A DNA stretch of 64,000 bases from Gemmatimonas groenlandica (GTDB lineage: Bacteria; Gemmatimonadota; Gemmatimonadetes; Gemmatimonadales; Gemmatimonadaceae), in the NCBI RefSeq assembly GCF_013004105.1, contig NZ_CP053085.1, positions 4,774,001 to 4,838,000 on the forward strand, given 5' to 3'. How positions within the stretch are numbered: the first letter of the stretch is position 1; every line of letters begins with the position of its first letter. Below are positions 1 to 64,000 of the stretch, piece by piece. The notes below the pieces were generated by a model. It was not told the DNA's origin. It did not search any database and saw only the letters and a program-made list of their open reading frames with translations. The position numbers and the translations under genes are program-made.

Positions 1-945
1 GAGCCCAGCGACTACCATCGCGGCTTGCTGCTGGCGCTCTTCTCGCTGCAGCTCACGCACGTGTACTTCGGTCGCGCGCCGGCGTTGCTGCTGCTCGCCG
101 CGATCGCCGCCGCGTTCCTGCTCATCAACGACATCGCGCAGCGCTACAGCAACGATGTCTCGTGGCCCGAGGCGCTCACCACGCTTGGTTTCTTCTGTCT
201 GGGTTCGCTGCTGGTCATTCGCGTGCAAAGCAGCCTGCATGCCCGACTGGGCACGCTGGTGGCCATCTTCGAGCGCGCCGAAGAAGGCGACTTCGCCAAC
301 TCGTATGACGTGGCGGCCGACAAGAGCCCGGACGCCATCACGACCGTGGGACGCGCCTACAACCGGATGCGCACCCAGTTGGCCAGCATCGTGCAAACGG
401 ACCCACTCTCGGGATGCTACAACCGTCGCGGGTTCGAGCAGCAGTACCGTCGCGAACTGGCGCGCGCCGCCCGTGCACAAACCGACGTGGCGCTCATTGC
501 CATCGATCTCGATTTCTTCAAGCTGGTGAACGACACGCATGGTCACCTGGTGGGCGATCAAGTGATTGCCGAGACGGGCGAGTTGCTGCGCGCCAACGCA
601 CGTACCGACGACATCGTGGCGCGTACCGGTGGCGAGGAGTTCATGGTGCTCGCGCCGAACACCTCGGCGGCTGGCGCGCAGCATCTCGCAGTGCGCATCC
701 TCGAGGCATTCCGTCGTCGCACCTTCGGTGAGCCCAAAGCGAAGGTCACGGTGACCGTGAGCGTGGGCGTGGTGTCGGACACGGTGCCCGACGATTCGAT
801 TGCCGAAGCCCTTCGCTCCCGCGCCGACGAAGCGCTCTATGCCGCCAAGCGCAGTGGCCGCAATCGCGTCGTGCTCTGGTCACACGGTCTCGACGCCCTA
901 CGGTTCGGTCAGACCAGCGGCGAGTTCCCGCCGGTCAGCGTATAG
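1..945 (+). CDS. GGDEF diguanylate cyclase, 5' end cut by window
   Basis: The reading frame is open from the first base, so the true start lies upstream; 314 codons are visible. The visible N-terminus has hydrophobic membrane segments (LLLLAAIAAAFLL and TLGFFCLGSLLVI). A HAMP-like linker follows (LGTLVAIFERAEEGDF), then a GGDEF domain beginning at TDPLSGCYNRRGFEQ. The active-site motif is an intact GGEEF at codons for nt 628-642, preceded by DLDFFKLVNDTHGH. Enzymes of this family make cyclic di-GMP from two GTP. The intact motif predicts an active, membrane-bound enzyme. No RxxD inhibitory site is obvious five residues upstream of GGEEF (the stretch there is DDIVART). The sensory part is outside the window, so the signal is unknown. 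Confidence 0.93.
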   Translation, partial: EPSDYHRGLLLALFSLQLTHVYFGRAPALLLLAAIAAAFLLINDIAQRYSNDVSWPEALTTLGFFCLGSLLVIRVQSSLHARLGTLVAIFERAEEGDFANSYDVAADKSPDAITTVGRAYNRMRTQLASIVQTDPLSGCYNRRGFEQQYRRELARAARAQTDVALIAIDLDFFKLVNDTHGHLVGDQVIAETGELLRANARTDDIVARTGGEEFMVLAPNTSAAGAQHLAVRILEAFRRRTFGEPKAKVTVTVSVGVVSDTVPDDSIAEALRSRADEALYAAKRSGRNRVVLWSHGLDALRFGQTSGEFPPVSV

Positions 946-960
946 CGAGCGTCGGGGCCC

Positions 961-1305
961 CGCGGCAAAGCTGTTCCGTAGAAAATCAGCGATACACACC
1001 ACCACACCGCGAATTCACGCGAATGGCCGCGAATTAAATCCCCACAACATTTCCTAAAAACAATCGCACGGCGATCCCGAGCGGTGCGCGGAGTCCATCC
1101 GCGTGTATCAGCGCCAATTCGCGGTAAAGCTGTTCCGTTGAGAATCGGCGATACAAACCACCACACCGCGGATTCACGCGAATGGCCGCCAATTAAATCC
1201 CCAGAACATTTCCTAAATTCAATCGCCACGACGATCCCGAGCGGTGCGCGCAGTCCATCCGCGGGTGTCAGCGCCAATTCGCGGTAAAGCTGTTCCGTTC
1301 AGAAT
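961..1305. repeat. Intergenic tandem repeat, period 159-160 bp, 2 full copies plus partial
   Basis: Copies begin with CGCGG(C/T)AAAGCTGTTCCGT at 961, 1120 and 1280. The first two copies are complete and diverge by scattered substitutions; the third breaks off after about 26 bases. Each copy contains CACACCGCG(A/G)ATTCACGCG, AATTAAATCCCCA and CGATCCCGAGCGGTGCGCG blocks. The array fills the 380-bp gap between the GGDEF gene and the convergent PhzF-like gene. A 122-codon minus-strand ORF across it is itself an internal repeat and is most likely not a gene. Inferred to be a genome-wide intergenic repeat family; its function is unknown. Confidence 0.85.
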
Positions 1306-1325
1306 GAGTGCGTCCCCCGACCGCC

Positions 1326-2285
1326 CTACCGCACCGCCATCGTCCCTTCGCTCACCAGTACCGTCGCGCCGCCCACGCGCACCGCATCGATCACGCCACC
1401 GGTCTTGTGCGCCTCGATGTGCAGCCGGCTGGGGCGACCCATCTCTACGCCCTGGGCGACTTCCCAGGTGAGCAGCCCGTCGCGCGGCGTGCGCTTGGCG
1501 AGGTAGCCCGCCAGGCAGGCGTTCGCCGAACCCGTGGCCGGGTCTTCCGGTACAGTGGAGCCGGGCACGAACACCCGCGCCCGGATATCACAGCCGCGCA
1601 CATGCGCCGGCAGTAACGCATCCCGGGCGGCGTTCTGCGCCGCATCACCGTCTCGCGCCATCGCGAACACCATTGGCCACGCCGCCCAGGTGCCCTTGAG
1701 CACCGACTCCCAAGCGTCAGTGCGCAGTCGCGCACGCTCCACCGCCTCCACGCTGCTCAACGCGATCAGCTGAAAGGGCAAGCCGCAGCTCACACCCGCT
1801 GGCGCATGCGCGCCGCCCACGAGATCCGACGCGGACAGCGACAACACACTCGCCACGGCGTCGAGGTCGGTCACCTCCACGCGCTCCTCCGGCAACTGCG
1901 CCGTCGTGAGCTGCGCGTGCACCGGCACGCCGTTCTCGAGCGTAATACGCACCGGCACCGGGCCCACGTTCTCGCCCAGCACCAGCGTCATCTCATTCCC
2001 CACCGCCGGCACTTCTCCACTCGCCACCAGCACATGCGCCGTGCCGATGGTCGGATGTCCCGCGAACGGCACCTCGAGTTCGGGCGTGAAGATGCGCACC
2101 CGCCGTGTATGCGACGGATCCTCCGGCGCGAACACGAACGTCGTTTCCGCGTAGTTGAACTCCCGCGTGATGGCCTGCAGTGTTTCGGTGGAAAGTCCCT
2201 CGGCGCCAAACACCACGGCAAGCTGATTGCCCGTGAAGGGTTCGGAGGTGAAGACGTCGGCGGTGATGAAACGGAGGGTACGCAT
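1326..2285 (-). CDS. PhzF family isomerase/epimerase-like protein
   Basis: The 319-aa product has the PhzF / diaminopimelate-epimerase-like fold signature from its N-terminus (ITADVFTSEPFTGNQLAVVF). The PhzF catalytic glutamate is at about residue 47 in NYAETTFV. The family motif PFAGHPTIGTAHVL and the C-terminal DPATGSANACLAGYL motif are also present. PhzF of phenazine synthesis isomerises trans-2,3-dihydro-3-hydroxyanthranilate, but most family members have unknown substrates. No phenazine genes lie nearby, so a general PhzF-like enzyme is the safest call. It starts at ATG 2285 on the minus strand and is probably monocistronic: the hairpin-forming repeat at 2299-2398 separates it from pruA upstream. 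Full family length; nothing appears damaged. Confidence 0.9.
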   Translation of the reverse strand: MRTLRFITADVFTSEPFTGNQLAVVFGAEGLSTETLQAITREFNYAETTFVFAPEDPSHTRRVRIFTPELEVPFAGHPTIGTAHVLVASGEVPAVGNEMTLVLGENVGPVPVRITLENGVPVHAQLTTAQLPEERVEVTDLDAVASVLSLSASDLVGGAHAPAGVSCGLPFQLIALSSVEAVERARLRTDAWESVLKGTWAAWPMVFAMARDGDAAQNAARDALLPAHVRGCDIRARVFVPGSTVPEDPATGSANACLAGYLAKRTPRDGLLTWEVAQGVEMGRPSRLHIEAHKTGGVIDAVRVGGATVLVSEGTMAVR

Positions 2286-2298
2286 AAAAAATGAACCG

Positions 2299-2398
2299 GT
2301 GAGTTTCGAGTAATGAGTTCAAGTCTGGAGTCGTGAGTCAAGCCGAAGCAGTCCAACCACTCGCGACTCCGAACTTCAACTCAAAACCCAGAACTCAC
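2299..2398. repeat. Long imperfect inverted repeat, arms about 40 bp
   Basis: Arms at about 2299-2338 and 2359-2398 are reverse complements at roughly three quarters of positions, around a 20-nt loop. Each arm is built from degenerate GAGT(T/C)-rich heptamer-like units (GTGAGTTTCGAGT on one side; the complement of ACTCAAAACCCAGAACTCAC on the other). It lies just downstream of pruA and upstream of the PhzF-like gene, both on the minus strand. It could fold in the pruA transcript as a terminator or 3'-stabilising stem, but no U-tract is clear. Confidence 0.7.
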
Positions 2399-2429
2399 GT
2401 GAGTCCATCCGCCACCACCAAACCCAGCC

Positions 2430-4061
2430 CTACCCCAAAAACGGGTACTTCCAATCCAACGGACTCGAGAACGTCTCCTTGATGTTCCGCGCACTCACCC
2501 AGCGCATCAGGTTGAGCTTCGAGCCCGCCTTGTCGTTCGTGCCCGAGCCACGCGCGCCACCGAACGGCTGCTGACCCACCACGGCGCCAGTCGGCTTGTC
2601 GTTGATGTACAGGTTGCCCGCGCTCTGACGCAGCACGCTCATCGCCTCACGCACCGCACCACGGTCGCGCGAGAAGATGGCGCCGGTCAGGGCGTACGGT
2701 GACGTCGTGTCCACCAGCGTGAGCGTTTCGCGCCACGCGTGGTCGTCGTACGGATGGATCGTGATCACCGGGCCGAACAGCTCTTCGCACAGCATGCGAT
2801 GCTTCGGGTCGCTCGTCTCCACGATCGTCGGCTCGATGAACCAGCCCTTCGAATCGTCATAGCCGCCGCCCGCGACGATCGTCGCCGAGGTCTTCGCGTC
2901 GTCGAGGTAGCCCTTCAGACGATTGAACGCCTTCTGGTCGATCACCGCCGCCACGAAGTTCGAGAAGTCGCGCACGTCGCCCTGCTTCATCTCGGCCATC
3001 ATCGCCACGCAGCGGGCCTTCACGTCGGGCCACATCGACTTCGGCACGTATGCGCGGCTGGCCGCCGAGCACTTCTGCCCCTGATATTCGAACGCGCCGC
3101 GTACGATGCCCACCGCGACGGCCTGCGGGTCGGCGCTCGGGTGCACCACGATGAAGTCCTTGCCGCCCGTCTCGCCCACGATGCGCGGGTACGACTTGTA
3201 CGTCCCCATGTTCGAGCCGATCGTCTTCCACATGCTGTTGAACACGCCCGTGGAGCCGGTGAAGTGCACACCGGCCAAATCGCGGTGTGCCAGCGCGATG
3301 TCGGAAATCATCGCCGCGTCACCCGGAATGAAGTTGATCACCCCCGGCGGCAGTCCCGCCTCTTCCAGCAGCTGCATCGTGTACCACGACGACAGCAGCG
3401 CCGTCGCCGACGGCTTCCAGATCACCACGTTGCCCATCAGCGCCGGGGCGCCCGGGAGGTTACCGCCGATCGCGGTGAAGTTGAATGGCGTGACCGCGTA
3501 CACGAACCCTTCCAGCGGACGGTAGTCCAGCTGGTTCCACATCGTGTGGTCGGACAACGGCTGTTCGGCGTAGAGGTCCTGCGCGAACTGCGCGTTGAAG
3601 CGCCAGAAGTCGATTAGCTCGCAGGCCGCGTCGATCTCGGCCTGATGCACCGTCTTCGCCTGCCCCAGCATCGTGGCCGCGTTGATCGTGTCGCGCCATG
3701 TGGTGGTCAGCAGCTCGGCGGCGCGCAGAAACACCGCCGCGCGGTCTTCCCAGCGCCAGCTCGACCACTCGGCGGAGGCCGCCGCGCTGGCCGCGATCGC
3801 CTCGTGCACCAGCTCCGGCGTGGCCTTGTGGTACGTGGCCAACACGTGGTGGTGATCGCACGGCATGGTGACCGTGCCGGTGTTGCCGGTGTGAATCCGG
3901 CGGCCGCCGATCACGATCGGGATCTCCACCTGCTCGGTCGCCATGCGATCGAGACGGAGCTTCAGGTTCTTCGTTTCGGGCGAGTGCGGCGCGTAGGTGC
4001 GCACCGGCTCGTTAGCGGCGACCGGCACGCGACGCGTGCCATCGAAGGCGGCAAAAGACAT
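2430..4061 (-). CDS. pruA: L-glutamate gamma-semialdehyde (1-pyrroline-5-carboxylate) dehydrogenase
   Basis: This 543-aa aldehyde dehydrogenase belongs to the ALDH4-type P5C dehydrogenases, which oxidise glutamate semialdehyde to glutamate with NAD+ in proline and arginine breakdown. The catalytic cysteine is Cys331 in GQKCSAASR, and the general base is Glu297 in VGETGGKD. The cofactor-binding stretches TPFNFTAIGGNLPGAPALMGN and HFTGSTGVF are present. The C-terminus has the family PTGAVVGQQPFGGARGSGTNDKAG signature. Length matches the stand-alone enzyme (about 540 aa), not the PutA fusion. No proline dehydrogenase is adjacent, so the first step must be encoded elsewhere. The start is ATG at 4061; the divergent lipoprotein gene begins 75 bp away, so both promoters must sit in that gap. 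Confidence 0.95.
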   Translation of the reverse strand: MSFAAFDGTRRVPVAANEPVRTYAPHSPETKNLKLRLDRMATEQVEIPIVIGGRRIHTGNTGTVTMPCDHHHVLATYHKATPELVHEAIAASAAASAEWSSWRWEDRAAVFLRAAELLTTTWRDTINAATMLGQAKTVHQAEIDAACELIDFWRFNAQFAQDLYAEQPLSDHTMWNQLDYRPLEGFVYAVTPFNFTAIGGNLPGAPALMGNVVIWKPSATALLSSWYTMQLLEEAGLPPGVINFIPGDAAMISDIALAHRDLAGVHFTGSTGVFNSMWKTIGSNMGTYKSYPRIVGETGGKDFIVVHPSADPQAVAVGIVRGAFEYQGQKCSAASRAYVPKSMWPDVKARCVAMMAEMKQGDVRDFSNFVAAVIDQKAFNRLKGYLDDAKTSATIVAGGGYDDSKGWFIEPTIVETSDPKHRMLCEELFGPVITIHPYDDHAWRETLTLVDTTSPYALTGAIFSRDRGAVREAMSVLRQSAGNLYINDKPTGAVVGQQPFGGARGSGTNDKAGSKLNLMRWVSARNIKETFSSPLDWKYPFLG

Positions 4062-4135
4062 CAGACGTTCTCCGAGAGGGCAGGATAAGGAACCAGAAAG
4101 CTAGCGTCGTGCGGATCTTGCAGTACCCTTCGCGT

Positions 4136-5242
4136 ATGGACCTGCCTCCTGACCGTACCTCCGCTCCCCGCCGTCTGGCTCGGAACCGCCGCCAGGTTGC
4201 GTTGGCGCCGCTAACCTTCGCACTGGTCGTCGCCGCCTGCGAGAAGCCGGCGATCCGCTGGGTCGATGCCGAGGCGGTGGCGACCAATCTGCCGTCGCCG
4301 CTGGTGTACCCGCCGTATGTGGCGACCGACTCCACCCTCGACGCATCGTCGCCGTATGCCGACTTCCTGCTGACGCAGGATCTCTGGCGTGAGGCGGGCG
4401 GCAGCAACCTGCTCGAGCCAACGCTGACCAGCATGCCGGAGGCTCGCGACTCGGTCGCGAACCACGCCACGCTGCCGCCGGTGCAGACCGCCTCGGCGCC
4501 GCTGACGTCGCTGGGCAACGGCAACGCTCCGGCCGACTCCTTGCGCTGCGCCCGCTCCATCCGCGTCGTGTCTGCTGGTGCGCGCGGCCACGTCGCCGTC
4601 TGGTGGAGCCGCGGCGCAGCCGGGCGCGTGAGACTCGCGGCCGCGTGGCGGGATAGCGTGGTGGCCCCGGCGGGAGATTCGACCGCTGGTGGGGTCGCAG
4701 GCGCCTCGGTGGCGGTGCAGGGGAGCGCCTGGCGCGGACCGATCATGATCGATTCGCTCGATCAGGGTCCTGGCGACGCGCAGGCGGCCGATCGCGGCGC
4801 CTACGGCTGTGCCCGTCCAGCGCCCAGTGTCGCCATCGACAAGAAGTATGGCTACGTCCACGTCGCGTACGCGCTCACCGGTCCGGAAGGGCCCGGCGTG
4901 TTCTACGCGCACCAGATGGACCCGCGGTCGCAGTTCGAACCGCCCGTCGCGATCATCTACGGTGAACGCATCGGCGACGCCCGCGTCGCGGTGGACGCCG
5001 ACGTGGTTGCGGTGGCGTACGAAGATCCGAACAGCGGACTCGGTCGCCGGAAGATCGGCCTCGCCGTGTCGCGCACGTCGGGCCATCTCTTTGAAGACCG
5101 ACTCACCGCCAGCGGCGGCATCTCCGACGCCCGCGATCCGCATGTGCTGGTGCGGGGGCGCGCCGTCGTGGTCGGTTGGAGTGAAACAGCCGCTGGCGCC
5201 GATCCCATCTTCCGTTTGCGGCGTGCCCGCGTGGAGCGTTGA
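4136..5242 (+). CDS. Predicted lipoprotein with sialidase-like repeats, function unknown
   Basis: A start at ATG 4136 gives 368 aa; a GTG at 4109 would add nine residues. The N-terminus is arginine-rich, then hydrophobic (LAPLTFALVVAAC), with a lipobox-like VAAC at Cys35, so an outer-membrane or periplasmic lipoprotein is likely. The rest has no catalytic motif I recognise. It does contain spaced segments such as GYVHVAYAL, DVVAVAYEDP and RAVVVGWSE that resemble blades of BNR/sialidase-type beta-propellers. The stop codon lies 2 bp before the nfo ATG, so the two are probably co-transcribed. That pairing does not by itself suggest a DNA-repair role. Confidence 0.75.
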   Translation: MDLPPDRTSAPRRLARNRRQVALAPLTFALVVAACEKPAIRWVDAEAVATNLPSPLVYPPYVATDSTLDASSPYADFLLTQDLWREAGGSNLLEPTLTSMPEARDSVANHATLPPVQTASAPLTSLGNGNAPADSLRCARSIRVVSAGARGHVAVWWSRGAAGRVRLAAAWRDSVVAPAGDSTAGGVAGASVAVQGSAWRGPIMIDSLDQGPGDAQAADRGAYGCARPAPSVAIDKKYGYVHVAYALTGPEGPGVFYAHQMDPRSQFEPPVAIIYGERIGDARVAVDADVVAVAYEDPNSGLGRRKIGLAVSRTSGHLFEDRLTASGGISDARDPHVLVRGRAVVVGWSETAAGADPIFRLRRARVER

Positions 5243-5244
5243 CG

Positions 5245-6153
5245 ATGTCGCTTCTTCTTGGTGCGCACTGCATCGACACCGGTGGCATCCCCATGGCGGC
5301 GCGTCGCGCTGGCAAAGCGGGCATGCAATCCCTGCAGATCTTCAGTGCGATCCCGAAGTTCTACAACGACAAAGTCGGCGTGAAGCCCGACCGGCTCGCC
5401 CGATATCAGGAGGCGCTGGCCGAGGCTGGCATTCGTCCCGAGCATGTCATTGTGCATGCCGCATACGTGATCAACTGCGCGACGCCCGATGAGGAGAAGT
5501 GGAATCGGGCCGCGGCGGCACTTGCGAAGGAATTCGAGCGCTCCACGGCGCTCGGCGTAGCGGGTGTCTGTTTTCATCCCGGTGCCGCCACCGACGGTGA
5601 CCGCGAGGCAGCTATTGCCCGCGTATCCGAAGCCATGCGTCGCGCGCTCAAGGCAGTGCCGGCCAGTCATACGCGGTTGCTCATCGAGAATACGGCGGGT
5701 GCGGGTACGACCGTGGGGCGCACCCCGGAGGAAGTCGGTGCGATGCTGGCCGGCATACCGGCGGCCGATCGCGCACGCACCGGCTACGGGCTCGATACCT
5801 GCCATTTGTTCGCGTCGGGATATCCGATCGCGACCTCGCGCGCCGATCTCACGCGCGTGCTCGACGAGTTCGAAGCGGCCACCGGCGAACCACCAGCGTT
5901 CTTCCATCTCAATGACAGCGAAGGGGCCCTCGGGTCGAATCGTGACCGGCATGCCCTGATTGGCGAAGGGCTGATCGGTGCGGACGCCTTCAGCTGGCTG
6001 CTGCACGACCGCCGCGCGAAGGGGGTGCCGCTCATCCTCGAGACGCCGCAGGAGCACGCCGACATCGCCGAAGACGACGACACGCCCGACCCGTGGGACG
6101 TGCGCTCTGTCGCGCTGCTGCGTGCGCTGGCGAAGGAGCCGCCGCGCGGCTGA
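5245..6153 (+). CDS. nfo: Deoxyribonuclease IV (AP endonuclease)
   Basis: The 302-aa product is an endonuclease IV TIM barrel that cleaves DNA 5' to abasic sites using three zinc ions. Family motifs occur in order: GAHCIDTGGIPMAARRA near the N-terminus, HAAYVINCATPDEEKW, VCFHPGAATDGD, LLIENTAGAGTTVG, YGLDTCHLFASGY, FFHLNDSEGALGSNRDRH with IGEG, and LILETPQ. These carry the His, Glu and Asp zinc ligands. ATG 5245 is preferred over the in-frame TTG 5239, which overlaps the upstream stop. The stop overlaps the next gene's ATG (TGATG), so nfo sits in the middle of a three-gene operon. Confidence 0.95.
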   Translation: MSLLLGAHCIDTGGIPMAARRAGKAGMQSLQIFSAIPKFYNDKVGVKPDRLARYQEALAEAGIRPEHVIVHAAYVINCATPDEEKWNRAAAALAKEFERSTALGVAGVCFHPGAATDGDREAAIARVSEAMRRALKAVPASHTRLLIENTAGAGTTVGRTPEEVGAMLAGIPAADRARTGYGLDTCHLFASGYPIATSRADLTRVLDEFEAATGEPPAFFHLNDSEGALGSNRDRHALIGEGLIGADAFSWLLHDRRAKGVPLILETPQEHADIAEDDDTPDPWDVRSVALLRALAKEPPRG

Positions 6154-7223
6154 TGGGCATGCTGATGGGCATGCTGATGGGCACGATGATGGGCAAACGG
6201 TGGCGGAACGCGGGCGTCGTCCTCACGGCGGCGCTCTTGGCCTGTGAGGGCCACACCGTGCCGCCCGCGACCGCCGTCGCGCACACCGAAGTCCGGATCG
6301 TAGTCGACAGCGGTGTCACGTTGGCCGGCGATTTCGCGCTGCCGTCGACCCCGACGACGGCGGCCGCAGGCAGCTCCGCGCTGTCTGCCGTGCCGGCCGT
6401 GCTGTTGTTGAGCGGCTCCGGTGCGCAGGACCGCGACGGCGCACGTACCGAATTGCCGGGCTATCGACCCTTCGTCGACATCGCCGACACGCTGCTCGCC
6501 GCCGGCTTCGCGGTACTGCGACTCGATGACCGCGGTGTGGGCGCGTCCACCGGACGCTTTGACGGGGCCACCACTGAAGACTTCGCGCGCGATGCGGCGG
6601 CGGCTGTCCGCTGGCTGCGTGGTCACGCGCGCGTGCAGCCCGAACACATCGCTCTCGTCGGACACAGCGAGGGCGCCCTGGTGGCGCTGCTGGTCGCGCA
6701 CGACGATCCCCGCGTGTGGGTGCTCGGATTGCTCGGTGCCGCGTCACGCCCCGGGCGCGAAATCGCTCGCTGGCAGCGCGCGACACTCGTGACAGGCGAT
6801 CTCACCACATGGCCGGCCGCACAACGCGCGGCCGTGCTGGCGCGCGCGGAATCGGATGCCGATGCGATCGCCGCCACCGACCCCTGGCTGCGCACCTGGT
6901 TCTCGCTCGATCCGCGCACCATCGCGCGCGGCGTCGAACAGCCCGTCCTACTGCTGCACGGCGAGAACGACCGGCAGGTGCCGGTGGAGCAATCCGGCGA
7001 GCTCGCGGCGGCGCTGCGCGACGCGCGCATCGTGCGATTGGCGCACACCAATCACCTGCTGCTCGACGACTTCGACGGTGATCCGCGCGGCTACGTGCGC
7101 CTCACATCGCGTCGTGTCGAGGGGGAAATCCTCCGCGCACTCGTCGCGTTCCTCGAGCAACAGAATGGCGAAAAACGATTCTCCGAGGGAAAAACACTGA
7201 AAAAAATCCGCGAAATTCGATGA
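6153..7223 (+). CDS. Alpha/beta hydrolase, predicted lipoprotein
   Basis: This alpha/beta-hydrolase has its nucleophile at Ser172 in GHSEG, an LLLSGSGAQDRDG oxyanion-region motif, LDDRGVGAST, a late acid in LLHGENDRQVP, and a C-terminal histidine in the NHLLLDD segment. Such enzymes are usually secreted esterases or acyl hydrolases; the substrate is unknown. The N-terminus is odd: an in-frame 12-bp repeat (ATGGGCATGCTG) gives MGMLMGMLMGTMMGK, so translation could start at several ATGs between 6153 and 6192. A lipobox (LLAC, Cys31) follows. The first ATG overlaps the nfo stop. The protein ends with a basic tail (KTLKKIREIR) encoded by A-rich sequence. Confidence 0.85.
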   Translation: MGMLMGMLMGTMMGKRWRNAGVVLTAALLACEGHTVPPATAVAHTEVRIVVDSGVTLAGDFALPSTPTTAAAGSSALSAVPAVLLLSGSGAQDRDGARTELPGYRPFVDIADTLLAAGFAVLRLDDRGVGASTGRFDGATTEDFARDAAAAVRWLRGHARVQPEHIALVGHSEGALVALLVAHDDPRVWVLGLLGAASRPGREIARWQRATLVTGDLTTWPAAQRAAVLARAESDADAIAATDPWLRTWFSLDPRTIARGVEQPVLLLHGENDRQVPVEQSGELAAALRDARIVRLAHTNHLLLDDFDGDPRGYVRLTSRRVEGEILRALVAFLEQQNGEKRFSEGKTLKKIREIR

Positions 7224-7261
7224 GAAGTGCGTTTTTCAGAGGGAAAAACACAAAAACACTA

Positions 7262-7289
7262 TTGCGCGACGTATTCGTGATTGTAGTTT
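7262..7289 (+). promoter_or_regulatory. Possible sigma-70-like promoter for the H1-SWIB gene
   Basis: TTGCGC at 7262-7267 and TAGTTT at 7284-7289 are separated by 16 nt, about 95 bp before the ATG of the SWIB gene. The surrounding 160-bp gap is AT-richer than its neighbours. The match to consensus is partial, so this is only a suggestion. Confidence 0.22.
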
Positions 7290-7384
7290 TGGCCGTCCGC
7301 TGAGACGTAACCGCGTCTTCGCGAGATCTGTCGAGAGCTGTACCGCTCGACGCGACCCGACGGGTTACCACCTCAGGAGACAAC

Positions 7385-7810
7385 ATGGCCGCTGCGAAGA
7401 AGTCTGCGAAGAAAGCTGCAAAGAAGGCCGCCCCGAAGAAGGCCGCCGCCAAGAAGGCGCCTGCGAAGAAGGCCGCCCCCAAGAAGGCCGCTGTGAAGAA
7501 GGCTGCCCCGGCCAAGAAGGCCGCCGTGAAGAAGGCGCCGGCCAAGAAGGCCGCCAAGCGCACGCCGAACGCGGCGTTCATGAAGGCCCTGACGCCGAGC
7601 CCGGAGCTTGCGGCTGTCGTCGGCGACAAGCCGCTTCCGCGCACGGAAGTCGTGAAGAAGCTCTGGGCGTACATCAAGAAGAACGGCCTCCAGGATGCCA
7701 AGAACAAGCGCAACATCAACGCCGACGACAAGCTGAAGGCCGTGTTCGCTGGCAAGAAGACCGTCAGCATGTTCGAGATGACGTCGCTGGTCTCCAAGCA
7801 CCTGTCGTAA
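7385..7810 (+). CDS. SWIB domain protein with histone-H1-like Lys/Ala tail
   Basis: The 141-aa protein has two parts. Residues 1 to about 60 are almost entirely Lys, Ala and Pro in AKKA/PAKKAA repeats, like the C-terminal tail of histone H1 and bacterial H1-like nucleoid proteins. Residues about 63-141 form a SWIB/MDM2 domain: LTPSPELAAVVGDKPLPRTEVVKKLW, then YIKKNGLQDAKNKRNINADDKLKAVF and a terminal MFEMTSLVSKHLS. The charge and composition predict DNA binding in the nucleoid; the SWIB partner is unknown. A strong AGGAG at 7374-7378 supports the ATG. The gene stands alone between a 160-bp promoter region and a terminator. Chlamydiae and some other bacteria also encode SWIB proteins. Confidence 0.92.
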   Translation: MAAAKKSAKKAAKKAAPKKAAAKKAPAKKAAPKKAAVKKAAPAKKAAVKKAPAKKAAKRTPNAAFMKALTPSPELAAVVGDKPLPRTEVVKKLWAYIKKNGLQDAKNKRNINADDKLKAVFAGKKTVSMFEMTSLVSKHLS

Positions 7811-7836
7811 CTCCCGACGGTTTGCTGCGTATGTTG

Positions 7837-7867
7837 AAGGGGCGCGTCCTTGATGGGCGCGCCCCTT
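7837..7867 (+). terminator. Rho-independent-type hairpin after the SWIB gene
   Basis: A perfect 10-bp GC-rich stem pairs 7837-7846 (AAGGGGCGCG) with 7858-7867 (CGCGCCCCTT) around an 11-nt loop, 26 nt after the stop codon. Only a short T-run follows, as is usual in high-GC genomes. It isolates the SWIB gene from lepB. Confidence 0.75.
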
Positions 7868-7905
7868 TGATCTAGTCCGTCCTCGACTTCCCAACCGCAC
7901 CGCCC

Positions 7906-8706
7906 GTGGCCTCGAAAAGCAGTTCGTCGAAAAGCAGCACCGATCGCAAGAGTGTGGCGAACCTCCGCGCCGGCAAGTCGTCCGGTGGCAGCGGCAGCTC
8001 CACCCTCTGGGAAAACGTCAAGGCGATTCTCGTCACGCTGGCGATCTTCCTTGCCATCCGGACGTTCCTGATCGAGGCCTACCGCATTCCCTCCGGGAGC
8101 ATGATCCCCACCCTGCTGGTGGGCGACTGGCTCTTCGTGAACAAGCTGGCATACGGCCCGCACGTCCCGTTCACCGACATCAACCTGCCGGGATACGACG
8201 ACCCGGAACGCGGCGACGTCGTGGTGTTCGTCTCGCCCGATCAGGTCGATCAGCCCGAAGATCCGAATCCGATTCTCGTGAAGCGCCTCGTGGCCGTGGC
8301 CGGTGATACGGTCTGGATGCGCGGCGGTGTCTTCCACGTGAACGGTATGGCCCAGCGTCAGGGCTTCCCGGCCTCCGAAAATCCGAAGGGTGACGGCGGC
8401 TTCTCGCACCCGCTCTTCAGCTGGCAGAAGCAGTTCGAAGTCCGCGGCACGCGCGCCGGCGATCCACCGGCGTCGCCCACGCTCGACGACTGGGGCCCGC
8501 TCGTGGTGCCCGCGAAGTTCCTGTTCATGCTCGGCGACAATCGCTACGACTCCAAGGACGGTCGCTACTGGGGCTTCGTCCCGCGCGAGAACGTCCGTGG
8601 CCGCCCGGTGTTCGTCTACTACTCGTACAACGCCGACGAAAGCGTACGCCCCCTGCCGTTCCTCACGGACATCCGATGGGGACGCATCGGGACGATCATC
8701 AAGTAA
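7906..8706 (+). CDS. lepB: Signal peptidase I
   Basis: The 266-aa S26 peptidase removes signal peptides from Sec- and Tat-exported proteins at the outer face of the inner membrane. A Ser/Gly/Lys-rich N-terminal leader (residues 1-34) precedes one transmembrane segment (about 38-55, VKAILVTLAIFLAIRTFLI). The catalytic serine is Ser65 in IPSGSMIPT and the general base is Lys126 in VKRLVAVAGD. The late family box LGDNRYDSKDGRYWGFV is present. The start is GTG 7906, with no better ATG before the membrane segment. The stop codon overlaps the ATG of the following esterase gene (TAATG), which implies translational coupling. Confidence 0.95.
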   Translation: MASKSSSSKSSTDRKSVANLRAGKSSGGSGSSTLWENVKAILVTLAIFLAIRTFLIEAYRIPSGSMIPTLLVGDWLFVNKLAYGPHVPFTDINLPGYDDPERGDVVVFVSPDQVDQPEDPNPILVKRLVAVAGDTVWMRGGVFHVNGMAQRQGFPASENPKGDGGFSHPLFSWQKQFEVRGTRAGDPPASPTLDDWGPLVVPAKFLFMLGDNRYDSKDGRYWGFVPRENVRGRPVFVYYSYNADESVRPLPFLTDIRWGRIGTIIK

Positions 8707-9719
8707 TGACGCGCTCCGCGCTGCTGCTCGCTCTTGGTCTCTCTCTGGGCAGCGCCAGCGTGTCGCGGGCGCAGACGGGGACGCCATCGGGCACGGTTCG
8801 CACCGATACTATCTGGTCGCAGTCGCTCGGGGTCTACAAGGCCCTCGTGGTCTATCTGCCCCCGTCGTACCGAGCAAACGCGCGCACCCGCTATCCACTG
8901 CTGGTGTACTTGCACGGTCGCACCGGCAGTGAGCGCAATTGGGTGGACGCCGGTTGGCTGCATCTGACCATGGATTCGCTGGCACATACCGGCGCCCCGG
9001 AGGCGATCATTGCCATGCCCGACGGCGATGACGGCTGGTATGCCACCTGGAATCAGCTCGGCGATGTGAACGCTTGCCGCGCTGACACCACGCGCCGCGA
9101 ACCCGCCGCGACTTACTGTGTGCCGTGGACGCGCTACGACGACTACATCGCGCGCGACATCGTGTCGCATATGGATTCGCGATATCGCACGGTGGCCCGC
9201 CGCGAGAGCCGCGGGATCGCCGGCCTCAGCATGGGAGGGTTCGGTGCGATCACCCTCGCGTTGCAGTATCCCGACGTGTTCGCCGCGGCGGCCAGCCACT
9301 CCGGCGTCGTGTCGCCACGCTACCTCGGTCCCAAGCCGTTTGCACCGCCCCCACGCTACGCCAACACAACCGCCGAGTTGCAGGCGTCCGCCCGCAACCT
9401 CTGGTCGGATCTCCGGTGGGTGATGGGCAAGGACACCATCGGCTGGAACGCCCGTGATCCGGGACACATGGCGCAGCGGCTGCAGCAATTGGTTCAGCAG
9501 CGTGCAGCATCCGCTGGCCCCCGCCTGCCGCAGCTCATGTTCGACGTGGGCGCCGATGATGCCTACGTCGACCAGAATCGCGATCTGCACGCCACGCTCA
9601 CGCGTCTGGGGGTGCCGCATCGCTATGCCGAGTGGCCCGGCGCACATACGTGGAGCTACTGGCAGACGCACTCCGCCGAGAGCCTGCAGTTCCTGCTGGG
9701 AAACGTCGCGGGCCGCTAG
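8706..9719 (+). CDS. Secreted esterase D / tributyrin-esterase-like hydrolase
   Basis: The 337-aa protein starts at ATG 8706, overlapping the lepB stop. It carries a Sec signal peptide (SALLLALGLSLGSASVSRAQ, likely cut after RAQ). The mature part matches the esterase-D/antigen-85-like alpha/beta hydrolases: YPLLVYLHGRTGSERNW near the N-terminus, the nucleophile elbow GLSMGGFGA with Ser175, and a late acid/His pair around DVGADDAYVDQNRD and PGAHTWSYW. Relatives hydrolyse acyl esters, S-formylglutathione or trehalose mycolates; with a signal peptide here, an extracytoplasmic carboxylesterase is most likely. No other active-site oddity is seen. Confidence 0.88.
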   Translation: MTRSALLLALGLSLGSASVSRAQTGTPSGTVRTDTIWSQSLGVYKALVVYLPPSYRANARTRYPLLVYLHGRTGSERNWVDAGWLHLTMDSLAHTGAPEAIIAMPDGDDGWYATWNQLGDVNACRADTTRREPAATYCVPWTRYDDYIARDIVSHMDSRYRTVARRESRGIAGLSMGGFGAITLALQYPDVFAAAASHSGVVSPRYLGPKPFAPPPRYANTTAELQASARNLWSDLRWVMGKDTIGWNARDPGHMAQRLQQLVQQRAASAGPRLPQLMFDVGADDAYVDQNRDLHATLTRLGVPHRYAEWPGAHTWSYWQTHSAESLQFLLGNVAGR

Positions 9720-9770
9720 CAGGACGCGAGAAAGGCTGGCGTCTGTCCCGACGGGACGTAGCTTGCCAGC

Positions 9771-10265
9771 ATGAGCCGGTTCTTTCCGAAGGACGTGATC
9801 CACTGGGGCGAAGAGCGCCTGCACCCCCTGCGCGCGTTCGCCATCCGCACGGTGGAGCCGGCGGGCATTACCGGCGTCGTGCTCCGATTGTGGCGCGCCG
9901 CGCTGCTGGCCAGCACGAATTGGATGCTCTTCGTCGGTGGACTCGTGGGCGGCGTCCTGTTCCTCTGTGGCATGCTCACCTGGCACCTCGGCAACTTCCC
10001 GGTGAAGCGCTGGCCGCCTCGCGTCGCGCTGTTCCTGGTCATCGAAGTGTTCGCCGAGATGGGAACCAGCTCTCTGCTCATCGCCTTTTCGCGCGAACGC
10101 GTGGGATCGCGCGTCGCCACCTGGCCCGATTGGTGGCCCATGGCCGGCCAAACCTTGGTCGAGCGCACCATCGTGCTCGCCGTCTTCGCCCTCGTGTTGG
10201 GCGGCACCGTGCAGTTGGTCCGTCGCGCCATGGAACCGCGCGAAGCGTCGACTCGCGAAGCGTAA
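9771..10265 (+). CDS. Integral membrane protein of unknown function
   Basis: A 164-aa protein with three predicted membrane segments: around residues 45-73 (LLASTNWMLFVGGLVGGVLFLCG), 82-107 (RVALFLVIEVFAEMGTSSLLIAF) and 130-150 (RTIVLAVFALVLGGTVQLV). The N-terminal 40 residues and the C-terminus are polar and charged. I do not recognise a family. It lies in the same direction as the esterase (51 bp upstream) and the M24 peptidase (20 bp downstream), so co-transcription is plausible. Codon usage matches the neighbours, which supports a real gene. Confidence 0.7.
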   Translation: MSRFFPKDVIHWGEERLHPLRAFAIRTVEPAGITGVVLRLWRAALLASTNWMLFVGGLVGGVLFLCGMLTWHLGNFPVKRWPPRVALFLVIEVFAEMGTSSLLIAFSRERVGSRVATWPDWWPMAGQTLVERTIVLAVFALVLGGTVQLVRRAMEPREASTREA

Positions 10266-10285
10266 CTCAAACCGCAGGACTTTCT

Positions 10286-11719
10286 GTGCGAATTCTTCCC
10301 GTTCTGTTGCTGGCTGCGGCGTCGGTATCGACGTCGGCGTTCACGCTCTCTGCACAGCCGGTGGTGACCCCGGCCACGCCGGGCACGAGGACGTCCGGAT
10401 CCACCGCGGCCGACACGCTCCGCCCATTCGGCACGCTGCGTGAGCAGGCGTTCAAGCAGCAGCAGTGGCTCGAACTGCGCATGGAGCGCACGCTGCCGGC
10501 GCTCATGCGTCGCGAAGGCGTCGACATGTGGGTCGTCCCCATGCGCGAGTACGCCGAAGATCCGGTGTTCACCGCGATCACGTCGCCGACCACGTTCGCG
10601 GCACGTCGTCGTACGATCTATGTGTTCTTCGACCGCGGTGCCGCCGGCATCGAGCGTATCGCGCTGGGCGGCACGTCGCAGGGCAACGTGTTCAAGGCGG
10701 TGCGCAGCATGAAGCCGGTGCCGGCGCCGGCCGCTGGTAGCCGTGGTAACGAGCGCTCGGCCGAGCTGTGGGGCGACGAGCAGTGGAACGTGCTCAAGCA
10801 GGTCATCGACGAGCGCAAGCCGAAGAAGATCGCTGTGAACACCTCCCGTACGTTTGCGTTTGCCGACGGCCTGACCAGCGGTGAGCGCGACGGGATGCTG
10901 CAGGCGCTCGGACCGGCGTTGGCCGCGAAGGTGGTGCCCGCCGAAGCGCTGGCGGTGGACATGATCGCCTCGCGTCAGCCGGAAGAGGAAGCCATGTACC
11001 GCGAGCTCAATCGCGTGGCCTGGGAGATCATTCAGGAAGCGTTCTCGAGCAAGGTGATCACGCCCGGCGTGACGAAAGCCGACGATGTGCTCTGGTGGAT
11101 GCGGCAGCGCGTGAACGATCTGGGTTTGTCCACCTGGTTCCAGACCAGTGTGGAAGTGCAGCGACAGTTCGGCAGCCCGGAGCTGGTCGGTGTGAATCCC
11201 ACGATTCTCAAGGGTGACGTCCTCCATTGCGACTTCGGAATCACGGCGCTCGGGCTCAACACCGACACGCAGCACATGGCGTACGTACTCCGCGATGGCG
11301 AGACCGATGTGCCAGCCGGTCTCAAGAAGGCACTACTGGCATCGAATCGTTTGCAGGACATCACGATCAGCGAGCTCAAGCCGGGGCGTACCGGCAACGA
11401 AGTGCTGGCCGCCTCGCTCAAGCGCATGCGCGATGAGAAGATCGACGGCACGTTGTACTCGCATCCCATCGGATTGCATGGCCACGGCGCCGGCGCCTTG
11501 ATCGGCCTGTGGGACTATCAGGACGGCGTGCCGGGGCGTGGTGACCACAAGGTCATCCCTGGCATGTGGTACTCCATCGAATTGCAGGCCACGACGCCGG
11601 TACCGGAGTGGAACAACCAGCAGGTTCGCTCCGCGCAGGAAGAAGACGTGATCATCGACGCGAGCGGCAAGGTGCGTTGGGCGTTCGGTCGTCAGTCGAC
11701 GTTCCACATTGTCCGCTAG
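10286..11719 (+). CDS. Secreted M24 family metallopeptidase (Xaa-Pro aminopeptidase-like)
   Basis: A start at GTG 10286 gives 477 aa with a signal peptide (ILPVLLLAAASVSTSAFTLSAQ). The frame stays open upstream but runs antisense-like through the previous gene, so it was trimmed. The N-terminal creatinase-like domain (MRREGVDMWVVPMREYAEDPVF) precedes a pita-bread M24 domain. Likely metal ligands are the two Asp in HCDFGITALGLNTDTQH, His in HPIGLHGHGAG, Glu in WYSIELQATTPVPEW and the Glu of EEDVIIDASG. These bind a dinuclear metal centre that cleaves N-terminal residues before proline. Secreted forms are common in Gemmatimonadota and Bacteroidota. The last 11 bp overlap the next ORF. Confidence 0.88.
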   Translation: MRILPVLLLAAASVSTSAFTLSAQPVVTPATPGTRTSGSTAADTLRPFGTLREQAFKQQQWLELRMERTLPALMRREGVDMWVVPMREYAEDPVFTAITSPTTFAARRRTIYVFFDRGAAGIERIALGGTSQGNVFKAVRSMKPVPAPAAGSRGNERSAELWGDEQWNVLKQVIDERKPKKIAVNTSRTFAFADGLTSGERDGMLQALGPALAAKVVPAEALAVDMIASRQPEEEAMYRELNRVAWEIIQEAFSSKVITPGVTKADDVLWWMRQRVNDLGLSTWFQTSVEVQRQFGSPELVGVNPTILKGDVLHCDFGITALGLNTDTQHMAYVLRDGETDVPAGLKKALLASNRLQDITISELKPGRTGNEVLAASLKRMRDEKIDGTLYSHPIGLHGHGAGALIGLWDYQDGVPGRGDHKVIPGMWYSIELQATTPVPEWNNQQVRSAQEEDVIIDASGKVRWAFGRQSTFHIVR

Positions 11720-13157
11720 CCGGCACTGGCGTGAGCTCGTGCGGTCGCCGGTGTTCGGATTGCTGGTCATCGTCACGGTGGCGCTCGTTGTCATACGAGT
11801 ACCGCTGCTCGTGCTGGGCGACACGTGGTACAACCTTGTGCTCGGTCGCGAGGTGGCGGCCGCTGGCGTCATCACCCGCAACGCGCTGACGGAGCAGGGG
11901 TTCGGCGTGTCGGTGGTGGACATCCAATGGGTGTCGCACCTGGGTCTGTACGGGATCGTGAAGTTGGCCGGCCTGCCGGGCATGGTGCTGGTCGGCGCCA
12001 CGCTGCTGATCGGCACCATCGTGTCAGCCGCCGCCGTCGCCGTGCGACGCGGCGCGACGGAGAGTCGCACCCTGCTCGTGGTGCTCTTCGCGCTCATCGG
12101 CATGGCGTCGCAGTTCGTGCTGCGCGCGCAATCGATCGCGTTTCCCTTCCTGGCGTTCTTCCCGCTGGTGCTCTCCGGCGATGTGCGCGCTCCGCGTCGT
12201 ACCACCTGGCTGCTGCTGCCGGCGGCGATACTGTGGGCCAACGTGCACGGATCGGTGCTGTTGGCACCGGTGTTCGCGGTGCTCGCGGCAGTGGCCCGCA
12301 TGCTCGACGCCGTTCGCGAGCATCGCCCGGTCGCCGGGCGGCTGCTGGTCCGCGACGTCGTGCTCACGCTCAGCCTCACGCTCGCCGTGTTCATCACGCC
12401 GTACGGCAGCGACGTCGTACGCTACTACGAGCAGACCGTCGGCAATCCCGCGTTCCGCGAGTACATCAGTGAGTGGTATCCGCTGTCGTTCGAGCGCGTC
12501 CCGGCGGCTACGTTGTTCGTGTGCGCGGTCGTTGTGCTGGTCGTGCGCGGAGCGCGCACGATGGAAAGCTTCACGCTGCTCACCATCGGGTTGCTGAGTG
12601 CCATGGCCATCATGTCAGCGCGCTATGCCACACCGTTGGCGCTGGCGGCAATCGGCCTTTTGCCGGTCGTGCTGGACGAGGCCCTGGGTTCACGGATCCG
12701 CATCGAACCCGATGCCCTGTTGCGACGGGTGTCGCGGATTGGCGTGCCTGCCGCCGCGGGTCTGTTGCTGTTCGGCGTGCCGCTGCTCTCGCACTATACG
12801 CTCAATCGACCCGACGGCATCCGGCTCAGCGATCAGGTGGCGCGTGAGGCCATCCCCGGACGGCGCCTGCTGGTGGATGAAGTGCAGGCCGACCGTCTGC
12901 TCTGGTATCACCCGTCGCTGATCGGACGCGTGGCGCATGACGTGCGCGTGGAGACGCTACCGATCTCGTATCTCGACTCCCTCGGGCGCACGTACGCGCG
13001 GCCCGACGGGCGGCTGGCCGCGGCGTTCCTCGGTGGTTTCGATCTGGTGGTGGTCGACCGTCGGGTGCACGAGCAGCTGGCGATCCACCTCGAGCATGAC
13101 CCCGGCTACGTCGAATTCGGGCGGGATGCCGACGTGAGCGCCTTCCTGCGACGTTGA
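11709..13157 (+). CDS. Multi-pass membrane protein, GT-C-like, unknown function
   Basis: The product has 482 aa from TTG 11709, or 472 from GTG 11739, and about ten hydrophobic segments. After the first segment it reads LLVLGDTWYNLVLGREVAAAG, with an acidic residue and aromatic/His-like positions in the first periplasmic loop. This is the layout of GT-C glycosyltransferases that use polyprenyl-phosphate sugars. The same pattern occurs in the 521-aa protein at 38430 (LDDADLPMHLATGAWILDHG), and both continue with a TE-F...W-(S/P) block, so they look like paralogues. The C-terminal 140 residues form a soluble domain (ELAIHLEHDPGYVEFGRD). Assignment as a glycosyltransferase is an inference; no Pfam family is certain. 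Confidence 0.6.
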   Translation: MSASRHWRELVRSPVFGLLVIVTVALVVIRVPLLVLGDTWYNLVLGREVAAAGVITRNALTEQGFGVSVVDIQWVSHLGLYGIVKLAGLPGMVLVGATLLIGTIVSAAAVAVRRGATESRTLLVVLFALIGMASQFVLRAQSIAFPFLAFFPLVLSGDVRAPRRTTWLLLPAAILWANVHGSVLLAPVFAVLAAVARMLDAVREHRPVAGRLLVRDVVLTLSLTLAVFITPYGSDVVRYYEQTVGNPAFREYISEWYPLSFERVPAATLFVCAVVVLVVRGARTMESFTLLTIGLLSAMAIMSARYATPLALAAIGLLPVVLDEALGSRIRIEPDALLRRVSRIGVPAAAGLLLFGVPLLSHYTLNRPDGIRLSDQVAREAIPGRRLLVDEVQADRLLWYHPSLIGRVAHDVRVETLPISYLDSLGRTYARPDGRLAAAFLGGFDLVVVDRRVHEQLAIHLEHDPGYVEFGRDADVSAFLRR

Positions 13158-13287
13158 CACTTCCCGGCGCGGTTGCCGTACGGATGATTACTTCCTAATG
13201 TCTACGCGTCCCGGTCTCTCGCGAACGGGGCGCGTTCGCATGTCGGCATCGTGATCTTCACCCTCCTCGGTTACCGGAGCGGCTTCC

Positions 13288-14337
13288 ATGTCCTTGGGCG
13301 ATTTTCTCCGCAAGCAGTTCATCGACGTCATCCAGTGGACCGAATCCGGTCCCGGCGTCCTCATGTATCGCTTCCCGATGCAGGACATGGAGATCCAGAG
13401 CGGCGGCAAGCTGACCGTTCGGGAATCACAGCTCGCGCTCTTCGTCAACGAAGGTCGTGCTGCCGACCTGTTCGCACCGGGGCTGCACACCCTCGTCACG
13501 GCGAATCTTCCGCTGCTCACGAATCTCCAGAACTGGGACAAGGCGTTTCAGTCTCCGTTCAAGAGCGACGTGTACTTCTTCTCCACCCGCGTGCAAACGG
13601 GACAGCGGTGGGGCACGCAGCAGCCGATCACGATCCGTGACAAGGAGTTCGGCGCGGTACGCCTGCGCGCGTTCGGCATGTTCGCGTTCCGCGTATCCGA
13701 TGCGGCCGTGTTTCAGGCGAAGGTCGGCGCCACGGATGCCGAGTACACGGTCGCACAGATCGATCCGGCGCTTCGCAACGCGATCATGAGCGGTTTCACC
13801 TCGGCGTTCGCCAACGCGCAGGTGCCGTTCCTCGACATGGCGGCCAATCAGGCGGAGCTCGCCAAGCAGATCGCGACCGCGGTGCAGCCGGCGTTCGCCG
13901 AACTCGGTCTCGCGCTCGAGTCGTTCACGGTCGAGAACTTGTCGCTCCCCGACGAGCTGCAGAAGCGTCTCGACGAGCGCATCTCGATGAACATGATCGG
14001 CGACCTGCGCCAGTACACGCAGTTTCAAGCGGCCCAGTCGATTCCCATCGCCGCGGCCAATCAGGGTGGCATGGCGGGTTTGGCTGCTGGTATCGGTGCC
14101 GGCGTCGGGCTTGGCGGCATCGTGAGTGACGCCATGCGTGGCGCCACGGGAACGCCCGCGCCGGCGGCGCCGGCCAACGCGGCGATCGGCGCCGGTGCTG
14201 CTGGTGCGGCCGGTGCTGCAGCCGGCGCCAGCGCCGGAGACGCCCTCACCGGCGACACCAAGTTCTGCATGAATTGCGGAGCCAAGCTCCCCGCGGCGGC
14301 CAAGTTCTGTTCGTCCTGCGGCGCGCCGCAGGGCTGA
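13288..14337 (+). CDS. SPFH/Band-7-like protein with C-terminal double zinc ribbon
   Basis: The 349-aa protein starts MSLGDFLRKQFIDVIQW and matches the SPFH subgroup sometimes called virion-core-like (YdjI-type). The SPFH body (residues about 30-250) includes GKLTVRESQLALFVNEGRAADLF and FSTRVQTGQRWGTQQPITIRD. A glycine/alanine-rich linker (about 255-322) follows. It ends in a compact zinc ribbon, FCMNCGAKLPAAAKFCSSCG, with four cysteines as two CxxC pairs. SPFH proteins assemble on membranes as large cages or rafts. This is the first gene of an eight-gene co-directional module running to 20339, with a 130-bp leader upstream. It probably scaffolds that system at the membrane; the zinc ribbon matches ribbons in two downstream proteins. 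Confidence 0.85.
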   Translation: MSLGDFLRKQFIDVIQWTESGPGVLMYRFPMQDMEIQSGGKLTVRESQLALFVNEGRAADLFAPGLHTLVTANLPLLTNLQNWDKAFQSPFKSDVYFFSTRVQTGQRWGTQQPITIRDKEFGAVRLRAFGMFAFRVSDAAVFQAKVGATDAEYTVAQIDPALRNAIMSGFTSAFANAQVPFLDMAANQAELAKQIATAVQPAFAELGLALESFTVENLSLPDELQKRLDERISMNMIGDLRQYTQFQAAQSIPIAAANQGGMAGLAAGIGAGVGLGGIVSDAMRGATGTPAPAAPANAAIGAGAAGAAGAAAGASAGDALTGDTKFCMNCGAKLPAAAKFCSSCGAPQG

Positions 14338-14378
14338 CGCGGCGACCGCCCATCATCACGCACAGTCACGCGTCTCGC

Positions 14379-14771
14379 GTGCACACGCCGGTGCACCACA
14401 CTGGCCGCGAATGGATCGTCGACGCGTACGGATGCGATCCCGTGCGCCTCGCTGATCCGGCCTCGCTGCGCGCGCTGTTCGACGCCATCGTGAACGACCT
14501 GTCGCTGCATCCGGTGGCCGACGCCGTGTGGCATCAGTTTCCCGCGCCCGCCGGCATCACGGGCTTGCTCATGCTGGCCGAGTCGCACCTTACCGTGCAC
14601 ACGTTTCCGGAGCACGCGTCGGCGTGCCTCAACCTGTTTTGCTGCACGCCGCGCGCCGCGTGGGACTGGGAGGCGCGGCTCGCCACGCTCCTTGGCGCGC
14701 AGACGGTGCGTGTGCGCGAGCTCGCGCGCGAGTACGCCACTGTTCCGGCCATCGTCGAGGCGCTCCGGTGA
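14379..14771 (+). CDS. speD: S-adenosylmethionine decarboxylase proenzyme
   Basis: A start at GTG 14379 gives 130 aa, the usual size of bacterial class 1 AdoMetDC; the ORF is open further upstream, but that part lies in the SPFH gene. The self-cleavage site is intact: LMLAESHLTVHTFPEH, with Ser69 becoming the pyruvoyl group and the nearby His and Cys (CLNLFCCT) in place. The enzyme decarboxylates SAM to the aminopropyl donor used by spermidine synthase. That donor would feed the membrane aminopropyltransferase-like protein at 17147. No ornithine or arginine decarboxylase lies in the module. The stop overlaps the next GTG (GTGA). Confidence 0.9.
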   Translation: MHTPVHHTGREWIVDAYGCDPVRLADPASLRALFDAIVNDLSLHPVADAVWHQFPAPAGITGLLMLAESHLTVHTFPEHASACLNLFCCTPRAAWDWEARLATLLGAQTVRVRELAREYATVPAIVEALR

Positions 14772-15412
14772 CCGTGCCGCAGCCCCATGGCGTGGTCTGC
14801 CCGAACTGTGGCGCACCCGTGCGCTTTCTGTGGGCGCAGGCGGTGCAGACCACCTGTGCCTACTGTCGGTCGGTGCTGGTACGCCGCGATCTCGACCTGA
14901 CCAAGCTCGGTACACAAGCCGACTTCCCCGCCACCGGCTCGCCGATCCAGATCGGGACCGAAGGCATGTGGCTCGATCAGCGATTCGTCGTGGTCGGACG
15001 CATCGCCTACGGCTGGGCGCGTGGCAAATGGAACGAGTGGCATTGTGTGCTCGGCGACGGCGCCAGTGCCTGGCTCTCTGATGCCCAGCTCGAGTACGCG
15101 ATGACGATTGCCGCGCCGTCGGACTTCGAGGTGCCCGCCGTGATGAAAGTGCGGGTGGGCGAGACCTACTTCTGGAACGATACGCCTTACGAAGTCGCCA
15201 CGATCACCGAGGCCCGCTATCTCGGTACCGAAGGCGAGCTCCCGTTCACCACATGGGAGAAGTCGTCCTGCCTGTTCATCGACTTGCTCAACGCGCAGCA
15301 CGGACTCGCGACCATTGACGGCTCGGAAGCACCGCCGATGCTGTTCCTCGGTGAGTACGTGAACTTCGACGATCTGCGCTTCCAGAATCTGCGGGAGTTC
15401 GAAGGATGGTAG
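14768..15412 (+). CDS. DUF4178 protein with N-terminal zinc ribbon
   Basis: The 214-aa protein starts at GTG 14768, overlapping the speD stop by 4 bp. Residues 11-35 form a zinc ribbon (CPNCGAPVRFLW then TTCAYCRS). A single DUF4178-type beta-rich domain follows, recognised by IQIGTEGMWLDQRFVVVGRIAYG, KWNEWHCVLGDGASAWLSDAQ and the later GETYFWNDTPYEVATITEARY. There is no signal peptide or membrane segment, so it is cytosolic. The biochemical role of DUF4178 is unknown. It recurs in gene neighbourhoods with SPFH, DUF350 and polyamine genes, as here. The 3' end overlaps the next gene by 7 bp. Confidence 0.85.
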   Translation: MTVPQPHGVVCPNCGAPVRFLWAQAVQTTCAYCRSVLVRRDLDLTKLGTQADFPATGSPIQIGTEGMWLDQRFVVVGRIAYGWARGKWNEWHCVLGDGASAWLSDAQLEYAMTIAAPSDFEVPAVMKVRVGETYFWNDTPYEVATITEARYLGTEGELPFTTWEKSSCLFIDLLNAQHGLATIDGSEAPPMLFLGEYVNFDDLRFQNLREFEGW

Positions 15413-16728
15413 CGCCCTTCGAGACGCCGACCGCGCGCGTGCCCAAGGCCGCCGGATTCAACTGTCCCTCCTGCGGGGCGGCCATCGAGCTGCACGCACA
15501 AGGCTGGGCCGTGTCGGTCGTGTGCGGTGCCTGCGGCGCGCAGCTCGACGCCACCGACGAGAATCTCAAGGTGCTGCAGTACGGCGAGCGCGTGACCGCC
15601 AAGCCGCGCATCCCGCTCGGTACGCGCGGCACCTGGAAGGGCGCGCCGTGGGAGGTGATCGGTTTTCAGGTCGTCACCATCAGCGTCGAGGGCACCGACT
15701 ACTCGTGGACCGAGTACGTCTGCTTCAATCCGTTTCGTGGCTTCCTGTATCTCTCCGAGTACGAGGGACATTGGAACGTCATCGAGAAGTTGCGGCGGCG
15801 TCCGGAGCGCGAAGCCGGCGGCGCCCGCCCGACGGTCGAATTGAACGGCACGACGTACAAGCACTTTCAGACCGCCACCGCCTACACCACCGCCGCCCTC
15901 GGTGAGTTCCCGTGGGAGCTGCGCATGGGCGACCACGTGGTGAGCCGTGACTTCGTGGCGCCGCCGTATATCCTGAGCGCGGAAGCATCGGGTAACGAGA
16001 TCACGTGGTCGTTGGGCACGTACACGCCTCCCGAGGTCATTCAGAAGGCGTTCGGGCTGACGAAGCCGCTCATGCAGCCCATCGGCGTGTTCGCGAATCA
16101 GCCCAATCCACACGCGAATACGCCGAAGCGTTTGCTGGAGCGGTTCGCGCTGTCGCTGATCGCGCTGGTGGTGCTGCTGATCCTCAACGTCACGCTCGCG
16201 AGCAATCGCACCGTCTTCGAGCGGTCGTTCACGTTCTCGCGCGCACAGGAAGAACAGGCCTCGGTGACCGATGTCTTCGACCTCGACGGACGCACGTCGA
16301 ACGTGGCCATCGATCTCGAGTCCGATCTCGACAACGACTGGCTCTTTCTCGTGCTGTCGCTGATCAACGAGACCACCGGCGAAACCCGCGAGGTCACCCG
16401 GCAGCTCAGCTACTATCACGGCTCCGACAGCGACGGCTCGTGGACCGAGGGCGATAGGCGCGAGACGGTGCGCATCGCGTCCGTGCCGGCCGGACGCTAT
16501 TTCCTGCGGGTGCAGGCGGAAGGCGGCGAACCGGCCAAGTCGTCGGCGTCGTACATCATGCGCGTCCGCCGCGACGCGCCACATTACGGATTCTACGGCA
16601 TCGCCGTGCTGGCGCTGCTGGTCCCCGTCGTGCTCTCCGTCTTTCCCGCCGCCAGCTTCGAAAGTCGACGCTGGGCGGAGAGCGATCACGCCCCCACGTC
16701 CAGCAGTGACAGCGATGACGATGAGTAG
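15406..16728 (+). CDS. Membrane-anchored DUF4178 protein with zinc ribbon
   Basis: The 440-aa protein starts at ATG 15406 within the end of the preceding gene. It has an N-terminal zinc ribbon (NCPSCGAAIELHAQG then VVCGACGAQL, residues about 16-45). A DUF4178 domain follows (RIPLGTRGTWKGAPWEVIGFQVVTISVEGTDYSWTEYVCFNP, and GEFPWELRMGDHVVSRDFVAPPY). A transmembrane helix lies around residue 250 (ALSLIALVVLLILNVTLA), then a beta-rich presumed extracytoplasmic domain (SVTDVFDLDGRTSNVAIDLES...). A second helix is near the C-terminus (FYGIAVLALLVPVVLSVFPAASF) and the tail is acidic. It appears to bridge cytosol and periplasm. It is a longer, membrane-bound paralogue of the 214-aa neighbour. Confidence 0.85.
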   Translation: MVAPFETPTARVPKAAGFNCPSCGAAIELHAQGWAVSVVCGACGAQLDATDENLKVLQYGERVTAKPRIPLGTRGTWKGAPWEVIGFQVVTISVEGTDYSWTEYVCFNPFRGFLYLSEYEGHWNVIEKLRRRPEREAGGARPTVELNGTTYKHFQTATAYTTAALGEFPWELRMGDHVVSRDFVAPPYILSAEASGNEITWSLGTYTPPEVIQKAFGLTKPLMQPIGVFANQPNPHANTPKRLLERFALSLIALVVLLILNVTLASNRTVFERSFTFSRAQEEQASVTDVFDLDGRTSNVAIDLESDLDNDWLFLVLSLINETTGETREVTRQLSYYHGSDSDGSWTEGDRRETVRIASVPAGRYFLRVQAEGGEPAKSSASYIMRVRRDAPHYGFYGIAVLALLVPVVLSVFPAASFESRRWAESDHAPTSSSDSDDDE

Positions 16729-16740
16729 AGGACTACGCTG

Positions 16741-16926
16741 ATGGGCGCGCGCATCTACACCCTGTGGGCAGTCGCTGTGCTCGCGCTGCTGGGCACCGCC
16801 CAGTACCGCGGCTGGAGTCTGACTCGCGCCAATGAGTCCCGCAACAACCCCCGGTCGGTCCGCGACAATCCCGGCGCGTATCGCTCCTCGTACTACATCC
16901 CGGGGCGCACGCTCCGCGGCAAGTGA
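16741..16926 (+). CDS. 61-aa single-pass membrane protein of the polyamine module
   Basis: A small ORF starts at ATG 16741, 12 bp after the DUF4178 gene; GAGG lies six bases before the ATG. It encodes one N-terminal hydrophobic helix (YTLWAVAVLALLGTAQY), then a polar, Arg/Asn/Tyr-rich tail (NESRNNPRSVRDNPGAYRSSYY). No family is recognised. The ORF fits tightly between two clear genes, leaves no other frame for that space, and has neighbour-like codon use. I infer a real small subunit with the tail on one side of the inner membrane. Confidence 0.65.
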   Translation: MGARIYTLWAVAVLALLGTAQYRGWSLTRANESRNNPRSVRDNPGAYRSSYYIPGRTLRGK

Positions 16927-16936
16927 GGCTCCTGTA

Positions 16937-17146
16937 ATGGACCAGTTCTTTCAGAACGTGCTCAACTCCGCCGCCTACGCGCTGATCGGCGTCGTGATGT
17001 TCGGCCTCGCGTTCGTCGTCATGGACGTGCTCACCCCTGGTAAACTGTGGGATGAGATCAGCGAAAAGCGAAACACCGCCGCCGCCATTCTTATCGGCTC
17101 GGTAGCGATTGCGATTGGCATCATCGTCGCCGCCGCGATTCACTAA
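16937..17146 (+). CDS. DUF350 (YjfL-type) membrane protein, single-repeat form
   Basis: The 69-aa protein has two transmembrane helices, YALIGVVMFGLAFVVMDVLTPG and AAAILIGSVAIAIGIIVAAAIH. The conserved DUF350 loop lies between them (DVLTPGKLWDEISEKRNTAAAIL). Most DUF350 proteins carry two or more such repeats; this one has a single repeat. E. coli YjfL lies in a neighbourhood with a PspA-like protein and a glutathionylspermidine-synthase-like protein, so the family is associated with polyamine chemistry at membranes. The stop (TAA) abuts the GTG start of the spermidine-synthase-like gene directly, which indicates translational coupling. Confidence 0.85.
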   Translation: MDQFFQNVLNSAAYALIGVVMFGLAFVVMDVLTPGKLWDEISEKRNTAAAILIGSVAIAIGIIVAAAIH

Positions 17147-18643
17147 GTGCCCCTCGCACTATTCATCTCTGTTTGTCTCATCGCCGCCTGTGGGCTCATC
17201 TATGAGCTCGTAGCCGGCGCGCTCGCGTCGTACCTGCTCGGCGATAGCGTCACGCAATTCTCGACGATCATCGGCACGTACCTGTTCGCGATGGGCATCG
17301 GCAGTTGGCTGTCGCGCTTCGTGGCACGCGGATTGGTCACGCGGTTCGTGGTCGTGGAAATGTTGGTCGGTGTCGTGGGTGGCCTGTCGTCGCTGCTGCT
17401 CTTTCTCGCCTTCGCCTACACCGAAGCGTTCCGCCCCACGCTCTACGGCATCGTGCTGCTCATCGGTATTCTCGTCGGGCTCGAGATTCCGCTGCTGATG
17501 CGCATTCTGCAGGACCGGTTCAGCTTCAAGGATGTGGTCGCGAACGTGCTCACGTTCGACTACATCGGCGCGCTCTTCGCCTCGCTGCTGTTCCCGCTGC
17601 TGCTGGTGCCGCGCCTTGGGCTCGTGCGGTCGGCGCTGCTGTTCGGTGTGATCAACGTGATGGTGGGCCTCTGGAGCACGTGGCTGTTCCGCGATGTGCT
17701 GCCGCGCAAGAATTGGCTACGCGCCGGTGGCGCCGTGGCGTTGCTCATCCTCGGTGCAGGATTATGGAAAGGGCAGCGCATCACGACGCTCGCCGAAGAG
17801 GGCATGTACGCCGACCCGATCATCCTGGCCAAGGACACGCGCTATCAGCGCATCGTGCTCACCAGCTGGAAGGATGATCTGCGGCTCTATCTGAATGGCC
17901 ACCTGCAGTTCGCCTCGCGCGACGAGTACCGCTATCACGAGGCGCTCGTTCACCCCGGACTGTCGGCCGCGACGGCGCGCGGTCGTGTGTTGGTGCTGGG
18001 CGGCGGCGACGGACTCGCCGTGCGCGAGATCCTCAAGTATCCCGACGTGCAGCAGATCACGCTGGTCGATCTTGACGAAGGCATGACGGCGCTTTTCCAG
18101 CAGCATCCGCGACTCACCGGCCTCAACGCCGGCTCGCTGACCGATGCGCGCGTGAAGGTGGTGAACGCCGACGCCTTCACCTGGCTCGACAGCTCCGCCG
18201 TGCAGTTCGACTTCGTGGTGATCGACTTTCCCGATCCGTCCAACTACCACGTGGGCAAGCTGTACACCAGCGCGTTCTATCGCCTCGTGAAACAGCATAT
18301 CGCGCCCGGCGGATTTCTCGTGGTGCAGAGCACGTCGCCGATGTTCGCGCGACAGTCATTCTGGAGCATCGTCACCACACTCGAAGGGGCCGGCCTTCGT
18401 ACGTGGCCGTATCACGTGTACGTGCCGAGCTTTGGCGAGTGGGGCTTCGTGATTGCGGGGCTCACCAGCTACGCGCCGCCGGCGACGCTCCCCGCTGGTC
18501 TTCGCTATCTCACGGCGTCGAGCGTGCCCGCGCTGTTCGACTTTCCGGCCGACATGCAGCGGGTACCGGCGCTGGCCAACCGACTGAATGACCAGGTGCT
18601 CGTTCGCTACTACGAGCACGAGTTCGACGCGATCAATCGGTGA
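17147..18643 (+). CDS. Membrane-embedded spermidine-synthase-like aminopropyltransferase
   Basis: The 498-aa protein (GTG start) has about seven transmembrane helices in residues 1-205, starting ALFISVCLIAACGLIYELVAGALASYLLG. A spermidine synthase domain follows: RYQRIVLTSWKDDLRLYLNGHLQFASRDEYRYHEALVHP, the SAM/dcSAM motif VLVLGGGDGLAVREI, an acidic NADAFTW, and the catalytic-loop Asp in DFVVIDFPDPSNYHVGKLYT. Family members transfer an aminopropyl group from decarboxylated SAM to an amine. The upstream speD supplies the donor. The acceptor is unknown; membrane embedding suggests it is membrane-associated or that the product is exported. Soluble SpeE enzymes lack the helical part. Confidence 0.9.
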   Translation: MPLALFISVCLIAACGLIYELVAGALASYLLGDSVTQFSTIIGTYLFAMGIGSWLSRFVARGLVTRFVVVEMLVGVVGGLSSLLLFLAFAYTEAFRPTLYGIVLLIGILVGLEIPLLMRILQDRFSFKDVVANVLTFDYIGALFASLLFPLLLVPRLGLVRSALLFGVINVMVGLWSTWLFRDVLPRKNWLRAGGAVALLILGAGLWKGQRITTLAEEGMYADPIILAKDTRYQRIVLTSWKDDLRLYLNGHLQFASRDEYRYHEALVHPGLSAATARGRVLVLGGGDGLAVREILKYPDVQQITLVDLDEGMTALFQQHPRLTGLNAGSLTDARVKVVNADAFTWLDSSAVQFDFVVIDFPDPSNYHVGKLYTSAFYRLVKQHIAPGGFLVVQSTSPMFARQSFWSIVTTLEGAGLRTWPYHVYVPSFGEWGFVIAGLTSYAPPATLPAGLRYLTASSVPALFDFPADMQRVPALANRLNDQVLVRYYEHEFDAINR

Positions 18644-18653
18644 GCATGTTCCG

Positions 18654-20339
18654 ATGAGCACCACGCGTCGCGAGTTCCTGCACGCCCTCGGTGTCATCGC
18701 GGCGGCACCGGCGCTGGTGGGCCTCACCGGAAAGGGGCGTGTCATCGGCGGCGGCTTCGTGCCCGATGGCAGCGCCCAGGGCCACCTCCTGCGCGATGGC
18801 GCCGCACGGGCTCGGCTTCGCACGAGTGCCACGCGACGGGCCGAGCGCCGTGTGAAGGTCGCCATCGTCGGTGGCGGCATGGGTGGCCTCTCCGCCGCGT
18901 GGCGACTCGATGGGCTCGGCATGCACGACTGGACGCTCCTCGAGATGGACGCGCGCACCGGCGGCAACGCACGCTCGGCCGACTATCGCGGGCAGCGCGC
19001 GCCATGGGGAGCGCACTACGTGCCCGTGCCGTCGCACGACGCCGTGCACGTACGTCAACTGTTTCGCGAACTCGGCGTGCTCAGTGCCGACGGCGTATGG
19101 GACGAGCGCGTGCTCTGCCACACACCGCAAGAGCGGATCTGGCAGCACGGGCGCTGGCACGAAGGGCTCGAACCCACCGACGCCATGTCGCGCGCACATC
19201 GCGAGCAGTTCCGCCTCTTCGAGGAGCGTATCGGCGAGTGGCGGGCGACGGGCATGTTCAGCGTGCCGAGCGCCGAGGGACATGCGCGTCGACTCGCCGC
19301 GCAACGCGCCGGTGGCGCGGCCGCCAAGCAGGCGGCGGCGGTTGGCGCGCTGGATGCGCAGACGGCGCAGGAGTGGATGACGCGGGAGGGCTTCGACGCC
19401 CCAGCGCTGCGCTGGTGGGTGGAGTACGGCACGCGCGACGACTACGGCGCCTCGCTCACTCAGGCCAGCGCGTGGGCGGCCGTCCACTACTTCGCCGGTC
19501 GCGACAAGGACGAACAGGGGCCGCTCACCTGGCCGGAAGGCAATGACTACATCGCCCAGCAACTCACGCAGCGATTATCGGCTCGTCGTCATACCGACGG
19601 GCGCGCGCGCATCGTGACCGGCGCCCCGGCCTGGAACGTCGCGCGCAGCGGCACGAAGTGGATTGTCGATACGCCCACGGAACGCATCACGGCCGATGTG
19701 GTGATCTGGTGCGCCCCGCTCTTCGTGCTGCCACGGGTCTGCGACGCGGTCACGCTCCCCGTGACGCACGAGTATGCGCCGTGGGTCGTCGCCAACATCG
19801 TGATCGACCGGCCGCCGGCGTCCGTTGGCGCGCAGCTGGCGTGGGACAACGTGATCTACGGCAGCCGCTCACTGGGCTACGTGAATGCCGCCCATCAGGG
19901 GCTCGGCACGCCGCCCGATCGTACCGTGTGGACGTGGTACCACGCCGTGGTCGATCGCCCTGCGCGCGAGGCGCGGCAGTACCTGCAGCAGCGCCCTTGG
20001 ACGGCGTGGCGCGACGAGATCCTGGCCGATCTCGGGCGCGCCCACGGCGACATCGCCGATTGCGTGGCCCGCATCGACATCATGCGCTGGGGACACGCCA
20101 TGGCTCGCCCCACGCCCGGTATACTCGGCCGCGTAGCCGCACTGAACGCCTGGCAGCCAGCGCCGCGCATGTACGTGGCCCACGCCGATCTCAGCGGCCT
20201 GAGCCTCTTCGAGGAGGCGCAGTGGCACGGCGTACACGCCGCCGACTCGGCGTTCGCTGCCCTTGTATGTCTCCACGGTCCACGATTTCTCGTGCATCTT
20301 CAGGGTCGCGGCAGCTCGTTGCTCCCCAGGGCCCGTTGA
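18654..20339 (+). CDS. Tat-exported FAD-dependent amine oxidase
   Basis: A start at ATG 18654 gives 561 aa; the frame is open upstream inside the previous gene. The N-terminus is a Tat signal (MSTTRREFLHALGVIAAAPALVG, with the twin Arg at 5-6). The dinucleotide-binding motif VAIVGGGMGGLSAAWRL is at residues 69-86, followed by LLEMDARTGGNARS. Such flavoproteins oxidise amines, including polyamines, or desaturate substrates. Export plus linkage to aminopropyl-transfer genes suggests the product of the module is processed in the periplasm. The last ~25 residues (CLHGPRFLVHLQGRGSSLLPRAR) follow the usual family end (GVHAADSAFAAL) and run into the left flank of the IS110 element, so the native C-terminus may have been altered. 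Confidence 0.85.
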   Translation: MSTTRREFLHALGVIAAAPALVGLTGKGRVIGGGFVPDGSAQGHLLRDGAARARLRTSATRRAERRVKVAIVGGGMGGLSAAWRLDGLGMHDWTLLEMDARTGGNARSADYRGQRAPWGAHYVPVPSHDAVHVRQLFRELGVLSADGVWDERVLCHTPQERIWQHGRWHEGLEPTDAMSRAHREQFRLFEERIGEWRATGMFSVPSAEGHARRLAAQRAGGAAAKQAAAVGALDAQTAQEWMTREGFDAPALRWWVEYGTRDDYGASLTQASAWAAVHYFAGRDKDEQGPLTWPEGNDYIAQQLTQRLSARRHTDGRARIVTGAPAWNVARSGTKWIVDTPTERITADVVIWCAPLFVLPRVCDAVTLPVTHEYAPWVVANIVIDRPPASVGAQLAWDNVIYGSRSLGYVNAAHQGLGTPPDRTVWTWYHAVVDRPAREARQYLQQRPWTAWRDEILADLGRAHGDIADCVARIDIMRWGHAMARPTPGILGRVAALNAWQPAPRMYVAHADLSGLSLFEEAQWHGVHAADSAFAALVCLHGPRFLVHLQGRGSSLLPRAR

Positions 20340-20353
20340 GCCCGAAGCCTAGT

Positions 20354-20458
20354 GTGAGCGCCGCGTCACTGATCGCCACCAGCCCGAACCGCTACTTGGG
20401 GTTCGACCCCGTATCTCACAAGGCCGGGCGCGCGCGATCACGACCGCGTGAGGAGACC
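20354..20458 (+). ncRNA. Candidate bridge-RNA region of the IS110 element
   Basis: This is the non-coding left end between the inverted repeat and the transposase ATG. IS110-group elements are known to encode a structured bridge RNA in this position. The segment is GC-rich with pairable blocks (for example GGTTCGACCCCG and the self-complementary GGCCGGGCGCGCGCG area). I cannot fold it or identify target and donor loops, and at about 105 nt it is short for a bridge RNA unless the RNA starts further left, near 20300. Treat it as a positional prediction. Confidence 0.25.
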
Positions 20459-21394
20459 ATGAGCTTCATCGGCATTGATGTCAGCGCGAAGACGTTGGAC
20501 GTGGCGGTCGAGGGCGGCGCCACGTGGCAAGTGACGAATGATGCGGCCGGACTGGCCACGCTGCTCGCGCAGCTGGGGCCGCTCGCGCCGGACCTCATCG
20601 TCGTCGAGCCCACGGGGCGGTATCACCAGCTGCTGGCCACGACATGCATCCAAGCGGGGCTGCCCGTCGCCGTGGTGAATCCGCGGCAGGTGCGCGACTT
20701 CGCGCGCAGCATGGGGCAGCTTGCGAAAACAGATCGCCTCGACGCCGCGCTGCTGGCGCGGTATGCCGCGCGCGTGCAGCCGGTGCCGCGGGCGCTGCCG
20801 GACGAGGCGACGCGAGAACTGGCCGCCCTGGTGGATCGTCGCCGCCAGCTCGTCGACATGCTGAAAGCGGAGCGCCAACGCCTTGAGCACGCGCGGGCGA
20901 GTGTGCGCGGCAGTCTCACGCAGCACATCCGCTTTCTTGAACAGGCGCTGGCCGACGCGAACACGGATCTGGATCAGTGGATCGAACAGAGTCCGGTGTG
21001 GCAGGCCCAGGACGCGCTCTTGCAAAGTGTCCCCGGCGTCGGCGCGCAGACCGCGCATCTGCTGCTCGCGCATCTGCCGGAGCTCGGGACGCTCTCGCGG
21101 CGCGCCATCGCCAAGCTCGTCGGCATCGCCCCGCTGGCGAACGATTCAGGGCGCTTCCGCGGCCAGCGGAGCTGCTGGGGCGGGCGCGCGGAGGTCCGCC
21201 ACATGCTGTACATGGCGGCGCTCACGGGGGCCCGCCACAACCCGGTCCTGCGCGACTGCTACCAGAGGCTGCTCGCCGCCGGCAAACCACCCAAGCTTGC
21301 CCTGATGGCCTGCATGCGTCGCCTGCTCGTCATCTTGAACACCATGATGAAAACGGGCCGGCACTGGACGGTGCCGACCCTTTCCACCCCTTGA
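20459..21394 (+). CDS. IS110 family transposase
   Basis: The 311-aa protein starts at ATG 20459 with GAGG six bases upstream. Its N-terminal DEDD RuvC-like domain has Asp7 in IGIDVSAKTLDVAV, Glu50 in IVVEPTGRYHQ, and Asp92/Asp95 in KTDRLDAALLARY. A coiled-coil-like middle follows (residues about 120-175), then the C-terminal Transposase_20 domain (LQSVPGVGAQTAHLLLAHLPELG). That domain carries the likely catalytic serine, Ser230, in APLANDSGRFRGQRSCWGGR. All catalytic residues are present and the frame is intact, so the element may be active. Length is within the normal 300-340 aa range. Confidence 0.95.
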   Translation: MSFIGIDVSAKTLDVAVEGGATWQVTNDAAGLATLLAQLGPLAPDLIVVEPTGRYHQLLATTCIQAGLPVAVVNPRQVRDFARSMGQLAKTDRLDAALLARYAARVQPVPRALPDEATRELAALVDRRRQLVDMLKAERQRLEHARASVRGSLTQHIRFLEQALADANTDLDQWIEQSPVWQAQDALLQSVPGVGAQTAHLLLAHLPELGTLSRRAIAKLVGIAPLANDSGRFRGQRSCWGGRAEVRHMLYMAALTGARHNPVLRDCYQRLLAAGKPPKLALMACMRRLLVILNTMMKTGRHWTVPTLSTP

Positions 21395-21425
21395 CCTTTA
21401 ACACCGCTACTAGGCTGACCCGCTA

Positions 21426-21485
21426 GCCCACTGCCCATGGCCGATGGCCCATGGCCCACGGCCCATGGCCCACGGCCCAAAGCCC
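21426..21485. repeat. Heptamer tandem array, GCCCA(T/C)G x 8
   Basis: Eight consecutive 7-bp units from 21426 (GCCCACT, GCCCATG, GCCGATG, GCCCATG, GCCCACG, GCCCATG, GCCCACG, GCCCAAA) plus a final GCCC. It lies between the IS110 right end and the GroES-like gene, ending 45 bp before that ATG. Such GC-rich heptamer arrays are usually intergenic and variable in copy number. Confidence 0.85.
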
Positions 21486-21530
21486 CTCCACTAGATTCCA
21501 AGAAGAACCCCCAGCGCGTGTCAGGAGTAC

Positions 21531-21920
21531 ATGAATCGCAAGCACAAACGTCTGATCGTCGTCGGCGACCGCGTCCTCGTCAAAACCGAGGAAGGCGACC
21601 AGCGCTCGAAAGTCGGGCTCTATCTGCCCCCCACGGCCATCGATAATCAGGCGGTGCAGGGCGGAGAGATCGTGTCCACCGGCCCCGGCCTCGCACTTCC
21701 GGAGCTCACCGATCAGGGCGAAGAGCCCTGGCGGATCTCCGGTGGCTCCGGCCGTGAGGCGCGCTTCGTGCCCATGCAGGCGCAGGTCGGCGACTACGCG
21801 CTCTTCTTCAGAAAAGCCGCCGTCGAAATCACGTTCGAAAACGAACAGTATCTCGTGGTGCCGCAGGCGGCGATTCTCGCCCTCGTGCGTGAACCGCGTG
21901 AAGACATTCCGGAATACTAG
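21531..21920 (+). CDS. GroES-like co-chaperonin (Cpn10 family), enlarged
   Basis: The 129-aa protein has the Cpn10 fold: RLIVVGDRVLVKTEEGDQRSKVGLYLPPT covers the first strands and the mobile loop, and VQGGEIVSTGPG matches the family G-x-V-x-x-x-G-x-G block. The later VGDYALFFRKAAVEITFENEQYLVVPQAAILALV corresponds to the C-terminal half. Typical GroES has about 95 aa; this one carries an N-terminal extension and an insert of about 25 residues (ELTDQGEEPWRISGGSGREARF) where the roof loop should be. No groEL is adjacent. It may be a specialised paralogue. It begins at ATG 21531 and is followed 11 bp later by the bacilliredoxin gene. Confidence 0.85.
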   Translation: MNRKHKRLIVVGDRVLVKTEEGDQRSKVGLYLPPTAIDNQAVQGGEIVSTGPGLALPELTDQGEEPWRISGGSGREARFVPMQAQVGDYALFFRKAAVEITFENEQYLVVPQAAILALVREPREDIPEY

Positions 21921-21931
21921 GAGATCGACCC

Positions 21932-22354
21932 ATGATGTATCCCGAGTACATGCTCCAGCCGATGCGCGAAGAACTCACGCGTCTTGGCGTGCAGGAACTG
22001 CGCACTGCCGACGCGGTCGACGCGTTGCTGCAGGAACACAAAGGCACCGCGCTGGTCGTGGTGAACTCCGTGTGCGGCTGTGCGGCGCGCAACGCGCGTC
22101 CGGCGATCGCCATGGCGCTGGCCAACTCCACGAAGCCCGAAGTGTCCACCACGGTGTTCGCCGGTCAGGATCGTGAAGCCACCGACCGCGCGCGGTCGTA
22201 TTTCACCGGCTACGCGCCGAGCTCCCCGTCGATCGCGCTGTTCAAGGACGGCGACGTCGTGTTCATGCTGGAGCGCTATCAGATCGAGGGTCGCAGCGCG
22301 CAGGAAATCGCGCAGGATCTCGCCGGCGCGTTCGACCAGTACTGCGCCGCGTAA
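21932..22354 (+). CDS. BrxA/BrxB family bacilliredoxin
   Basis: The 140-aa protein starts MMYPEYMLQPMREELTRLGV and contains the family active site SVCGCAARNARPA, with Cys48 and Cys50 in the characteristic CGC arrangement. VFAGQDREATDRARSYFTGYAPSSPSIALFKDG and a C-terminal helix follow, all typical of the YphP/YqiW family. In Firmicutes these proteins remove bacillithiol from oxidised proteins; members also occur in bacteria of other phyla, Gemmatimonadota-like taxa included. Full length, with an AGGAG at 21919-21923 before the ATG. Its position after a GroES-like gene suggests a joint role in protein quality control under oxidation; that is inference. Confidence 0.92.
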   Translation: MMYPEYMLQPMREELTRLGVQELRTADAVDALLQEHKGTALVVVNSVCGCAARNARPAIAMALANSTKPEVSTTVFAGQDREATDRARSYFTGYAPSSPSIALFKDGDVVFMLERYQIEGRSAQEIAQDLAGAFDQYCAA

Positions 22355-22393
22355 TCGGCGGCGTCATCGTGTGACGACAGTCCCGACCAGGCT

Positions 22394-24073
22394 GTGATCA
22401 ACCCGAACGACGGCACCGCCGACGCGTTGGCGCGTGCCGTCGCCGGACAATTCTCCATTGAACGCGAGATCGGTCGCGGCGGCATGGGTGTGGTGTATCT
22501 CGCCCGCGATGAGCAGTTGCATCGGGCAGTGGCGATCAAGACGTTGCCGCCGCATCTGTCGTACGACCCGCAGGTGCGTGCGCGTTTCCTGCGGGAGGCG
22601 CGCACCGCAGCCGCGCTGTCGCACCCCAACATCGTGCCGGTCTACACCGCCGCCGAGCGCGATGCGGTCGTGTATTTCGCCATGGGCTACGTCGAAGGCG
22701 AGTCACTGGCCGATCGGCTCGCCCGCGACGGACCGATGAAGGTGGCTGCCATTGTGCCGATCATCCGACAGCTTGCTGGCGCATTGGGGTACGCCCACGA
22801 ACAAGGCGTCGTGCACCGGGATGTGAAGGCCGAGAACATCCTGCTCGATGCGCATGGACGGGTGATGGTCACCGACTTCGGTATCGCGCGTGTGACCGAG
22901 TCGCAGCCGCTCACCGCGACCGGGACTGTGCTCGGCACGGTGCAGTACATGAGCCCTGAGCAGGTGTCGGGCGAGCCGCTCGATGGGCGCAGCGACCTGT
23001 ATGCCATCGGCGTCCTGATGTTCTTTGCGGTGAGTGGCCGCTTTCCGTTTGAACGACCGAATGCGTCGGCGGTTTTGGTGGCGCATGTGAACGCACCAGC
23101 ACCGCGGCTGCGCGATTTCGTGCCCGATGTGCCGTCGCCGTTGGACGACCTTGTGGCCACGCTGCTCGCCAAATCGCCGGATCGGCGGCTGTCCACGGCC
23201 CGCGACCTGCTCACGGCACTGGCGTTCATGTCGAGTGCGGTGATGGACGGGGCGGAGCCCAATCGGACACTCGCCCGCGCACCGGTGGTCCCGCTTGCAT
23301 TCCCGTCGCCCCTTTCGAGTGCCGACGCGCAGCAGGTCTGGGCGCGGGCGGCCGAGTTGCAAGCGAATACCGGCGCGCAGATACCGCCCGCTCGCTTCGA
23401 ACCGAGTGCGGAGAGCGAGACCCGCGGCTACACGCCCGCGATCGTGAAGGATGCGGCGGTGGATGCCGGCATCGACGCGAAGTATGTCGATCGTGCCTTC
23501 GTGGAACGGGCCGCTGCTTCGCAGTTGCCGGTTGCCGTGCAGCCCGGCGACGCGATGACGCGCCGACCGAACGTCTTTCTGGGTGCAGGCACCAAGATCG
23601 AGCTGTCGGCGTCATTCGATGGCGAGTTGCACGGCGACAGCTTCGAGGAGGTGGCCGATGAAATACGGCTCGCACTCGGCGAGATGGTGACCGTGAGCGC
23701 CGTGGGGCGAACGCTCACCGTCACGACCGGCATGCCGACCAATCGGCAGGGTGGGATGCCGCGCTTCATCCAAGTGCACATCGCCTCGCGCAACGGGCGC
23801 ACGACCGTACGGGCATTTGAAGACCTGACCCAGTTGGCGGGCGGCCTGTTCGGCGGTCTGGGGGGAGGTTTGGGCTTTGGCGGCAGCGCAATCATCGGCG
23901 GCATTGTCGCGTCGTCGCACGGAGCCCCCGCTTTGGCGTTCGCAGCCGTGGCGGCCACCGTACTGAGCGCCGTAGGCACTGCGCGTTTCTTCTTTGCGCG
24001 CACGGCCAAGCGCCGGCGGGAAGAATTGGAGCGCCTCGTTCAGCGTGTCGTCACCCGGGCACGCGAGAGCTGA
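22394..24073 (+). CDS. Ser/Thr protein kinase with C-terminal membrane hairpin
   Basis: The 559-aa protein (GTG start) has an N-terminal Hanks-type kinase domain, residues about 20-280: a glycine loop REIGRGGMGVVYLA, Lys49 in VAIKTLPP, HRDVKAENILLD with catalytic Asp143, VTDFGIARV, and YMSPEQVSG. A linker with a short helical element (YTPAIVKDAAVDAGIDAKYVDRAF) follows. A beta-rich region (LGAGTKIELSASFDGELHGDSFEEVADEI) and two glycine-rich hydrophobic segments (LFGGLGGGLGFGGSAIIGGIVA and ALAFAAVAATVLSAVGTARFFF) come next, with a basic C-terminus. The tail is unlike PASTA- or TPR-type kinases. It is 40 bp downstream of the bacilliredoxin gene, so co-transcription is possible. Substrates are unknown. 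Confidence 0.9.
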   Translation: MINPNDGTADALARAVAGQFSIEREIGRGGMGVVYLARDEQLHRAVAIKTLPPHLSYDPQVRARFLREARTAAALSHPNIVPVYTAAERDAVVYFAMGYVEGESLADRLARDGPMKVAAIVPIIRQLAGALGYAHEQGVVHRDVKAENILLDAHGRVMVTDFGIARVTESQPLTATGTVLGTVQYMSPEQVSGEPLDGRSDLYAIGVLMFFAVSGRFPFERPNASAVLVAHVNAPAPRLRDFVPDVPSPLDDLVATLLAKSPDRRLSTARDLLTALAFMSSAVMDGAEPNRTLARAPVVPLAFPSPLSSADAQQVWARAAELQANTGAQIPPARFEPSAESETRGYTPAIVKDAAVDAGIDAKYVDRAFVERAAASQLPVAVQPGDAMTRRPNVFLGAGTKIELSASFDGELHGDSFEEVADEIRLALGEMVTVSAVGRTLTVTTGMPTNRQGGMPRFIQVHIASRNGRTTVRAFEDLTQLAGGLFGGLGGGLGFGGSAIIGGIVASSHGAPALAFAAVAATVLSAVGTARFFFARTAKRRREELERLVQRVVTRARES

Positions 24074-24481
24074 TACCCCGCGCTTCCCGCGGCTTGCCGC
24101 GCGGCTGCAGCACCGGTGTAGGGCATTTGACCGTGTGGTCTCGACGCGTCGCATTCGCTGCGCTGACGCAACAGTGGTACCGTTTTGCTACGTGTCGCAG
24201 CGGTCTCGCGCCCGTCTCATGTATTCTGCAGTAATATTGTATGAATACTTCTTCATGTGTCAATTCGTTGATGAGAAACGCTTTACATGTACAGCGGTTC
24301 ACATGAAAGCAGAGTTTGCCGATTATTTGACGGTCCCGGCGCAGTTTCCAACATGGTGACAAGTGCGTCACAGATTTGGCGCGGCGATTGCTCACTGCTG
24401 TGGCTGTGCGGCGAATCGCTGCCATCAACCTCGAACGGGCACGATCTCCGATTAATGCCCATTTCCCAACCCGGAGTGGAA
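24074..24481 (+). other. 408-bp non-coding leader upstream of the Tad/Flp pilus locus
   Basis: No convincing gene is present. The left third is GC-rich with a short CCGCG/CGCGG stem just after the kinase stop. The middle (about 24215-24340) is unusually AT-rich for this window (GCAGTAATATTGTATGAATA, AAACGCTTTACATG). It is the natural place for the pilin promoter and regulator sites. A TTGACG at 24327-24332 has a weak -10 candidate (AACATG) 17 nt on. The ribosome site CCGGAG precedes the first flp gene. Confidence 0.5.
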
Positions 24482-24670
24482 ATGATGTCGACCGTCAAGA
24501 ACACGCTTCGCCGCTTTGTCCGTGAAGAAGAAGGCGCCTCGCTGGCCGAGTACGCGCTGCTGCTCGGCGTGATCACCGTGGCCCTGATCACCGTGATCAC
24601 GTCCTTCCGCAACTCGATCTCGAATATCTTCAGCAAGACGACGAACACGCTGAACTCGGCCGGCTCCTGA
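24482..24670 (+). CDS. flp: Flp-type IVb pilin (first copy)
   Basis: The 62-aa prepilin starts at ATG 24482, or 24485, where a second ATG follows; GGAG lies 5 nt upstream. A short basic leader (MMSTVKNTLRRFVREEEG) ends in Gly18. The mature protein begins ASLAEYALLLGVITVALITV, with the Flp hallmark Glu at +5 and Tyr at +6, so the prepilin peptidase at 25497 should cut after Gly18. The polar tail ends TTNTLNSAGS. It is nearly identical in its mature part to the second copy. As the first gene after a long leader, and followed by a strong hairpin, it is probably the major pilin. Confidence 0.93.
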   Translation: MMSTVKNTLRRFVREEEGASLAEYALLLGVITVALITVITSFRNSISNIFSKTTNTLNSAGS

Positions 24671-24678
24671 GCCTCGGT

Positions 24679-24711
24679 GCAGGCCGACGGGGCTTCGTCC
24701 CGCCGGCCTGC
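24679..24711 (+). terminator. Strong hairpin between flp1 and flp2
   Basis: A 13-bp stem with one mismatch pairs 24679-24691 (GCAGGCCGACGGG) with 24699-24711 (CCCGCCGGCCTGC) around the 7-nt loop GCTTCGT, starting 9 nt after the flp1 stop. There is no U-tract. It could be a partial terminator or an mRNA-stabilising end that lets flp1 be expressed above the downstream assembly genes. Confidence 0.6.
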
Positions 24712-24759
24712 CCGACGCCGAGCGAATTGCGCCTTCCCACCCTCACTCTGAATCAGACC

Positions 24760-24945
24760 ATGCGGAAGCTTACCAACGTCGCCCGCCGGTTCCTTCGCGA
24801 AGAAGAAGGCGCCTCGCTGGCCGAATACGCGCTGCTGTTGGGCGTGATCACGGTCGCGCTCATTACCGTTGTCACGCAGTTCAAGGATTCCATCTCGAAC
24901 ATCTTCACGAAGACGACGAACACGCTGAACTCCGCCGGGTCCTGA
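24760..24945 (+). CDS. flp: Flp-type IVb pilin (second copy)
   Basis: A 61-aa prepilin begins at ATG 24760; an in-frame upstream TTG is less likely. The leader MRKLTNVARRFLREEEG ends in Gly17, and the mature N-terminus ASLAEYALLLGVITVALITV has Glu+5 and Tyr+6. The tail (FKDSISNIFTKTTNTLNSAGS) differs from the first copy at only a few positions, so this is a recent tandem duplication. The third pilin starts 5 bp after the stop. Confidence 0.93.
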   Translation: MRKLTNVARRFLREEEGASLAEYALLLGVITVALITVVTQFKDSISNIFTKTTNTLNSAGS

Positions 24946-24950
24946 GTTTC

Positions 24951-25412
24951 GTGCGCCGTCGGTTGTTCCGTCGCGGGCTCCATCTGCGACGGCTTGCGAG
25001 TGAGGACGCCGCTGCATCCCTCGCCGAGTACGCGTTGCTGCTTGGCGTAGCCGCGGTAGCACTGCTGCTCGTGGTCTCGCAGTTCTCGGGATCCGTCTCG
25101 AACCTGTTCGCGCGGACGACGAACACCGTGGGGCAGGTCACTGCGGATGGCGGTACGTCGGGGAGCGACCAGGGCGGCACAGGCGTAGGCACCGGAGCAG
25201 GTACTGGTACTGGTACTGGTACTGGTACTGGTACTGGTACTGGTACTGGTACTGGCGTCGGTACGGGCACAGGCACTGGCGTCGGAACTGGCACTGGCAA
25301 CGGCGTGAACGGCAACGGCGGTGGCCAAGGCAACGGTCAGGGCAACAACGGGAACGGCAACGGCAATTCCGGCAACAACGGCGGATCCGGCAACAACGGG
25401 AAGAAGCCGTAG
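24951..25412 (+). CDS. Divergent Flp-like pilin with Gly-Thr / Gly-Asn repeat tail
   Basis: The 153-aa protein starts at GTG 24951. An arginine-rich leader precedes a pilin core (ASLAEYALLLGVAAVALLLVV) homologous to the two Flp pilins. The residue before the expected cut is Ala21 rather than Gly. The core ends with LFARTTNTVG, matching the end of normal Flp. A roughly 85-residue tail follows that normal Flp lacks: nine perfect Gly-Thr pairs encoded by a GGTACT hexamer array plus degenerate flanking copies, then Gly/Asn-rich sequence ending NNGKKP. It may be a minor or tip pilin with an exposed, flexible and length-variable tail. Confidence 0.85.
   Translation: MRRRLFRRGLHLRRLASEDAAASLAEYALLLGVAAVALLLVVSQFSGSVSNLFARTTNTVGQVTADGGTSGSDQGGTGVGTGAGTGTGTGTGTGTGTGTGTGVGTGTGTGVGTGTGNGVNGNGGGQGNGQGNNGNGNGNSGNNGGSGNNGKKP
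25200..25253 (+). repeat. GGTACT hexanucleotide microsatellite, 9 perfect units, in frame
   Basis: Nine uninterrupted copies of GGTACT occupy 25200-25253 inside the third pilin gene, each encoding Gly-Thr (residues 84-101). Degenerate GGCAC(A/C/T)/GGAACT units flank them on both sides, so the array was once longer or is expanding. Because the unit is six bases, copy-number change would lengthen or shorten the tail without shifting the frame. Confidence 0.95.
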
Positions 25413-25496
25413 CCGGTTTGTTCGTAGTGCCGTCGGGACCGAGACTCAGCGAGCGACGAACGGATCCCCGGTAATCGATAAGATAAACTTTGCTTC

Positions 25497-26042
25497 ATGA
25501 TAACGTCGACGTCAAGCGTCCTGTTGTTATCGGTCGTGTTGGGGACTTTACTGGCGGGCGCTGTCATCAGTGATCTCCGTGAGCGCCGGGTGGCCAACGT
25601 ACTCAATTTGTGCGTGTTGGCGACCGGCCTTTCCGCGTCGGTCCTGACACGAGGCGCTTCCGACGGTTTGTGGCAGTCGTTGTTGGGCGTGGGACTGGCG
25701 CTGGCAATCTGGTTCCCAATGTTCGCGTTGCGATTGATGGGAGCTGGCGATGTAAAATTGATGGCGGCGAGTGCCGCGTGGTTGGGCTGGCAGGGCACGT
25801 TGGTCGCGTCGCTCGCCACCGGCATTTTCGGTGGTCTGCTCGGAGCGTTCTGGTTGCTGCGGTCGCACGGTGCCGTGAGTGCGCTCAACACGGTGGCAAC
25901 GGCAGTTCGCGCGCCGTGGATTATGAAGCTGCGCCCATATGAAGCGCGCGATCGTGTACCATACGCCCTCGCCATCGCCGCCGGTGTCGCCACGGCCTGG
26001 TGGATCACTTTTGGTTCTGCATTCCGGACTGCTCACTCATGA
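25497..26042 (+). CDS. cpaA: Prepilin peptidase CpaA/TadV
   Basis: A 181-aa A24-family aspartic membrane protease that cleaves Flp and TadE-type prepilins. It lacks the N-terminal methylase domain of PilD, as TadV enzymes do. The two catalytic aspartates are Asp26 in VISDLRERRVAN and Asp85 in the family motif GAGDVKLMAA. About five transmembrane helices are visible. ATG 25497 follows an 84-bp gap after the third pilin. The stop overlaps the tadE ATG (ATGA). Confidence 0.93.
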   Translation: MITSTSSVLLLSVVLGTLLAGAVISDLRERRVANVLNLCVLATGLSASVLTRGASDGLWQSLLGVGLALAIWFPMFALRLMGAGDVKLMAASAAWLGWQGTLVASLATGIFGGLLGAFWLLRSHGAVSALNTVATAVRAPWIMKLRPYEARDRVPYALAIAAGVATAWWITFGSAFRTAHS

Positions 26043-26488
26043 AGCGTTCTTTACGTCGATTTGTTCGTGAGCACGACGCGGGACCGATCGTGGAGTTTGC
26101 GGTCGTTGTGCCGGTGCTGTTGCTGTTGCTCTTCGGCATCGTCGATTTCGCCCGTGCCTTTTTTCAGCGCAACAACTTGGTAGCGGCGGTTCGTGAAGGT
26201 GCGCGCTACGGGGCGGTGCTCGAGTTCCCGTGCACCGCCGCAAGCGAGACCGCGATCAAGTCGCGAGTGACGAGCTATTTCTCGTCCGTTGGGGATGCTG
26301 CGCCGGCCACCAACACCATCATCGTCACGCCAAGCTCGGCGGCGTGTACGGCGGCTCCGCCAAGTATCACCGTGAAAATCCAGAACTATCCATTTACGCC
26401 GGTCACACCTCTCTTCAAACTGCTCGGTGGAAACCGGAGTATCCAATTGCAGGCTAGCGCCGTCTATCGGTGGGAACGTGCTCCGTGA
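26039..26488 (+). CDS. tadE: TadE-like pseudopilin
   Basis: A start at ATG 26039, overlapping the cpaA stop, gives 149 aa. The basic leader (MKRSLRRFVREHDA) is followed by GPIVEFAVVVPVLLLLLFGIVDFAR, one hydrophobic helix with the TadE-type Glu-Phe. If Glu19 is at +5, the cut follows Ala14 rather than Gly, the same change seen in the third pilin. The remainder is a periplasmic domain with two cysteines (FPCTAAS and SAACTAAP) that could form a disulfide. TadE is a minor pseudopilin needed for Flp assembly. Confidence 0.85.
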   Translation: MKRSLRRFVREHDAGPIVEFAVVVPVLLLLLFGIVDFARAFFQRNNLVAAVREGARYGAVLEFPCTAASETAIKSRVTSYFSSVGDAAPATNTIIVTPSSAACTAAPPSITVKIQNYPFTPVTPLFKLLGGNRSIQLQASAVYRWERAP

Positions 26489-26538
26489 GTGGTGTCCTAC
26501 GGGACACCGCCTGTCGTATACCTCTGTCGTGACCACCT

Positions 26539-27507
26539 ATGTTTGGTGACCGTCGTTATCGCTTCGTGCTCTATGTCGCCCTGCTCGTTGCCGGTTTGGC
26601 AACGCTCGGGGTGTATCGCGTCATTGACGGCATGCGCGCCAGCAGCCGCGTGGCCACACAAAACGTCGTGATTGCCTCGGCCGACGTGCCCGAAGGCACC
26701 GCGCTCACCGCCGCGACCTTGGCCGTGGTGCAGTTGCCGGTGGCTGCGGTGCCGGCCGGTTCCTACACGTCGCCCGACTCTGTTGTCGGACGCGTCTCGC
26801 GCATCCCCATCTTCAAGGGTGAAGCGATCGTGCCAGGGCGTCTCGCCCCCGACGGCACTGCTGGCGGCATCGAAGTGAAGATTCTCCCCGGCAAGCGCGC
26901 GATGTCGGTGCGCATCGACGACGTCGCCGGCATCTCGGGCATGGTGCAGCCGAACTCGCGCGTCGACGTCATGCTCACCACGCGTGACGCCACGGCGCAG
27001 GGCGCGCAGGTGTCGAAGCTGTTCATGAGCAATATGCGCATCCTCTCGATCGGCTCGAATATCGCGCGAGGCGAAGACGGCAGACCGATCAACGCGCCCA
27101 CGGCGACGCTGGAAGTCACGCCGGCCGAGGCCGAGCGCCTCGCGTTGGCCGTGCGCGAAGGTGCCATTCAGCTCGTGCTTCGCGGCTATGGCGATCCCGA
27201 CTCCGTGCAGACCACCGGCGCTAAGCGTGGCGATCTCCTCACGCAGGTCGACAACGGGCCGCCGCCAGCGCCCGCTCCGGCGCCGGCACGGGTGTCGCGC
27301 GCGCCGGCACGTCCGGCCCCGACGCCTGTGCCGGTGGCGAACGTGCCTATTCCGGAAAAGACCGACTCGGTGGTCGTGCGCATTTACCGTGGCGACCAGC
27401 TGTCGTCGCTCAAGTTCGAACAGGCGCGCGACAGCGTGCGTCGCGATTCACTCCGTCGCGCCGAACAGCGCCGACGCGACTCCATGCCCCCGTCGCCCCT
27501 TCGCTGA
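26539..27507 (+). CDS. cpaB: Flp pilus assembly protein CpaB/RcpC
   Basis: A 322-aa protein with one N-terminal transmembrane helix (FVLYVALLVAGLATLGVYRVI). A SAF domain follows (NVVIASADVPEGTALTAATLAVVQLPVAAVPAGSYTSPDSVVGRV), then the CpaB core (GKRAMSVRIDDVAGISGMVQPNSRVDVMLTT). CpaB is periplasmic and works with the CpaC secretin. The C-terminal ~75 residues are proline/alanine-rich and then strongly charged (RDSVRRDSLRRAEQRRRDS), perhaps a peptidoglycan- or partner-contact region. It sits 50 bp after tadE in the Tad operon. Confidence 0.9.
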   Translation: MFGDRRYRFVLYVALLVAGLATLGVYRVIDGMRASSRVATQNVVIASADVPEGTALTAATLAVVQLPVAAVPAGSYTSPDSVVGRVSRIPIFKGEAIVPGRLAPDGTAGGIEVKILPGKRAMSVRIDDVAGISGMVQPNSRVDVMLTTRDATAQGAQVSKLFMSNMRILSIGSNIARGEDGRPINAPTATLEVTPAEAERLALAVREGAIQLVLRGYGDPDSVQTTGAKRGDLLTQVDNGPPPAPAPAPARVSRAPARPAPTPVPVANVPIPEKTDSVVVRIYRGDQLSSLKFEQARDSVRRDSLRRAEQRRRDSMPPSPLR

Positions 27508-27564
27508 GTGATACGCGACGCCCACGTTGCGATGTCATTTCGATTTCGATTTTCTGGAGACTTC

Positions 27565-28716
27565 ATGCGTGCTTTGAATTCAGCGGTGACCGTGGCGGCG
27601 CTCGTACTCGGCTCAGTCGCCTCACCGATCAGTGTCACGGCGTTGGCGGCACAGGCAGCCACGTCGGTGACGCCCATCGAAACGATCACGATGTCGGTCG
27701 GTCGGTCCATGCCGCTCGACCTCACCGCGGCGGTCACGCAAGTCACGCTGGCCAACCCGGCCATTGCCGATGTTGTCGTGCTCAATGAGCGCAGCGTCGT
27801 GCTCAACGCCAAAGCGATCGGTGAAACCGACGTGCTGCTGTCGGGTCCGGTCCTCGGCCGTCGTCATCTGCGGGTGTCGGTGTTCCAGGCTACCGACTCC
27901 CGCCAGATCGCGCTTGGCGTGAAGTTCGCCGAAGTGCGTCGGGATGCACTGTACGAAATCGGTATCTCCGCTCGCTACGATGCGAAGAGTGGTAACACGA
28001 TCGGTGGTACGGGCGTGCTCGCCCCGAACGTGACGGGCGATGGCATTGCCGGTTCGTCGTCCACTCGCTTCGTGGGTGCGCTGTTGAACTTCGGGACCAC
28101 GGATATCACGGCCTTTCTCGACGCGCAGCAGCAGGCTGGACGCGCGCGCTCGTTGGCCGAGCCCACGCTGATCGCCGGGAATCGTGAAGAAGCCAGCTTT
28201 TTGGCCGGCGGCGAGTTGCCGGTGCCGATCGCGCAGCCGGGACAGGGCGGGCAGACGTTTATTACCATCCAGTACCGTCCGTATGGCGTACAACTCAAGT
28301 TTCGCGCCGAAGTCATGTCGGATTCGCTGGTGAAGCTGAAGGTCACGCCGGAAGTCTCGAGCCTGGACTTTGGCAACGCCGTGCTGCTTTCCGGCTTCCG
28401 CATTCCCGCCATTCGCGTGCGGCGCGTTGAGACCACGCTCGACGTGCGTCCAGGGGAAAGCCTCGTGATTTCCGGGCTCTTCAACGAAGAGCGGGAGTCG
28501 GTGCGTACTGGCATTCCGGGGCTCATGAATCTCCCTATTCTTGGTGCGCTCTTTTCCAGCAATCGCTGGCAGAACGCCGAATCGGAATTGCTCGTGGTGG
28601 TCACGCCGACGCTCATCAATCCGAATGCCTCGCGCGGCAGTCGCACCATCAAGCTGACGCCCGACAGTCTCACCCCGGCTCTCGAAGCGCTCAAGAAGCG
28701 TCTCCCGCCGCAGTGA
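27565..28716 (+). CDS. cpaC: Tad secretin CpaC/RcpA
   Basis: ATG 27565 gives 383 aa and has a good ribosome site (CTGGAG) upstream; ORF-initiating codons at 27508 and 27532 lack one. A signal peptide (ALNSAVTVAALVLGSVASPISVTALAAQA) precedes a BON/pilus-secretin N-domain (ITMSVGRSMPLDLTAAVTQVTLANPAIADVVVLNERSVVLNAKAIGETDVLL). The secretin core follows, with SLAEPTLIAGNREEASFLAGGELPVPIAQ, and VRRVETTLDVRPGESLVISGLF near the end. It forms the outer-membrane channel for the Flp pilus. Like other Tad secretins it is shorter than type II secretion secretins. Confidence 0.92.
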   Translation: MRALNSAVTVAALVLGSVASPISVTALAAQAATSVTPIETITMSVGRSMPLDLTAAVTQVTLANPAIADVVVLNERSVVLNAKAIGETDVLLSGPVLGRRHLRVSVFQATDSRQIALGVKFAEVRRDALYEIGISARYDAKSGNTIGGTGVLAPNVTGDGIAGSSSTRFVGALLNFGTTDITAFLDAQQQAGRARSLAEPTLIAGNREEASFLAGGELPVPIAQPGQGGQTFITIQYRPYGVQLKFRAEVMSDSLVKLKVTPEVSSLDFGNAVLLSGFRIPAIRVRRVETTLDVRPGESLVISGLFNEERESVRTGIPGLMNLPILGALFSSNRWQNAESELLVVVTPTLINPNASRGSRTIKLTPDSLTPALEALKKRLPPQ

Positions 28717-28759
28717 TGACATTTGTGATGCTAGGCTCCTTGCTCTCCCGGTCTTCCTG

Positions 28760-29956
28760 ATGCGTCGTGCGGTCATCGTTCGTGATGCGCTGGGCCCCCT
28801 GACACCACTGGTCCCCGTTTTCACGGGGGCCGGTTTTGGCAGGCCCATTGAAGTCGATAGTGTTGAAGCACTGGTTGCTACGGCGCCGGAAGTCGGCGCC
28901 GATCTGATCATTTTGCCGCTGCTTTCGGCCAACTTCGCGCTCGACGATGTCGAAACGATGTTGCGTGAACGGCCGGCCTTGGCGGCGATCGGCACGGCGC
29001 CGACGGCCAACAGTGATCTCATCCTCGGCGGTTTTCGTCGAGGTCTGTCGGAGTTCCTGGTGGCGCCCGCCGACGCGGGGGAGCTCGCCGCGGCACTGGC
29101 TCGACTCGAGTCGCGCTGGGAACGTGCACCAAAGGGCGGACACGTCACCGCGGTGTACAGTCCTGCCGGCGGGGCCGGTGTGACCACTGTAGCGGTGAAC
29201 CTGGCCCATGCGCTCGCGCTCCGAAAGCCGGCCGGACGCGTGGCCGTGGCCGACCTTGTCGTTGGCCTCGGCGACGTCGCCACCCAGCTCAATCTCGCGC
29301 CAGCCTACGATCTCGGCGAACTGGTGCGCAAGCTCGATCGCGCCGACCACGAGTCATTGCAGTCGATCGTGGAGAGCGTGGCCGACGGCATGGATGTGCT
29401 GGCGGGAACCAGCGATCTTGAACTGGGCGAGGAAGTGACGCCGGAAGCGGTGCAGCGCATCATGACGCTGATGCGCTCCACGTACACGTACACCGTCATG
29501 GACGTCGAGCACTCGGTTTCACCGCGTACGATCGCCGCACTCGACGGCGCCGATCGGATCGTGATGGTGTTTCAGGTGACGGTGGCGGGGCTGCGCAAAG
29601 TGAAGCGCGCCCTCACGCTGTTCGGTCAGCTCGACTTTCCGGCGGAAAAGGTGCTGCTGGTGGCCAATCGTGTGGGCGCCGGCGACGTCATGCCATGGCC
29701 CGATGTGGCCAAGGCACTGGGTCGTTCAGTCGACTTCCGCTTGCCCAACGCCTATCAGGTCGTGGCCGACGCGCAGACTCGAGGAGTTCCGATCACGGCC
29801 AATTCTGCCGGCCCTGGCGCACAAGCGCTGATCGAAGCGTATCACCTGCTCGCCGTGAGATTGATGGGTCAGAAGGGACTCGTGTCTGGCAGCAGCGAAG
29901 TCTTGCCGGCTGCCCGCGCCGGATTCGGGCGACTACTCGGCAAACTGAGGAAGTGA
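28760..29956 (+). CDS. cpaE: TadZ/CpaE-type MinD-like localisation protein
   Basis: The 398-aa protein has an N-terminal receiver-like region (residues about 1-120, [24 protein letters not shown]) and a MinD/ParA-like ATPase domain. In the Walker-A position it reads [19 protein letters not shown], lacking both the signature and the P-loop lysines; atypical P-loops are common in Tad[17 protein letters not shown] and [15 protein letters not shown] represent the switch regions. TadZ places the pilus machine at a pole or focus and recruits the CpaF ATPase. The stop overlaps the cpaF GTG. Confidence 0.88.
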
Positions 29957-31458
29957 CCGTGGAACGCTCACTACGCGACCGACTTCTGGGCAAACGGCCA
30001 ACTCCGTCTGGGGCGTCCGCCGATGGCACCAACGGCAACGGCAACGGTAACGGCGTCGTACCGACGGAAGGCGTCGTCGATCCGTTGCAGGGACTGCCGC
30101 AGCCGGAAGAGAAGAAGGAAGTGGACAACGGCGTGCTGACACCCGTTGACCTGCTCAAGCGCGACTTGCACCAGAAACTGATCGATCGTCTCGATCTGGC
30201 TGCACTCGAAAAAATTCGCGACGAGTCTGCGCTCACGCAGCAGATTCGCGCTGCAGTACTCGAGTTCCTCCGCATCGAGCAGGCGCCGTTGTCGGCCGCC
30301 GAGCGCGATGAAGTGGTCGAGCAGATCGTGTGGGAAGTGACGGGTCTCGGCCCCATCGAGCCGCTCACGCGCGATCCGTCGGTGTCCGACATTCTGGTGA
30401 ACGGCCCGAAATCGGTGTACGTGGAGCGGCGTGGTCGGTTGGAACGAACCAACATCACCTTCCGCGACAACGCCCATCTGCTCACGATCATCGATCGCAT
30501 CGTGAGCAAGGTTGGTCGACGTGTCGACGAGTCGTCGCCGATGGTCGACGCCCGTCTTGCCGACGGCTCGCGTGTGAACGCCATCATCCCGCCGTTGGCG
30601 ATCGATGGTCCCGTGCTTTCGATTCGTCGCTTCGGTGCCTCGCTCGGACCGCGTCGACTGGTGGAGCTGGGCGCGCTGTCGGCGCCGATGCTGCGATTGC
30701 TCGCTGCGTGCGTGGTCGCCCGCCTGAACGTTCTGGTATCAGGTGGTACCGGCTCCGGCAAGACGACTGTACTGAACGCGTTGTCCAGCTTCATTCCGGG
30801 CACAGAACGCCTCGTCACCATCGAAGACGCGGCCGAGCTTCGACTGCAGCAGGCACACGTGGTGCGGCTTGAGACACGCCCACCGAATACGGAAGGACGC
30901 GGTGAGGTCAGTGCGCGCGACCTCGTCAAGAACGCCCTGCGTATGCGTCCTGATCGCATCATCATTGGCGAAGTCCGGTCCGGCGAAGCGCTCGATATGC
31001 TGCAGGCCATGAACACCGGCCACGAAGGTTCGCTTACCACCGTGCACGCGAACACACCGCGCGACGCGCTCGCGCGTCTCGAAACGATGGTGCTGTTCGC
31101 CGGCACGGCGCTGCCCACGCGTGCCATCCGCGAGCAGATGGCGTCGGCGCTTCACGTGATCGTGCAGGTCTCGCGTATGTCCGACGGCACGCGTCGCATC
31201 ACGAGCATCACGGAGGTGACCTCGATGGAAAGCGACGTGATCACGACCCAGGAGATCTTCCGCTACCGCCGACGCGGCGTTGCCGACGACGGTACGGTGC
31301 TCGGCAACTTCGAAGCGACCGGCGTGCGTCCCTTGTTCATGGAAGCGATTCTCGCCCGCGGTATTGACCTTCCGGCCGAGACGTTCGCGTTCGGTGCCGT
31401 GAGTCACGCTGGACCGGGCGCGGTCGGGCTACTCGGCGAGGGCGGACTCCCGGCATGA
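29953..31458 (+). CDS. cpaF: Flp pilus assembly ATPase CpaF/TadA
   Basis: The start is GTG 29953, overlapping the cpaE stop, or GTG 29959; the product is about 500 aa. The first ~60 residues are low-complexity, including NGNGNGNG. The GspE-like ATPase follows: an N-terminal all-alpha domain ([29 protein letters not shown]), Walker [11 protein letters not shown] with Lys270, an Asp box ([11 protein letters not shown]), Walker B ([42 protein letters not shown]) with the His box. It powers pilus assembly at the inner membrane. The C-terminal tail (residues about 440-501) is typical of CpaF. Confidence 0.94.
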
Positions 31459-32417
31459 CCGCGCTCGTTCTCACTCTGGTGTTCCTCGGAGCCATGCTCC
31501 TTGTGGTCGGCGGCTTCGTGTTCGCCAATCGCCGGCGACTCTCGGCGGCGGATGCGGCGCGCGTGCGCGTGGGTGAGGTTGGCGGCATCCTGCGCAGCGA
31601 TATGCCGATCTCCATCCTCCGCGACGAGCGCGTTTCCGATTTCAAGACGCTCAACGAGCTGCTCTCCGGTCGCAACATCACGGTCAAGCTGGAGAAGGAG
31701 CTCGCGCACGCCGGATCGCGGCAGAAGCCCGGTGAGTTCGTGTTGTTCACGTTGTTGTCGGCCATGATAGGCCTCACGCTCGTTCAGTTCCTGATCGGTG
31801 GCGTGGTCAATTTCGTCGGCGCGTTCTTTTTTGCGTTTATCCCGTGGTTACTGTTGCGTCGTCGCCAGAAAAAGCGGATGCGACAGTTCGAGGTGGCCTT
31901 TCCCGACGCGCTCGACCTCATGACGAATGCGCTGCGAGCCGGATATTCCCTGCAGGCGGCCATGGAGTTCGTGGGGCGTGAGTCTCCTGCACCTTTGCGT
32001 GGCGAATTTCTTCGCTTCTACGATGAGCAGCGTCTGGGTGTGGATGTACGCACCGCGCTGCTGGCCATGCAGGAGCGCATCGGTACCGAAGAGGCCCGCC
32101 TGTTCGTGACGTCGCTCATTTTGCAGCGCGAAACGGGCGGTAACCTGGTCGAGCTGCTCTCGAATATTTCGAGCATCATTCGCGAGCGTCTCAAGTTTCA
32201 GGCGAATCTGGCCACGCTTACCGCCGAGCCCAAGATGTCGGCCCGGGTGCTGGCGGCCATGCCCTTCGTAATGTTCGGTATCATCTACACGATCAATCGC
32301 GAGTACATGCAGCCGCTGTTTACCGACGTACTCGGTAAGGGGCTGATCGTGTACGCGTTCGTTTCCGTGGTCATCGGCTATCTCATCATGGAACGCATCG
32401 CCAGCGTGGACATGTAA
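31455..32417 (+). CDS. tadB: Tad pilus inner-membrane platform protein TadB
   Basis: The 320-aa protein starts at ATG 31455, overlapping the cpaF stop (ATGA). It has an N-terminal transmembrane helix ([20 protein letters not shown]), a central pair of hydrophobic segments, and the T2SSF/GspF-like cytoplasmic domain ([26 protein letters not shown] and [35 protein letters not shown]). Two C-terminal helices follow. TadB pairs with TadC to form the platform rotated or pushed by CpaF. Confidence 0.92.
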
Positions 32418-33346
32418 TGGGTGATCTTCCACTATCCCTGCTTTTCTTGGTCGGCACCGTCATCCTGGCGGTGTGTACCATCGTGTACGTTGCGATCTCG
32501 GAGCGTGAGCGCCGCGAGACCATGCAGCGCGTGTCGCCCGAGTCGGATCCGAGCCGCATGGCCGAGCGCCTGCTGCTGAATGAAGACGCCAAAGCCTCAT
32601 CGCGTTTGGCGGCCTGGCTACGTGAGAGAATGCCCGAGGGTTTGATCTCGGATGATGCGAGCTCGACCAAATTGGTGCATGCGGGCTTCGACGGTTCCGC
32701 CGCGCCGGTCATATTCTCGGCCATTCGCATCGCCGCCGCGCTGCTTCTGCCGGTGCTCGCCTTTGTGGCCGCGCCACGTGACGAGCCGATGTGGCTTACG
32801 GTGTCGATCGTCATGGGTGTGGTGGCAGGCATCGCCGGTCCACAGGCGGTCGTCGATCGGCTCGCACAGAATCGACAGGACCGGATCCGTCGCGCAGTAC
32901 CCGACGCGCTCGACCTGCTCGTGGTCTGTGTGGAAGCGGGCGTGTCGCTTGACGCGGCAATCATTCGCGTGGCTCGCGATTTGGCCAATGTGCGCCCCGA
33001 ACTCGCACTGGAGTTTGCGCAGGTCGTGCGTCGCGTAAATGCCGGCATGCCGCGCGATCGCGCGTTACAAACGTTGGCCCAGCGCACCGGCGTCGATGAA
33101 CTGCGGACGCTCGTGTCGAGCATGGTGCAGACCGAGCGGTTGGGTACGTCCATCGCCCGCGTGTTGCGGGTCAACTCCGATTCCCTGCGCGTCCGTCGAC
33201 GGCAGAAGGCCGAGAAAAAGGCGGCCGAGGCCGCTCTGAAGATGATCTTTCCGCTGGCGTTGTTTCTGTTGCCGGCGCTGCTGGCGGTGATCGTCGGTCC
33301 GGCAGCTCTGACCGTCGTGAGCCAGCTCGGTAATTTGAGTAAGTAG
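32417..33346 (+). CDS. tadC: Tad pilus inner-membrane platform protein TadC
   Basis: The 309-aa protein starts at ATG 32417, overlapping the tadB stop (TAATG). An N-terminal helix (LSLLFLVGTVILAVCTIVYVAI), a second membrane region (AIRIAAALLLPVLAFVAAP), and a GspF domain (VPDALDLLVVCVEAGVSLDAAIIRVARDL and VSSMVQTERLGTSIARVLRVNSDSLRVRRRQKAEKKAAEA) are followed by a C-terminal helix (IFPLALFLLPALLAVIVGPAAL). Order, size and motif match TadC partners of TadB. Confidence 0.92.
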   Translation: MGDLPLSLLFLVGTVILAVCTIVYVAISERERRETMQRVSPESDPSRMAERLLLNEDAKASSRLAAWLRERMPEGLISDDASSTKLVHAGFDGSAAPVIFSAIRIAAALLLPVLAFVAAPRDEPMWLTVSIVMGVVAGIAGPQAVVDRLAQNRQDRIRRAVPDALDLLVVCVEAGVSLDAAIIRVARDLANVRPELALEFAQVVRRVNAGMPRDRALQTLAQRTGVDELRTLVSSMVQTERLGTSIARVLRVNSDSLRVRRRQKAEKKAAEAALKMIFPLALFLLPALLAVIVGPAALTVVSQLGNLSK

Positions 33347-33400
33347 GCCGGCTCGATTGAGTCGGGTAGTACGTTGTCACTTTCCGCGGGGAGGCGGACT

Positions 33401-34639
<1,239 letters not shown>

Positions 34640-34647
34640 CCATCCGC

Positions 34648-36183
34648 ATGCGCACCTTCCTCGCGCCGGGCGCCGCCGCCCTCGCGCTCGCCGCACTCTG
34701 TGCGTCGGGTGCTCGTGCGCAGGGACTCGATCCGACTCCGGCCTCGCAGTGCGGTGAACGCACCGTCACCGTGCAGCCGGACAGCGCGGTGGCCGATTCT
34801 CGGGTACTGATCCGTTTCGCGGCTGGTCTCGCATCCGATACCGACGATGCATTTCTTGCGCGTGCCCTCGGCAAGCTGGTGGCCGAGCGCATTCGTCAAA
34901 CGCTGTCGATCGACGTGCGCTCACGCGGCGTGAGCGGTGGATCGGGCAGCGCCGATGCGGCCAGCGCGGTGGCGGAAGGTCGCGTGTTGGGCGTGCGGTA
35001 CGTGCTGGTGGGCACCGTGCAGCGTCGCGACGATCGCTCAGTCATCGACTGGCGCCTCGTCGACGCGCGCTCCGGCAAGCAGACGTCAAGCGGCCTCGCG
35101 AGCGAGCCGGTTGGTGCGGTGGATAGTCTCGTCAATGCGATGACGTCGGTGATGACGCGCGCGCTTGGGCGTACCGCCACCAAGCCGGCCGCGCGCGACC
35201 GCCTGCATTCCCGCTCACCCGACGCCATTCTCTCGTTCCTGCGCGGACTCGCCGAGGTCGAAGCCTTCGATCGTGCTCGGCTTCAGCGCGCCGACAGTGC
35301 GCTGCAGCGGGCAATCGTACTCGATCGCGAGTTCATCGCGGCGCGCTATCGATTGGCGGAACTGAGTGTGCGTCAGTTGGACTGGGTCGAGCATTCAGAT
35401 CGCGCGCGTGCGCAGCTGGTGCAAACGGGACTCTGGTCGATTGGCGCGGTGCTGCTCAAGGAGCCCTACGACCCGCAAGCGCTTGCGCTGATGGGGCGAC
35501 TCTACCTGCACAAGGGAACGCCCGCGCTGGCACAGCCGATTGTGGCCGCACTTCGCGCGTTGGCGCCCGACGATCCGGCCACTGTGGAACTCGATGCGCG
35601 TGTCGCCCGTGCCCTTGGGCACGACGACGACGCGCTGCGGATCGTGCGAGCGTCGGCCGCCGTCACCGAGCGCAGCATTGACGCGCTTATGGTTCGCGCC
35701 GATCTCGAGCGACGCGTGGGCGATCGCGTGGTCGCCTGTCGCGTGCTGAATCGCGCTATTGCGCTCGACGCCACGCACGCCCCCGCCTACGTGTGGCGCG
35801 CCATCGTGCGCAGCAACCTTGGCGAGTTGCGCGAAGGATGGGGTGATGCCGAAGTGGCTTCGCGGCTCGGGCGTGCCGATTGGGGCGAGCTCACCGGCGC
35901 GCTGATCGATGTGGCGGTGCGTGACACCGTCCGTGCACGCACCCGCGTGAAGCCTCTCATGACGGCGAGCAGCCTCGATTCGGCCGGCTGGCTCGACCTC
36001 GTGCTGCGCGCCGCGGTGGCGAACAGTCTCACCACGCCCGCGGCCGCGCAGCAGGCCCTGCTACGTATTTCCTGCCGCGATCCGCGTCGGGTGGGATTGG
36101 CCAACGAACCGCTATTGCGCTATCTGCGTCTGCCCACCAACTGCATCGCGCCGAGTACCAAAATGGCGACTGGCGCGAACTAG
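34648..36183 (+). CDS. Secreted TPR-rich protein at the end of the Tad locus
   Basis: The 511-aa protein has a signal peptide (FLAPGAAALALAALCASGARAQ). An N-terminal domain (residues about 35-175) reads VLIRFAAGLASDTDDAFLARALGKLVAERIRQTL and GVRYVLVGTVQRRDDRSVIDWRLVDARSGKQ. That pattern resembles the FlgO/TolB-N-like domain placed before TPRs in kinase tails, such as the one in the protein at 60261. Tetratricopeptide-like helical repeats fill the rest (LQRAIVLDREFIAARYRLAEL, VACRVLNRAIALDATHAPAYVWRAIV). It starts 8 bp after the TadG-like gene, so it is likely co-transcribed and may be a periplasmic pilotin-like (TadD-like) factor. TadD is normally a TPR lipoprotein; no lipobox is seen here. 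Confidence 0.75.
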   Translation: MRTFLAPGAAALALAALCASGARAQGLDPTPASQCGERTVTVQPDSAVADSRVLIRFAAGLASDTDDAFLARALGKLVAERIRQTLSIDVRSRGVSGGSGSADAASAVAEGRVLGVRYVLVGTVQRRDDRSVIDWRLVDARSGKQTSSGLASEPVGAVDSLVNAMTSVMTRALGRTATKPAARDRLHSRSPDAILSFLRGLAEVEAFDRARLQRADSALQRAIVLDREFIAARYRLAELSVRQLDWVEHSDRARAQLVQTGLWSIGAVLLKEPYDPQALALMGRLYLHKGTPALAQPIVAALRALAPDDPATVELDARVARALGHDDDALRIVRASAAVTERSIDALMVRADLERRVGDRVVACRVLNRAIALDATHAPAYVWRAIVRSNLGELREGWGDAEVASRLGRADWGELTGALIDVAVRDTVRARTRVKPLMTASSLDSAGWLDLVLRAAVANSLTTPAAAQQALLRISCRDPRRVGLANEPLLRYLRLPTNCIAPSTKMATGAN

Positions 36184-36188
36184 CACGG

Positions 36189-37475
36189 TTACCCGTCCAG
36201 TCGGATCCATCGGATGATTTCGCGGATCGTCGGGCGCTTGCCATACATCAGCAACGCCGTGCGATAGAGACGCCCCGCGGCGACCATCGCACCGATCGCC
36301 AGCAACGACAGCAGGCCGATCGACACGACGAGTTCCGATGCCGGCACGGCCACCAAGCCCAGTCGCAATGGCATGATGATCGGCGACGAGAACGGCACCA
36401 TCGACAGCGTGCGGGCGATCGGGCCGTCGGGGTCGGCGAGGGCCGGCTGCAACAGCGCTACACTGCCCACCAGCAGCATGAGCACGGGCGTCTGCGCCTG
36501 CTGCGCCTCCTGCTCGGAGCTCACGATGCTGCCGACCGCCGCGAAGAGCGCGGCATACAGCACGTAGCCAAGCAGGAAGTACGCGAACAACGGAATCATG
36601 TCCGTCCATGACACCGACGGGAGCGTCATGCTGGACGACGCCACACCAAGCGCGGAAAGAATGCGTCCGCGGTTTGCCATGAGCGTGACCATCGACGTCG
36701 TCCAGAAACCGAGCTGCACCAGGGCCACGCCGCCGATGCCCAGCACCTTGCCCGAGAGCAGAATGCGCGGCGACACGCTGGCCAACACGAGCTCCGACAC
36801 GCGCGACTGCTTTTCTTCGGTCACGCTGCGCAGCACGATCTGCCCGTACAGCACGATCACAATGTACAGCAGCACGGCCACACCGGCGCCGAAAATCAGG
36901 TTCACCTGGGCCGATCCCGTGCGGCCGTCGCGCATCACGCGCTCCACCTTCATGGCCACCCGCACCTGCGCCAGCTTGAGCGCGGATTCGGCGTCGAGCC
37001 CAGTCGATGCCACGCGCTGCCGCAGCAACTCGCGCTCGATGGCTTTTTCGAGCCGCTCCGACGTCGAAATCGGCGCGCTGCTCGATAGCAGCACCGACAC
37101 GGCGCCCGACTCGATCGAATTTGCATCGAGGTAGGCGACAGCAGGCAAGCGGTCGGCGGCGATCTCGACGCGTAGCGAATCGAGCGTTTTCGTGGTGGTC
37201 ACGTTTGAGGTGGCCAGCACTTTCGGGGCCTTCGACGTGCCCATCAAGCCACCGGCAAGCTCGGTGGCGATTCCGGCACCGACGTCCTTCCCCGTCGCAT
37301 CGACAATCACCATGGCCGAGAGATCGACTGAACGCGCGGAGCGATACGCGAGCCAGGGCGGTCCAAGCGTGAGCGCGGCGAACAGGAACGGTCCGAACAG
37401 CGTGGTCAGTAGGAACCAGCGCGAGCGCACGCGCTCGCCGAACTCGCGTGAGATGACGGCGTAGAGCTTACCCAT
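36189..37475 (-). CDS. ABC-2 type transporter permease (NatB-like)
   Basis: A start at ATG 37475 gives 428 aa and overlaps the end of the upstream ATPase gene by 8 bp. The N-terminal helix (FLLTTLFGPFLFAALTLGPPW) is followed by a large extracytoplasmic domain (residues about 45-210). The permease core comes next (LLYIVIVLYGQIVLRSVTEEKQSRVSELVLASVSPRILLSGKVLGIGGVALVQL), with further helices to the C-terminus. The motif EEKQSRVSELVLASV is typical of NatB/YhaP-type ABC-2 permeases, which export sodium or unknown solutes. It forms a complete exporter with the ATPase. It converges with the TPR gene, with 5 bp between stops. Confidence 0.88.
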   Translation of the reverse strand: MGKLYAVISREFGERVRSRWFLLTTLFGPFLFAALTLGPPWLAYRSARSVDLSAMVIVDATGKDVGAGIATELAGGLMGTSKAPKVLATSNVTTTKTLDSLRVEIAADRLPAVAYLDANSIESGAVSVLLSSSAPISTSERLEKAIERELLRQRVASTGLDAESALKLAQVRVAMKVERVMRDGRTGSAQVNLIFGAGVAVLLYIVIVLYGQIVLRSVTEEKQSRVSELVLASVSPRILLSGKVLGIGGVALVQLGFWTTSMVTLMANRGRILSALGVASSSMTLPSVSWTDMIPLFAYFLLGYVLYAALFAAVGSIVSSEQEAQQAQTPVLMLLVGSVALLQPALADPDGPIARTLSMVPFSSPIIMPLRLGLVAVPASELVVSIGLLSLLAIGAMVAAGRLYRTALLMYGKRPTIREIIRWIRLDG

Positions 37476-38442
37476 TGCCACTGAGCCCCGCTTCGACGCC
37501 GGTTGCGCCAACACGTTCCAGGAAGATCCGATGCAACGAGGCTTCGGAGCGATCGAATTTCACGATCTCGACGTCGTGCGCGACGAGCTGACCCAGCAAC
37601 TGCTGGGTAGTCGCGCCGGCGGCGAGATCGAGCTCGACGCGTTGCCCGTTGTCGTCGAAGGACGCCACCAGCAACGTGTTCTCGAGGACCGCGCGGGCGC
37701 GATCGCGACCGTTGCCGGCGAACTCGATGCTCACGCGTCCCGGTCCGCCGTATTGCTTCTTGAGCGCGCTCATGGCGCCGTCAGCCACCACTTCACCGCG
37801 CGCGATAATGGCGACCGCATCGCACATGCGTTCGGCGTTGTCCATGAGGTGGGTACTGAAAATCACCGTGCGGCCTTCGCGACGCAGATCGAGCACAGTG
37901 TCCTTGAGCACCTGGGCATTGACCGGATCGAGACCACTGAACGGTTCGTCGAGAATCACCAATTCCGGCTCGTGCAGCATGGTGCCCACGAATTGCACCT
38001 TCTGCTGCATGCCGCGGGAGAGGTCTTCCACCTTGGCGCTGCCCCAGTCCTGGGTGGCCGTGCGCAGCCCGACCCGATCGAGCCAGAGGTCGATCCGCTT
38101 GTCGGCTTCCTTGGTGGGCAGTCCTTTCAGCCGCCCAAGGAAGCGAAGAACGCGGCGGACCTCCATCTTGCGGTAGAGTCCGCGCTCTTCCGGCAGATAT
38201 CCGACACGATCGGAGACGGACGGGTCGCCGGCTGCCTTCCCCAGTACCTCTATGTGTCCCGAGTCGGGCACCATGAGGTTGAGAATCATCCGGATAGTCG
38301 TCGTCTTCCCGGCGCCGTTGGGGCCGAGCAGGCCGTATACCGTACCCTTGGGCACTGACAGGGAGACGTCACGCACGGCCACGTGATTGGCGTAGGCCTT
38401 TCGGACGTGGTCCACGCGAATGGCAACAGATGAAGAAGTCAC
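37468..38442 (-). CDS. ABC transporter ATP-binding protein (NatA-like)
   Basis: The 324-aa protein (GTG start at 38442) has Walker A GLLGPNGAGKTTTIRM, a Q-loop region around VGYLPEERGLYRKMEVRRVLRFLG, the signature LSRGMQQKVQF, Walker B LVILDEPFSGLDPVN and a switch His in IFSTHLMDNAERM. The C-terminal ~85 residues form the DUF4162-type extension seen in NatA/YhaQ-type ATPases (VADGAMSALKKQYGGPGRVSIEF). It energises the permease encoded just downstream. The start codon overlaps the divergent membrane-protein gene at 38430, so one of the two starts may really be further inside. Confidence 0.93.
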   Translation of the reverse strand: MTSSSVAIRVDHVRKAYANHVAVRDVSLSVPKGTVYGLLGPNGAGKTTTIRMILNLMVPDSGHIEVLGKAAGDPSVSDRVGYLPEERGLYRKMEVRRVLRFLGRLKGLPTKEADKRIDLWLDRVGLRTATQDWGSAKVEDLSRGMQQKVQFVGTMLHEPELVILDEPFSGLDPVNAQVLKDTVLDLRREGRTVIFSTHLMDNAERMCDAVAIIARGEVVADGAMSALKKQYGGPGRVSIEFAGNGRDRARAVLENTLLVASFDDNGQRVELDLAAGATTQQLLGQLVAHDVEIVKFDRSEASLHRIFLERVGATGVEAGLSGNG

Positions 38443-39995
38443 AACATCAAACTAATACGGGTTCGGAGTTTGCCGAGCTCAGCTTTAAACCGGCTTTTGG
38501 CTGGGACATCGGCCTGTGCCTGCTGGTGGCAGTGTGCGCGGCACTTTTAATGCCGCTCGACGACGCCGACCTGCCCATGCACTTGGCGACAGGCGCCTGG
38601 ATCCTCGATCACGGACGGCTGCCGCTCACCGAGCCCTTTGCCTGGACGCGCATGGGCGCGCCGTTCTTCGCCTACTCGTGGCTGCCCGAAGTCGCCTATG
38701 AGGGCGCGCGCCGGGTGATGGGGCTGGTCGGAGTCTCGGTGGTGCATGCGGTGACCGTGGCGGGCGCGGTGGTGGCCGTGTGGGACCTGGCGCGGGCGGC
38801 GCGCTGGTCGCTGTGGGCCACGCGGTTGATGCTGTCAGTGCACGTCATCCTATGGCTATTGGTGCAGCCGGCCACTCGGCCGCAGCTGGTGCTGGCGATC
38901 GCGCTGCCGATGGCGTGGGCGGCGGCGTACCGGCTGCGGAGTGCGACGTCGCCGGTAGCGGGACTGGTCATGACGCTGCTGGCGGCGGCGTTGGCGGTGA
39001 ACTCGCACTTGCTGTTTCCGCTTACGATCGTGCCGGTGGTGGTGCTGTTGGGAGCGGAGCGGTTTCGGTTGAGTCGCGTGGCGGCGTTTGTCGCGAGCAC
39101 GGTGGTGGGATGGCTCTGTACGCCGAACGCGCTGCATCTCTTGGACATCCTGCGGCTCAATCTCGGTGCCAACGCGCTCTTGGGCGCCGCGTCGCCGATC
39201 ATGGAGCTCGAGCCGGGGTTCGGCTTTCTGATCAAGGCCGCGGTGGGCACGAAGCTCGTGGCGGGCGGACTACTCGTGTTGCCGCTGTTGCCCTTCTACG
39301 CGCGATTGCCACAGCGCGAGCGGTGGTGGCTGGGGATGGCATGGCTGGCCGGGCTCGGGCTATTCGGATTGGCGATACGGGGGCTGTTGCTCTGGTGGCT
39401 ACTCGCGATGCCGGTGGTGGCGTTGGCGTTGGCGAGTATCCCGCTGCCCACGCTCGTATCCACGCGGCGCGCGGTGGTGGGCGCGTGGGTGGTGGCGGTG
39501 TTCGCACCGATCGGGCATGCGTTGAAGGCGCGTGAGCTGCTGGGCCCTGTGGATGGGTTGCCGCATCCCGAGGCCAAGGCGCTGGCGCCGGCGGTGCGCT
39601 GGTTAACATGTGCTACGGCGGGTGCTGATTCCGCGGGGGGCGTGGCACGCGGGACTACCGTGTTCGACGACGGCAGCTATCTGGCGTGGAGGGTGCCGTC
39701 GGTGTCGTGGTCGGTGGACGGGCGAACGATTTTTCCTGACTCGGTAACGCGCGCCGAGGCGGGCCAGCAACTTCGGTACGGTGCGGTCGTCTATCCCCCG
39801 TGGCGACATGGCGATGTGGTGCTGCTGCCTGCAACGCATGCCGTGGCGGCCGTGATCGACGCAGACAGTTCGTGGCAGCGCATTGCCATCACGCCAGGCG
39901 CTGATGCTGCAGCCGCAGTGGGAGTCTGGGCGAGACGGAAATGGATGAATGACCGACCGAACGGCGCTGCATGCGTCAGCGATGGCCGCAAGTGA
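38430..39995 (+). CDS. Multi-pass membrane protein, GT-C-like
   Basis: The 521-aa protein from ATG 38430 has about ten transmembrane helices. After the first helix it reads MPLDDADLPMHLATGAWILDHGRLPLTEPFAWTRMG: an Asp-Asp pair and His in the first periplasmic loop, the layout of GT-C glycosyltransferases using lipid-linked sugars. The 11709 protein shares the spacing of this block and looks paralogous. The C-terminal ~120 residues are soluble (GTTVFDDGSYLAWRVPSVSWSVDGR). The first 13 bases overlap the divergent ABC ATPase start; the polar first ~28 residues make a later start possible. Followed directly by a GT2 gene. Confidence 0.62.
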   Translation: MKKSQHQTNTGSEFAELSFKPAFGWDIGLCLLVAVCAALLMPLDDADLPMHLATGAWILDHGRLPLTEPFAWTRMGAPFFAYSWLPEVAYEGARRVMGLVGVSVVHAVTVAGAVVAVWDLARAARWSLWATRLMLSVHVILWLLVQPATRPQLVLAIALPMAWAAAYRLRSATSPVAGLVMTLLAAALAVNSHLLFPLTIVPVVVLLGAERFRLSRVAAFVASTVVGWLCTPNALHLLDILRLNLGANALLGAASPIMELEPGFGFLIKAAVGTKLVAGGLLVLPLLPFYARLPQRERWWLGMAWLAGLGLFGLAIRGLLLWWLLAMPVVALALASIPLPTLVSTRRAVVGAWVVAVFAPIGHALKARELLGPVDGLPHPEAKALAPAVRWLTCATAGADSAGGVARGTTVFDDGSYLAWRVPSVSWSVDGRTIFPDSVTRAEAGQQLRYGAVVYPPWRHGDVVLLPATHAVAAVIDADSSWQRIAITPGADAAAAVGVWARRKWMNDRPNGAACVSDGRK

Positions 39996-40023
39996 CCGAC
40001 ATTCGACCTCGGAGCGAGGGCAG

Positions 40024-40980
40024 ATGGTTTCTTCCCCAGTAGCGCGCAGCTCAGCACCTCTGGTCGCTGTGGTTATTCCATGTCACAACGAGGCGAAGAG
40101 TATCGGGACTGTCGTCGCCGATTTTCGGCGTGAACTGCCTGATGCGCTGATCGTTGTCGTTGACAACTCGTCCCACGACGGAACGGCGTCGATCGCCGCT
40201 GCCGCCGGTGCGCGCGTCGTCCGCGAAACGCGACTCGGCAAGGGCCACGCGCTTATTCGCGGATTCAACGAGGCTAGAGCTGCTGACAGCGTGGTCATGG
40301 TGGATGGCGACGGTACCTACAGCGCACGGCATGTGGGGGCCATGCTCCAGGCCAGAGCCGACGGTGCCGACATGGTGATCGGAACGCGCTTGGAGGAGTC
40401 TGAGAATGGAGCGTTCCCGCGTGCGCACGGCTTCGGCAATCGATTGTTTATCGCGATCGTACGTCTGTTGTTCGGCCTGCGTACGAACGATCTGTTTTCT
40501 GGCTATCGAGTGCTATCGAGGCAACTGCTGGACGCGCTGCCGCTGATCGCGCACGGCTTCGAGATCGAGTCGGAGCTCTCACTCCAGTCGCTCGTGAACG
40601 GCTTTCGGATTGTCGAGATCCCGACTCCGTATGGAGCGCGGCAGGCAGGTACCGTCAGCAAGCTGCGAACGTTTCATGACGGCTATCGAATCCTGCTGAC
40701 GTTGCTGGCATTCTTCCGAGACTATCGACCGCTGACGTTCTTCGGGATCGTGAGTCTCTCATTCTTAGCGCTTGGGCTTGTGGCCGGTTCCTTTCCGGTC
40801 ATCGAATATTTTGAGACAGGCCTTGTTCAGCGACTGCCACTTGCGGTTCTCGCCGTAGGTCTCGTGTTGCTGTCGGCCGTCAGCGCTATCGGTGGGCTGG
40901 TACTATCATCGGTTCGCCGCCGGTCCGACGAATTAGCAGTGATCGTGTCTCGCATGAAGTACTTACAGCGAGAGTCTTGA
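40024..40980 (+). CDS. GT2 family glycosyltransferase, DPM/GtrB-like, with C-terminal membrane helices
   Basis: ATG 40024 is chosen because GAGGG lies 6 nt upstream; ATG 39982 and an earlier start would overlap the previous gene. The 318-aa product has a GT-A domain: VAVVIPCHNEAKSIGTVVADF, VVVDNSSHDGT, GKGHALIRGFNEA, and the DxD-type VMVDGDGTYSARHV. Further motifs are GTRLEESENGAFPRAHGFGNRLF and FSGYRVLSRQLLDALP. Two transmembrane helices follow (ITFFGIVSLSFLALGLVAG region and LAVLAVGLVLLSAVSAIGGLVL). Such enzymes move a sugar to polyprenyl phosphate, the donor type used by GT-C proteins. It converges with the flavoprotein gene, 7 bp apart. Confidence 0.9.
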   Translation: MVSSPVARSSAPLVAVVIPCHNEAKSIGTVVADFRRELPDALIVVVDNSSHDGTASIAAAAGARVVRETRLGKGHALIRGFNEARAADSVVMVDGDGTYSARHVGAMLQARADGADMVIGTRLEESENGAFPRAHGFGNRLFIAIVRLLFGLRTNDLFSGYRVLSRQLLDALPLIAHGFEIESELSLQSLVNGFRIVEIPTPYGARQAGTVSKLRTFHDGYRILLTLLAFFRDYRPLTFFGIVSLSFLALGLVAGSFPVIEYFETGLVQRLPLAVLAVGLVLLSAVSAIGGLVLSSVRRRSDELAVIVSRMKYLQRES

Positions 40981-40987
40981 TCGTAAC

Positions 40988-42475
40988 TCATGGCTGTGTG
41001 ACGCCCACTCGTGTCGGGACCGCGCGTAGCCCTGACGCGCCGGCGTTGCTCCCCACTTCCTCGTGGTACTCGGCGTCTTCGTTCACGCGCCACGGATCGT
41101 GCAGCGCCTGTCCGGCTACGATGTTCTCGGCCGTGAGCAACGCGGTCATCATCGCGTGGTCCTGATTGTTGTACTTGTGCATGCCGTTTCGACCCACGAG
41201 ATGCAAGTTGGGATATCGCTCGGCAAGTTCGTCGCGAATCGTCTGCACATGCGTGGCATAGGCGTCGTCGTACACGGGATAGGCTTTGCGCTGACGTACC
41301 ACGCATCCCTCCAGTACGTCGTCGCGATCAGCGAGTCCAAGCTTTACGAGCTCGTCCGATGCCCGCGCGATCAGTGCCGTGTCGGTCGACGTCCAGAGCC
41401 CGTCGCCCTCGAAGCAGAAGTACTCGAGCCCGTAGCAGGTCAGCGAAGGATCAGGCACCATCTCCGGCGACCACGACTTGAAGTTCTGGATGCGTCCCAC
41501 CTTCACGCTGGAGTCGTGCACGTAAATCCAGTTGTCAGCGAAGCGTTCACGCTCCTTCAGGACCAGCGCGACCGTGAGGAAATCGCGATAGCCCAACTGC
41601 TTCGCCGCCGCGGTCAGCGTCGCCGACGGCGCCGGTGACAGCGACTGGGCGATTTCACGTAGCGGCGCCGACGAAATGACGTGATCGGCCGACAGCTCCT
41701 GTCGATCGCCGCTGGGGGCGGTGTGGCCCACAGTCCACTTTCGAGTGGCCTCGTCGTAGCGCAGGTCTACGACGGTACGACCCAGCGTGACCGTGCCGCC
41801 CTGCTCGCGCACGGCGTTAGCGCACGCATCCCAGAGCATGCCGGGGCCCAGTCGCGGATACCGGAAGGTGCTGATCAGGCTTTTGATCGTGCCGCCTTTG
41901 AGCGCGGCCGGAGTCAGCGCCGACATTACGGCCGAGAAGAGCGATACGCCCTTGATGCGCTGTGCCGCCCAGTCGGCTGAGATGTCGGTGCAGCTCATCC
42001 CCCAGACCTTTTCGGTGTAGGTCTTGAAGAAGATCTGGTACAGTCGCGACCCGAACTCGTTGGTCACCCACTCTTCGAAGCTGCGCGGATTCCGGATCGG
42101 CCGCAGGCGCGCGTAGGCGTACGACAGCACGCAGCGAACTGACTCGAATACGCCCAAGTCGAACAGCGCCTGCATCGGCTTCAGCGGATAGGCGAAGAAA
42201 TGCCCGTTGTAGAGAATCCGGCTGGAGCGGGGCCGCTCGAGGAAGTCATTCGGGAGGATCTCCCGCCACAGGGCCTCGATGCGTTCCGACTTCGAGAAGA
42301 AGCGGTGTCCGCCAATGTCGAAGTGGAAGCCCTTGAACTGCACCGTACGCGAAATGCCGCCCACGTACTGCGGGTCACTTTCCAGCACCGTGACCGGAAA
42401 TCCGAGCTTGCTGAGGTGATAGGCCGCAGACAGTCCGGCAGGACCGGCACCAATAACAATCGTGGAGGGGGGCAT
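40988..42475 (-). CDS. FAD-dependent oxidoreductase, UDP-galactopyranose-mutase-like
   Basis: The 495-aa flavoprotein begins PPSTIVIGAGPAGLSAAYHLSKLG (Rossmann GxGxxG), then VLESDPQYVGGISRTVQFKGFHFDIGGHRFFSKS. This GGISRT...GGHRFF pattern is typical of a UGM/protoporphyrinogen-oxidase-like group that occurs next to glycosyltransferases in surface-polysaccharide loci. YTEKVWGMSCTDISADWAAQRIKG and the C-terminal YPNLHLVGRNGMHKYNNQDHAMMTALLTAENI are family features. The second motif set resembles that in true UDP-galactopyranose mutase, but identity as that enzyme cannot be shown. It is transcribed against the surrounding GT genes; divergent from the 42541 gene with a 65-bp promoter gap. Confidence 0.87.
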   Translation of the reverse strand: MPPSTIVIGAGPAGLSAAYHLSKLGFPVTVLESDPQYVGGISRTVQFKGFHFDIGGHRFFSKSERIEALWREILPNDFLERPRSSRILYNGHFFAYPLKPMQALFDLGVFESVRCVLSYAYARLRPIRNPRSFEEWVTNEFGSRLYQIFFKTYTEKVWGMSCTDISADWAAQRIKGVSLFSAVMSALTPAALKGGTIKSLISTFRYPRLGPGMLWDACANAVREQGGTVTLGRTVVDLRYDEATRKWTVGHTAPSGDRQELSADHVISSAPLREIAQSLSPAPSATLTAAAKQLGYRDFLTVALVLKERERFADNWIYVHDSSVKVGRIQNFKSWSPEMVPDPSLTCYGLEYFCFEGDGLWTSTDTALIARASDELVKLGLADRDDVLEGCVVRQRKAYPVYDDAYATHVQTIRDELAERYPNLHLVGRNGMHKYNNQDHAMMTALLTAENIVAGQALHDPWRVNEDAEYHEEVGSNAGASGLRAVPTRVGVTQP

Positions 42476-42540
42476 AGGGCGGGGCGGGGCATGGTACTCC
42501 GTGCTTCCGAGCAGATCTTACGTTAATCTAACGCCTCAGT

Positions 42541-44634
42541 ATGAAGACACCTCCACCTCCCACAGACGGCCGCCGCTTATTCGGCTACGAGCCAAGCAGC
42601 CTGGCGCTGCTAGTAGCGTCGTTCGCGGTGTTTCTGCTCTTCAGGCCGTACCAAGGCATTATCCACGATGCCCGGCTCTACGTGGGCTACGCGATGGCCG
42701 CGCTTGACCCGAGCGGTATCGGGCGCGATATCGTCTTCCTCAATGACGGGCAATCGAAGTTTTCGGTGTACCCGGTATTGATGCGGGAGCTCGCGGCGTG
42801 GATAGGACCGTCGCACGCCGCAATCGTCCTCACCTACTCGGGGTTGCTGCTCTGGTTCGCAGCGTTCGCGCTACTCGTACGACGCCTGTTGGTAGATCGA
42901 GTCAGCGATCTGAAGGTCATCGCGGTAATAACACTGGCCGTATCTCTCCCGGCGTTTTACGGGGGGCAGGGGGTGTTTCGGTTCGCGGAGTTCTATGCGA
43001 CACCGCGGGTGTTCGCAGAGGCGTGCGTGATGCTAGCGCTTGCCGCCTTGCTCACGGGACGCATCTGGTGGGCGATGCTGGTATTCGGTGTCGGGCTCTC
43101 ATGCCATCCAATAATGGCCGCACCGGGAATTGGTGTAGCGCTTTGGTTGATGGCTGATGCTCCGAAGACGAGGAAGGTCCTGGTAGGGGTAGCAATCTGT
43201 AGCGCCGTGCTGTTGATCTCCGCGACGATGCTACTACGCGCCAGCGAGAAGCCATTCGCACAGTTCGACGAAGAGTGGATGATTTCACTGAACACGAAGC
43301 ACGCTCTGGTATTTCTACGGACCTGGCGATTCGGCGACGTTTCGCGAATTCTACTACATGTTGTGACAGTGCTCTTGACGTTGCCGCAGCTCTGCTACCG
43401 CTCCCAGCAGCTGGTGCGAGGTGTGCTGCTGGTTGTGCTCGCTGGCATACTTCTGTCGTTTCTTGGCGCCGACGTTGCTTCGAACGTACTGGTGACGCAG
43501 ATCCAGGCGTGGCGAGCACTTTGGCTGCTTTCGCTGGTCGCTACGATTCTCCTCGGGGTGTTGCTACTCTCTGTATGGGGAACCGATGGCAAGGACGTTG
43601 CTGCAGCATCGGTACATGAATTTCGTAAGGCGGCTTCGCTGTTGCTCTTGGTTGGCTGGCAAATGGTAGATCTCAATTCAACGGCGCCAATATTCACGCT
43701 GCTCGCTTCGCTGCTTTGGTTCGTGTCTTCTCGCTGGCCTGCCCTCGCTTTCCCGCGGCGCGGTCTGAAGCTTGTCGTCGGCACGGTATGTGTTCTGATC
43801 AGCTCCACGGTGGTATTGGAGACTTGGGTGACGGTCACGACTGCCTGGTCATCGCCAGACCAGTCTATGCGCTGGGCTTGGGCGAATGCCGTCGCTACCG
43901 GAATTCCCGGCTTGTTTGCCATCTTCGGTGCCGCGCTGCTAGCGAAGTTGGATGGGGTGCGGCCGGAGCGGGTCGAAAGTCTATCAAAGTATCGAATCGC
44001 TTTCGTCCTGCTGGCATTCGCCGTGTTCTGCACTGATTCGCGATCGAGATATCAGAAGTTCATTGAGAAATCCCTCGACGCGCGACTTGGTCCGTCCGTT
44101 TCCGATCCGCCCATGTCGGTAAAAGGATCGGTGCTGTGGCCGTACGCGGATCTGGAGCCCTGGGCACTTGCCGGCAGTTCTGGGTGGGGCACCATCGTAC
44201 AGGGAATGCCGAGTGTCTTCGATAGGCAGCTCGCGATAGTGTGGGCGGCGCGAGAACGCACTCTCGCAGCTGCGGGATTACTCGCTACGGCCCAAACAGG
44301 AGCTGAAACAATCGGAGATGTTAAGCGCTCGCTGGATTCGACAGCAGTAGGTCGCTTGTGTGAGGGAGCGGATGCACCGAGCCTTGTAGTGCTTCCCGCC
44401 GAGATGCTTAGAGGTGTTGGCGCCGCCGAAATAGTCGAGCTGAGCGTTCCTAAGCTGCTGTATCCCTCGATTTTCGGGGCTCCATGGGGCCGTGTCGAGC
44501 GCTACGCTCTGGTTCGATGCCGAGCGATGCGGCCGACCGCTCGCTCAAGTATAGAACGGATTTCTGCTCACGATGTTCAGCGCATCGTGACGTCTGGCCA
44601 GCACAGCCCAATTGTCCCGCCATCCGAGTCTTGA
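42541..44634 (+). CDS. Large multi-pass membrane protein, GT-C-like
   Basis: The 697-aa protein has roughly twelve hydrophobic segments across residues 15-510. It carries an early periplasmic-loop acidic motif (IIHDARLYVGYAMAALDPSG). A C-terminal soluble domain spans about 515-697 (WPYADLEPWALAGSSGWGTIVQGMPSVFDRQLAIVWAARERTLAAAG). No family is certain; the layout is that of membrane glycosyltransferases or polymer ligases/modifiers. The region from here to 47608 has visibly lower GC and more AT-ending codons than the rest of the window, which suggests acquired DNA. The next gene starts 4 bp after the stop. Confidence 0.65.
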   Translation: MKTPPPPTDGRRLFGYEPSSLALLVASFAVFLLFRPYQGIIHDARLYVGYAMAALDPSGIGRDIVFLNDGQSKFSVYPVLMRELAAWIGPSHAAIVLTYSGLLLWFAAFALLVRRLLVDRVSDLKVIAVITLAVSLPAFYGGQGVFRFAEFYATPRVFAEACVMLALAALLTGRIWWAMLVFGVGLSCHPIMAAPGIGVALWLMADAPKTRKVLVGVAICSAVLLISATMLLRASEKPFAQFDEEWMISLNTKHALVFLRTWRFGDVSRILLHVVTVLLTLPQLCYRSQQLVRGVLLVVLAGILLSFLGADVASNVLVTQIQAWRALWLLSLVATILLGVLLLSVWGTDGKDVAAASVHEFRKAASLLLLVGWQMVDLNSTAPIFTLLASLLWFVSSRWPALAFPRRGLKLVVGTVCVLISSTVVLETWVTVTTAWSSPDQSMRWAWANAVATGIPGLFAIFGAALLAKLDGVRPERVESLSKYRIAFVLLAFAVFCTDSRSRYQKFIEKSLDARLGPSVSDPPMSVKGSVLWPYADLEPWALAGSSGWGTIVQGMPSVFDRQLAIVWAARERTLAAAGLLATAQTGAETIGDVKRSLDSTAVGRLCEGADAPSLVVLPAEMLRGVGAAEIVELSVPKLLYPSIFGAPWGRVERYALVRCRAMRPTARSSIERISAHDVQRIVTSGQHSPIVPPSES

Positions 44635-44638
44635 CCAC

Positions 44639-46285
44639 ATGTCGAAAGAGTCCGCTTTCGAGGCGCGAGCAGCGCGATACGCCACGATCGCAATCCTTAC
44701 TGTGTGTGCGGCAGCGGGCGCTGTGCTTGGTCTTCTCCGCGCGAATGGATTTGGGGGTCCTGTCGCCCGCGGAATATTCTACAGGCTCTTCGTACAGTAC
44801 GAAGCTCCCTGCATCGCGATCACTGCGCTATTTACCCTTGTCTTCTTCGAGTTCTCAACGCGCCCGACTTCGCCATTGAGGGCCGACCGACGTTCGTCAG
44901 ACGCTGCGCCGCTCTGGTGGGGGATGCTGGCAGCAGCGTGTGTAACACTCCTAACGATGATTGGCGCACGGGCGTTAAATCTCTCCTTCGGGTTATCGAT
45001 GGACGAGTTCAATGCAGATTTTCAGGCGCTGATCTTTCGAAAGGGGAGATTGGATGCAGTGTTGCCGTCGCAATGGCAACCAGTTGTGCCCGCGATCAAG
45101 CCAATGTTCGTCAGTTGGCTGCCAGGGAAAAAGGCCTGGGTCTCGTCGTATCTGCCGGTATACGCTGGGATCCGCGCGGTTTTCGGTGGACTCACTGGCC
45201 TCGCTTGGATAACAAATCCCATTCTTGCCGGGGTATCCGTGCTCTTGCTGGCCGTGCTTTCACGCCGGCTCGGGCATGGTCGAGACAGCACCGCCTTCGT
45301 CGTTGTTGCCACCTCGCTGTCTTCACAGTTCCTTCTGACCTCGATGACGGGATACGCGATGCCCGCGCATCTGTTGGCGAGTGTGATGTGGATGATTTTC
45401 TATGTTCGCAGGGATATGCGCGGCGGCCTTGGATGTGCGCTAGTCGGAGTCTTGGCGCTCGGTTTGCACAATCCTTTCCCTCACGCACTCTTCGTCACAC
45501 CATTCCTCATTCGAATGTGTGTGGATCGACGTTACCGCGAGCTTGCTGTGTTGCTGCCTTCGTATGTCGCTGCGTCGGGGTTCTGGCTTTGGTGGCTTGA
45601 TTCGGCGCGAACGGTTGATGGGATCAACGGTGCGGTCACCTTCTTTTCGATGCCGTCGATGGTCGAGATACTCACGCAAGTTGCGAACGCGGTGTTGGTT
45701 CTCAACTGGCAGGCGCCGGCGGTCGGAGTTCTTGCGGTCGTGTCGATCGCTCGGTGGAACCGGTTGGGAGCCTTCGAGCGTGATCTGTCGGTCGGATTTA
45801 TCCTCACATTTGTGTTCTACTTCTTGTTCCCCTCGAGTCAGGGACACGGTTGGGGCTATCGATATATCTATGCATGTCTTCCGAGCGTAGTCCTTCTTGC
45901 GCAAGACGCGTGGGCAGTGCTTTGTGGGCACATGCCGTTAGCGTATTCCCGCCGATTCACTCTGGCTTCGTTTGCCGTAGGCGCGTTTATTCAGTTGCCG
46001 TGGCGCGTCTACGAGGCATCGTCGGTAGCTTCTCCATTTTCTAGGGCCGTCTTGGCAATTCAATCGTCGGATGCAAGTGTTGTCCTTGTCCATGCCGAAG
46101 GCATTTGGTACGGCCGAGACCTTATTCGTAACGCGCCGTGGATCTCTGAGGGTAGGGTCATCGTGAATGCGGATCTCCTGTCCCACGAAGCGCGCGAACG
46201 GCTGATGGAGCAATACGGTGATCGGGTTTCGGAGTGGAGTACGGATCGCCTTGTACGCGAAGGGTTGGAAAGATGGGTCCGATGA
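44639..46285 (+). CDS. Multi-pass membrane protein, GT-C/GT39-like
   Basis: A start at ATG 44639 gives 548 aa; upstream in-frame codons overlap the previous gene. About twelve hydrophobic segments are visible. The first large loop has an acidic pair in GLSMDEFNADFQALIFRKGRLD, followed by PMFVSWLPGKKAWVSSYLPVYAGIRAVFGG. This matches the arrangement of dolichyl/polyprenyl-phosphate-sugar transferases, where the acidic motif in loop 1 binds the metal or acceptor. A short soluble C-terminus follows (SVVLVHAEGIWYGRDLIRNAPWISEGRV). Lower GC than the window average, like both neighbours. A 153-bp gap with no evident gene separates it from the GT4 gene. Confidence 0.68.
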   Translation: MSKESAFEARAARYATIAILTVCAAAGAVLGLLRANGFGGPVARGIFYRLFVQYEAPCIAITALFTLVFFEFSTRPTSPLRADRRSSDAAPLWWGMLAAACVTLLTMIGARALNLSFGLSMDEFNADFQALIFRKGRLDAVLPSQWQPVVPAIKPMFVSWLPGKKAWVSSYLPVYAGIRAVFGGLTGLAWITNPILAGVSVLLLAVLSRRLGHGRDSTAFVVVATSLSSQFLLTSMTGYAMPAHLLASVMWMIFYVRRDMRGGLGCALVGVLALGLHNPFPHALFVTPFLIRMCVDRRYRELAVLLPSYVAASGFWLWWLDSARTVDGINGAVTFFSMPSMVEILTQVANAVLVLNWQAPAVGVLAVVSIARWNRLGAFERDLSVGFILTFVFYFLFPSSQGHGWGYRYIYACLPSVVLLAQDAWAVLCGHMPLAYSRRFTLASFAVGAFIQLPWRVYEASSVASPFSRAVLAIQSSDASVVLVHAEGIWYGRDLIRNAPWISEGRVIVNADLLSHEARERLMEQYGDRVSEWSTDRLVREGLERWVR

Positions 46286-46438
46286 TTTCTTCAGGTTCAG
46301 TGCCGCGATGGTGCCGCGCGTATTCATGAATCGATCGAGTCCGTCGGTGCTCAGGCTCGCGCTGCGTACATGCCGGTGCCTTCGTATTGGCATATGCGAC
46401 TACACGTCAAATCAGAAGCACCGTGAGCGGTGTCGCTA

Positions 46439-47608
46439 ATGACCTCGCGTCGACTTCGGATTGTGCATATCGCGTCCTATCTGCCTTCGCATTTAGGAGG
46501 ATTGGAGATAGCCGCGTGGTCGATAGCGCGAGGCGTAGCGCGCAGGGGCTATCAGATTGACTATTTCGCGAGTGGGGACGCCGTTGACTGCGAGCCACTC
46601 GAAGGCTTCGCCGTATACGAGATCAGCTCCGTTGATCCTTTTGATCGACCCCTAGGGCTTCCGGTACCACTCTGGTCCCTCGGTTCGATGTCTCAGCTAG
46701 TTCGTGCTGTTCGACGTGCGGACGTTGTGCATATACACGATACGCTGTACATGGGGAGCGTTTTAGGGGCGGTGTTATCTGTTCTGCTTCGTTGCCCGCT
46801 CGTTCTCACGGTGCACACATCGAAACTCCAGTTCAGGCATCGCGTACTTAGGCTGGCGTTCTTCGTTGCCAATGCCTCTGTAACTCGCTTCATTCTTTCG
46901 CGGGCAACACGAGTTGCGTTTGTTGGAACAACAGCCGAGGAATTCCACTCCACAGCCAACAGCGTAGCGGCAAAGAGTGCGATGATCCCGAATGGGGTCG
47001 ATGCAGCCATATTTTCTCCCTTTGAATTTGGGGATCGTAGGTTCCTGCGTCGGTCGATGGGCATCGAATCCCGTGACTTTGTCGTCGCATTCGTCGGGAG
47101 ATTCGTGGAGAAAAAGGGCATACACCTTTTACAGCAGGCCGTCGAAAGTGTCCGTGGTGTGCGATGGGTCTTTATTGGTGACGGCACCATTCATCCAGAG
47201 GGATGGCGTGTCGCGCACGATTCCACTCTTCAGCTGACGGGGCAGGTTGGACAAGCTTCGTTAGCCGATTTGTATCGCAGCGCCGACGTCGTGCTGTCAA
47301 TTGGCGTCGGCGAAGGTGGTACTCCGCTCGTTGTGAAGGAGTCCATGGCATGCGGGACGCCAGTGTTGGTGAGTATGGAGGTGAGTCGTTCACTCGGTGA
47401 TCCACGACCACCGGGTGTTTGGACGGTCGACGCAAGCGCTCCGGATGCGTCTTTGCTCGTTGCCCACATGGTTGAGCGGCTCAAGTCCGGGAGAGAGGAA
47501 GTTGCGTCTGTTCGAGAAGCCACTGCGGCGTTCGCTCGGCGGTGGGATTGGGACTTCGCCGCACGAGAGTACGACGCGATGTATCGCAGTTTGCGCTCGC
47601 GCCGCTGA
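46439..47608 (+). CDS. GT4 family glycosyltransferase (GT-B fold)
   Basis: ATG 46439 (an in-frame GTG lies at 46430) gives 389 aa. The N-terminal glycosyltransferase domain begins LRIVHIASYLPSHLGGLEIAAWSIARGVARRG, with VVHIHDTLYMGSVLGAVLSVLL and LVLTVHTSK. The C-terminal GT1/GT4 domain shows IPNGVDAAIFSPFEF, VVAFVGRFVEKKGIHLLQQAVE and the EX7E-type nucleotide-sugar motif GEGGTPLVVKESMACGTPVLVS. It is a soluble or peripheral cytosolic enzyme using an NDP-sugar; the acceptor is unknown. It is the last gene of the low-GC glycan segment. Confidence 0.92.
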   Translation: MTSRRLRIVHIASYLPSHLGGLEIAAWSIARGVARRGYQIDYFASGDAVDCEPLEGFAVYEISSVDPFDRPLGLPVPLWSLGSMSQLVRAVRRADVVHIHDTLYMGSVLGAVLSVLLRCPLVLTVHTSKLQFRHRVLRLAFFVANASVTRFILSRATRVAFVGTTAEEFHSTANSVAAKSAMIPNGVDAAIFSPFEFGDRRFLRRSMGIESRDFVVAFVGRFVEKKGIHLLQQAVESVRGVRWVFIGDGTIHPEGWRVAHDSTLQLTGQVGQASLADLYRSADVVLSIGVGEGGTPLVVKESMACGTPVLVSMEVSRSLGDPRPPGVWTVDASAPDASLLVAHMVERLKSGREEVASVREATAAFARRWDWDFAAREYDAMYRSLRSRR

Positions 47609-47701
47609 GGTTGTGGACGCAATCGTCCGCTCGACATTGATTCCGCGGGGGTAAAGGAATCTCGAAATTGGATCTGCGAAAGCGGAAGAAACCGCGCCCA
47701 T

Positions 47702-48856
47702 ATGCCCCCCTCCCCCCACCCCCTCCGCTTCACCCGCGCCGAATTCGCCGGCGCGTTCGGCGACCTCGGGACCGACCTCCCGCTGCTCGTCGGTATTGTC
47801 GTCGCCACCGGGATGGATGCCACCACGGCCTTTGTGGTCTTCGGCGCCCTGCAGATCGCCTCCGGCCTCGCCTATCGGCTGCCCATGCCGGTCCAGCCGC
47901 TCAAGGCCATGGCGGCGATTGCTATCGCCGGCAAGCTGGCCCCGCCGCTCCTGGCCGCCGGCGGCCTGATCGTCGGCGTCGTCATGCTCATCCTCGCCCG
48001 CTCCGGCGCGCTCTCCTGGATCGCCCGCACGGTCCCCAAGCCCGTTGTACGCGGTATTCAGGTCGGACTGGGCATCCAACTCGCCCTGCTTGCCCTCACC
48101 CGCTTCATCCCGGCCGACGGCGCTCGTGGTTGGCTGCTGGCGGCGGTCGCCCTCGCGATCGTCCTCTGGCTGCGCGAAAGTCATCGTGTTCCCGCCGCCC
48201 TTGTGGTCCTGGCACTCGGCCTCGTCGTAGCCGCGCTCACGTGGCCCGCCGGCGCGCCGCTGCCCCTCGGCTTTCGGCTTCCCACGCTCCCCGCACGCTG
48301 GCCTACGCCCACGGAGTTCGCCCAGGCCTCGCTCCTGCTCGCGCTCCCCCAGCTCGCCCTGTCGCTCGGCAACTCGGTACTCGCCACCAAACAGGTGGTC
48401 GCCGATCTCTTTCCCGACCGTGAACCGCTCACGGTCAAGCGCATCGGCACCACCTACGCGATCATGAACCTCGTATCAGCGCCCCTTGGCGGCATTCCCG
48501 TATGCCACGGCTCCGGCGGGATCGCCGGGCACTACGCCTTCGGGGCCCGCACCGGTGCCAGTGGCATCATCTACGGCATCTTCCTCGTGCTGTCAGGACT
48601 GCTCCTCGTCGGCGAACCAGCCGCGTTTCAGCGCCTGTTCCCCGGTCCGATTCTTGGCACGTTGCTGCTCGTCGAGGCCATCACCGTGCTGCTGCTGGTG
48701 CGCGATCTGCGCGACACGCCGGCCTGGCTGGCTTTCGCCGTCGCCTGCGGACTCGCCGCGGCCTTTCTGCCATATGGTTACGCGGTCGCGCTCGTGGGCG
48801 GTACATTGATCGCCGTTGCCCTCCGACGCCGGCCGGGCCAAGACGTTTCCATCTGA
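47702..48856 (+). CDS. MOT1-type molybdate/sulfate transporter
   Basis: The 384-aa membrane protein has about ten helices and the MOT1 signature: FAGAFGDLGTDLPLLVGIVVATGMD near the N-terminus, and FGALQIASGLAYRLPMPVQPLKAMAAIAIA. The later block LLLALPQLALSLGNSVLATKQVVADLFPDREP is also present, as is GGIPVCHGSGGIAGHYAFGARTGASGIIYG. MOT1 proteins import molybdate with high affinity or are putative sulfate transporters. The start is ATG 47702 and GC returns to the high level of the window. No molybdenum-cofactor genes are nearby, so the ion is not settled. Confidence 0.9.
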   Translation: MPPSPHPLRFTRAEFAGAFGDLGTDLPLLVGIVVATGMDATTAFVVFGALQIASGLAYRLPMPVQPLKAMAAIAIAGKLAPPLLAAGGLIVGVVMLILARSGALSWIARTVPKPVVRGIQVGLGIQLALLALTRFIPADGARGWLLAAVALAIVLWLRESHRVPAALVVLALGLVVAALTWPAGAPLPLGFRLPTLPARWPTPTEFAQASLLLALPQLALSLGNSVLATKQVVADLFPDREPLTVKRIGTTYAIMNLVSAPLGGIPVCHGSGGIAGHYAFGARTGASGIIYGIFLVLSGLLLVGEPAAFQRLFPGPILGTLLLVEAITVLLLVRDLRDTPAWLAFAVACGLAAAFLPYGYAVALVGGTLIAVALRRRPGQDVSI

Positions 48857-48865
48857 CCTCTCCGG

Positions 48866-50983
48866 ATGCGGCCGCGCTGGCTGGTGCCTGAACCGATTTC
48901 GTCGTCGCCCGCTATCCGACTCGCGATAGCGTTTTTTGTGACGCACGCGCTCTCGCTGCAGCTCATCCGATACGGCGGGCCATTGGCCCCCGCGTGGCCG
49001 CCGATCGCTGTCGCACTGGCCGCCCTGATCTGGCTGCCGCCCTCGCATCGTCGACTCGTGTTCGTGGGCGTCATCGCCCTCGACACGCTTTCCAATACGC
49101 TGCAGGGATACGCCTCGTTGCGGACGGTCGGCTACACCTGCGTCACGCTCTCAGAATTGTGGATCGCCGACTGGATGCTGCGGCGGGTCACTCCACTGCC
49201 GCTCAAGTTCGCCCGTCTGCGCGACGTCGCGGTTCTGCTGTCGGCCACGGCAGTCGCCACAGCGATCGGCAGCGTACCAGCCGCCTTGATTTCTCGCGCG
49301 GCTGGTGGCGAGGCGTTTCTGAAGAGTGCGACCGTGTGGTGGATCGGCGACATGCTGGCTTATGTGATCGTGACGCCACTCACGCTGTTGCTGCTTGCAC
49401 GTAACGAGTCGCGCACCGCGCATCGACGTGCATTCCGCTGGTGGCGCGATGCGTTCGCACTGAGTCTGCTGATGATCGTCGGATCGCTCGTGGCGTTCCG
49501 CGGCGATGCCCTCATGGGTGTGCTGCAGGCGCACCCGTACATGCTCTCACTGCTCACGCTATGGGCGACGCTCCGCTTCGGTCAGCTCGGCGCGCTCTGG
49601 AGCCAGATCGGTATCGCCAGCGTCGGTATCAGCCTGCTGCTGAATGGAGAGTCCCTCTCCCTCGGCGGCGTCACCGGCGGCGACGCGCTTGTGATTCTGC
49701 AGGTGTATATCGGCGTGCAAGCGCTCATCGGGCTGGTGCTGGCTACCGCGCTGCGCGAACAGCGCGAGACGGCCGAGGCGAACGCGCATATGCTGGAAGC
49801 ACTCTCGTCGAGTGAGCAGCGGTTGCGTCAAAGTCAAAAGATGGAGGCCATCGGCCAGCTGGCCGGCGGCGTGGCGCACGATTTCAACAATATGCTTGCC
49901 GCCCTGTTGATGCAGCTCGACGAGCTCCGCTTGCTCAAGGCGATGCCGCGCGAGGCGATCGAACTCCTGCGTGATGTCGAGACGTCGGCGCAGCGCGCCG
50001 TGCGACTCACCCGGCAGCTGTTGGTGTTCAGCCGGCAGCAAGCGATGCAACCGAGTCTGCTCGATCTCAACCTGCTCGTGCGCGCGCACGTGCGGCTGTT
50101 GCGACGCGTGGTGCCGACCACGCACCGGCTCACCGTGGACACGACCGACGATGCGCTGGTGGTATCGGCCGACGGCGGCATGATCGAGCAGGTGCTGCTC
50201 AATCTCGTGTTGAACGCACGCGATGCACTTGCCGACGGCGGGCCGATCATGATCCGGACCGAGCGCCGAACGGTGGCGGCAACAGACATCGCCGAGCTCG
50301 CGGCGGGCACCTACGCCCTGCTCGCGGTGCAGGACACGGGTATGGGCATCGCGCCGGACAACATGCCGCGCATCTTCGAACCATTCTTCACGACGAAGCC
50401 GCCGGGGCAGGGCACCGGCCTTGGCTTGGCCACCGCGTACGGTATCGCACAGCAGCATCAAGGACTGCTTCGCGTTGCCTCCACGGTCGGCGTCGGCACG
50501 ACAGTCGAGGTTTGGCTGCCCATCGTCGCCGACGCGCTCCCCGACGAGAGCGCGCAGGTCGATCTATCCGGTGCGGGCGATTCCGGCGAACACGCCGTCA
50601 CCGCCACGGTGCTGGTGGTCGAAGACGATCCGACCGTCAGTCGACTGCTGCAGCGTGTGCTGGAACGCGACGGCTATCAGGTGCGCGCCGCTGCCAGCGG
50701 CCGTGAGGTACTCGACCAATGGAATCTGTACGAACTGTCGGTGGACCTGGTGATCACCGATCTGGTCATGCCCGGCGGCGTGAGTGGGACGCAGCTCGCT
50801 GCCGAGCTGCGACGGCGGGCTCCGTCGCTGCCAGTGGTCTTCACCAGCGGATACGATCCCGAGTTCGACCCCTCCGACGAGACCATGGTGCCAGGGGAGA
50901 ACTTCATCCCCAAACCGTCCAAGGCCGAACAGATCCTTGCCGTCGTGCGCCGGCAACTGGCCTCACGCACGACGGCGACGTAG
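48866..50983 (+). CDS. Hybrid sensor histidine kinase with MASE1-like sensor and receiver
   Basis: The 705-aa protein begins at ATG 48866, 9 bp after the transporter stop. Residues about 10-300 form a MASE1-like integral-membrane sensor with about eight helices (PAIRLAIAFFVTHALSLQLIRYGGPLAPAWPPIAVALAALIWLP). A HisKA domain has phospho-acceptor His338 in GQLAGGVAHDFNNMLA. HATPase_c motifs follow: N-box NLVLNARDALADGG, DTGMGIAPDNMPRIFEPFFTTKPPGQGTGLGLATAYG. A C-terminal receiver has Asp632 in DLVITDLVMPGG with the acidic pair VVEDD and Lys in FIPKPSK. The two-way fusion fits a phosphorelay. No output regulator is adjacent. It converges with the PepSY gene. Confidence 0.93.
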   Translation: MRPRWLVPEPISSSPAIRLAIAFFVTHALSLQLIRYGGPLAPAWPPIAVALAALIWLPPSHRRLVFVGVIALDTLSNTLQGYASLRTVGYTCVTLSELWIADWMLRRVTPLPLKFARLRDVAVLLSATAVATAIGSVPAALISRAAGGEAFLKSATVWWIGDMLAYVIVTPLTLLLLARNESRTAHRRAFRWWRDAFALSLLMIVGSLVAFRGDALMGVLQAHPYMLSLLTLWATLRFGQLGALWSQIGIASVGISLLLNGESLSLGGVTGGDALVILQVYIGVQALIGLVLATALREQRETAEANAHMLEALSSSEQRLRQSQKMEAIGQLAGGVAHDFNNMLAALLMQLDELRLLKAMPREAIELLRDVETSAQRAVRLTRQLLVFSRQQAMQPSLLDLNLLVRAHVRLLRRVVPTTHRLTVDTTDDALVVSADGGMIEQVLLNLVLNARDALADGGPIMIRTERRTVAATDIAELAAGTYALLAVQDTGMGIAPDNMPRIFEPFFTTKPPGQGTGLGLATAYGIAQQHQGLLRVASTVGVGTTVEVWLPIVADALPDESAQVDLSGAGDSGEHAVTATVLVVEDDPTVSRLLQRVLERDGYQVRAAASGREVLDQWNLYELSVDLVITDLVMPGGVSGTQLAAELRRRAPSLPVVFTSGYDPEFDPSDETMVPGENFIPKPSKAEQILAVVRRQLASRTTAT

Positions 50984-50991
50984 TCGGCGCC

Positions 50992-51558
50992 CTAGAAGAA
51001 CCAGCGTTGCAGTCCTGTGCGCCCCTGGCGATTGGCGCCCGCCAGCCGCCAATACAGCGTGAAACCGCTCACGGTCAGCGCCAGCAAGGCAACACCCCAG
51101 ACCATCGACGCCACCAGCCCGCCGTCGCCGAACACTTCGCCGCTATGCACGCGATTGATGAACGCCTTGTCGGCATAGCCGTCGCTGCGCGTGAATTTTC
51201 CAGTCCGCGCATCGAACAGCAGCCGCCGGTCTTCGCCGCCCGTCTTGGTGCCGAGGTACATGGTGATGACGGGGGCCTGTCCCTTGAGCTCAATGGCGAT
51301 CTTGTCGATCGGCGCCCCGGGCGCTTCCTTGGCCGCGCTGGCCATGGCGGCGTTGATCGCCCCCATCCAGGCGTCCGGAGGGGAGTCCGTATGCACGGCA
51401 CTCACCAGCGTGCGGTTGGCCTCACGAACGGCTTCGTCTTCACCAAAGAACTCGGTCCCGGCCACGATGACGCCGGTCACCGACGCAAAGGCCAGGAACA
51501 GCGCCGCGGGCGCGCCGATCCACCGGTGCCAGCGGCGCCAGAAGGCAGGAGTAGGCAT
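50992..51558 (-). CDS. PepSY-associated membrane protein
   Basis: A start at ATG 51558 gives 188 aa; the open frame extends much further upstream but runs antisense to other genes. The N-terminal helix (FWRRWHRWIGAPAALFLAFASVTGVIVAGTEFFG) is the PepSY_TM/PiuB type. A periplasmic PepSY-like domain follows (APIDKIAIELKGQAPVITMYLGTKTGGEDRRLLFDARTGKFTRSDGY), then INRVHSGEVFGDGGLVASMVWGVALLALTVSGFTLYWRLAG with the second helix. Relatives occur with TonB receptors or ferric reductases, but no such partner is visible. It is shorter than full four-helix PepSY_TM proteins. Confidence 0.83.
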   Translation of the reverse strand: MPTPAFWRRWHRWIGAPAALFLAFASVTGVIVAGTEFFGEDEAVREANRTLVSAVHTDSPPDAWMGAINAAMASAAKEAPGAPIDKIAIELKGQAPVITMYLGTKTGGEDRRLLFDARTGKFTRSDGYADKAFINRVHSGEVFGDGGLVASMVWGVALLALTVSGFTLYWRLAGANRQGRTGLQRWFF

Positions 51559-51715
51559 TCGAACTGTGGGGTATGAGGCACGGGGCGGGACGTGCGCGTG
51601 CAAGTTGACGCATGACACCCCCGCTCGCAAACCGCCGTAGTGGTGATACCTTTTACACTGCGGACCCCGGTTGACCGCCGTTGAGCGTCCTCCCCCACCT
51701 TTCAGATCTCTCATC

Positions 51716-52099
51716 ATGACCAAGATCCGTATGGCCGTCGTTTCGGCCGCACTCGCACTGTCCGTCACCGCCGTCGCCGCGCAGCGCATGTTCGCCGACT
51801 TCAGTGGCAAGTGGAACGTCGCGATCGACGCGCAGGGCCAGTCCATGCAGTCGCTCATGACCGTCACGCAGAAGGGTGACTCGGTGTCGGGCACCACCGA
51901 ATCGCAGATCGGCACCGCCAACTTCGACGGCGTGGTCAAGGGCGATTCGATCTTCTTCGGTTTCGCCCTCGACATGGGTGGCCAGCAGATCAAGATCCGC
52001 GGCACCGGCGTGATGAGCGAGAAGGACAAGATGACCGGCACGATGGAAGCCGAAGGACTCGGCGCCTTCCCGTTCGCTGCTGCGCGTCAGCCGAACTAA
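51716..52099 (+). CDS. Small secreted protein of unknown function
   Basis: ATG 51716 gives 127 aa with a signal peptide (MTKIRMAVVSAALALSVTAVAAQ). The mature part is a small beta-rich domain with repeats of G-x-x-SG-T/MTGT (FSGKWNVAIDAQGQSMQSLMTVTQKGDSVSGTTES, KDKMTGTMEAEGLGAFPFAAARQ). This resembles short secreted domains found in Gemmatimonadota and Bacteroidota, where the substrate or role is unknown. The upstream 157-bp intergenic region, shared with the divergent PepSY gene, should contain both promoters. The GlpF-like gene follows 6 bp later. Confidence 0.75.
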   Translation: MTKIRMAVVSAALALSVTAVAAQRMFADFSGKWNVAIDAQGQSMQSLMTVTQKGDSVSGTTESQIGTANFDGVVKGDSIFFGFALDMGGQQIKIRGTGVMSEKDKMTGTMEAEGLGAFPFAAARQPN

Positions 52100-52105
52100 C
52101 CGGAC

Positions 52106-52852
52106 ATGCCGTCCACCGCACTCGGCGAGTTTGTCGGAACGCTCGTACTGCTTCTGCTCGGCAATGGTGTGGTGGCCGGTGTGTTGTTGGAGAAGTCGAA
52201 GGCGCACGGTGCAGGGTGGATGGTGATCACCGCCGGCTGGGCGTTTGCGGTGTTGTGCGGCGTCCTCGTGGCCGTTGGGCTCGGAGCACCGGGTGAGCTC
52301 AACCCGGCGGTTACACTGGCGAATGTGATCGCGGGCACGCGCACCGTGCCCGACGCGCTTGCGCATGTCGCCGCGCAGATGACGGGGGCGATCGTGGGCG
52401 CCACGCTGGTGTGGCTGCACTATCTCCCGCACTGGAGCATCACCCGCGATCAGGGCACCATCCACGCCTGCTTCTGCACGGCGCCCGCGATACGCAGCTC
52501 CGTGCCGAATCTGATCAGCGAGGTAATCGGTACGATGGTGCTGGTGCTGGTGGCCAGTGCCATCGGAACCGCCGGCGTGTCGGGTGCCACTCCCGCCACG
52601 AACCTTGGACCGGCGCTCGTCGGCGCGTTGGTGTGGGGCATTGGTCTCTCGCTGGGCGGACCTACCGGGTACGCCATCAATCCGGCGCGCGACCTCGGTC
52701 CGCGCCTCGCCCACGCCATCCTGCCGATCGCCGGCAAGGGTGGCAACGATTGGGGATACGCCTGGATCCCCGTTGTCGGACCGCTGGCCGGCGGTGCCCT
52801 GGCGGCACTGCTGTGGTCCACATTATCCGCCGCAAACGGAGTACCGAAGTGA
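52106..52852 (+). CDS. MIP family channel, GlpF-like
   Basis: A 248-aa major intrinsic protein with six helices. The two NPA motifs are LNPAVTLANV (Asn66) and INPARDLGPR (Asn192). The second is followed by Arg-Asp, the aquaglyceroporin signature, so glycerol or another small polyol is likelier than water alone. The Gly-rich helix-crossing sequences are normal (GALVWGIGLSLGGPTGYAINPARD). No glycerol kinase is adjacent. Co-directional with the small secreted protein upstream. The stop lies inside the GTG/ATG start region of the acylase gene, so translation is probably coupled. Confidence 0.92.
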   Translation: MPSTALGEFVGTLVLLLLGNGVVAGVLLEKSKAHGAGWMVITAGWAFAVLCGVLVAVGLGAPGELNPAVTLANVIAGTRTVPDALAHVAAQMTGAIVGATLVWLHYLPHWSITRDQGTIHACFCTAPAIRSSVPNLISEVIGTMVLVLVASAIGTAGVSGATPATNLGPALVGALVWGIGLSLGGPTGYAINPARDLGPRLAHAILPIAGKGGNDWGYAWIPVVGPLAGGALAALLWSTLSAANGVPK

Positions 52853-52854
52853 GC

Positions 52855-55389
52855 ATGACCACAGGACGGTTGATAACGGCGGCGCTCTGTGCCGCCGTTG
52901 GCATTGGTGCCACCTACGTCGGCGTGGCCGGCGCCGGTCCGCTGCCGCCACTGGGCGGTCTGCTCTCGCCGGCCGTCGGTCTCTGGGCCAACGCCGTAGA
53001 CGATCTGCCGGCCGAGGCCACGAGCAGCATCCCCTCGCTCGATGGCACAGTCGACGTTCGCTACGACTCGCGCAGCGTGCCGCACATCTTCGCCACCACC
53101 GACGCCGATGCCATGCGCGCGCTCGGTTACGTCACGGCGCGCGACCGGCTCTTTCAGCTCGAGATTCAGTCACGCGCCGGCGAAGGCACACTCACCGAGT
53201 TGGTGGGTGATGTGGCACTGCCCGCCGACCAGGAAACACGTCGGCTCGGCATGCCGCGTTCGGCCGAGCGGAAGTGGCGCGACATCGGGGAAAGCACGCC
53301 GAGCGGGAAGTTGCTGCTGGCGTACGCAGACGGTGTGAACGCGTATCGCGCGACGTTGTCGCCAGCGCAGTGGCCGGTGGAGTACAAGTTGCTCAATCGT
53401 GCCCCGCGCGAATGGCTGCCGTTGCACTCGATCCATGTGCTCAATCGCATGGGCTATACACTGGCCCGTGGACCCGGCGAGCTCGAACTGCTGGAAGCGC
53501 GCGCACTGGTGGGCGACGCCGCGGCCAACGCACTCATGGAAGAGAATTCGCCCGTGCAGGAGCCGATTCAACCGATGAATCGCAACGCCGCGCGCGTGGC
53601 CCTCTCGGCGATTCCTGCACCGGGCGCTCCTGACAGTCTGGCTGCGCGCATGGTGGCGTCGTTGCGCACGAACACCAATGCCACGACCACCGGCATGTCG
53701 CCGTTGTCGTGGCTCAAGGACATCGATCCCACGGTCGAACAGGCCCGTGCCTTCGCCAGCAACAATTGGGCGGTGGCACCGTCGCGTTCGGCCAACGGCC
53801 ACGCGATGTTGGCCGGCGATCCGCACCTCGAGCTCACGTTGCCGAGCATCTGGTATGAAGTGCACATCGTGGTGCCGGGGAGCTTCGAGATCGGAGGGGT
53901 ATCGATCCCGGGGCTGCCGGGCATTCCGATCGGCTACTCGCGCGCCGTGGCGTGGAGCGCTACGAATACCGGCGCCGACGTCATGGATTTCTGGCGCGAG
54001 AAGGTCGACAACGACGCAGCGCCGACGGCCTACGAACTCGATGGCGTGATGACCAAGTTCGCCGACACGCGCACCGAGACGTATCGCGACAAGCTCGGCC
54101 GCGTGATCGACGTGGACACGATCTACTATACGCACCGTGGCCCGATGCAGCGTCAGGGACGCGAGTGGCTGTCGATGCGGTGGACGGTGCTCGAGTCGGG
54201 CAAGGAGCTTCAGGGCTACTTCGCGGCCTTCCACGCCACGACGGCGTCGGCGTTCCTGGATTCGATGGCGCAATACTATCAGGCGCCGGCGCAGAACTTC
54301 ATCACCGCCGACACCTCGGGCACGATCATGATCCGCTCGACGGGACGCTATCCCGTGCGCGCCGACAGTGGACGGGGCACCGACGTGCGTGATGGATGGT
54401 TGCGCCGCAACGACTGGATCGGCGACTGGCCGGTGGCGCGATACCCGCAGGGGCGTAATCCGGCGCAGGGCTATCTGGCGTCGGCCAATCAGCAGCCGAT
54501 CGATCCGCAGCAGGACGCGCTGTATCTCGGCCCCGATCCAAACTTCGAGATCTGGCGCGCGCTGCAGATCAACCGCCTGCTTCGCGCCGATAGCACGGTC
54601 ACGGCTGACGAGATGCGCGGCTTCCATACGAACCCCGGCAGTGTGCGCGCCGACTTGCTCGTTCCCGCGCTCGTGTCGGCGGCGCAGGCGCGTATCGCAG
54701 CGGGCGACAACTCGGCGTCGCTCAAGGCGGCCACCACGCTGCTGGCCTCGTGGAATCGCCAGTACACACGCGACAACACCGGTGCGCGACTGTTCGAGAC
54801 CGCGATCGCGCAGACGACCGCGCTGTTGTACGACGAGTTCATTCCGGCCAAGTCGGATGTGCGGTCGGTGACGCCCAGTGAGTCGCGGCTGCTGCAGCTG
54901 ATTGCCGATTCGGCGAACGGCTGGTGGGATGACCGTCGCACCACCAACGTGCGCGAGGATCGCAACGTGATTCTCGCCAAGGCGCTCCGCGCGGCGTACG
55001 ACACACTGGTCACGGAATACGGCGATCCGACGAAGACGCCGTGGACCTGGGGACGCGTGGCGCCGGCCAAGCCGAATCACCTGCTGCGACTGGCGGGCTT
55101 CGCGGCGCCGGAGATGCCGATCGACGGCGGACGCGGCACACTCAATCCATCGGTCGGCTCGAAGCGCGCGAACTTCGGTGCGAGCTGGCGTATGGTGGTC
55201 GAGATGGACAAGGAGCCACGCATCCGCGCCGTCTATCCGGGCGGGCAGAGCGGGAATCCGGCCAGCACGCGCTATCTCGATCGGTATGCGATGTGGGCCA
55301 ACGGACAGCTCGACAGCGTGCGCACGCCGCGCACCGCGAAGGATCTGGCGGCGTCGGATACGCGCGCCGTGCTCACACTCACGCGCTGA
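52855..55389 (+). CDS. Penicillin acylase family (Ntn) hydrolase
   Basis: ATG 52855 (GTG 52849 is possible) gives 844 aa; the open frame upstream runs through glpF and was trimmed. The N-terminal segment (LITAALCAAVGIGATYVGVAGAG) is a signal or anchor. A penicillin-amidase alpha chain (VDVRYDSRSVPHIFATTDADAMRALGYVTARDRLFQLE), a spacer, and the beta-chain start FASNNWAVAPSRSANGHAMLAGDPHL follow, with nucleophile Ser302. The beta chain runs to the C-terminus (YPGGQSGNPASTRYLDRYA...). Family members self-process and hydrolyse amide side chains of beta-lactams or acyl-homoserine lactones. The physiological substrate is unknown. Full length. Confidence 0.93.
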   Translation: MTTGRLITAALCAAVGIGATYVGVAGAGPLPPLGGLLSPAVGLWANAVDDLPAEATSSIPSLDGTVDVRYDSRSVPHIFATTDADAMRALGYVTARDRLFQLEIQSRAGEGTLTELVGDVALPADQETRRLGMPRSAERKWRDIGESTPSGKLLLAYADGVNAYRATLSPAQWPVEYKLLNRAPREWLPLHSIHVLNRMGYTLARGPGELELLEARALVGDAAANALMEENSPVQEPIQPMNRNAARVALSAIPAPGAPDSLAARMVASLRTNTNATTTGMSPLSWLKDIDPTVEQARAFASNNWAVAPSRSANGHAMLAGDPHLELTLPSIWYEVHIVVPGSFEIGGVSIPGLPGIPIGYSRAVAWSATNTGADVMDFWREKVDNDAAPTAYELDGVMTKFADTRTETYRDKLGRVIDVDTIYYTHRGPMQRQGREWLSMRWTVLESGKELQGYFAAFHATTASAFLDSMAQYYQAPAQNFITADTSGTIMIRSTGRYPVRADSGRGTDVRDGWLRRNDWIGDWPVARYPQGRNPAQGYLASANQQPIDPQQDALYLGPDPNFEIWRALQINRLLRADSTVTADEMRGFHTNPGSVRADLLVPALVSAAQARIAAGDNSASLKAATTLLASWNRQYTRDNTGARLFETAIAQTTALLYDEFIPAKSDVRSVTPSESRLLQLIADSANGWWDDRRTTNVREDRNVILAKALRAAYDTLVTEYGDPTKTPWTWGRVAPAKPNHLLRLAGFAAPEMPIDGGRGTLNPSVGSKRANFGASWRMVVEMDKEPRIRAVYPGGQSGNPASTRYLDRYAMWANGQLDSVRTPRTAKDLAASDTRAVLTLTR

Positions 55390-55403
55390 CCGGGCCGCCG
55401 ACT

Positions 55404-55751
55404 ATGTGGATGAATTTTATCAGCGCGGTCTTGCTGCAGTTCGTGGCGCAGCGCTTCCTCGGCGTGTGGGGCGCAGCAGTGGCGGGCGCAATCACGGGCG
55501 TGATGTTTCGGCAAGGCGGTGCCATTCGTGCCGGTGCCCTCTCGGCCGCCCTGGCCGCCGCCGTGCTGCTGATCGCGGCGGCCGAACGCGGCGCTGCACT
55601 CACCGACTTTGCGGCGACGATCGGGCGCAATTTCTCACTGCCCGGATGGGCCGTGCTGGTGGCCACGCTGGCGTTACCTGCGCTGCAGGCCGGAGGATTC
55701 GCCGGCTTGCTTAGTCGTATCCTGCGCAAGGAGCGCGTCGCGATTCGCTAG
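55404..55751 (+). CDS. Small membrane protein, unknown function
   Basis: ATG 55404 gives 115 aa; the frame is open upstream through the acylase gene and was trimmed to the first suitable ATG after its stop. At least three hydrophobic segments are visible (FISAVLLQFVAQRFLGVWGAAVAGAITGVM, AGALSAALAAAVLLIAAAE, PGWAVLVATLALPALQAGGFAGLL). No family is recognised. It may be co-transcribed with the acylase gene 14 bp upstream. The stop codon lies inside a 13-bp tandem repeat. Confidence 0.6.
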   Translation: MWMNFISAVLLQFVAQRFLGVWGAAVAGAITGVMFRQGGAIRAGALSAALAAAVLLIAAAERGAALTDFAATIGRNFSLPGWAVLVATLALPALQAGGFAGLLSRILRKERVAIR

Positions 55752-55776
55752 TGCGATTCGCTCGTGCGATTCGTTA
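55738..55776. repeat. 13-bp tandem repeat at a convergent gene junction
   Basis: Three 13-bp units (TCGCGATTCGCTA, GTGCGATTCGCTC, GTGCGATTCGTTA) run from the last codons of the small membrane-protein gene past its TAG stop, 13 bp before the convergent MBL gene ends. The shared core is GCGATTCG. Copy-number change here would shift the end of the reading frame. Confidence 0.7.
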
Positions 55777-55789
55777 GCGCGGCTCGCGA

Positions 55790-56722
55790 TTACTTCGAGG
55801 CCCCATCGAGCTCCGTCCACAGGCGACGGATGGCGATGGGGCTTTGCTGTTCGGCCAGGAACCACTTCGCATACGGACCCCAGTTCGCCTGCGCGATGGC
55901 CTGATCGACGGTGAGCCCCGCCGCCTTGAGTCGCTTCACTTCGGCGATCACCGCAACCAGTGATTCACGAAAGGCCACCAGTTCTTCGCGCGACACCTTG
56001 GCGTCTTCGATGAAGCCGTGCCCGGGAATGAACCGGTCCACGTTCTTGAGCGCGAGGGCATTGTCGATCGTGCGCACCCACTCGGCGCCATAGGCCGACC
56101 GCATGGCCGGGAAGACGCGGTTGAGATAGGCCTCGCTCATGAACAGCAGCTTCTCCGACGGCACTTCGACCATGAGGTCACCGCCGGTGTGTGCGCGCCC
56201 GAGAAAGCGCACGCGCACGCTGATGCCACCGAGGTCGATAGTCTCATTGTCGCTGGTCATGGCCGTCGTCGGCATCACGACCGCGGGGCGATTGGCGGCC
56301 GCGGCCGCGGCCGAGTCCTTCTTGAGCTGCGCCAGCGAGTTCGCGTGCACGACGAACTGAATGTCCTTCGGCAGCGCGCTGTTGCCAGCCGTATGGTCGC
56401 CGTGATCAGAGCCGACCACGTACCACTTCACCGGCAATGTCGAAACGGTCTTGATCTTGTCGAGCAAGGTCTGCGTGGCCTGCACATTGCCTTGCCCATC
56501 AGCCACCAGTACGCCGTTGCGCCCGATGACGATGAGGCTGACAGTGGTGAATCCCGGCTGACGGATCTCCTCGTAGCCGTACACTTTGTCGCTCAGCTTT
56601 ACCAAGCGCGGGAACTCGCTGAGAGCGACGCCGCGCACAGCAGGGTCGGCAGTGCGGACAGGAGACTGGGCCTGCAGCGAAGTCGCAGCGGCGATGAGAA
56701 GAAGAAAGGAGGCAGGGCGCAT
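55790..56722 (-). CDS. MBL-fold protein with altered metal-ligand motif
   Basis: The 310-aa protein has a signal peptide (SFLLLIAAATSLQAQ) and an overall metallo-beta-lactamase fold: GVALSEFPRLVKLSDKVYGYEEIRQPGFTTVSLIVIGRNGVLVADGQGN, then a H-x-H-x-D-H position that reads GSDHGDHTAGN. The first ligand His is replaced by Ser105; His107, Asp109 and His110 remain. The later ligands are His in RAHTGGDLMVEV, SEAYL where the usual bridging Asp would be (here Glu), and His in IPGHGF. Hydrolase activity is therefore uncertain; mono-metal or non-canonical binding is possible. Upstream lies the inverted repeat cluster at 56744-56965. Confidence 0.85.
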   Translation of the reverse strand: MRPASFLLLIAAATSLQAQSPVRTADPAVRGVALSEFPRLVKLSDKVYGYEEIRQPGFTTVSLIVIGRNGVLVADGQGNVQATQTLLDKIKTVSTLPVKWYVVGSDHGDHTAGNSALPKDIQFVVHANSLAQLKKDSAAAAAANRPAVVMPTTAMTSDNETIDLGGISVRVRFLGRAHTGGDLMVEVPSEKLLFMSEAYLNRVFPAMRSAYGAEWVRTIDNALALKNVDRFIPGHGFIEDAKVSREELVAFRESLVAVIAEVKRLKAAGLTVDQAIAQANWGPYAKWFLAEQQSPIAIRRLWTELDGASK

Positions 56723-56743
56723 TTGAGTTCTGAGTGCTGGGTG

Positions 56744-56965
56744 AACGGCGAAAGGCGCTAAGAATCAACCGCGCTAAGAATCAACGGCGCTAAGGTAAGG
56801 AGCGCCAAGAATAAACGGCGGGAACAACCACGCGGGGACACCCAGATTACGCTGGTCGCCCCCGCGCTGTTGATGCGCCCCTCCGCGCCCCTCATTCTTA
56901 GCGCCGTTTACCTTAGCGCTTTTAACTTTTCGCGCCGTTCACTCTTAGCGCCGTTCGCTGTTAAG
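56744..56965. repeat. Inverted array of AACGGCGCTAAGAATGA-like units
   Basis: Left copies at about 56744-56820 read (A)ACGGCG(C)TAAGAATCAA/GCTAAGG and right copies at about 56894-56965 are their reverse complements (CATTCTTAGCGCCGTTTACC, CACTCTTAGCGCCGTTCGC). Around five units lie on each side, flanking a centre with a CGCGGGG/CCCCGCG stem. The whole can fold as a long hairpin. The stop codon and last residues of the vWA gene (SERR, then TAA on the minus strand) are made of a repeat unit, so the array has been copied into or out of the gene end. Confidence 0.75.
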
Positions 56966-59638
56966 GAGTCGCCCGAGCATTTCCACGAAGTCGCTCCGGT
57001 ATCCTCCGTCGTCGTCGCCTCGCGACCCGGTCGCCATCTCGAGTGCTGAGCGCAGCGTTGCGGTGCCTTTGTGTTCGGACTTACGGAGTACCATGCCGAA
57101 CTCGGCGACTGATGCGGCGAATCGGAAATCGTTGGAAGCGGTGCCGCTGCGGCCGTCGATCACGGGCTGTGTGATCTGCTTGCTCGTGTTCTCGCCGGGC
57201 GCTTTGTAGCGCATGCGGACAAACATCAGTTCGTTCTTCGCCGCATTCGTGCGTGGTGCGTCGGTGGCTGGCACCTGGTACCGCAGCGAGTCCTGTTCAC
57301 GCAGCGTGATCGTGCCCGTCACGCCGATGGGTACCACTTCGTACAGCGCGGTGACCGAATGTCCGGCGCCCATGTCGCCGGCATCCTTCTTGTCGTCGGT
57401 GAAATCTTCTGTGGCGAGCAAGCGGTCTTCGTAGCCGATCAGGCGATACGCGCGCACCGCTGCCGGGTTGAATTCCACTTGCAGCTTCACATCGTTGGCG
57501 ACGGTGACGAGTGTGGCGCCCATCTCCTTCACCAGTACCTTGCGTGCTTCGGCGATGTCGTCCACGTACGCGTAGTTGCCGTTGCCGCGCTTGGCGAGCT
57601 TCTCCATCTTGGCGTCCTGATAGTTGCTTTGCCCGAAGCCGAGGATCGTGAGATACGTGCCTTCGGTTCGCTTGCTCTCGATCAGGCGTTCCATGTCGCC
57701 GTCGCTGCTGGCGCCGACGTTGAAGTCGCCGTCGGTGGCGAGGATCACGCGGTTGTTGCCGTTGGGCTTGAAGTGTTCGCGGGCCGTGCGGTAGGCGAGT
57801 TCGATGCCCGCGCCACCGGCCGTGGAGCCGCCGGCTTCGAGACGGTCGATCGCCGCGGCAATCGTCGCCTTCTCTTCACCACTGGTGCTGGGCAACACGA
57901 GCCCGGCCGCACCGGCGTATACCACCAGCGCCACGTGATCCTGCGGGCGCAGCTGGTCCACCAACAACCGCAGTGACGACTTCACCAACGGCAGCTTGTT
58001 CCACTGATTCATCGAGCCCGACACGTCGATCAGGAACACCAGGTTGCTGGGCGGCAGTGCGGCGGTTTCGATGCGACGCGCCTGGAGGGCGACGCGCACC
58101 AGACGATGCTTGGGCTGCCACGGTGCGGCCATCGTTTCGGTGGTGATCGACACCGGAGCATCACCGCGCGGCGACGGCAGGTCGTACGGGAAGTAGTTGA
58201 TCAACTCTTCGATGCGTACGGCGTCGGGCGGCGGCGTCTGCCCCTGTGAAATGAAGCGGCGCACGTTGCTGTACGAGGCACGATCAACGTCCACCGAGAA
58301 CGTGGAGCGTGGATTCACCGAGACCGCGAGGAACGGATTGTCGTCGATCTTGTCGTACTGCTCGCGACTGCCGCCGTTGTCGCGACGGGGGAAGTCACGT
58401 GGGCGAATCGTAGACGGCGACACGGGCGCCGCTACTCCGCGCGCGATGCCGCCGGCCACGCCGCGTCCGCTGAAGTCCTGCGCCACGGGCGCGCTGGCCT
58501 TACGGCCGACAATCTGCGCGGGACTGTTCAGCGTATTCTCCGGCCTGGAGCGAGACGCCGTGACCAGAGTTTGCTCGAGCGCTACAGTGCGAGCGCTCAT
58601 GGCAGCATCCAGCACCAAGGTGTCGGAGTTGGCGACGAGCCGAGCTGTGACCGGTGTCTTACCCAAAAGGAGAATTCGGACGAGGGCGGTATCGTTCCTT
58701 GAGAGCCCCGGAAGCGATACGGCATACTGACCCTCCGCGTTTGTTGCTCCGCGCCAGTTGTGCTCCACAAAGCCGTTCTTCAACTTTTGGATCGTGACGA
58801 TGGCACTCGCGATGGGTTGAGTCGTCGCCGCGTCTCGCACCACTCCGCGAAGCACAATTGGCGCACTCAAAGTCTCCGCGGTTGGAATTGGCGCGCGAGC
58901 CACAGCGGACAGTGCGCGGCCGCTTACGATCGGGTCCGACGCATTGCCTCGCACGGTGCTCTCCACCCGTTCTGCCGACTTCCGCACCTCCACCATCGGC
59001 GCAACAGCCACCATCGCCTCGTCCGATCGTTCGGCCTTGGCCCGGGATGGCGATGCGTCAGCCAGCGGTTGCGGTGCTACTGCGGCTTCGGTCGTCACCG
59101 TAGCCGGTGCACTGGCCGGCGCCGGCGCCGCCGCCGGAGCCGCGGCCACCACGATCGACTCAGCCATCAGCGGCGCGCCAGCAGCCTCCGTGGCACGTTC
59201 CGTGACCGGTGCACGCGACATCACCCATGTCGTACCACCCGCCATCAACGCCAATGCCGCCGCCACCCGAAACGCGGGACGCGTGAACCAGGCCTGCGCG
59301 GCCTTCTGTTCGGCGCGCGTGCGTACATCGGCCTGCGCCACGATCGCGGCCGCTGCCTTCGCGGTATCAGCCGGCGACACCACACCGGTCGGCGCGCCAT
59401 CCAGCGCACCCAAAATGCGTGACGCCGCCGCCGTGTATCCGCGCAGTGTCGCGACCTCTCCCTGGCAGGCCGCGCATCCATCCACATGCGCCTGCACCTG
59501 CGCGCTGCTCCCGACGTCGAACGCGTCGTCCGCCCAAGTCTGCAGTGATCCTTCGTCGGGATGTCCCGCAGCGGTCCAGACGATGGCTAGTGCGTCGTCC
59601 GGCGTCAGTCCGCTGTGCGTCCTGTCGTTATGCGACAT
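56945..59638 (-). CDS. Anti-sigma (zinc-binding) / carboxypeptidase-like / vWA fusion protein
   Basis: ATG 59638, preceded by GGGAGGAG, gives 897 aa. Residues 1-75 form a zinc anti-sigma domain with H51-x3-C55-x2-C58. A transmembrane helix lies around 122-140 (FRVAAALALMAGGTTWVMS). An Ala/Pro linker is followed by a CarboxypepD_reg-like beta domain (about 300-400: APIVLRGVVRDAATTQPIASAIVTIQKLKNG). A vWA domain (about 450-720) has a MIDAS in FLIDVSGSMNQ (Asp538). A C-terminal DUF3520-like region (TLREQDSLRYQVPATD...RMRYKAPGENTSKQ) completes the protein. The gene overlaps the ECF sigma gene by 11 bp, the classic sigma/anti-sigma arrangement. The periplasmic vWA part probably senses or binds a ligand. 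The C-terminus lies in a repeat. Confidence 0.88.
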   Translation of the reverse strand: MSHNDRTHSGLTPDDALAIVWTAAGHPDEGSLQTWADDAFDVGSSAQVQAHVDGCAACQGEVATLRGYTAAASRILGALDGAPTGVVSPADTAKAAAAIVAQADVRTRAEQKAAQAWFTRPAFRVAAALALMAGGTTWVMSRAPVTERATEAAGAPLMAESIVVAAAPAAAPAPASAPATVTTEAAVAPQPLADASPSRAKAERSDEAMVAVAPMVEVRKSAERVESTVRGNASDPIVSGRALSAVARAPIPTAETLSAPIVLRGVVRDAATTQPIASAIVTIQKLKNGFVEHNWRGATNAEGQYAVSLPGLSRNDTALVRILLLGKTPVTARLVANSDTLVLDAAMSARTVALEQTLVTASRSRPENTLNSPAQIVGRKASAPVAQDFSGRGVAGGIARGVAAPVSPSTIRPRDFPRRDNGGSREQYDKIDDNPFLAVSVNPRSTFSVDVDRASYSNVRRFISQGQTPPPDAVRIEELINYFPYDLPSPRGDAPVSITTETMAAPWQPKHRLVRVALQARRIETAALPPSNLVFLIDVSGSMNQWNKLPLVKSSLRLLVDQLRPQDHVALVVYAGAAGLVLPSTSGEEKATIAAAIDRLEAGGSTAGGAGIELAYRTAREHFKPNGNNRVILATDGDFNVGASSDGDMERLIESKRTEGTYLTILGFGQSNYQDAKMEKLAKRGNGNYAYVDDIAEARKVLVKEMGATLVTVANDVKLQVEFNPAAVRAYRLIGYEDRLLATEDFTDDKKDAGDMGAGHSVTALYEVVPIGVTGTITLREQDSLRYQVPATDAPRTNAAKNELMFVRMRYKAPGENTSKQITQPVIDGRSGTASNDFRFAASVAEFGMVLRKSEHKGTATLRSALEMATGSRGDDDGGYRSDFVEMLGRLLNSERR

Positions 59639-60161
59639 CGGCTCCTCCCTGTGCGTCGCGCTCGCGAACGAGCGACTCGTAGATGTCCACCAGGCGGCGT
59701 CGGGCGCGCGAGAGCGTCGTGCCCACGGATCCCACCGACAGGCCAAGCGTGGCGGCAATTTCGTGATAGTCGAGTCCTTCTTCGCGCAGCAGCAAGGCCG
59801 CGCGGTCTTTCTCGCCGAGCGCATCGATGGCGGAGCGCGCGAACGCCTGTTCACGCAGCTGATCCTGCTGCTGCTCGCGCGTGATCGATTCGTGTTCGAT
59901 CGTCAGCGTCTGCGATTCGTCGGCCCGTAGCGCTTCGAGATGGCGACGACGACGTACGTCACGCCGCCCTTCGTCGCGGACAAGATTCGTGGCCACGGAA
60001 AAGAGCCACGAGCGTTCATTCGTGAGCGGCAAATGCCGCATGGCGCGGAGAAAGGTCTCCTGCGCGAGTTCGTCGGCGAGATCACGATCGCCCAGTCGTC
60101 GCGCGAGGTAGCGCACGATGGGTTGGTGATAGTCGCGGAACAGTCGGTCGATGTCGTCCAT
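59628..60161 (-). CDS. ECF-type RNA polymerase sigma factor
   Basis: ATG 60161 (GAGG 3 nt upstream) gives 177 aa; an in-frame alternative start at 60218 would add 19 residues. Region 2 is IDRLFRDYHQPIVRYLARRLGDRDLADELAQETFLRAMRHLP and region 4 is AIDALGEKDRAALLLREEGLDYHEIAATLGLSVGSVGTTLSRARRRL with a normal helix-turn-helix. No extra C-terminal domain. It overlaps the downstream anti-sigma/vWA gene, which should hold it inactive at the membrane and release it on a signal. Confidence 0.93.
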   Translation of the reverse strand: MDDIDRLFRDYHQPIVRYLARRLGDRDLADELAQETFLRAMRHLPLTNERSWLFSVATNLVRDEGRRDVRRRRHLEALRADESQTLTIEHESITREQQQDQLREQAFARSAIDALGEKDRAALLLREEGLDYHEIAATLGLSVGSVGTTLSRARRRLVDIYESLVRERDAQGGADVA

Positions 60162-60260
60162 CGCCTCGGGAGCTGGGGGTTCACGAGTTGGACGTCGGCG
60201 CGGCAGAAACTTGCACACGCCCGGTCAGAGGTCGGGCCAGCCAGGCCGACAGCTCCGCTG

Positions 60261-63131
<2,871 letters not shown>

Positions 63132-63173
63132 GGCGATAAAATAACGCCTGAACGAGCGCTCCATGCGCTCATG

Positions 63174-64000
63174 CTACGCGCCCTTGGCCCGGTAGCGCTC
63201 CAGCCAGGCCGTCGACCAGCTCTCGAACCGCTCGTCCCTGATCGCGGCGCGTATCTGCTCCATGAGCCGCAACAGGAACGTCAGATTGTGCAGCGCGAGC
63301 AGTCGTTGCCCGAGCGGCTCCTCGTTGGCGTGCAGGTGCCGCAGATAGGCGCGATCGTAGTCGGTGCAGGCAGGGCAGGGGCAGGTGCCGGTGAGCGGTC
63401 GACGGTCGGTTCGGTGACTGCTCTTCCGGATCGACACTTTGCCGTCTTCGGTGAACACGGTGCCGTGCCGGCCCATCTTCGTGGGGGCCACACAGTCGAA
63501 CAGGTCCATGCCGCGGCGTACCGCCTCGATGAGGTCGTCGGGAAAGCCGACGCCCATGAGATAGCGGGGCTTGTCGCGCGGCAGCAGCGGCGCGCACGTG
63601 TCGAAGGTGGCATACATGAGCGGCTTGGCCTCGCCGACTGAGAGGCCGCCCATGGCAATACCGGCCCAGTCTCCCGTCTGCAGGATGCCGTTGATCGACG
63701 CCGTGCGCAGGTCGTCGCTGGTGCCGCCCTGAATGATCGGGAACAGCGCCTGTGGCGGCGCCATGCGTTCCTGCTCCACGTCGCCGCCGTACATCGCGGG
63801 CGCGCCCTCCGGCACCGCGAACGGTGTGGCTGACTCACGCCCTTCGCGCTCGAGCCGATCGAACTCGACGCGGCACCGCTCGAGCCAGCGCAGACTGCGC
63901 TCCATCGCCGCCCGCGAGGCCGCATGCTCGGCGCCGCCCTCGATCAGTTCGTCGAGCTGCATGATGACATCGGCGCCGAGATTGCGCTCGATCTGCATCA
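63174..64000 (-). CDS. tgt: Queuine tRNA-ribosyltransferase, 5' end cut by window
   Basis: The C-terminal 274+ residues are in the window; the N-terminus continues past base 64000. Tgt replaces guanine-34 of GUN-anticodon tRNAs with preQ1. Motifs seen: RNLGADVIMQLDEL (early catalytic Asp), FPIIQGGTSDDLR, GIAMGGLSVGE, YLMGVGFPDDLIEAVRRGMDLFDCVAPTKMGRHG (nucleophilic Asp in DLFDCV) and the zinc site CPCPACTDYDRAYLRHLH. The usual PTR-x-x-RNG motif reads PTKMGRHG, a conservative but notable change. The gene ends 42 bp downstream of the kinase gene's start, on the same strand. Confidence 0.95.
   Translation of the reverse strand, partial: MQIERNLGADVIMQLDELIEGGAEHAASRAAMERSLRWLERCRVEFDRLEREGRESATPFAVPEGAPAMYGGDVEQERMAPPQALFPIIQGGTSDDLRTASINGILQTGDWAGIAMGGLSVGEAKPLMYATFDTCAPLLPRDKPRYLMGVGFPDDLIEAVRRGMDLFDCVAPTKMGRHGTVFTEDGKVSIRKSSHRTDRRPLTGTCPCPACTDYDRAYLRHLHANEEPLGQRLLALHNLTFLLRLMEQIRAAIRDERFESWSTAWLERYRAKGA

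Follow-up and report, generated by a model that had tools for sequence, protein, structure and literature searches.

A Flp-type pilin with an in-frame GGTACT repeat tail in the Tad locus of Gemmatimonas groenlandica

A Tad (tight adherence) locus of Gemmatimonas groenlandica begins with three flp genes in tandem. The third of them, flp3, encodes a Flp-type pilin with a long low-complexity tail, part of which is specified by nine perfect GGTACT hexamers. With moderate confidence, we interpret the product as a Tad pilin with a disordered surface tail, which would act as an adhesive or spacing brush and be renewed by slippage. The analysis concerns a stretch of 64,000 nucleotides (hereafter the window; contig NZ_CP053085.1, positions 4,774,001 to 4,838,000), and coordinates are positions in the window unless another locus is named (Table 1). 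Relatives are referred to by genome number, G000 being the genome of the window itself.

Table 1. Features of the tad locus, of the flp3 tail and of the distal glycosyltransferase genes in the window.
Feature	Coordinates	Strand	Basis
flp1, ordinary Flp pilin, 61 aa	24485..24670	+	Pfam PF04964, 32.4 bits (cutoff 32.2)
flp2, ordinary Flp pilin, 61 aa	24760..24945	+	Pfam PF04964, 38.3 bits
flp3, Flp-type pilin with long low-complexity tail, 153 aa	24951..25412	+	ORF, homology, AF2
Degenerate GX hexamers 5' of the GGTACT array, n=4	25176..25199	+	codon read-out
GGTACT x9, (Gly-Thr)9	25200..25253	+	repeat and codon read-out
Degenerate GX hexamers 3' of the array, n=8 (Gly-Val, Gly-Thr, Gly-Asn)	25254..25301	+	codon read-out
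End of flp3 tail, Gly/Asn-rich, terminal GNNGKKP	25296..25409	+	aligned with Gly/Asn-rich stretches of G004 and G029
Prepilin peptidase (TadV/CpaA type)	25497..26042	+	Pfam PF01478, E 2.9e-17
TadE-like minor pilin	26039..26488	+	Pfam PF07811, E 2e-16
RcpC/CpaB	26539..27507	+	Pfam PF16976, E 6e-28
Secretin RcpA/CpaC	27508..28716	+	Pfam PF00263, E 1e-37
TadZ/CpaE-like ATPase	28760..29956	+	Pfam AAA_31, E 1.2e-6; TadZ_N, 0.0024, below cutoff
TadA/CpaF motor ATPase	29953..31458	+	Pfam PF00437, E 2e-63, on ORF 29695-31458; start chosen by eye
Two ORFs in TadB/TadC position	31455..33346 (31455-32417, 32417-33346)	+	position
TadG-like protein with G/N-rich insert	33374..34639	+	Pfam PF13400, E 2e-8; TRF array
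Glycosyltransferase genes	39949-40980, 46430-47608		Pfam

The flp3 gene and its hexamer array

The flp3 gene starts with a GTG codon 5 nt past the stop codon of flp2, and a prepilin peptidase gene comes next. Further downstream, the two ORFs between the motor ATPase and the TadG-like gene are, by position, what we take to be TadB and TadC. A scan of positions 24050-25550 gave four promoter-like sites, all 5' of flp1 and three of them on the minus strand, and one weak terminator-like site within the prepilin peptidase gene; neither result is evidence of function.

The first 65 residues of Flp3 resemble Flp pilins, and a search with Flp3 as query retrieved Flp1 and Flp2 of its own genome at E ~1e-12, and those of five genomes at E-values from 9e-13 to 7e-9. 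The processing site of Flp pilins has been defined as G/XXXXEY and their size given as 50-80 aa (PMC4322843). Flp3 is encoded in a tad locus, as expected of a Flp pilin, and its predicted processing site (A/ASLAEY) keeps the Glu and Tyr residues needed for assembly, but it has Ala at position -1, and its 153 residues place it outside the size range. Its score against Pfam Flp_Fap (PF04964), 16.0 bits, stays under the gathering cutoff of 32.2. Among the relatives, G004 has A/ASVAEY, and G029, G023 and G001 have Gly at this position. We discarded Ala at -1 as a mark specific to Flp3, since 17 of 89 Flp-like proteins carry it, among them Flp3 of the window and Flp3 of G004. Past mature residue 45, the protein consists of 47% Gly, 20% Thr and 15% Asn. 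An AF2 model built on five sequences, weak overall (mean pLDDT 51.5), predicts a helix for residues 4-65 and an unstructured region for residues 65-152 (pLDDT <50). Flp3 is probably a derived Flp paralogue.

A first-pass annotation of the window had described an in-frame microsatellite in a pilin tail, and both the ORF and the homology to flp1 and flp2 place the array in the C-terminal tail of the pilin-like Flp3. Its account of nine perfect GGTACT hexamers flanked by degenerate copies, encoding (Gly-Thr)n, proved exact to the base, with the periodicity extending two bases further, to position 25255. The array is in frame with the flp3 ORF and, the unit being 6 bp, can change in length without loss of frame, as was also claimed.

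The GGTACT array is above chance. In a 464-kb sample of the 5.18-Mb genome, made up of the window and 20 stretches of 20 kb, four perfect hexamer runs of at least three copies were found, and at four copies or more only the GGTACT array remained. Simulated 64-kb sequences (n=20) with the first-order base transitions of the window yielded 11 runs in the 2.5-copy bin and none higher. When the whole genome was searched for (GGTACT)3 with at most two mismatches, all seven overlapping matches fell within the array. Given a (GT)9 protein, the probability of using the identical codon pair nine times is ~7e-15 under the codon frequencies of ten genes in the window, in which GGT accounts for 25.7% of Gly codons and ACT for 10.5% of Thr codons. 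This purity of the copies at the DNA level points to a recent expansion at the DNA level. In that its short, perfect tandem repeat clearly exceeds chance expectation, flp3 resembles a slippage-driven variable surface gene.

Other perfect tandem runs of at least three copies numbered five in the 464 kb sampled (periods 6, 9, 12, 15 and 18), two of them within the tad locus. The CpaF-like ATPase gene contains CAACGG x3 at 30030-30047, giving an Asn-Gly run at the N-terminus, and the TadG-like gene has a Gly/Asn-rich tandem insert of its own (34403-34471, a 9-mer in 3.7 copies). Elsewhere in the window, repeats of 15/30 bp resembling AAGAAGGCCGCC occupy 7416-7567, with one reading frame rich in Lys and Ala, and tandem arrays of 13 and 16 bp at 55740-55781, 56755-56794 and 56892-56956 are intergenic or overlap the edge of an ORF. 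A 7-bp array (GCCCATG, 21426-21479) lies directly 3' of an ORF whose end, as we take it, resembles an IS110-type transposase. Repeats of 7 bp are a subject of PMC4692102.

Tailed pilins within and beyond the genus

The same-genus set comprised 30 genomes, many of them incomplete, with one genome per species, and was searched for Flp pilins at a threshold of E <=1e-3. Matches were found in 15 of the 30; since the other 15 genomes gave none (many being incomplete), the Tad system looks dispensable. A tandem flp1-flp2-flp3 trio is present in five genomes (G000, G001, G004, G023 and G029), and G010 has three Flp matches that are not in tandem. The third gene of the trio carries a long low-complexity tail and is followed by a prepilin peptidase gene in all five, and the flp1 and flp2 products of these loci end 0-2 residues past the helix profile.

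The five flp3 tails lie in open frames and contain 35-52% Gly, with different repeats: (GT)n and a GN-rich end in the window, (GGA AAC)15(GGC AAC)17 in G004, PPGLGGGG-like units in G001 and G023, and a Gly-rich tail with K/D repeats at its end in G029. As read from these assemblies, repeat type and number differ among related genomes, that is, between species. The antigenic variation put forward in the first-pass annotation found no support in anything examined, each species being represented by one genome.

G001 and G023 are the most alike pair for these proteins. Their flp3 tails have gained or lost in-frame pieces, seen as three gap runs (3, 3 and 27 nt), and no gap occurs in the 180 nt encoding leader and helix. 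For the mature helix, dN/dS is ~0.055 in flp3 (three nonsynonymous changes), and flp1 and flp2 gave 0.054 and 0.15, all based on few changes; including the leader raises the flp3 value to ~0.2. In this one measured pair, the flp3 helix is under purifying selection, and flp3 therefore looks like a working gene. For the tail, dN/dS is ~0.17, with an uncertain alignment and a near-saturated dS (~1.1), and tail composition seems to be kept between the two genomes.

A single-clade origin of flp3 was not recovered from the unresolved tree of 19 short sequences; of 200 bootstrap trees, 15% had a branch with all flp3 sequences to one side. The flp3 label is nevertheless clustered, requiring two changes on the tree, and 5 of 500 label shuffles gave a number this low. 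Three of the five flp3 tips are long (0.83-2.34).

Hexamer arrays also occur elsewhere in the genus, namely GTCGGG x14 in locus L012 of G006 (1636-1745) and CTCCAA x5 in locus L010 of G012 (1611-1664). A motif scan of these two loci found no Flp motif, so pilin genes are not the only sites of such arrays. Both loci are among the many weak, tail-only matches of the flp3 search, which look like low-complexity cross-matches; the others were set aside.

Family searches returned Flp matches in 41 of 179 genomes (A1) and in 46 of 179 (A4). The Flp-like set held 153 candidates, or 149 distinct proteins after removal of four that ran off the end of a stretch, and by mature length 135 of these have at most 67 aa, 2 have 68-92 aa and 12 have at least 93 aa. 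Ten of the 12 long proteins, from nine genomes in three genera, have a low-complexity tail. The two others (L153 in G427, L183 in G036) are long but were rejected as tailed pilins, L153 having a non-repetitive, Pro/Asp-containing extension. All of these counts are minima: the loci of only part of the listed matches were read, and the first profile missed the divergent tailed pilins of G157, which a wider profile found.

Besides the five trio genomes (g1), tailed pilins were found in g45 (GTTA units in G155; in G157 a T/N/G/D tail and, separately, NGNS units) and in g48 (GGNP in G180, GGSSS in G181). A shorter Flp-like protein of G181 (80 aa when mature) also carries an NG tail. Pure hexamer arrays were found in only two of the ten tails (G000 and G004). 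Tails of G157, G180 and G181 contain 12- or 15-bp units in about three to four copies, and the five remaining tails showed no array by the same threshold. The tailed pilin is the last of the row in all three g45 loci examined, and a pattern scan over 7 kb found no Flp neighbour of the G180 tailed pilin.

More tentatively, we propose that the Gemmatimonadaceae possess a class of 'tailed' Tad pilins, in which one pilin of the set would carry, on a conserved helix, a disordered brush of exchangeable repeats ((GT)n, (GN)n, PPGLGGGG, GTTA, NGNS, GGNP or GGSSS). The tailed pilin closes the row in each of the eight tandem loci examined, and its brush may have been rebuilt repeatedly by slippage, with repeat type and length tuning surface chemistry in a frame-neutral way. 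Among the matches listed from the open-licence literature, no title dealt with repeat-tailed Flp pilins or with Gemmatimonas Tad pili, and precedent may well exist.

Function and origin of the tail

According to the interpretation that we favor, Flp3 would be a paralogue of the Tad subunit that retained the pilin helix and gained a disordered, Gly-rich C-terminal tail of ~85 residues. It may be exported and built into the pilus as a minor or co-assembled pilin. In the Caulobacter Tad pilus, the mature pilin is described as a single helix whose C-terminus faces outward (PMC11067988), so the Flp3 tail would sit outside the filament, projecting along the shaft or, if Flp3 is a minor pilin, near the tip. 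In a model of the Myxococcus Kil pilus, the major pilin KilP has its C-terminal part unfolded over the surface (PMC12075869), and filaments are reported to form still when Flp carries a C-terminal Strep tag (PMC4322843). The tail could be a flexible, hydrophilic brush, sticky or spacing, that serves attachment and aggregation.

The short in-frame repeats would lengthen, shorten and be replaced through slippage during replication and through unequal exchange. Across species, the tail would stay low in complexity and keep its small residues (Gly, Asn, Thr, Ser, Pro), with repeat unit and length free to vary. Turnover of the array is probably due to ordinary slippage, which may be ongoing within the strain, and the differences between species (the pure hexamer arrays of G004, the gap runs between G001 and G023) fit this mechanism. 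We count against our interpretation the Pfam score below cutoff, the Ala at -1, the weak AF2 model, the higher flp3 dN/dS once the leader is counted, the long tips and the lack of a single flp3 clade, the scarcity of pure arrays among the tails and the apparent dispensability of the system in the genus.

Neutral drift, in which low-complexity DNA grows by slippage in the unconstrained C-terminus of a spare pilin and has no function, appears unlikely to us but is a serious alternative. The tails are wholly different between most species, the codons of the array are pure, as after a recent expansion, three flp3 tips are long, and other hexamer arrays in the genus lie outside tad genes. Drift does not readily account for the Gly-rich, open-frame tails of all five trio genomes next to flp1 and flp2 products that stop at the end of the helix, nor for the low tail dN/dS between G001 and G023, with its uncertain alignment and near-saturated dS. 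The recurrence of tails in two other genera, and their position on the last pilin of the row in three g45 loci, also argue against it.

Flp3 might instead be an adapter pilin connecting the shaft to a TadE/TadG tip, similar to KilK or KilO of Myxococcus, with the tail used for tip docking. The extra Flp paralogues of Myxococcus are described as weakly transcribed adapters (PMC12075869), and flp3 lies beside the prepilin peptidase and TadE genes. However, KilO has 59 aa and is described as fully alpha-helical (PMC12075869), and a docking surface should be conserved, which the flp3 tail is not. We consider an adapter role improbable.

We regard as more doubtful still that the Thr-Gly array is a glycosylation stalk, although the first-pass annotation had suggested glycosylation of the Thr residues and pointed to nearby glycan genes. 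Two glycosyltransferase genes are indeed present in the window, but 14.5-21 kb away and past the tad genes. They came from a Pfam scan (E up to 1e-5) of 20 of the 47 listed window ORFs; as several of the scanned ORFs had no Pfam match, the window may hold more glycan genes. Thr accounts for 18 of 92 tail residues in the window but only 4 of 104 in G004, 3 of 60 in G029, 7 of 65 in G023 and 5 of 72 in G001, and this loss in the same-genus relatives weakens the case for Thr glycosylation. In its favor, tails of G155 and G157 contain 22-27% Thr and one G181 tail 24% Ser. Glycosyltransferases of staphylococcal dipeptide-repeat surface proteins are named in PMC3794999, and RcpC is implicated in Flp glycosylation (PMC12307814).

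That the copy number is an assembly artefact, to which pure arrays are prone (the 192-bp array of G004, on a contig from a MAG with a coverage of 5.8, may be inexact), is scarcely credible for the window, where the array measures just 54 bp, has degenerate copies on both sides and lies in a genome assembled as a single 5.18-Mb contig.

Other type IV pilins have a globular head domain, which Tad pilins are described as lacking (PMC11067988). If our reading of Flp3 as a tailed surface pilin is correct, a dedicated pilin whose disordered tail can be exchanged would provide a second route, besides tip proteins, to customise Tad pili, and slippage could allow a cheap, reversible and frame-neutral tuning of them. 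The differences between species suggest that the tail of a pilus part is rebuilt quickly in evolution, and about ten different tails on a similar helix offer a natural series for testing disordered brushes on filaments.

Comparison with known systems

Flp3 is closest to the Flp/Tad (type IVc) pilins (PF04964, Caulobacter PilA). It shares with them the pilin helix with its conserved Glu-Tyr, a tandem arrangement with true Flp genes and a tad locus that includes prepilin peptidase, TadE, RcpC, secretin and TadA. It differs from them in the ~85-residue low-complexity tail and the resulting length (153 vs 50-80 aa), in the Ala at -1 and in scoring below the Pfam cutoff.

Like flp3, the simple-sequence contingency loci of Haemophilus and Neisseria have a slippage-prone repeat in a gene for a surface structure. 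In contrast to these loci, the in-frame hexamer of flp3 would tune length only: as the unit is 6 bp and in frame, changes in copy number do not produce on/off switching by frameshift.

The ClfA/Sdr proteins of Staphylococcus are wall-anchored adhesins of Gram-positive bacteria with a globular ligand domain. They resemble Flp3 in having in-frame dipeptide repeats in a surface protein whose length changes are frame-neutral, and in the arrangement of the SD repeats, with perfect copies in the center and imperfect ones on both sides (PMC3324548). These repeats are reported to be experimentally unstable, in a reversible and frame-neutral manner (PMC3324548). The repeats of Flp3 are Gly-X rather than Ser-Asp, and its Gly-Thr units are attached to a pilin helix and not to a staphylococcal-type wall protein; instability is experimental in Staphylococcus, whereas flp3 is known from sequence alone.

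In Bdellovibrio, a truncated Flp2, without a tail, has been described (PMC5430801). The Kil (Tad) system of Myxococcus, with KilK, KilO and KilP, likewise has several Flp paralogues with specialised roles (PMC12075869). It differs from the locus described here in that its variable domains are reported in the TadE/F/G-like tip pilins and not in Flp repeat tails (PMC12075869).
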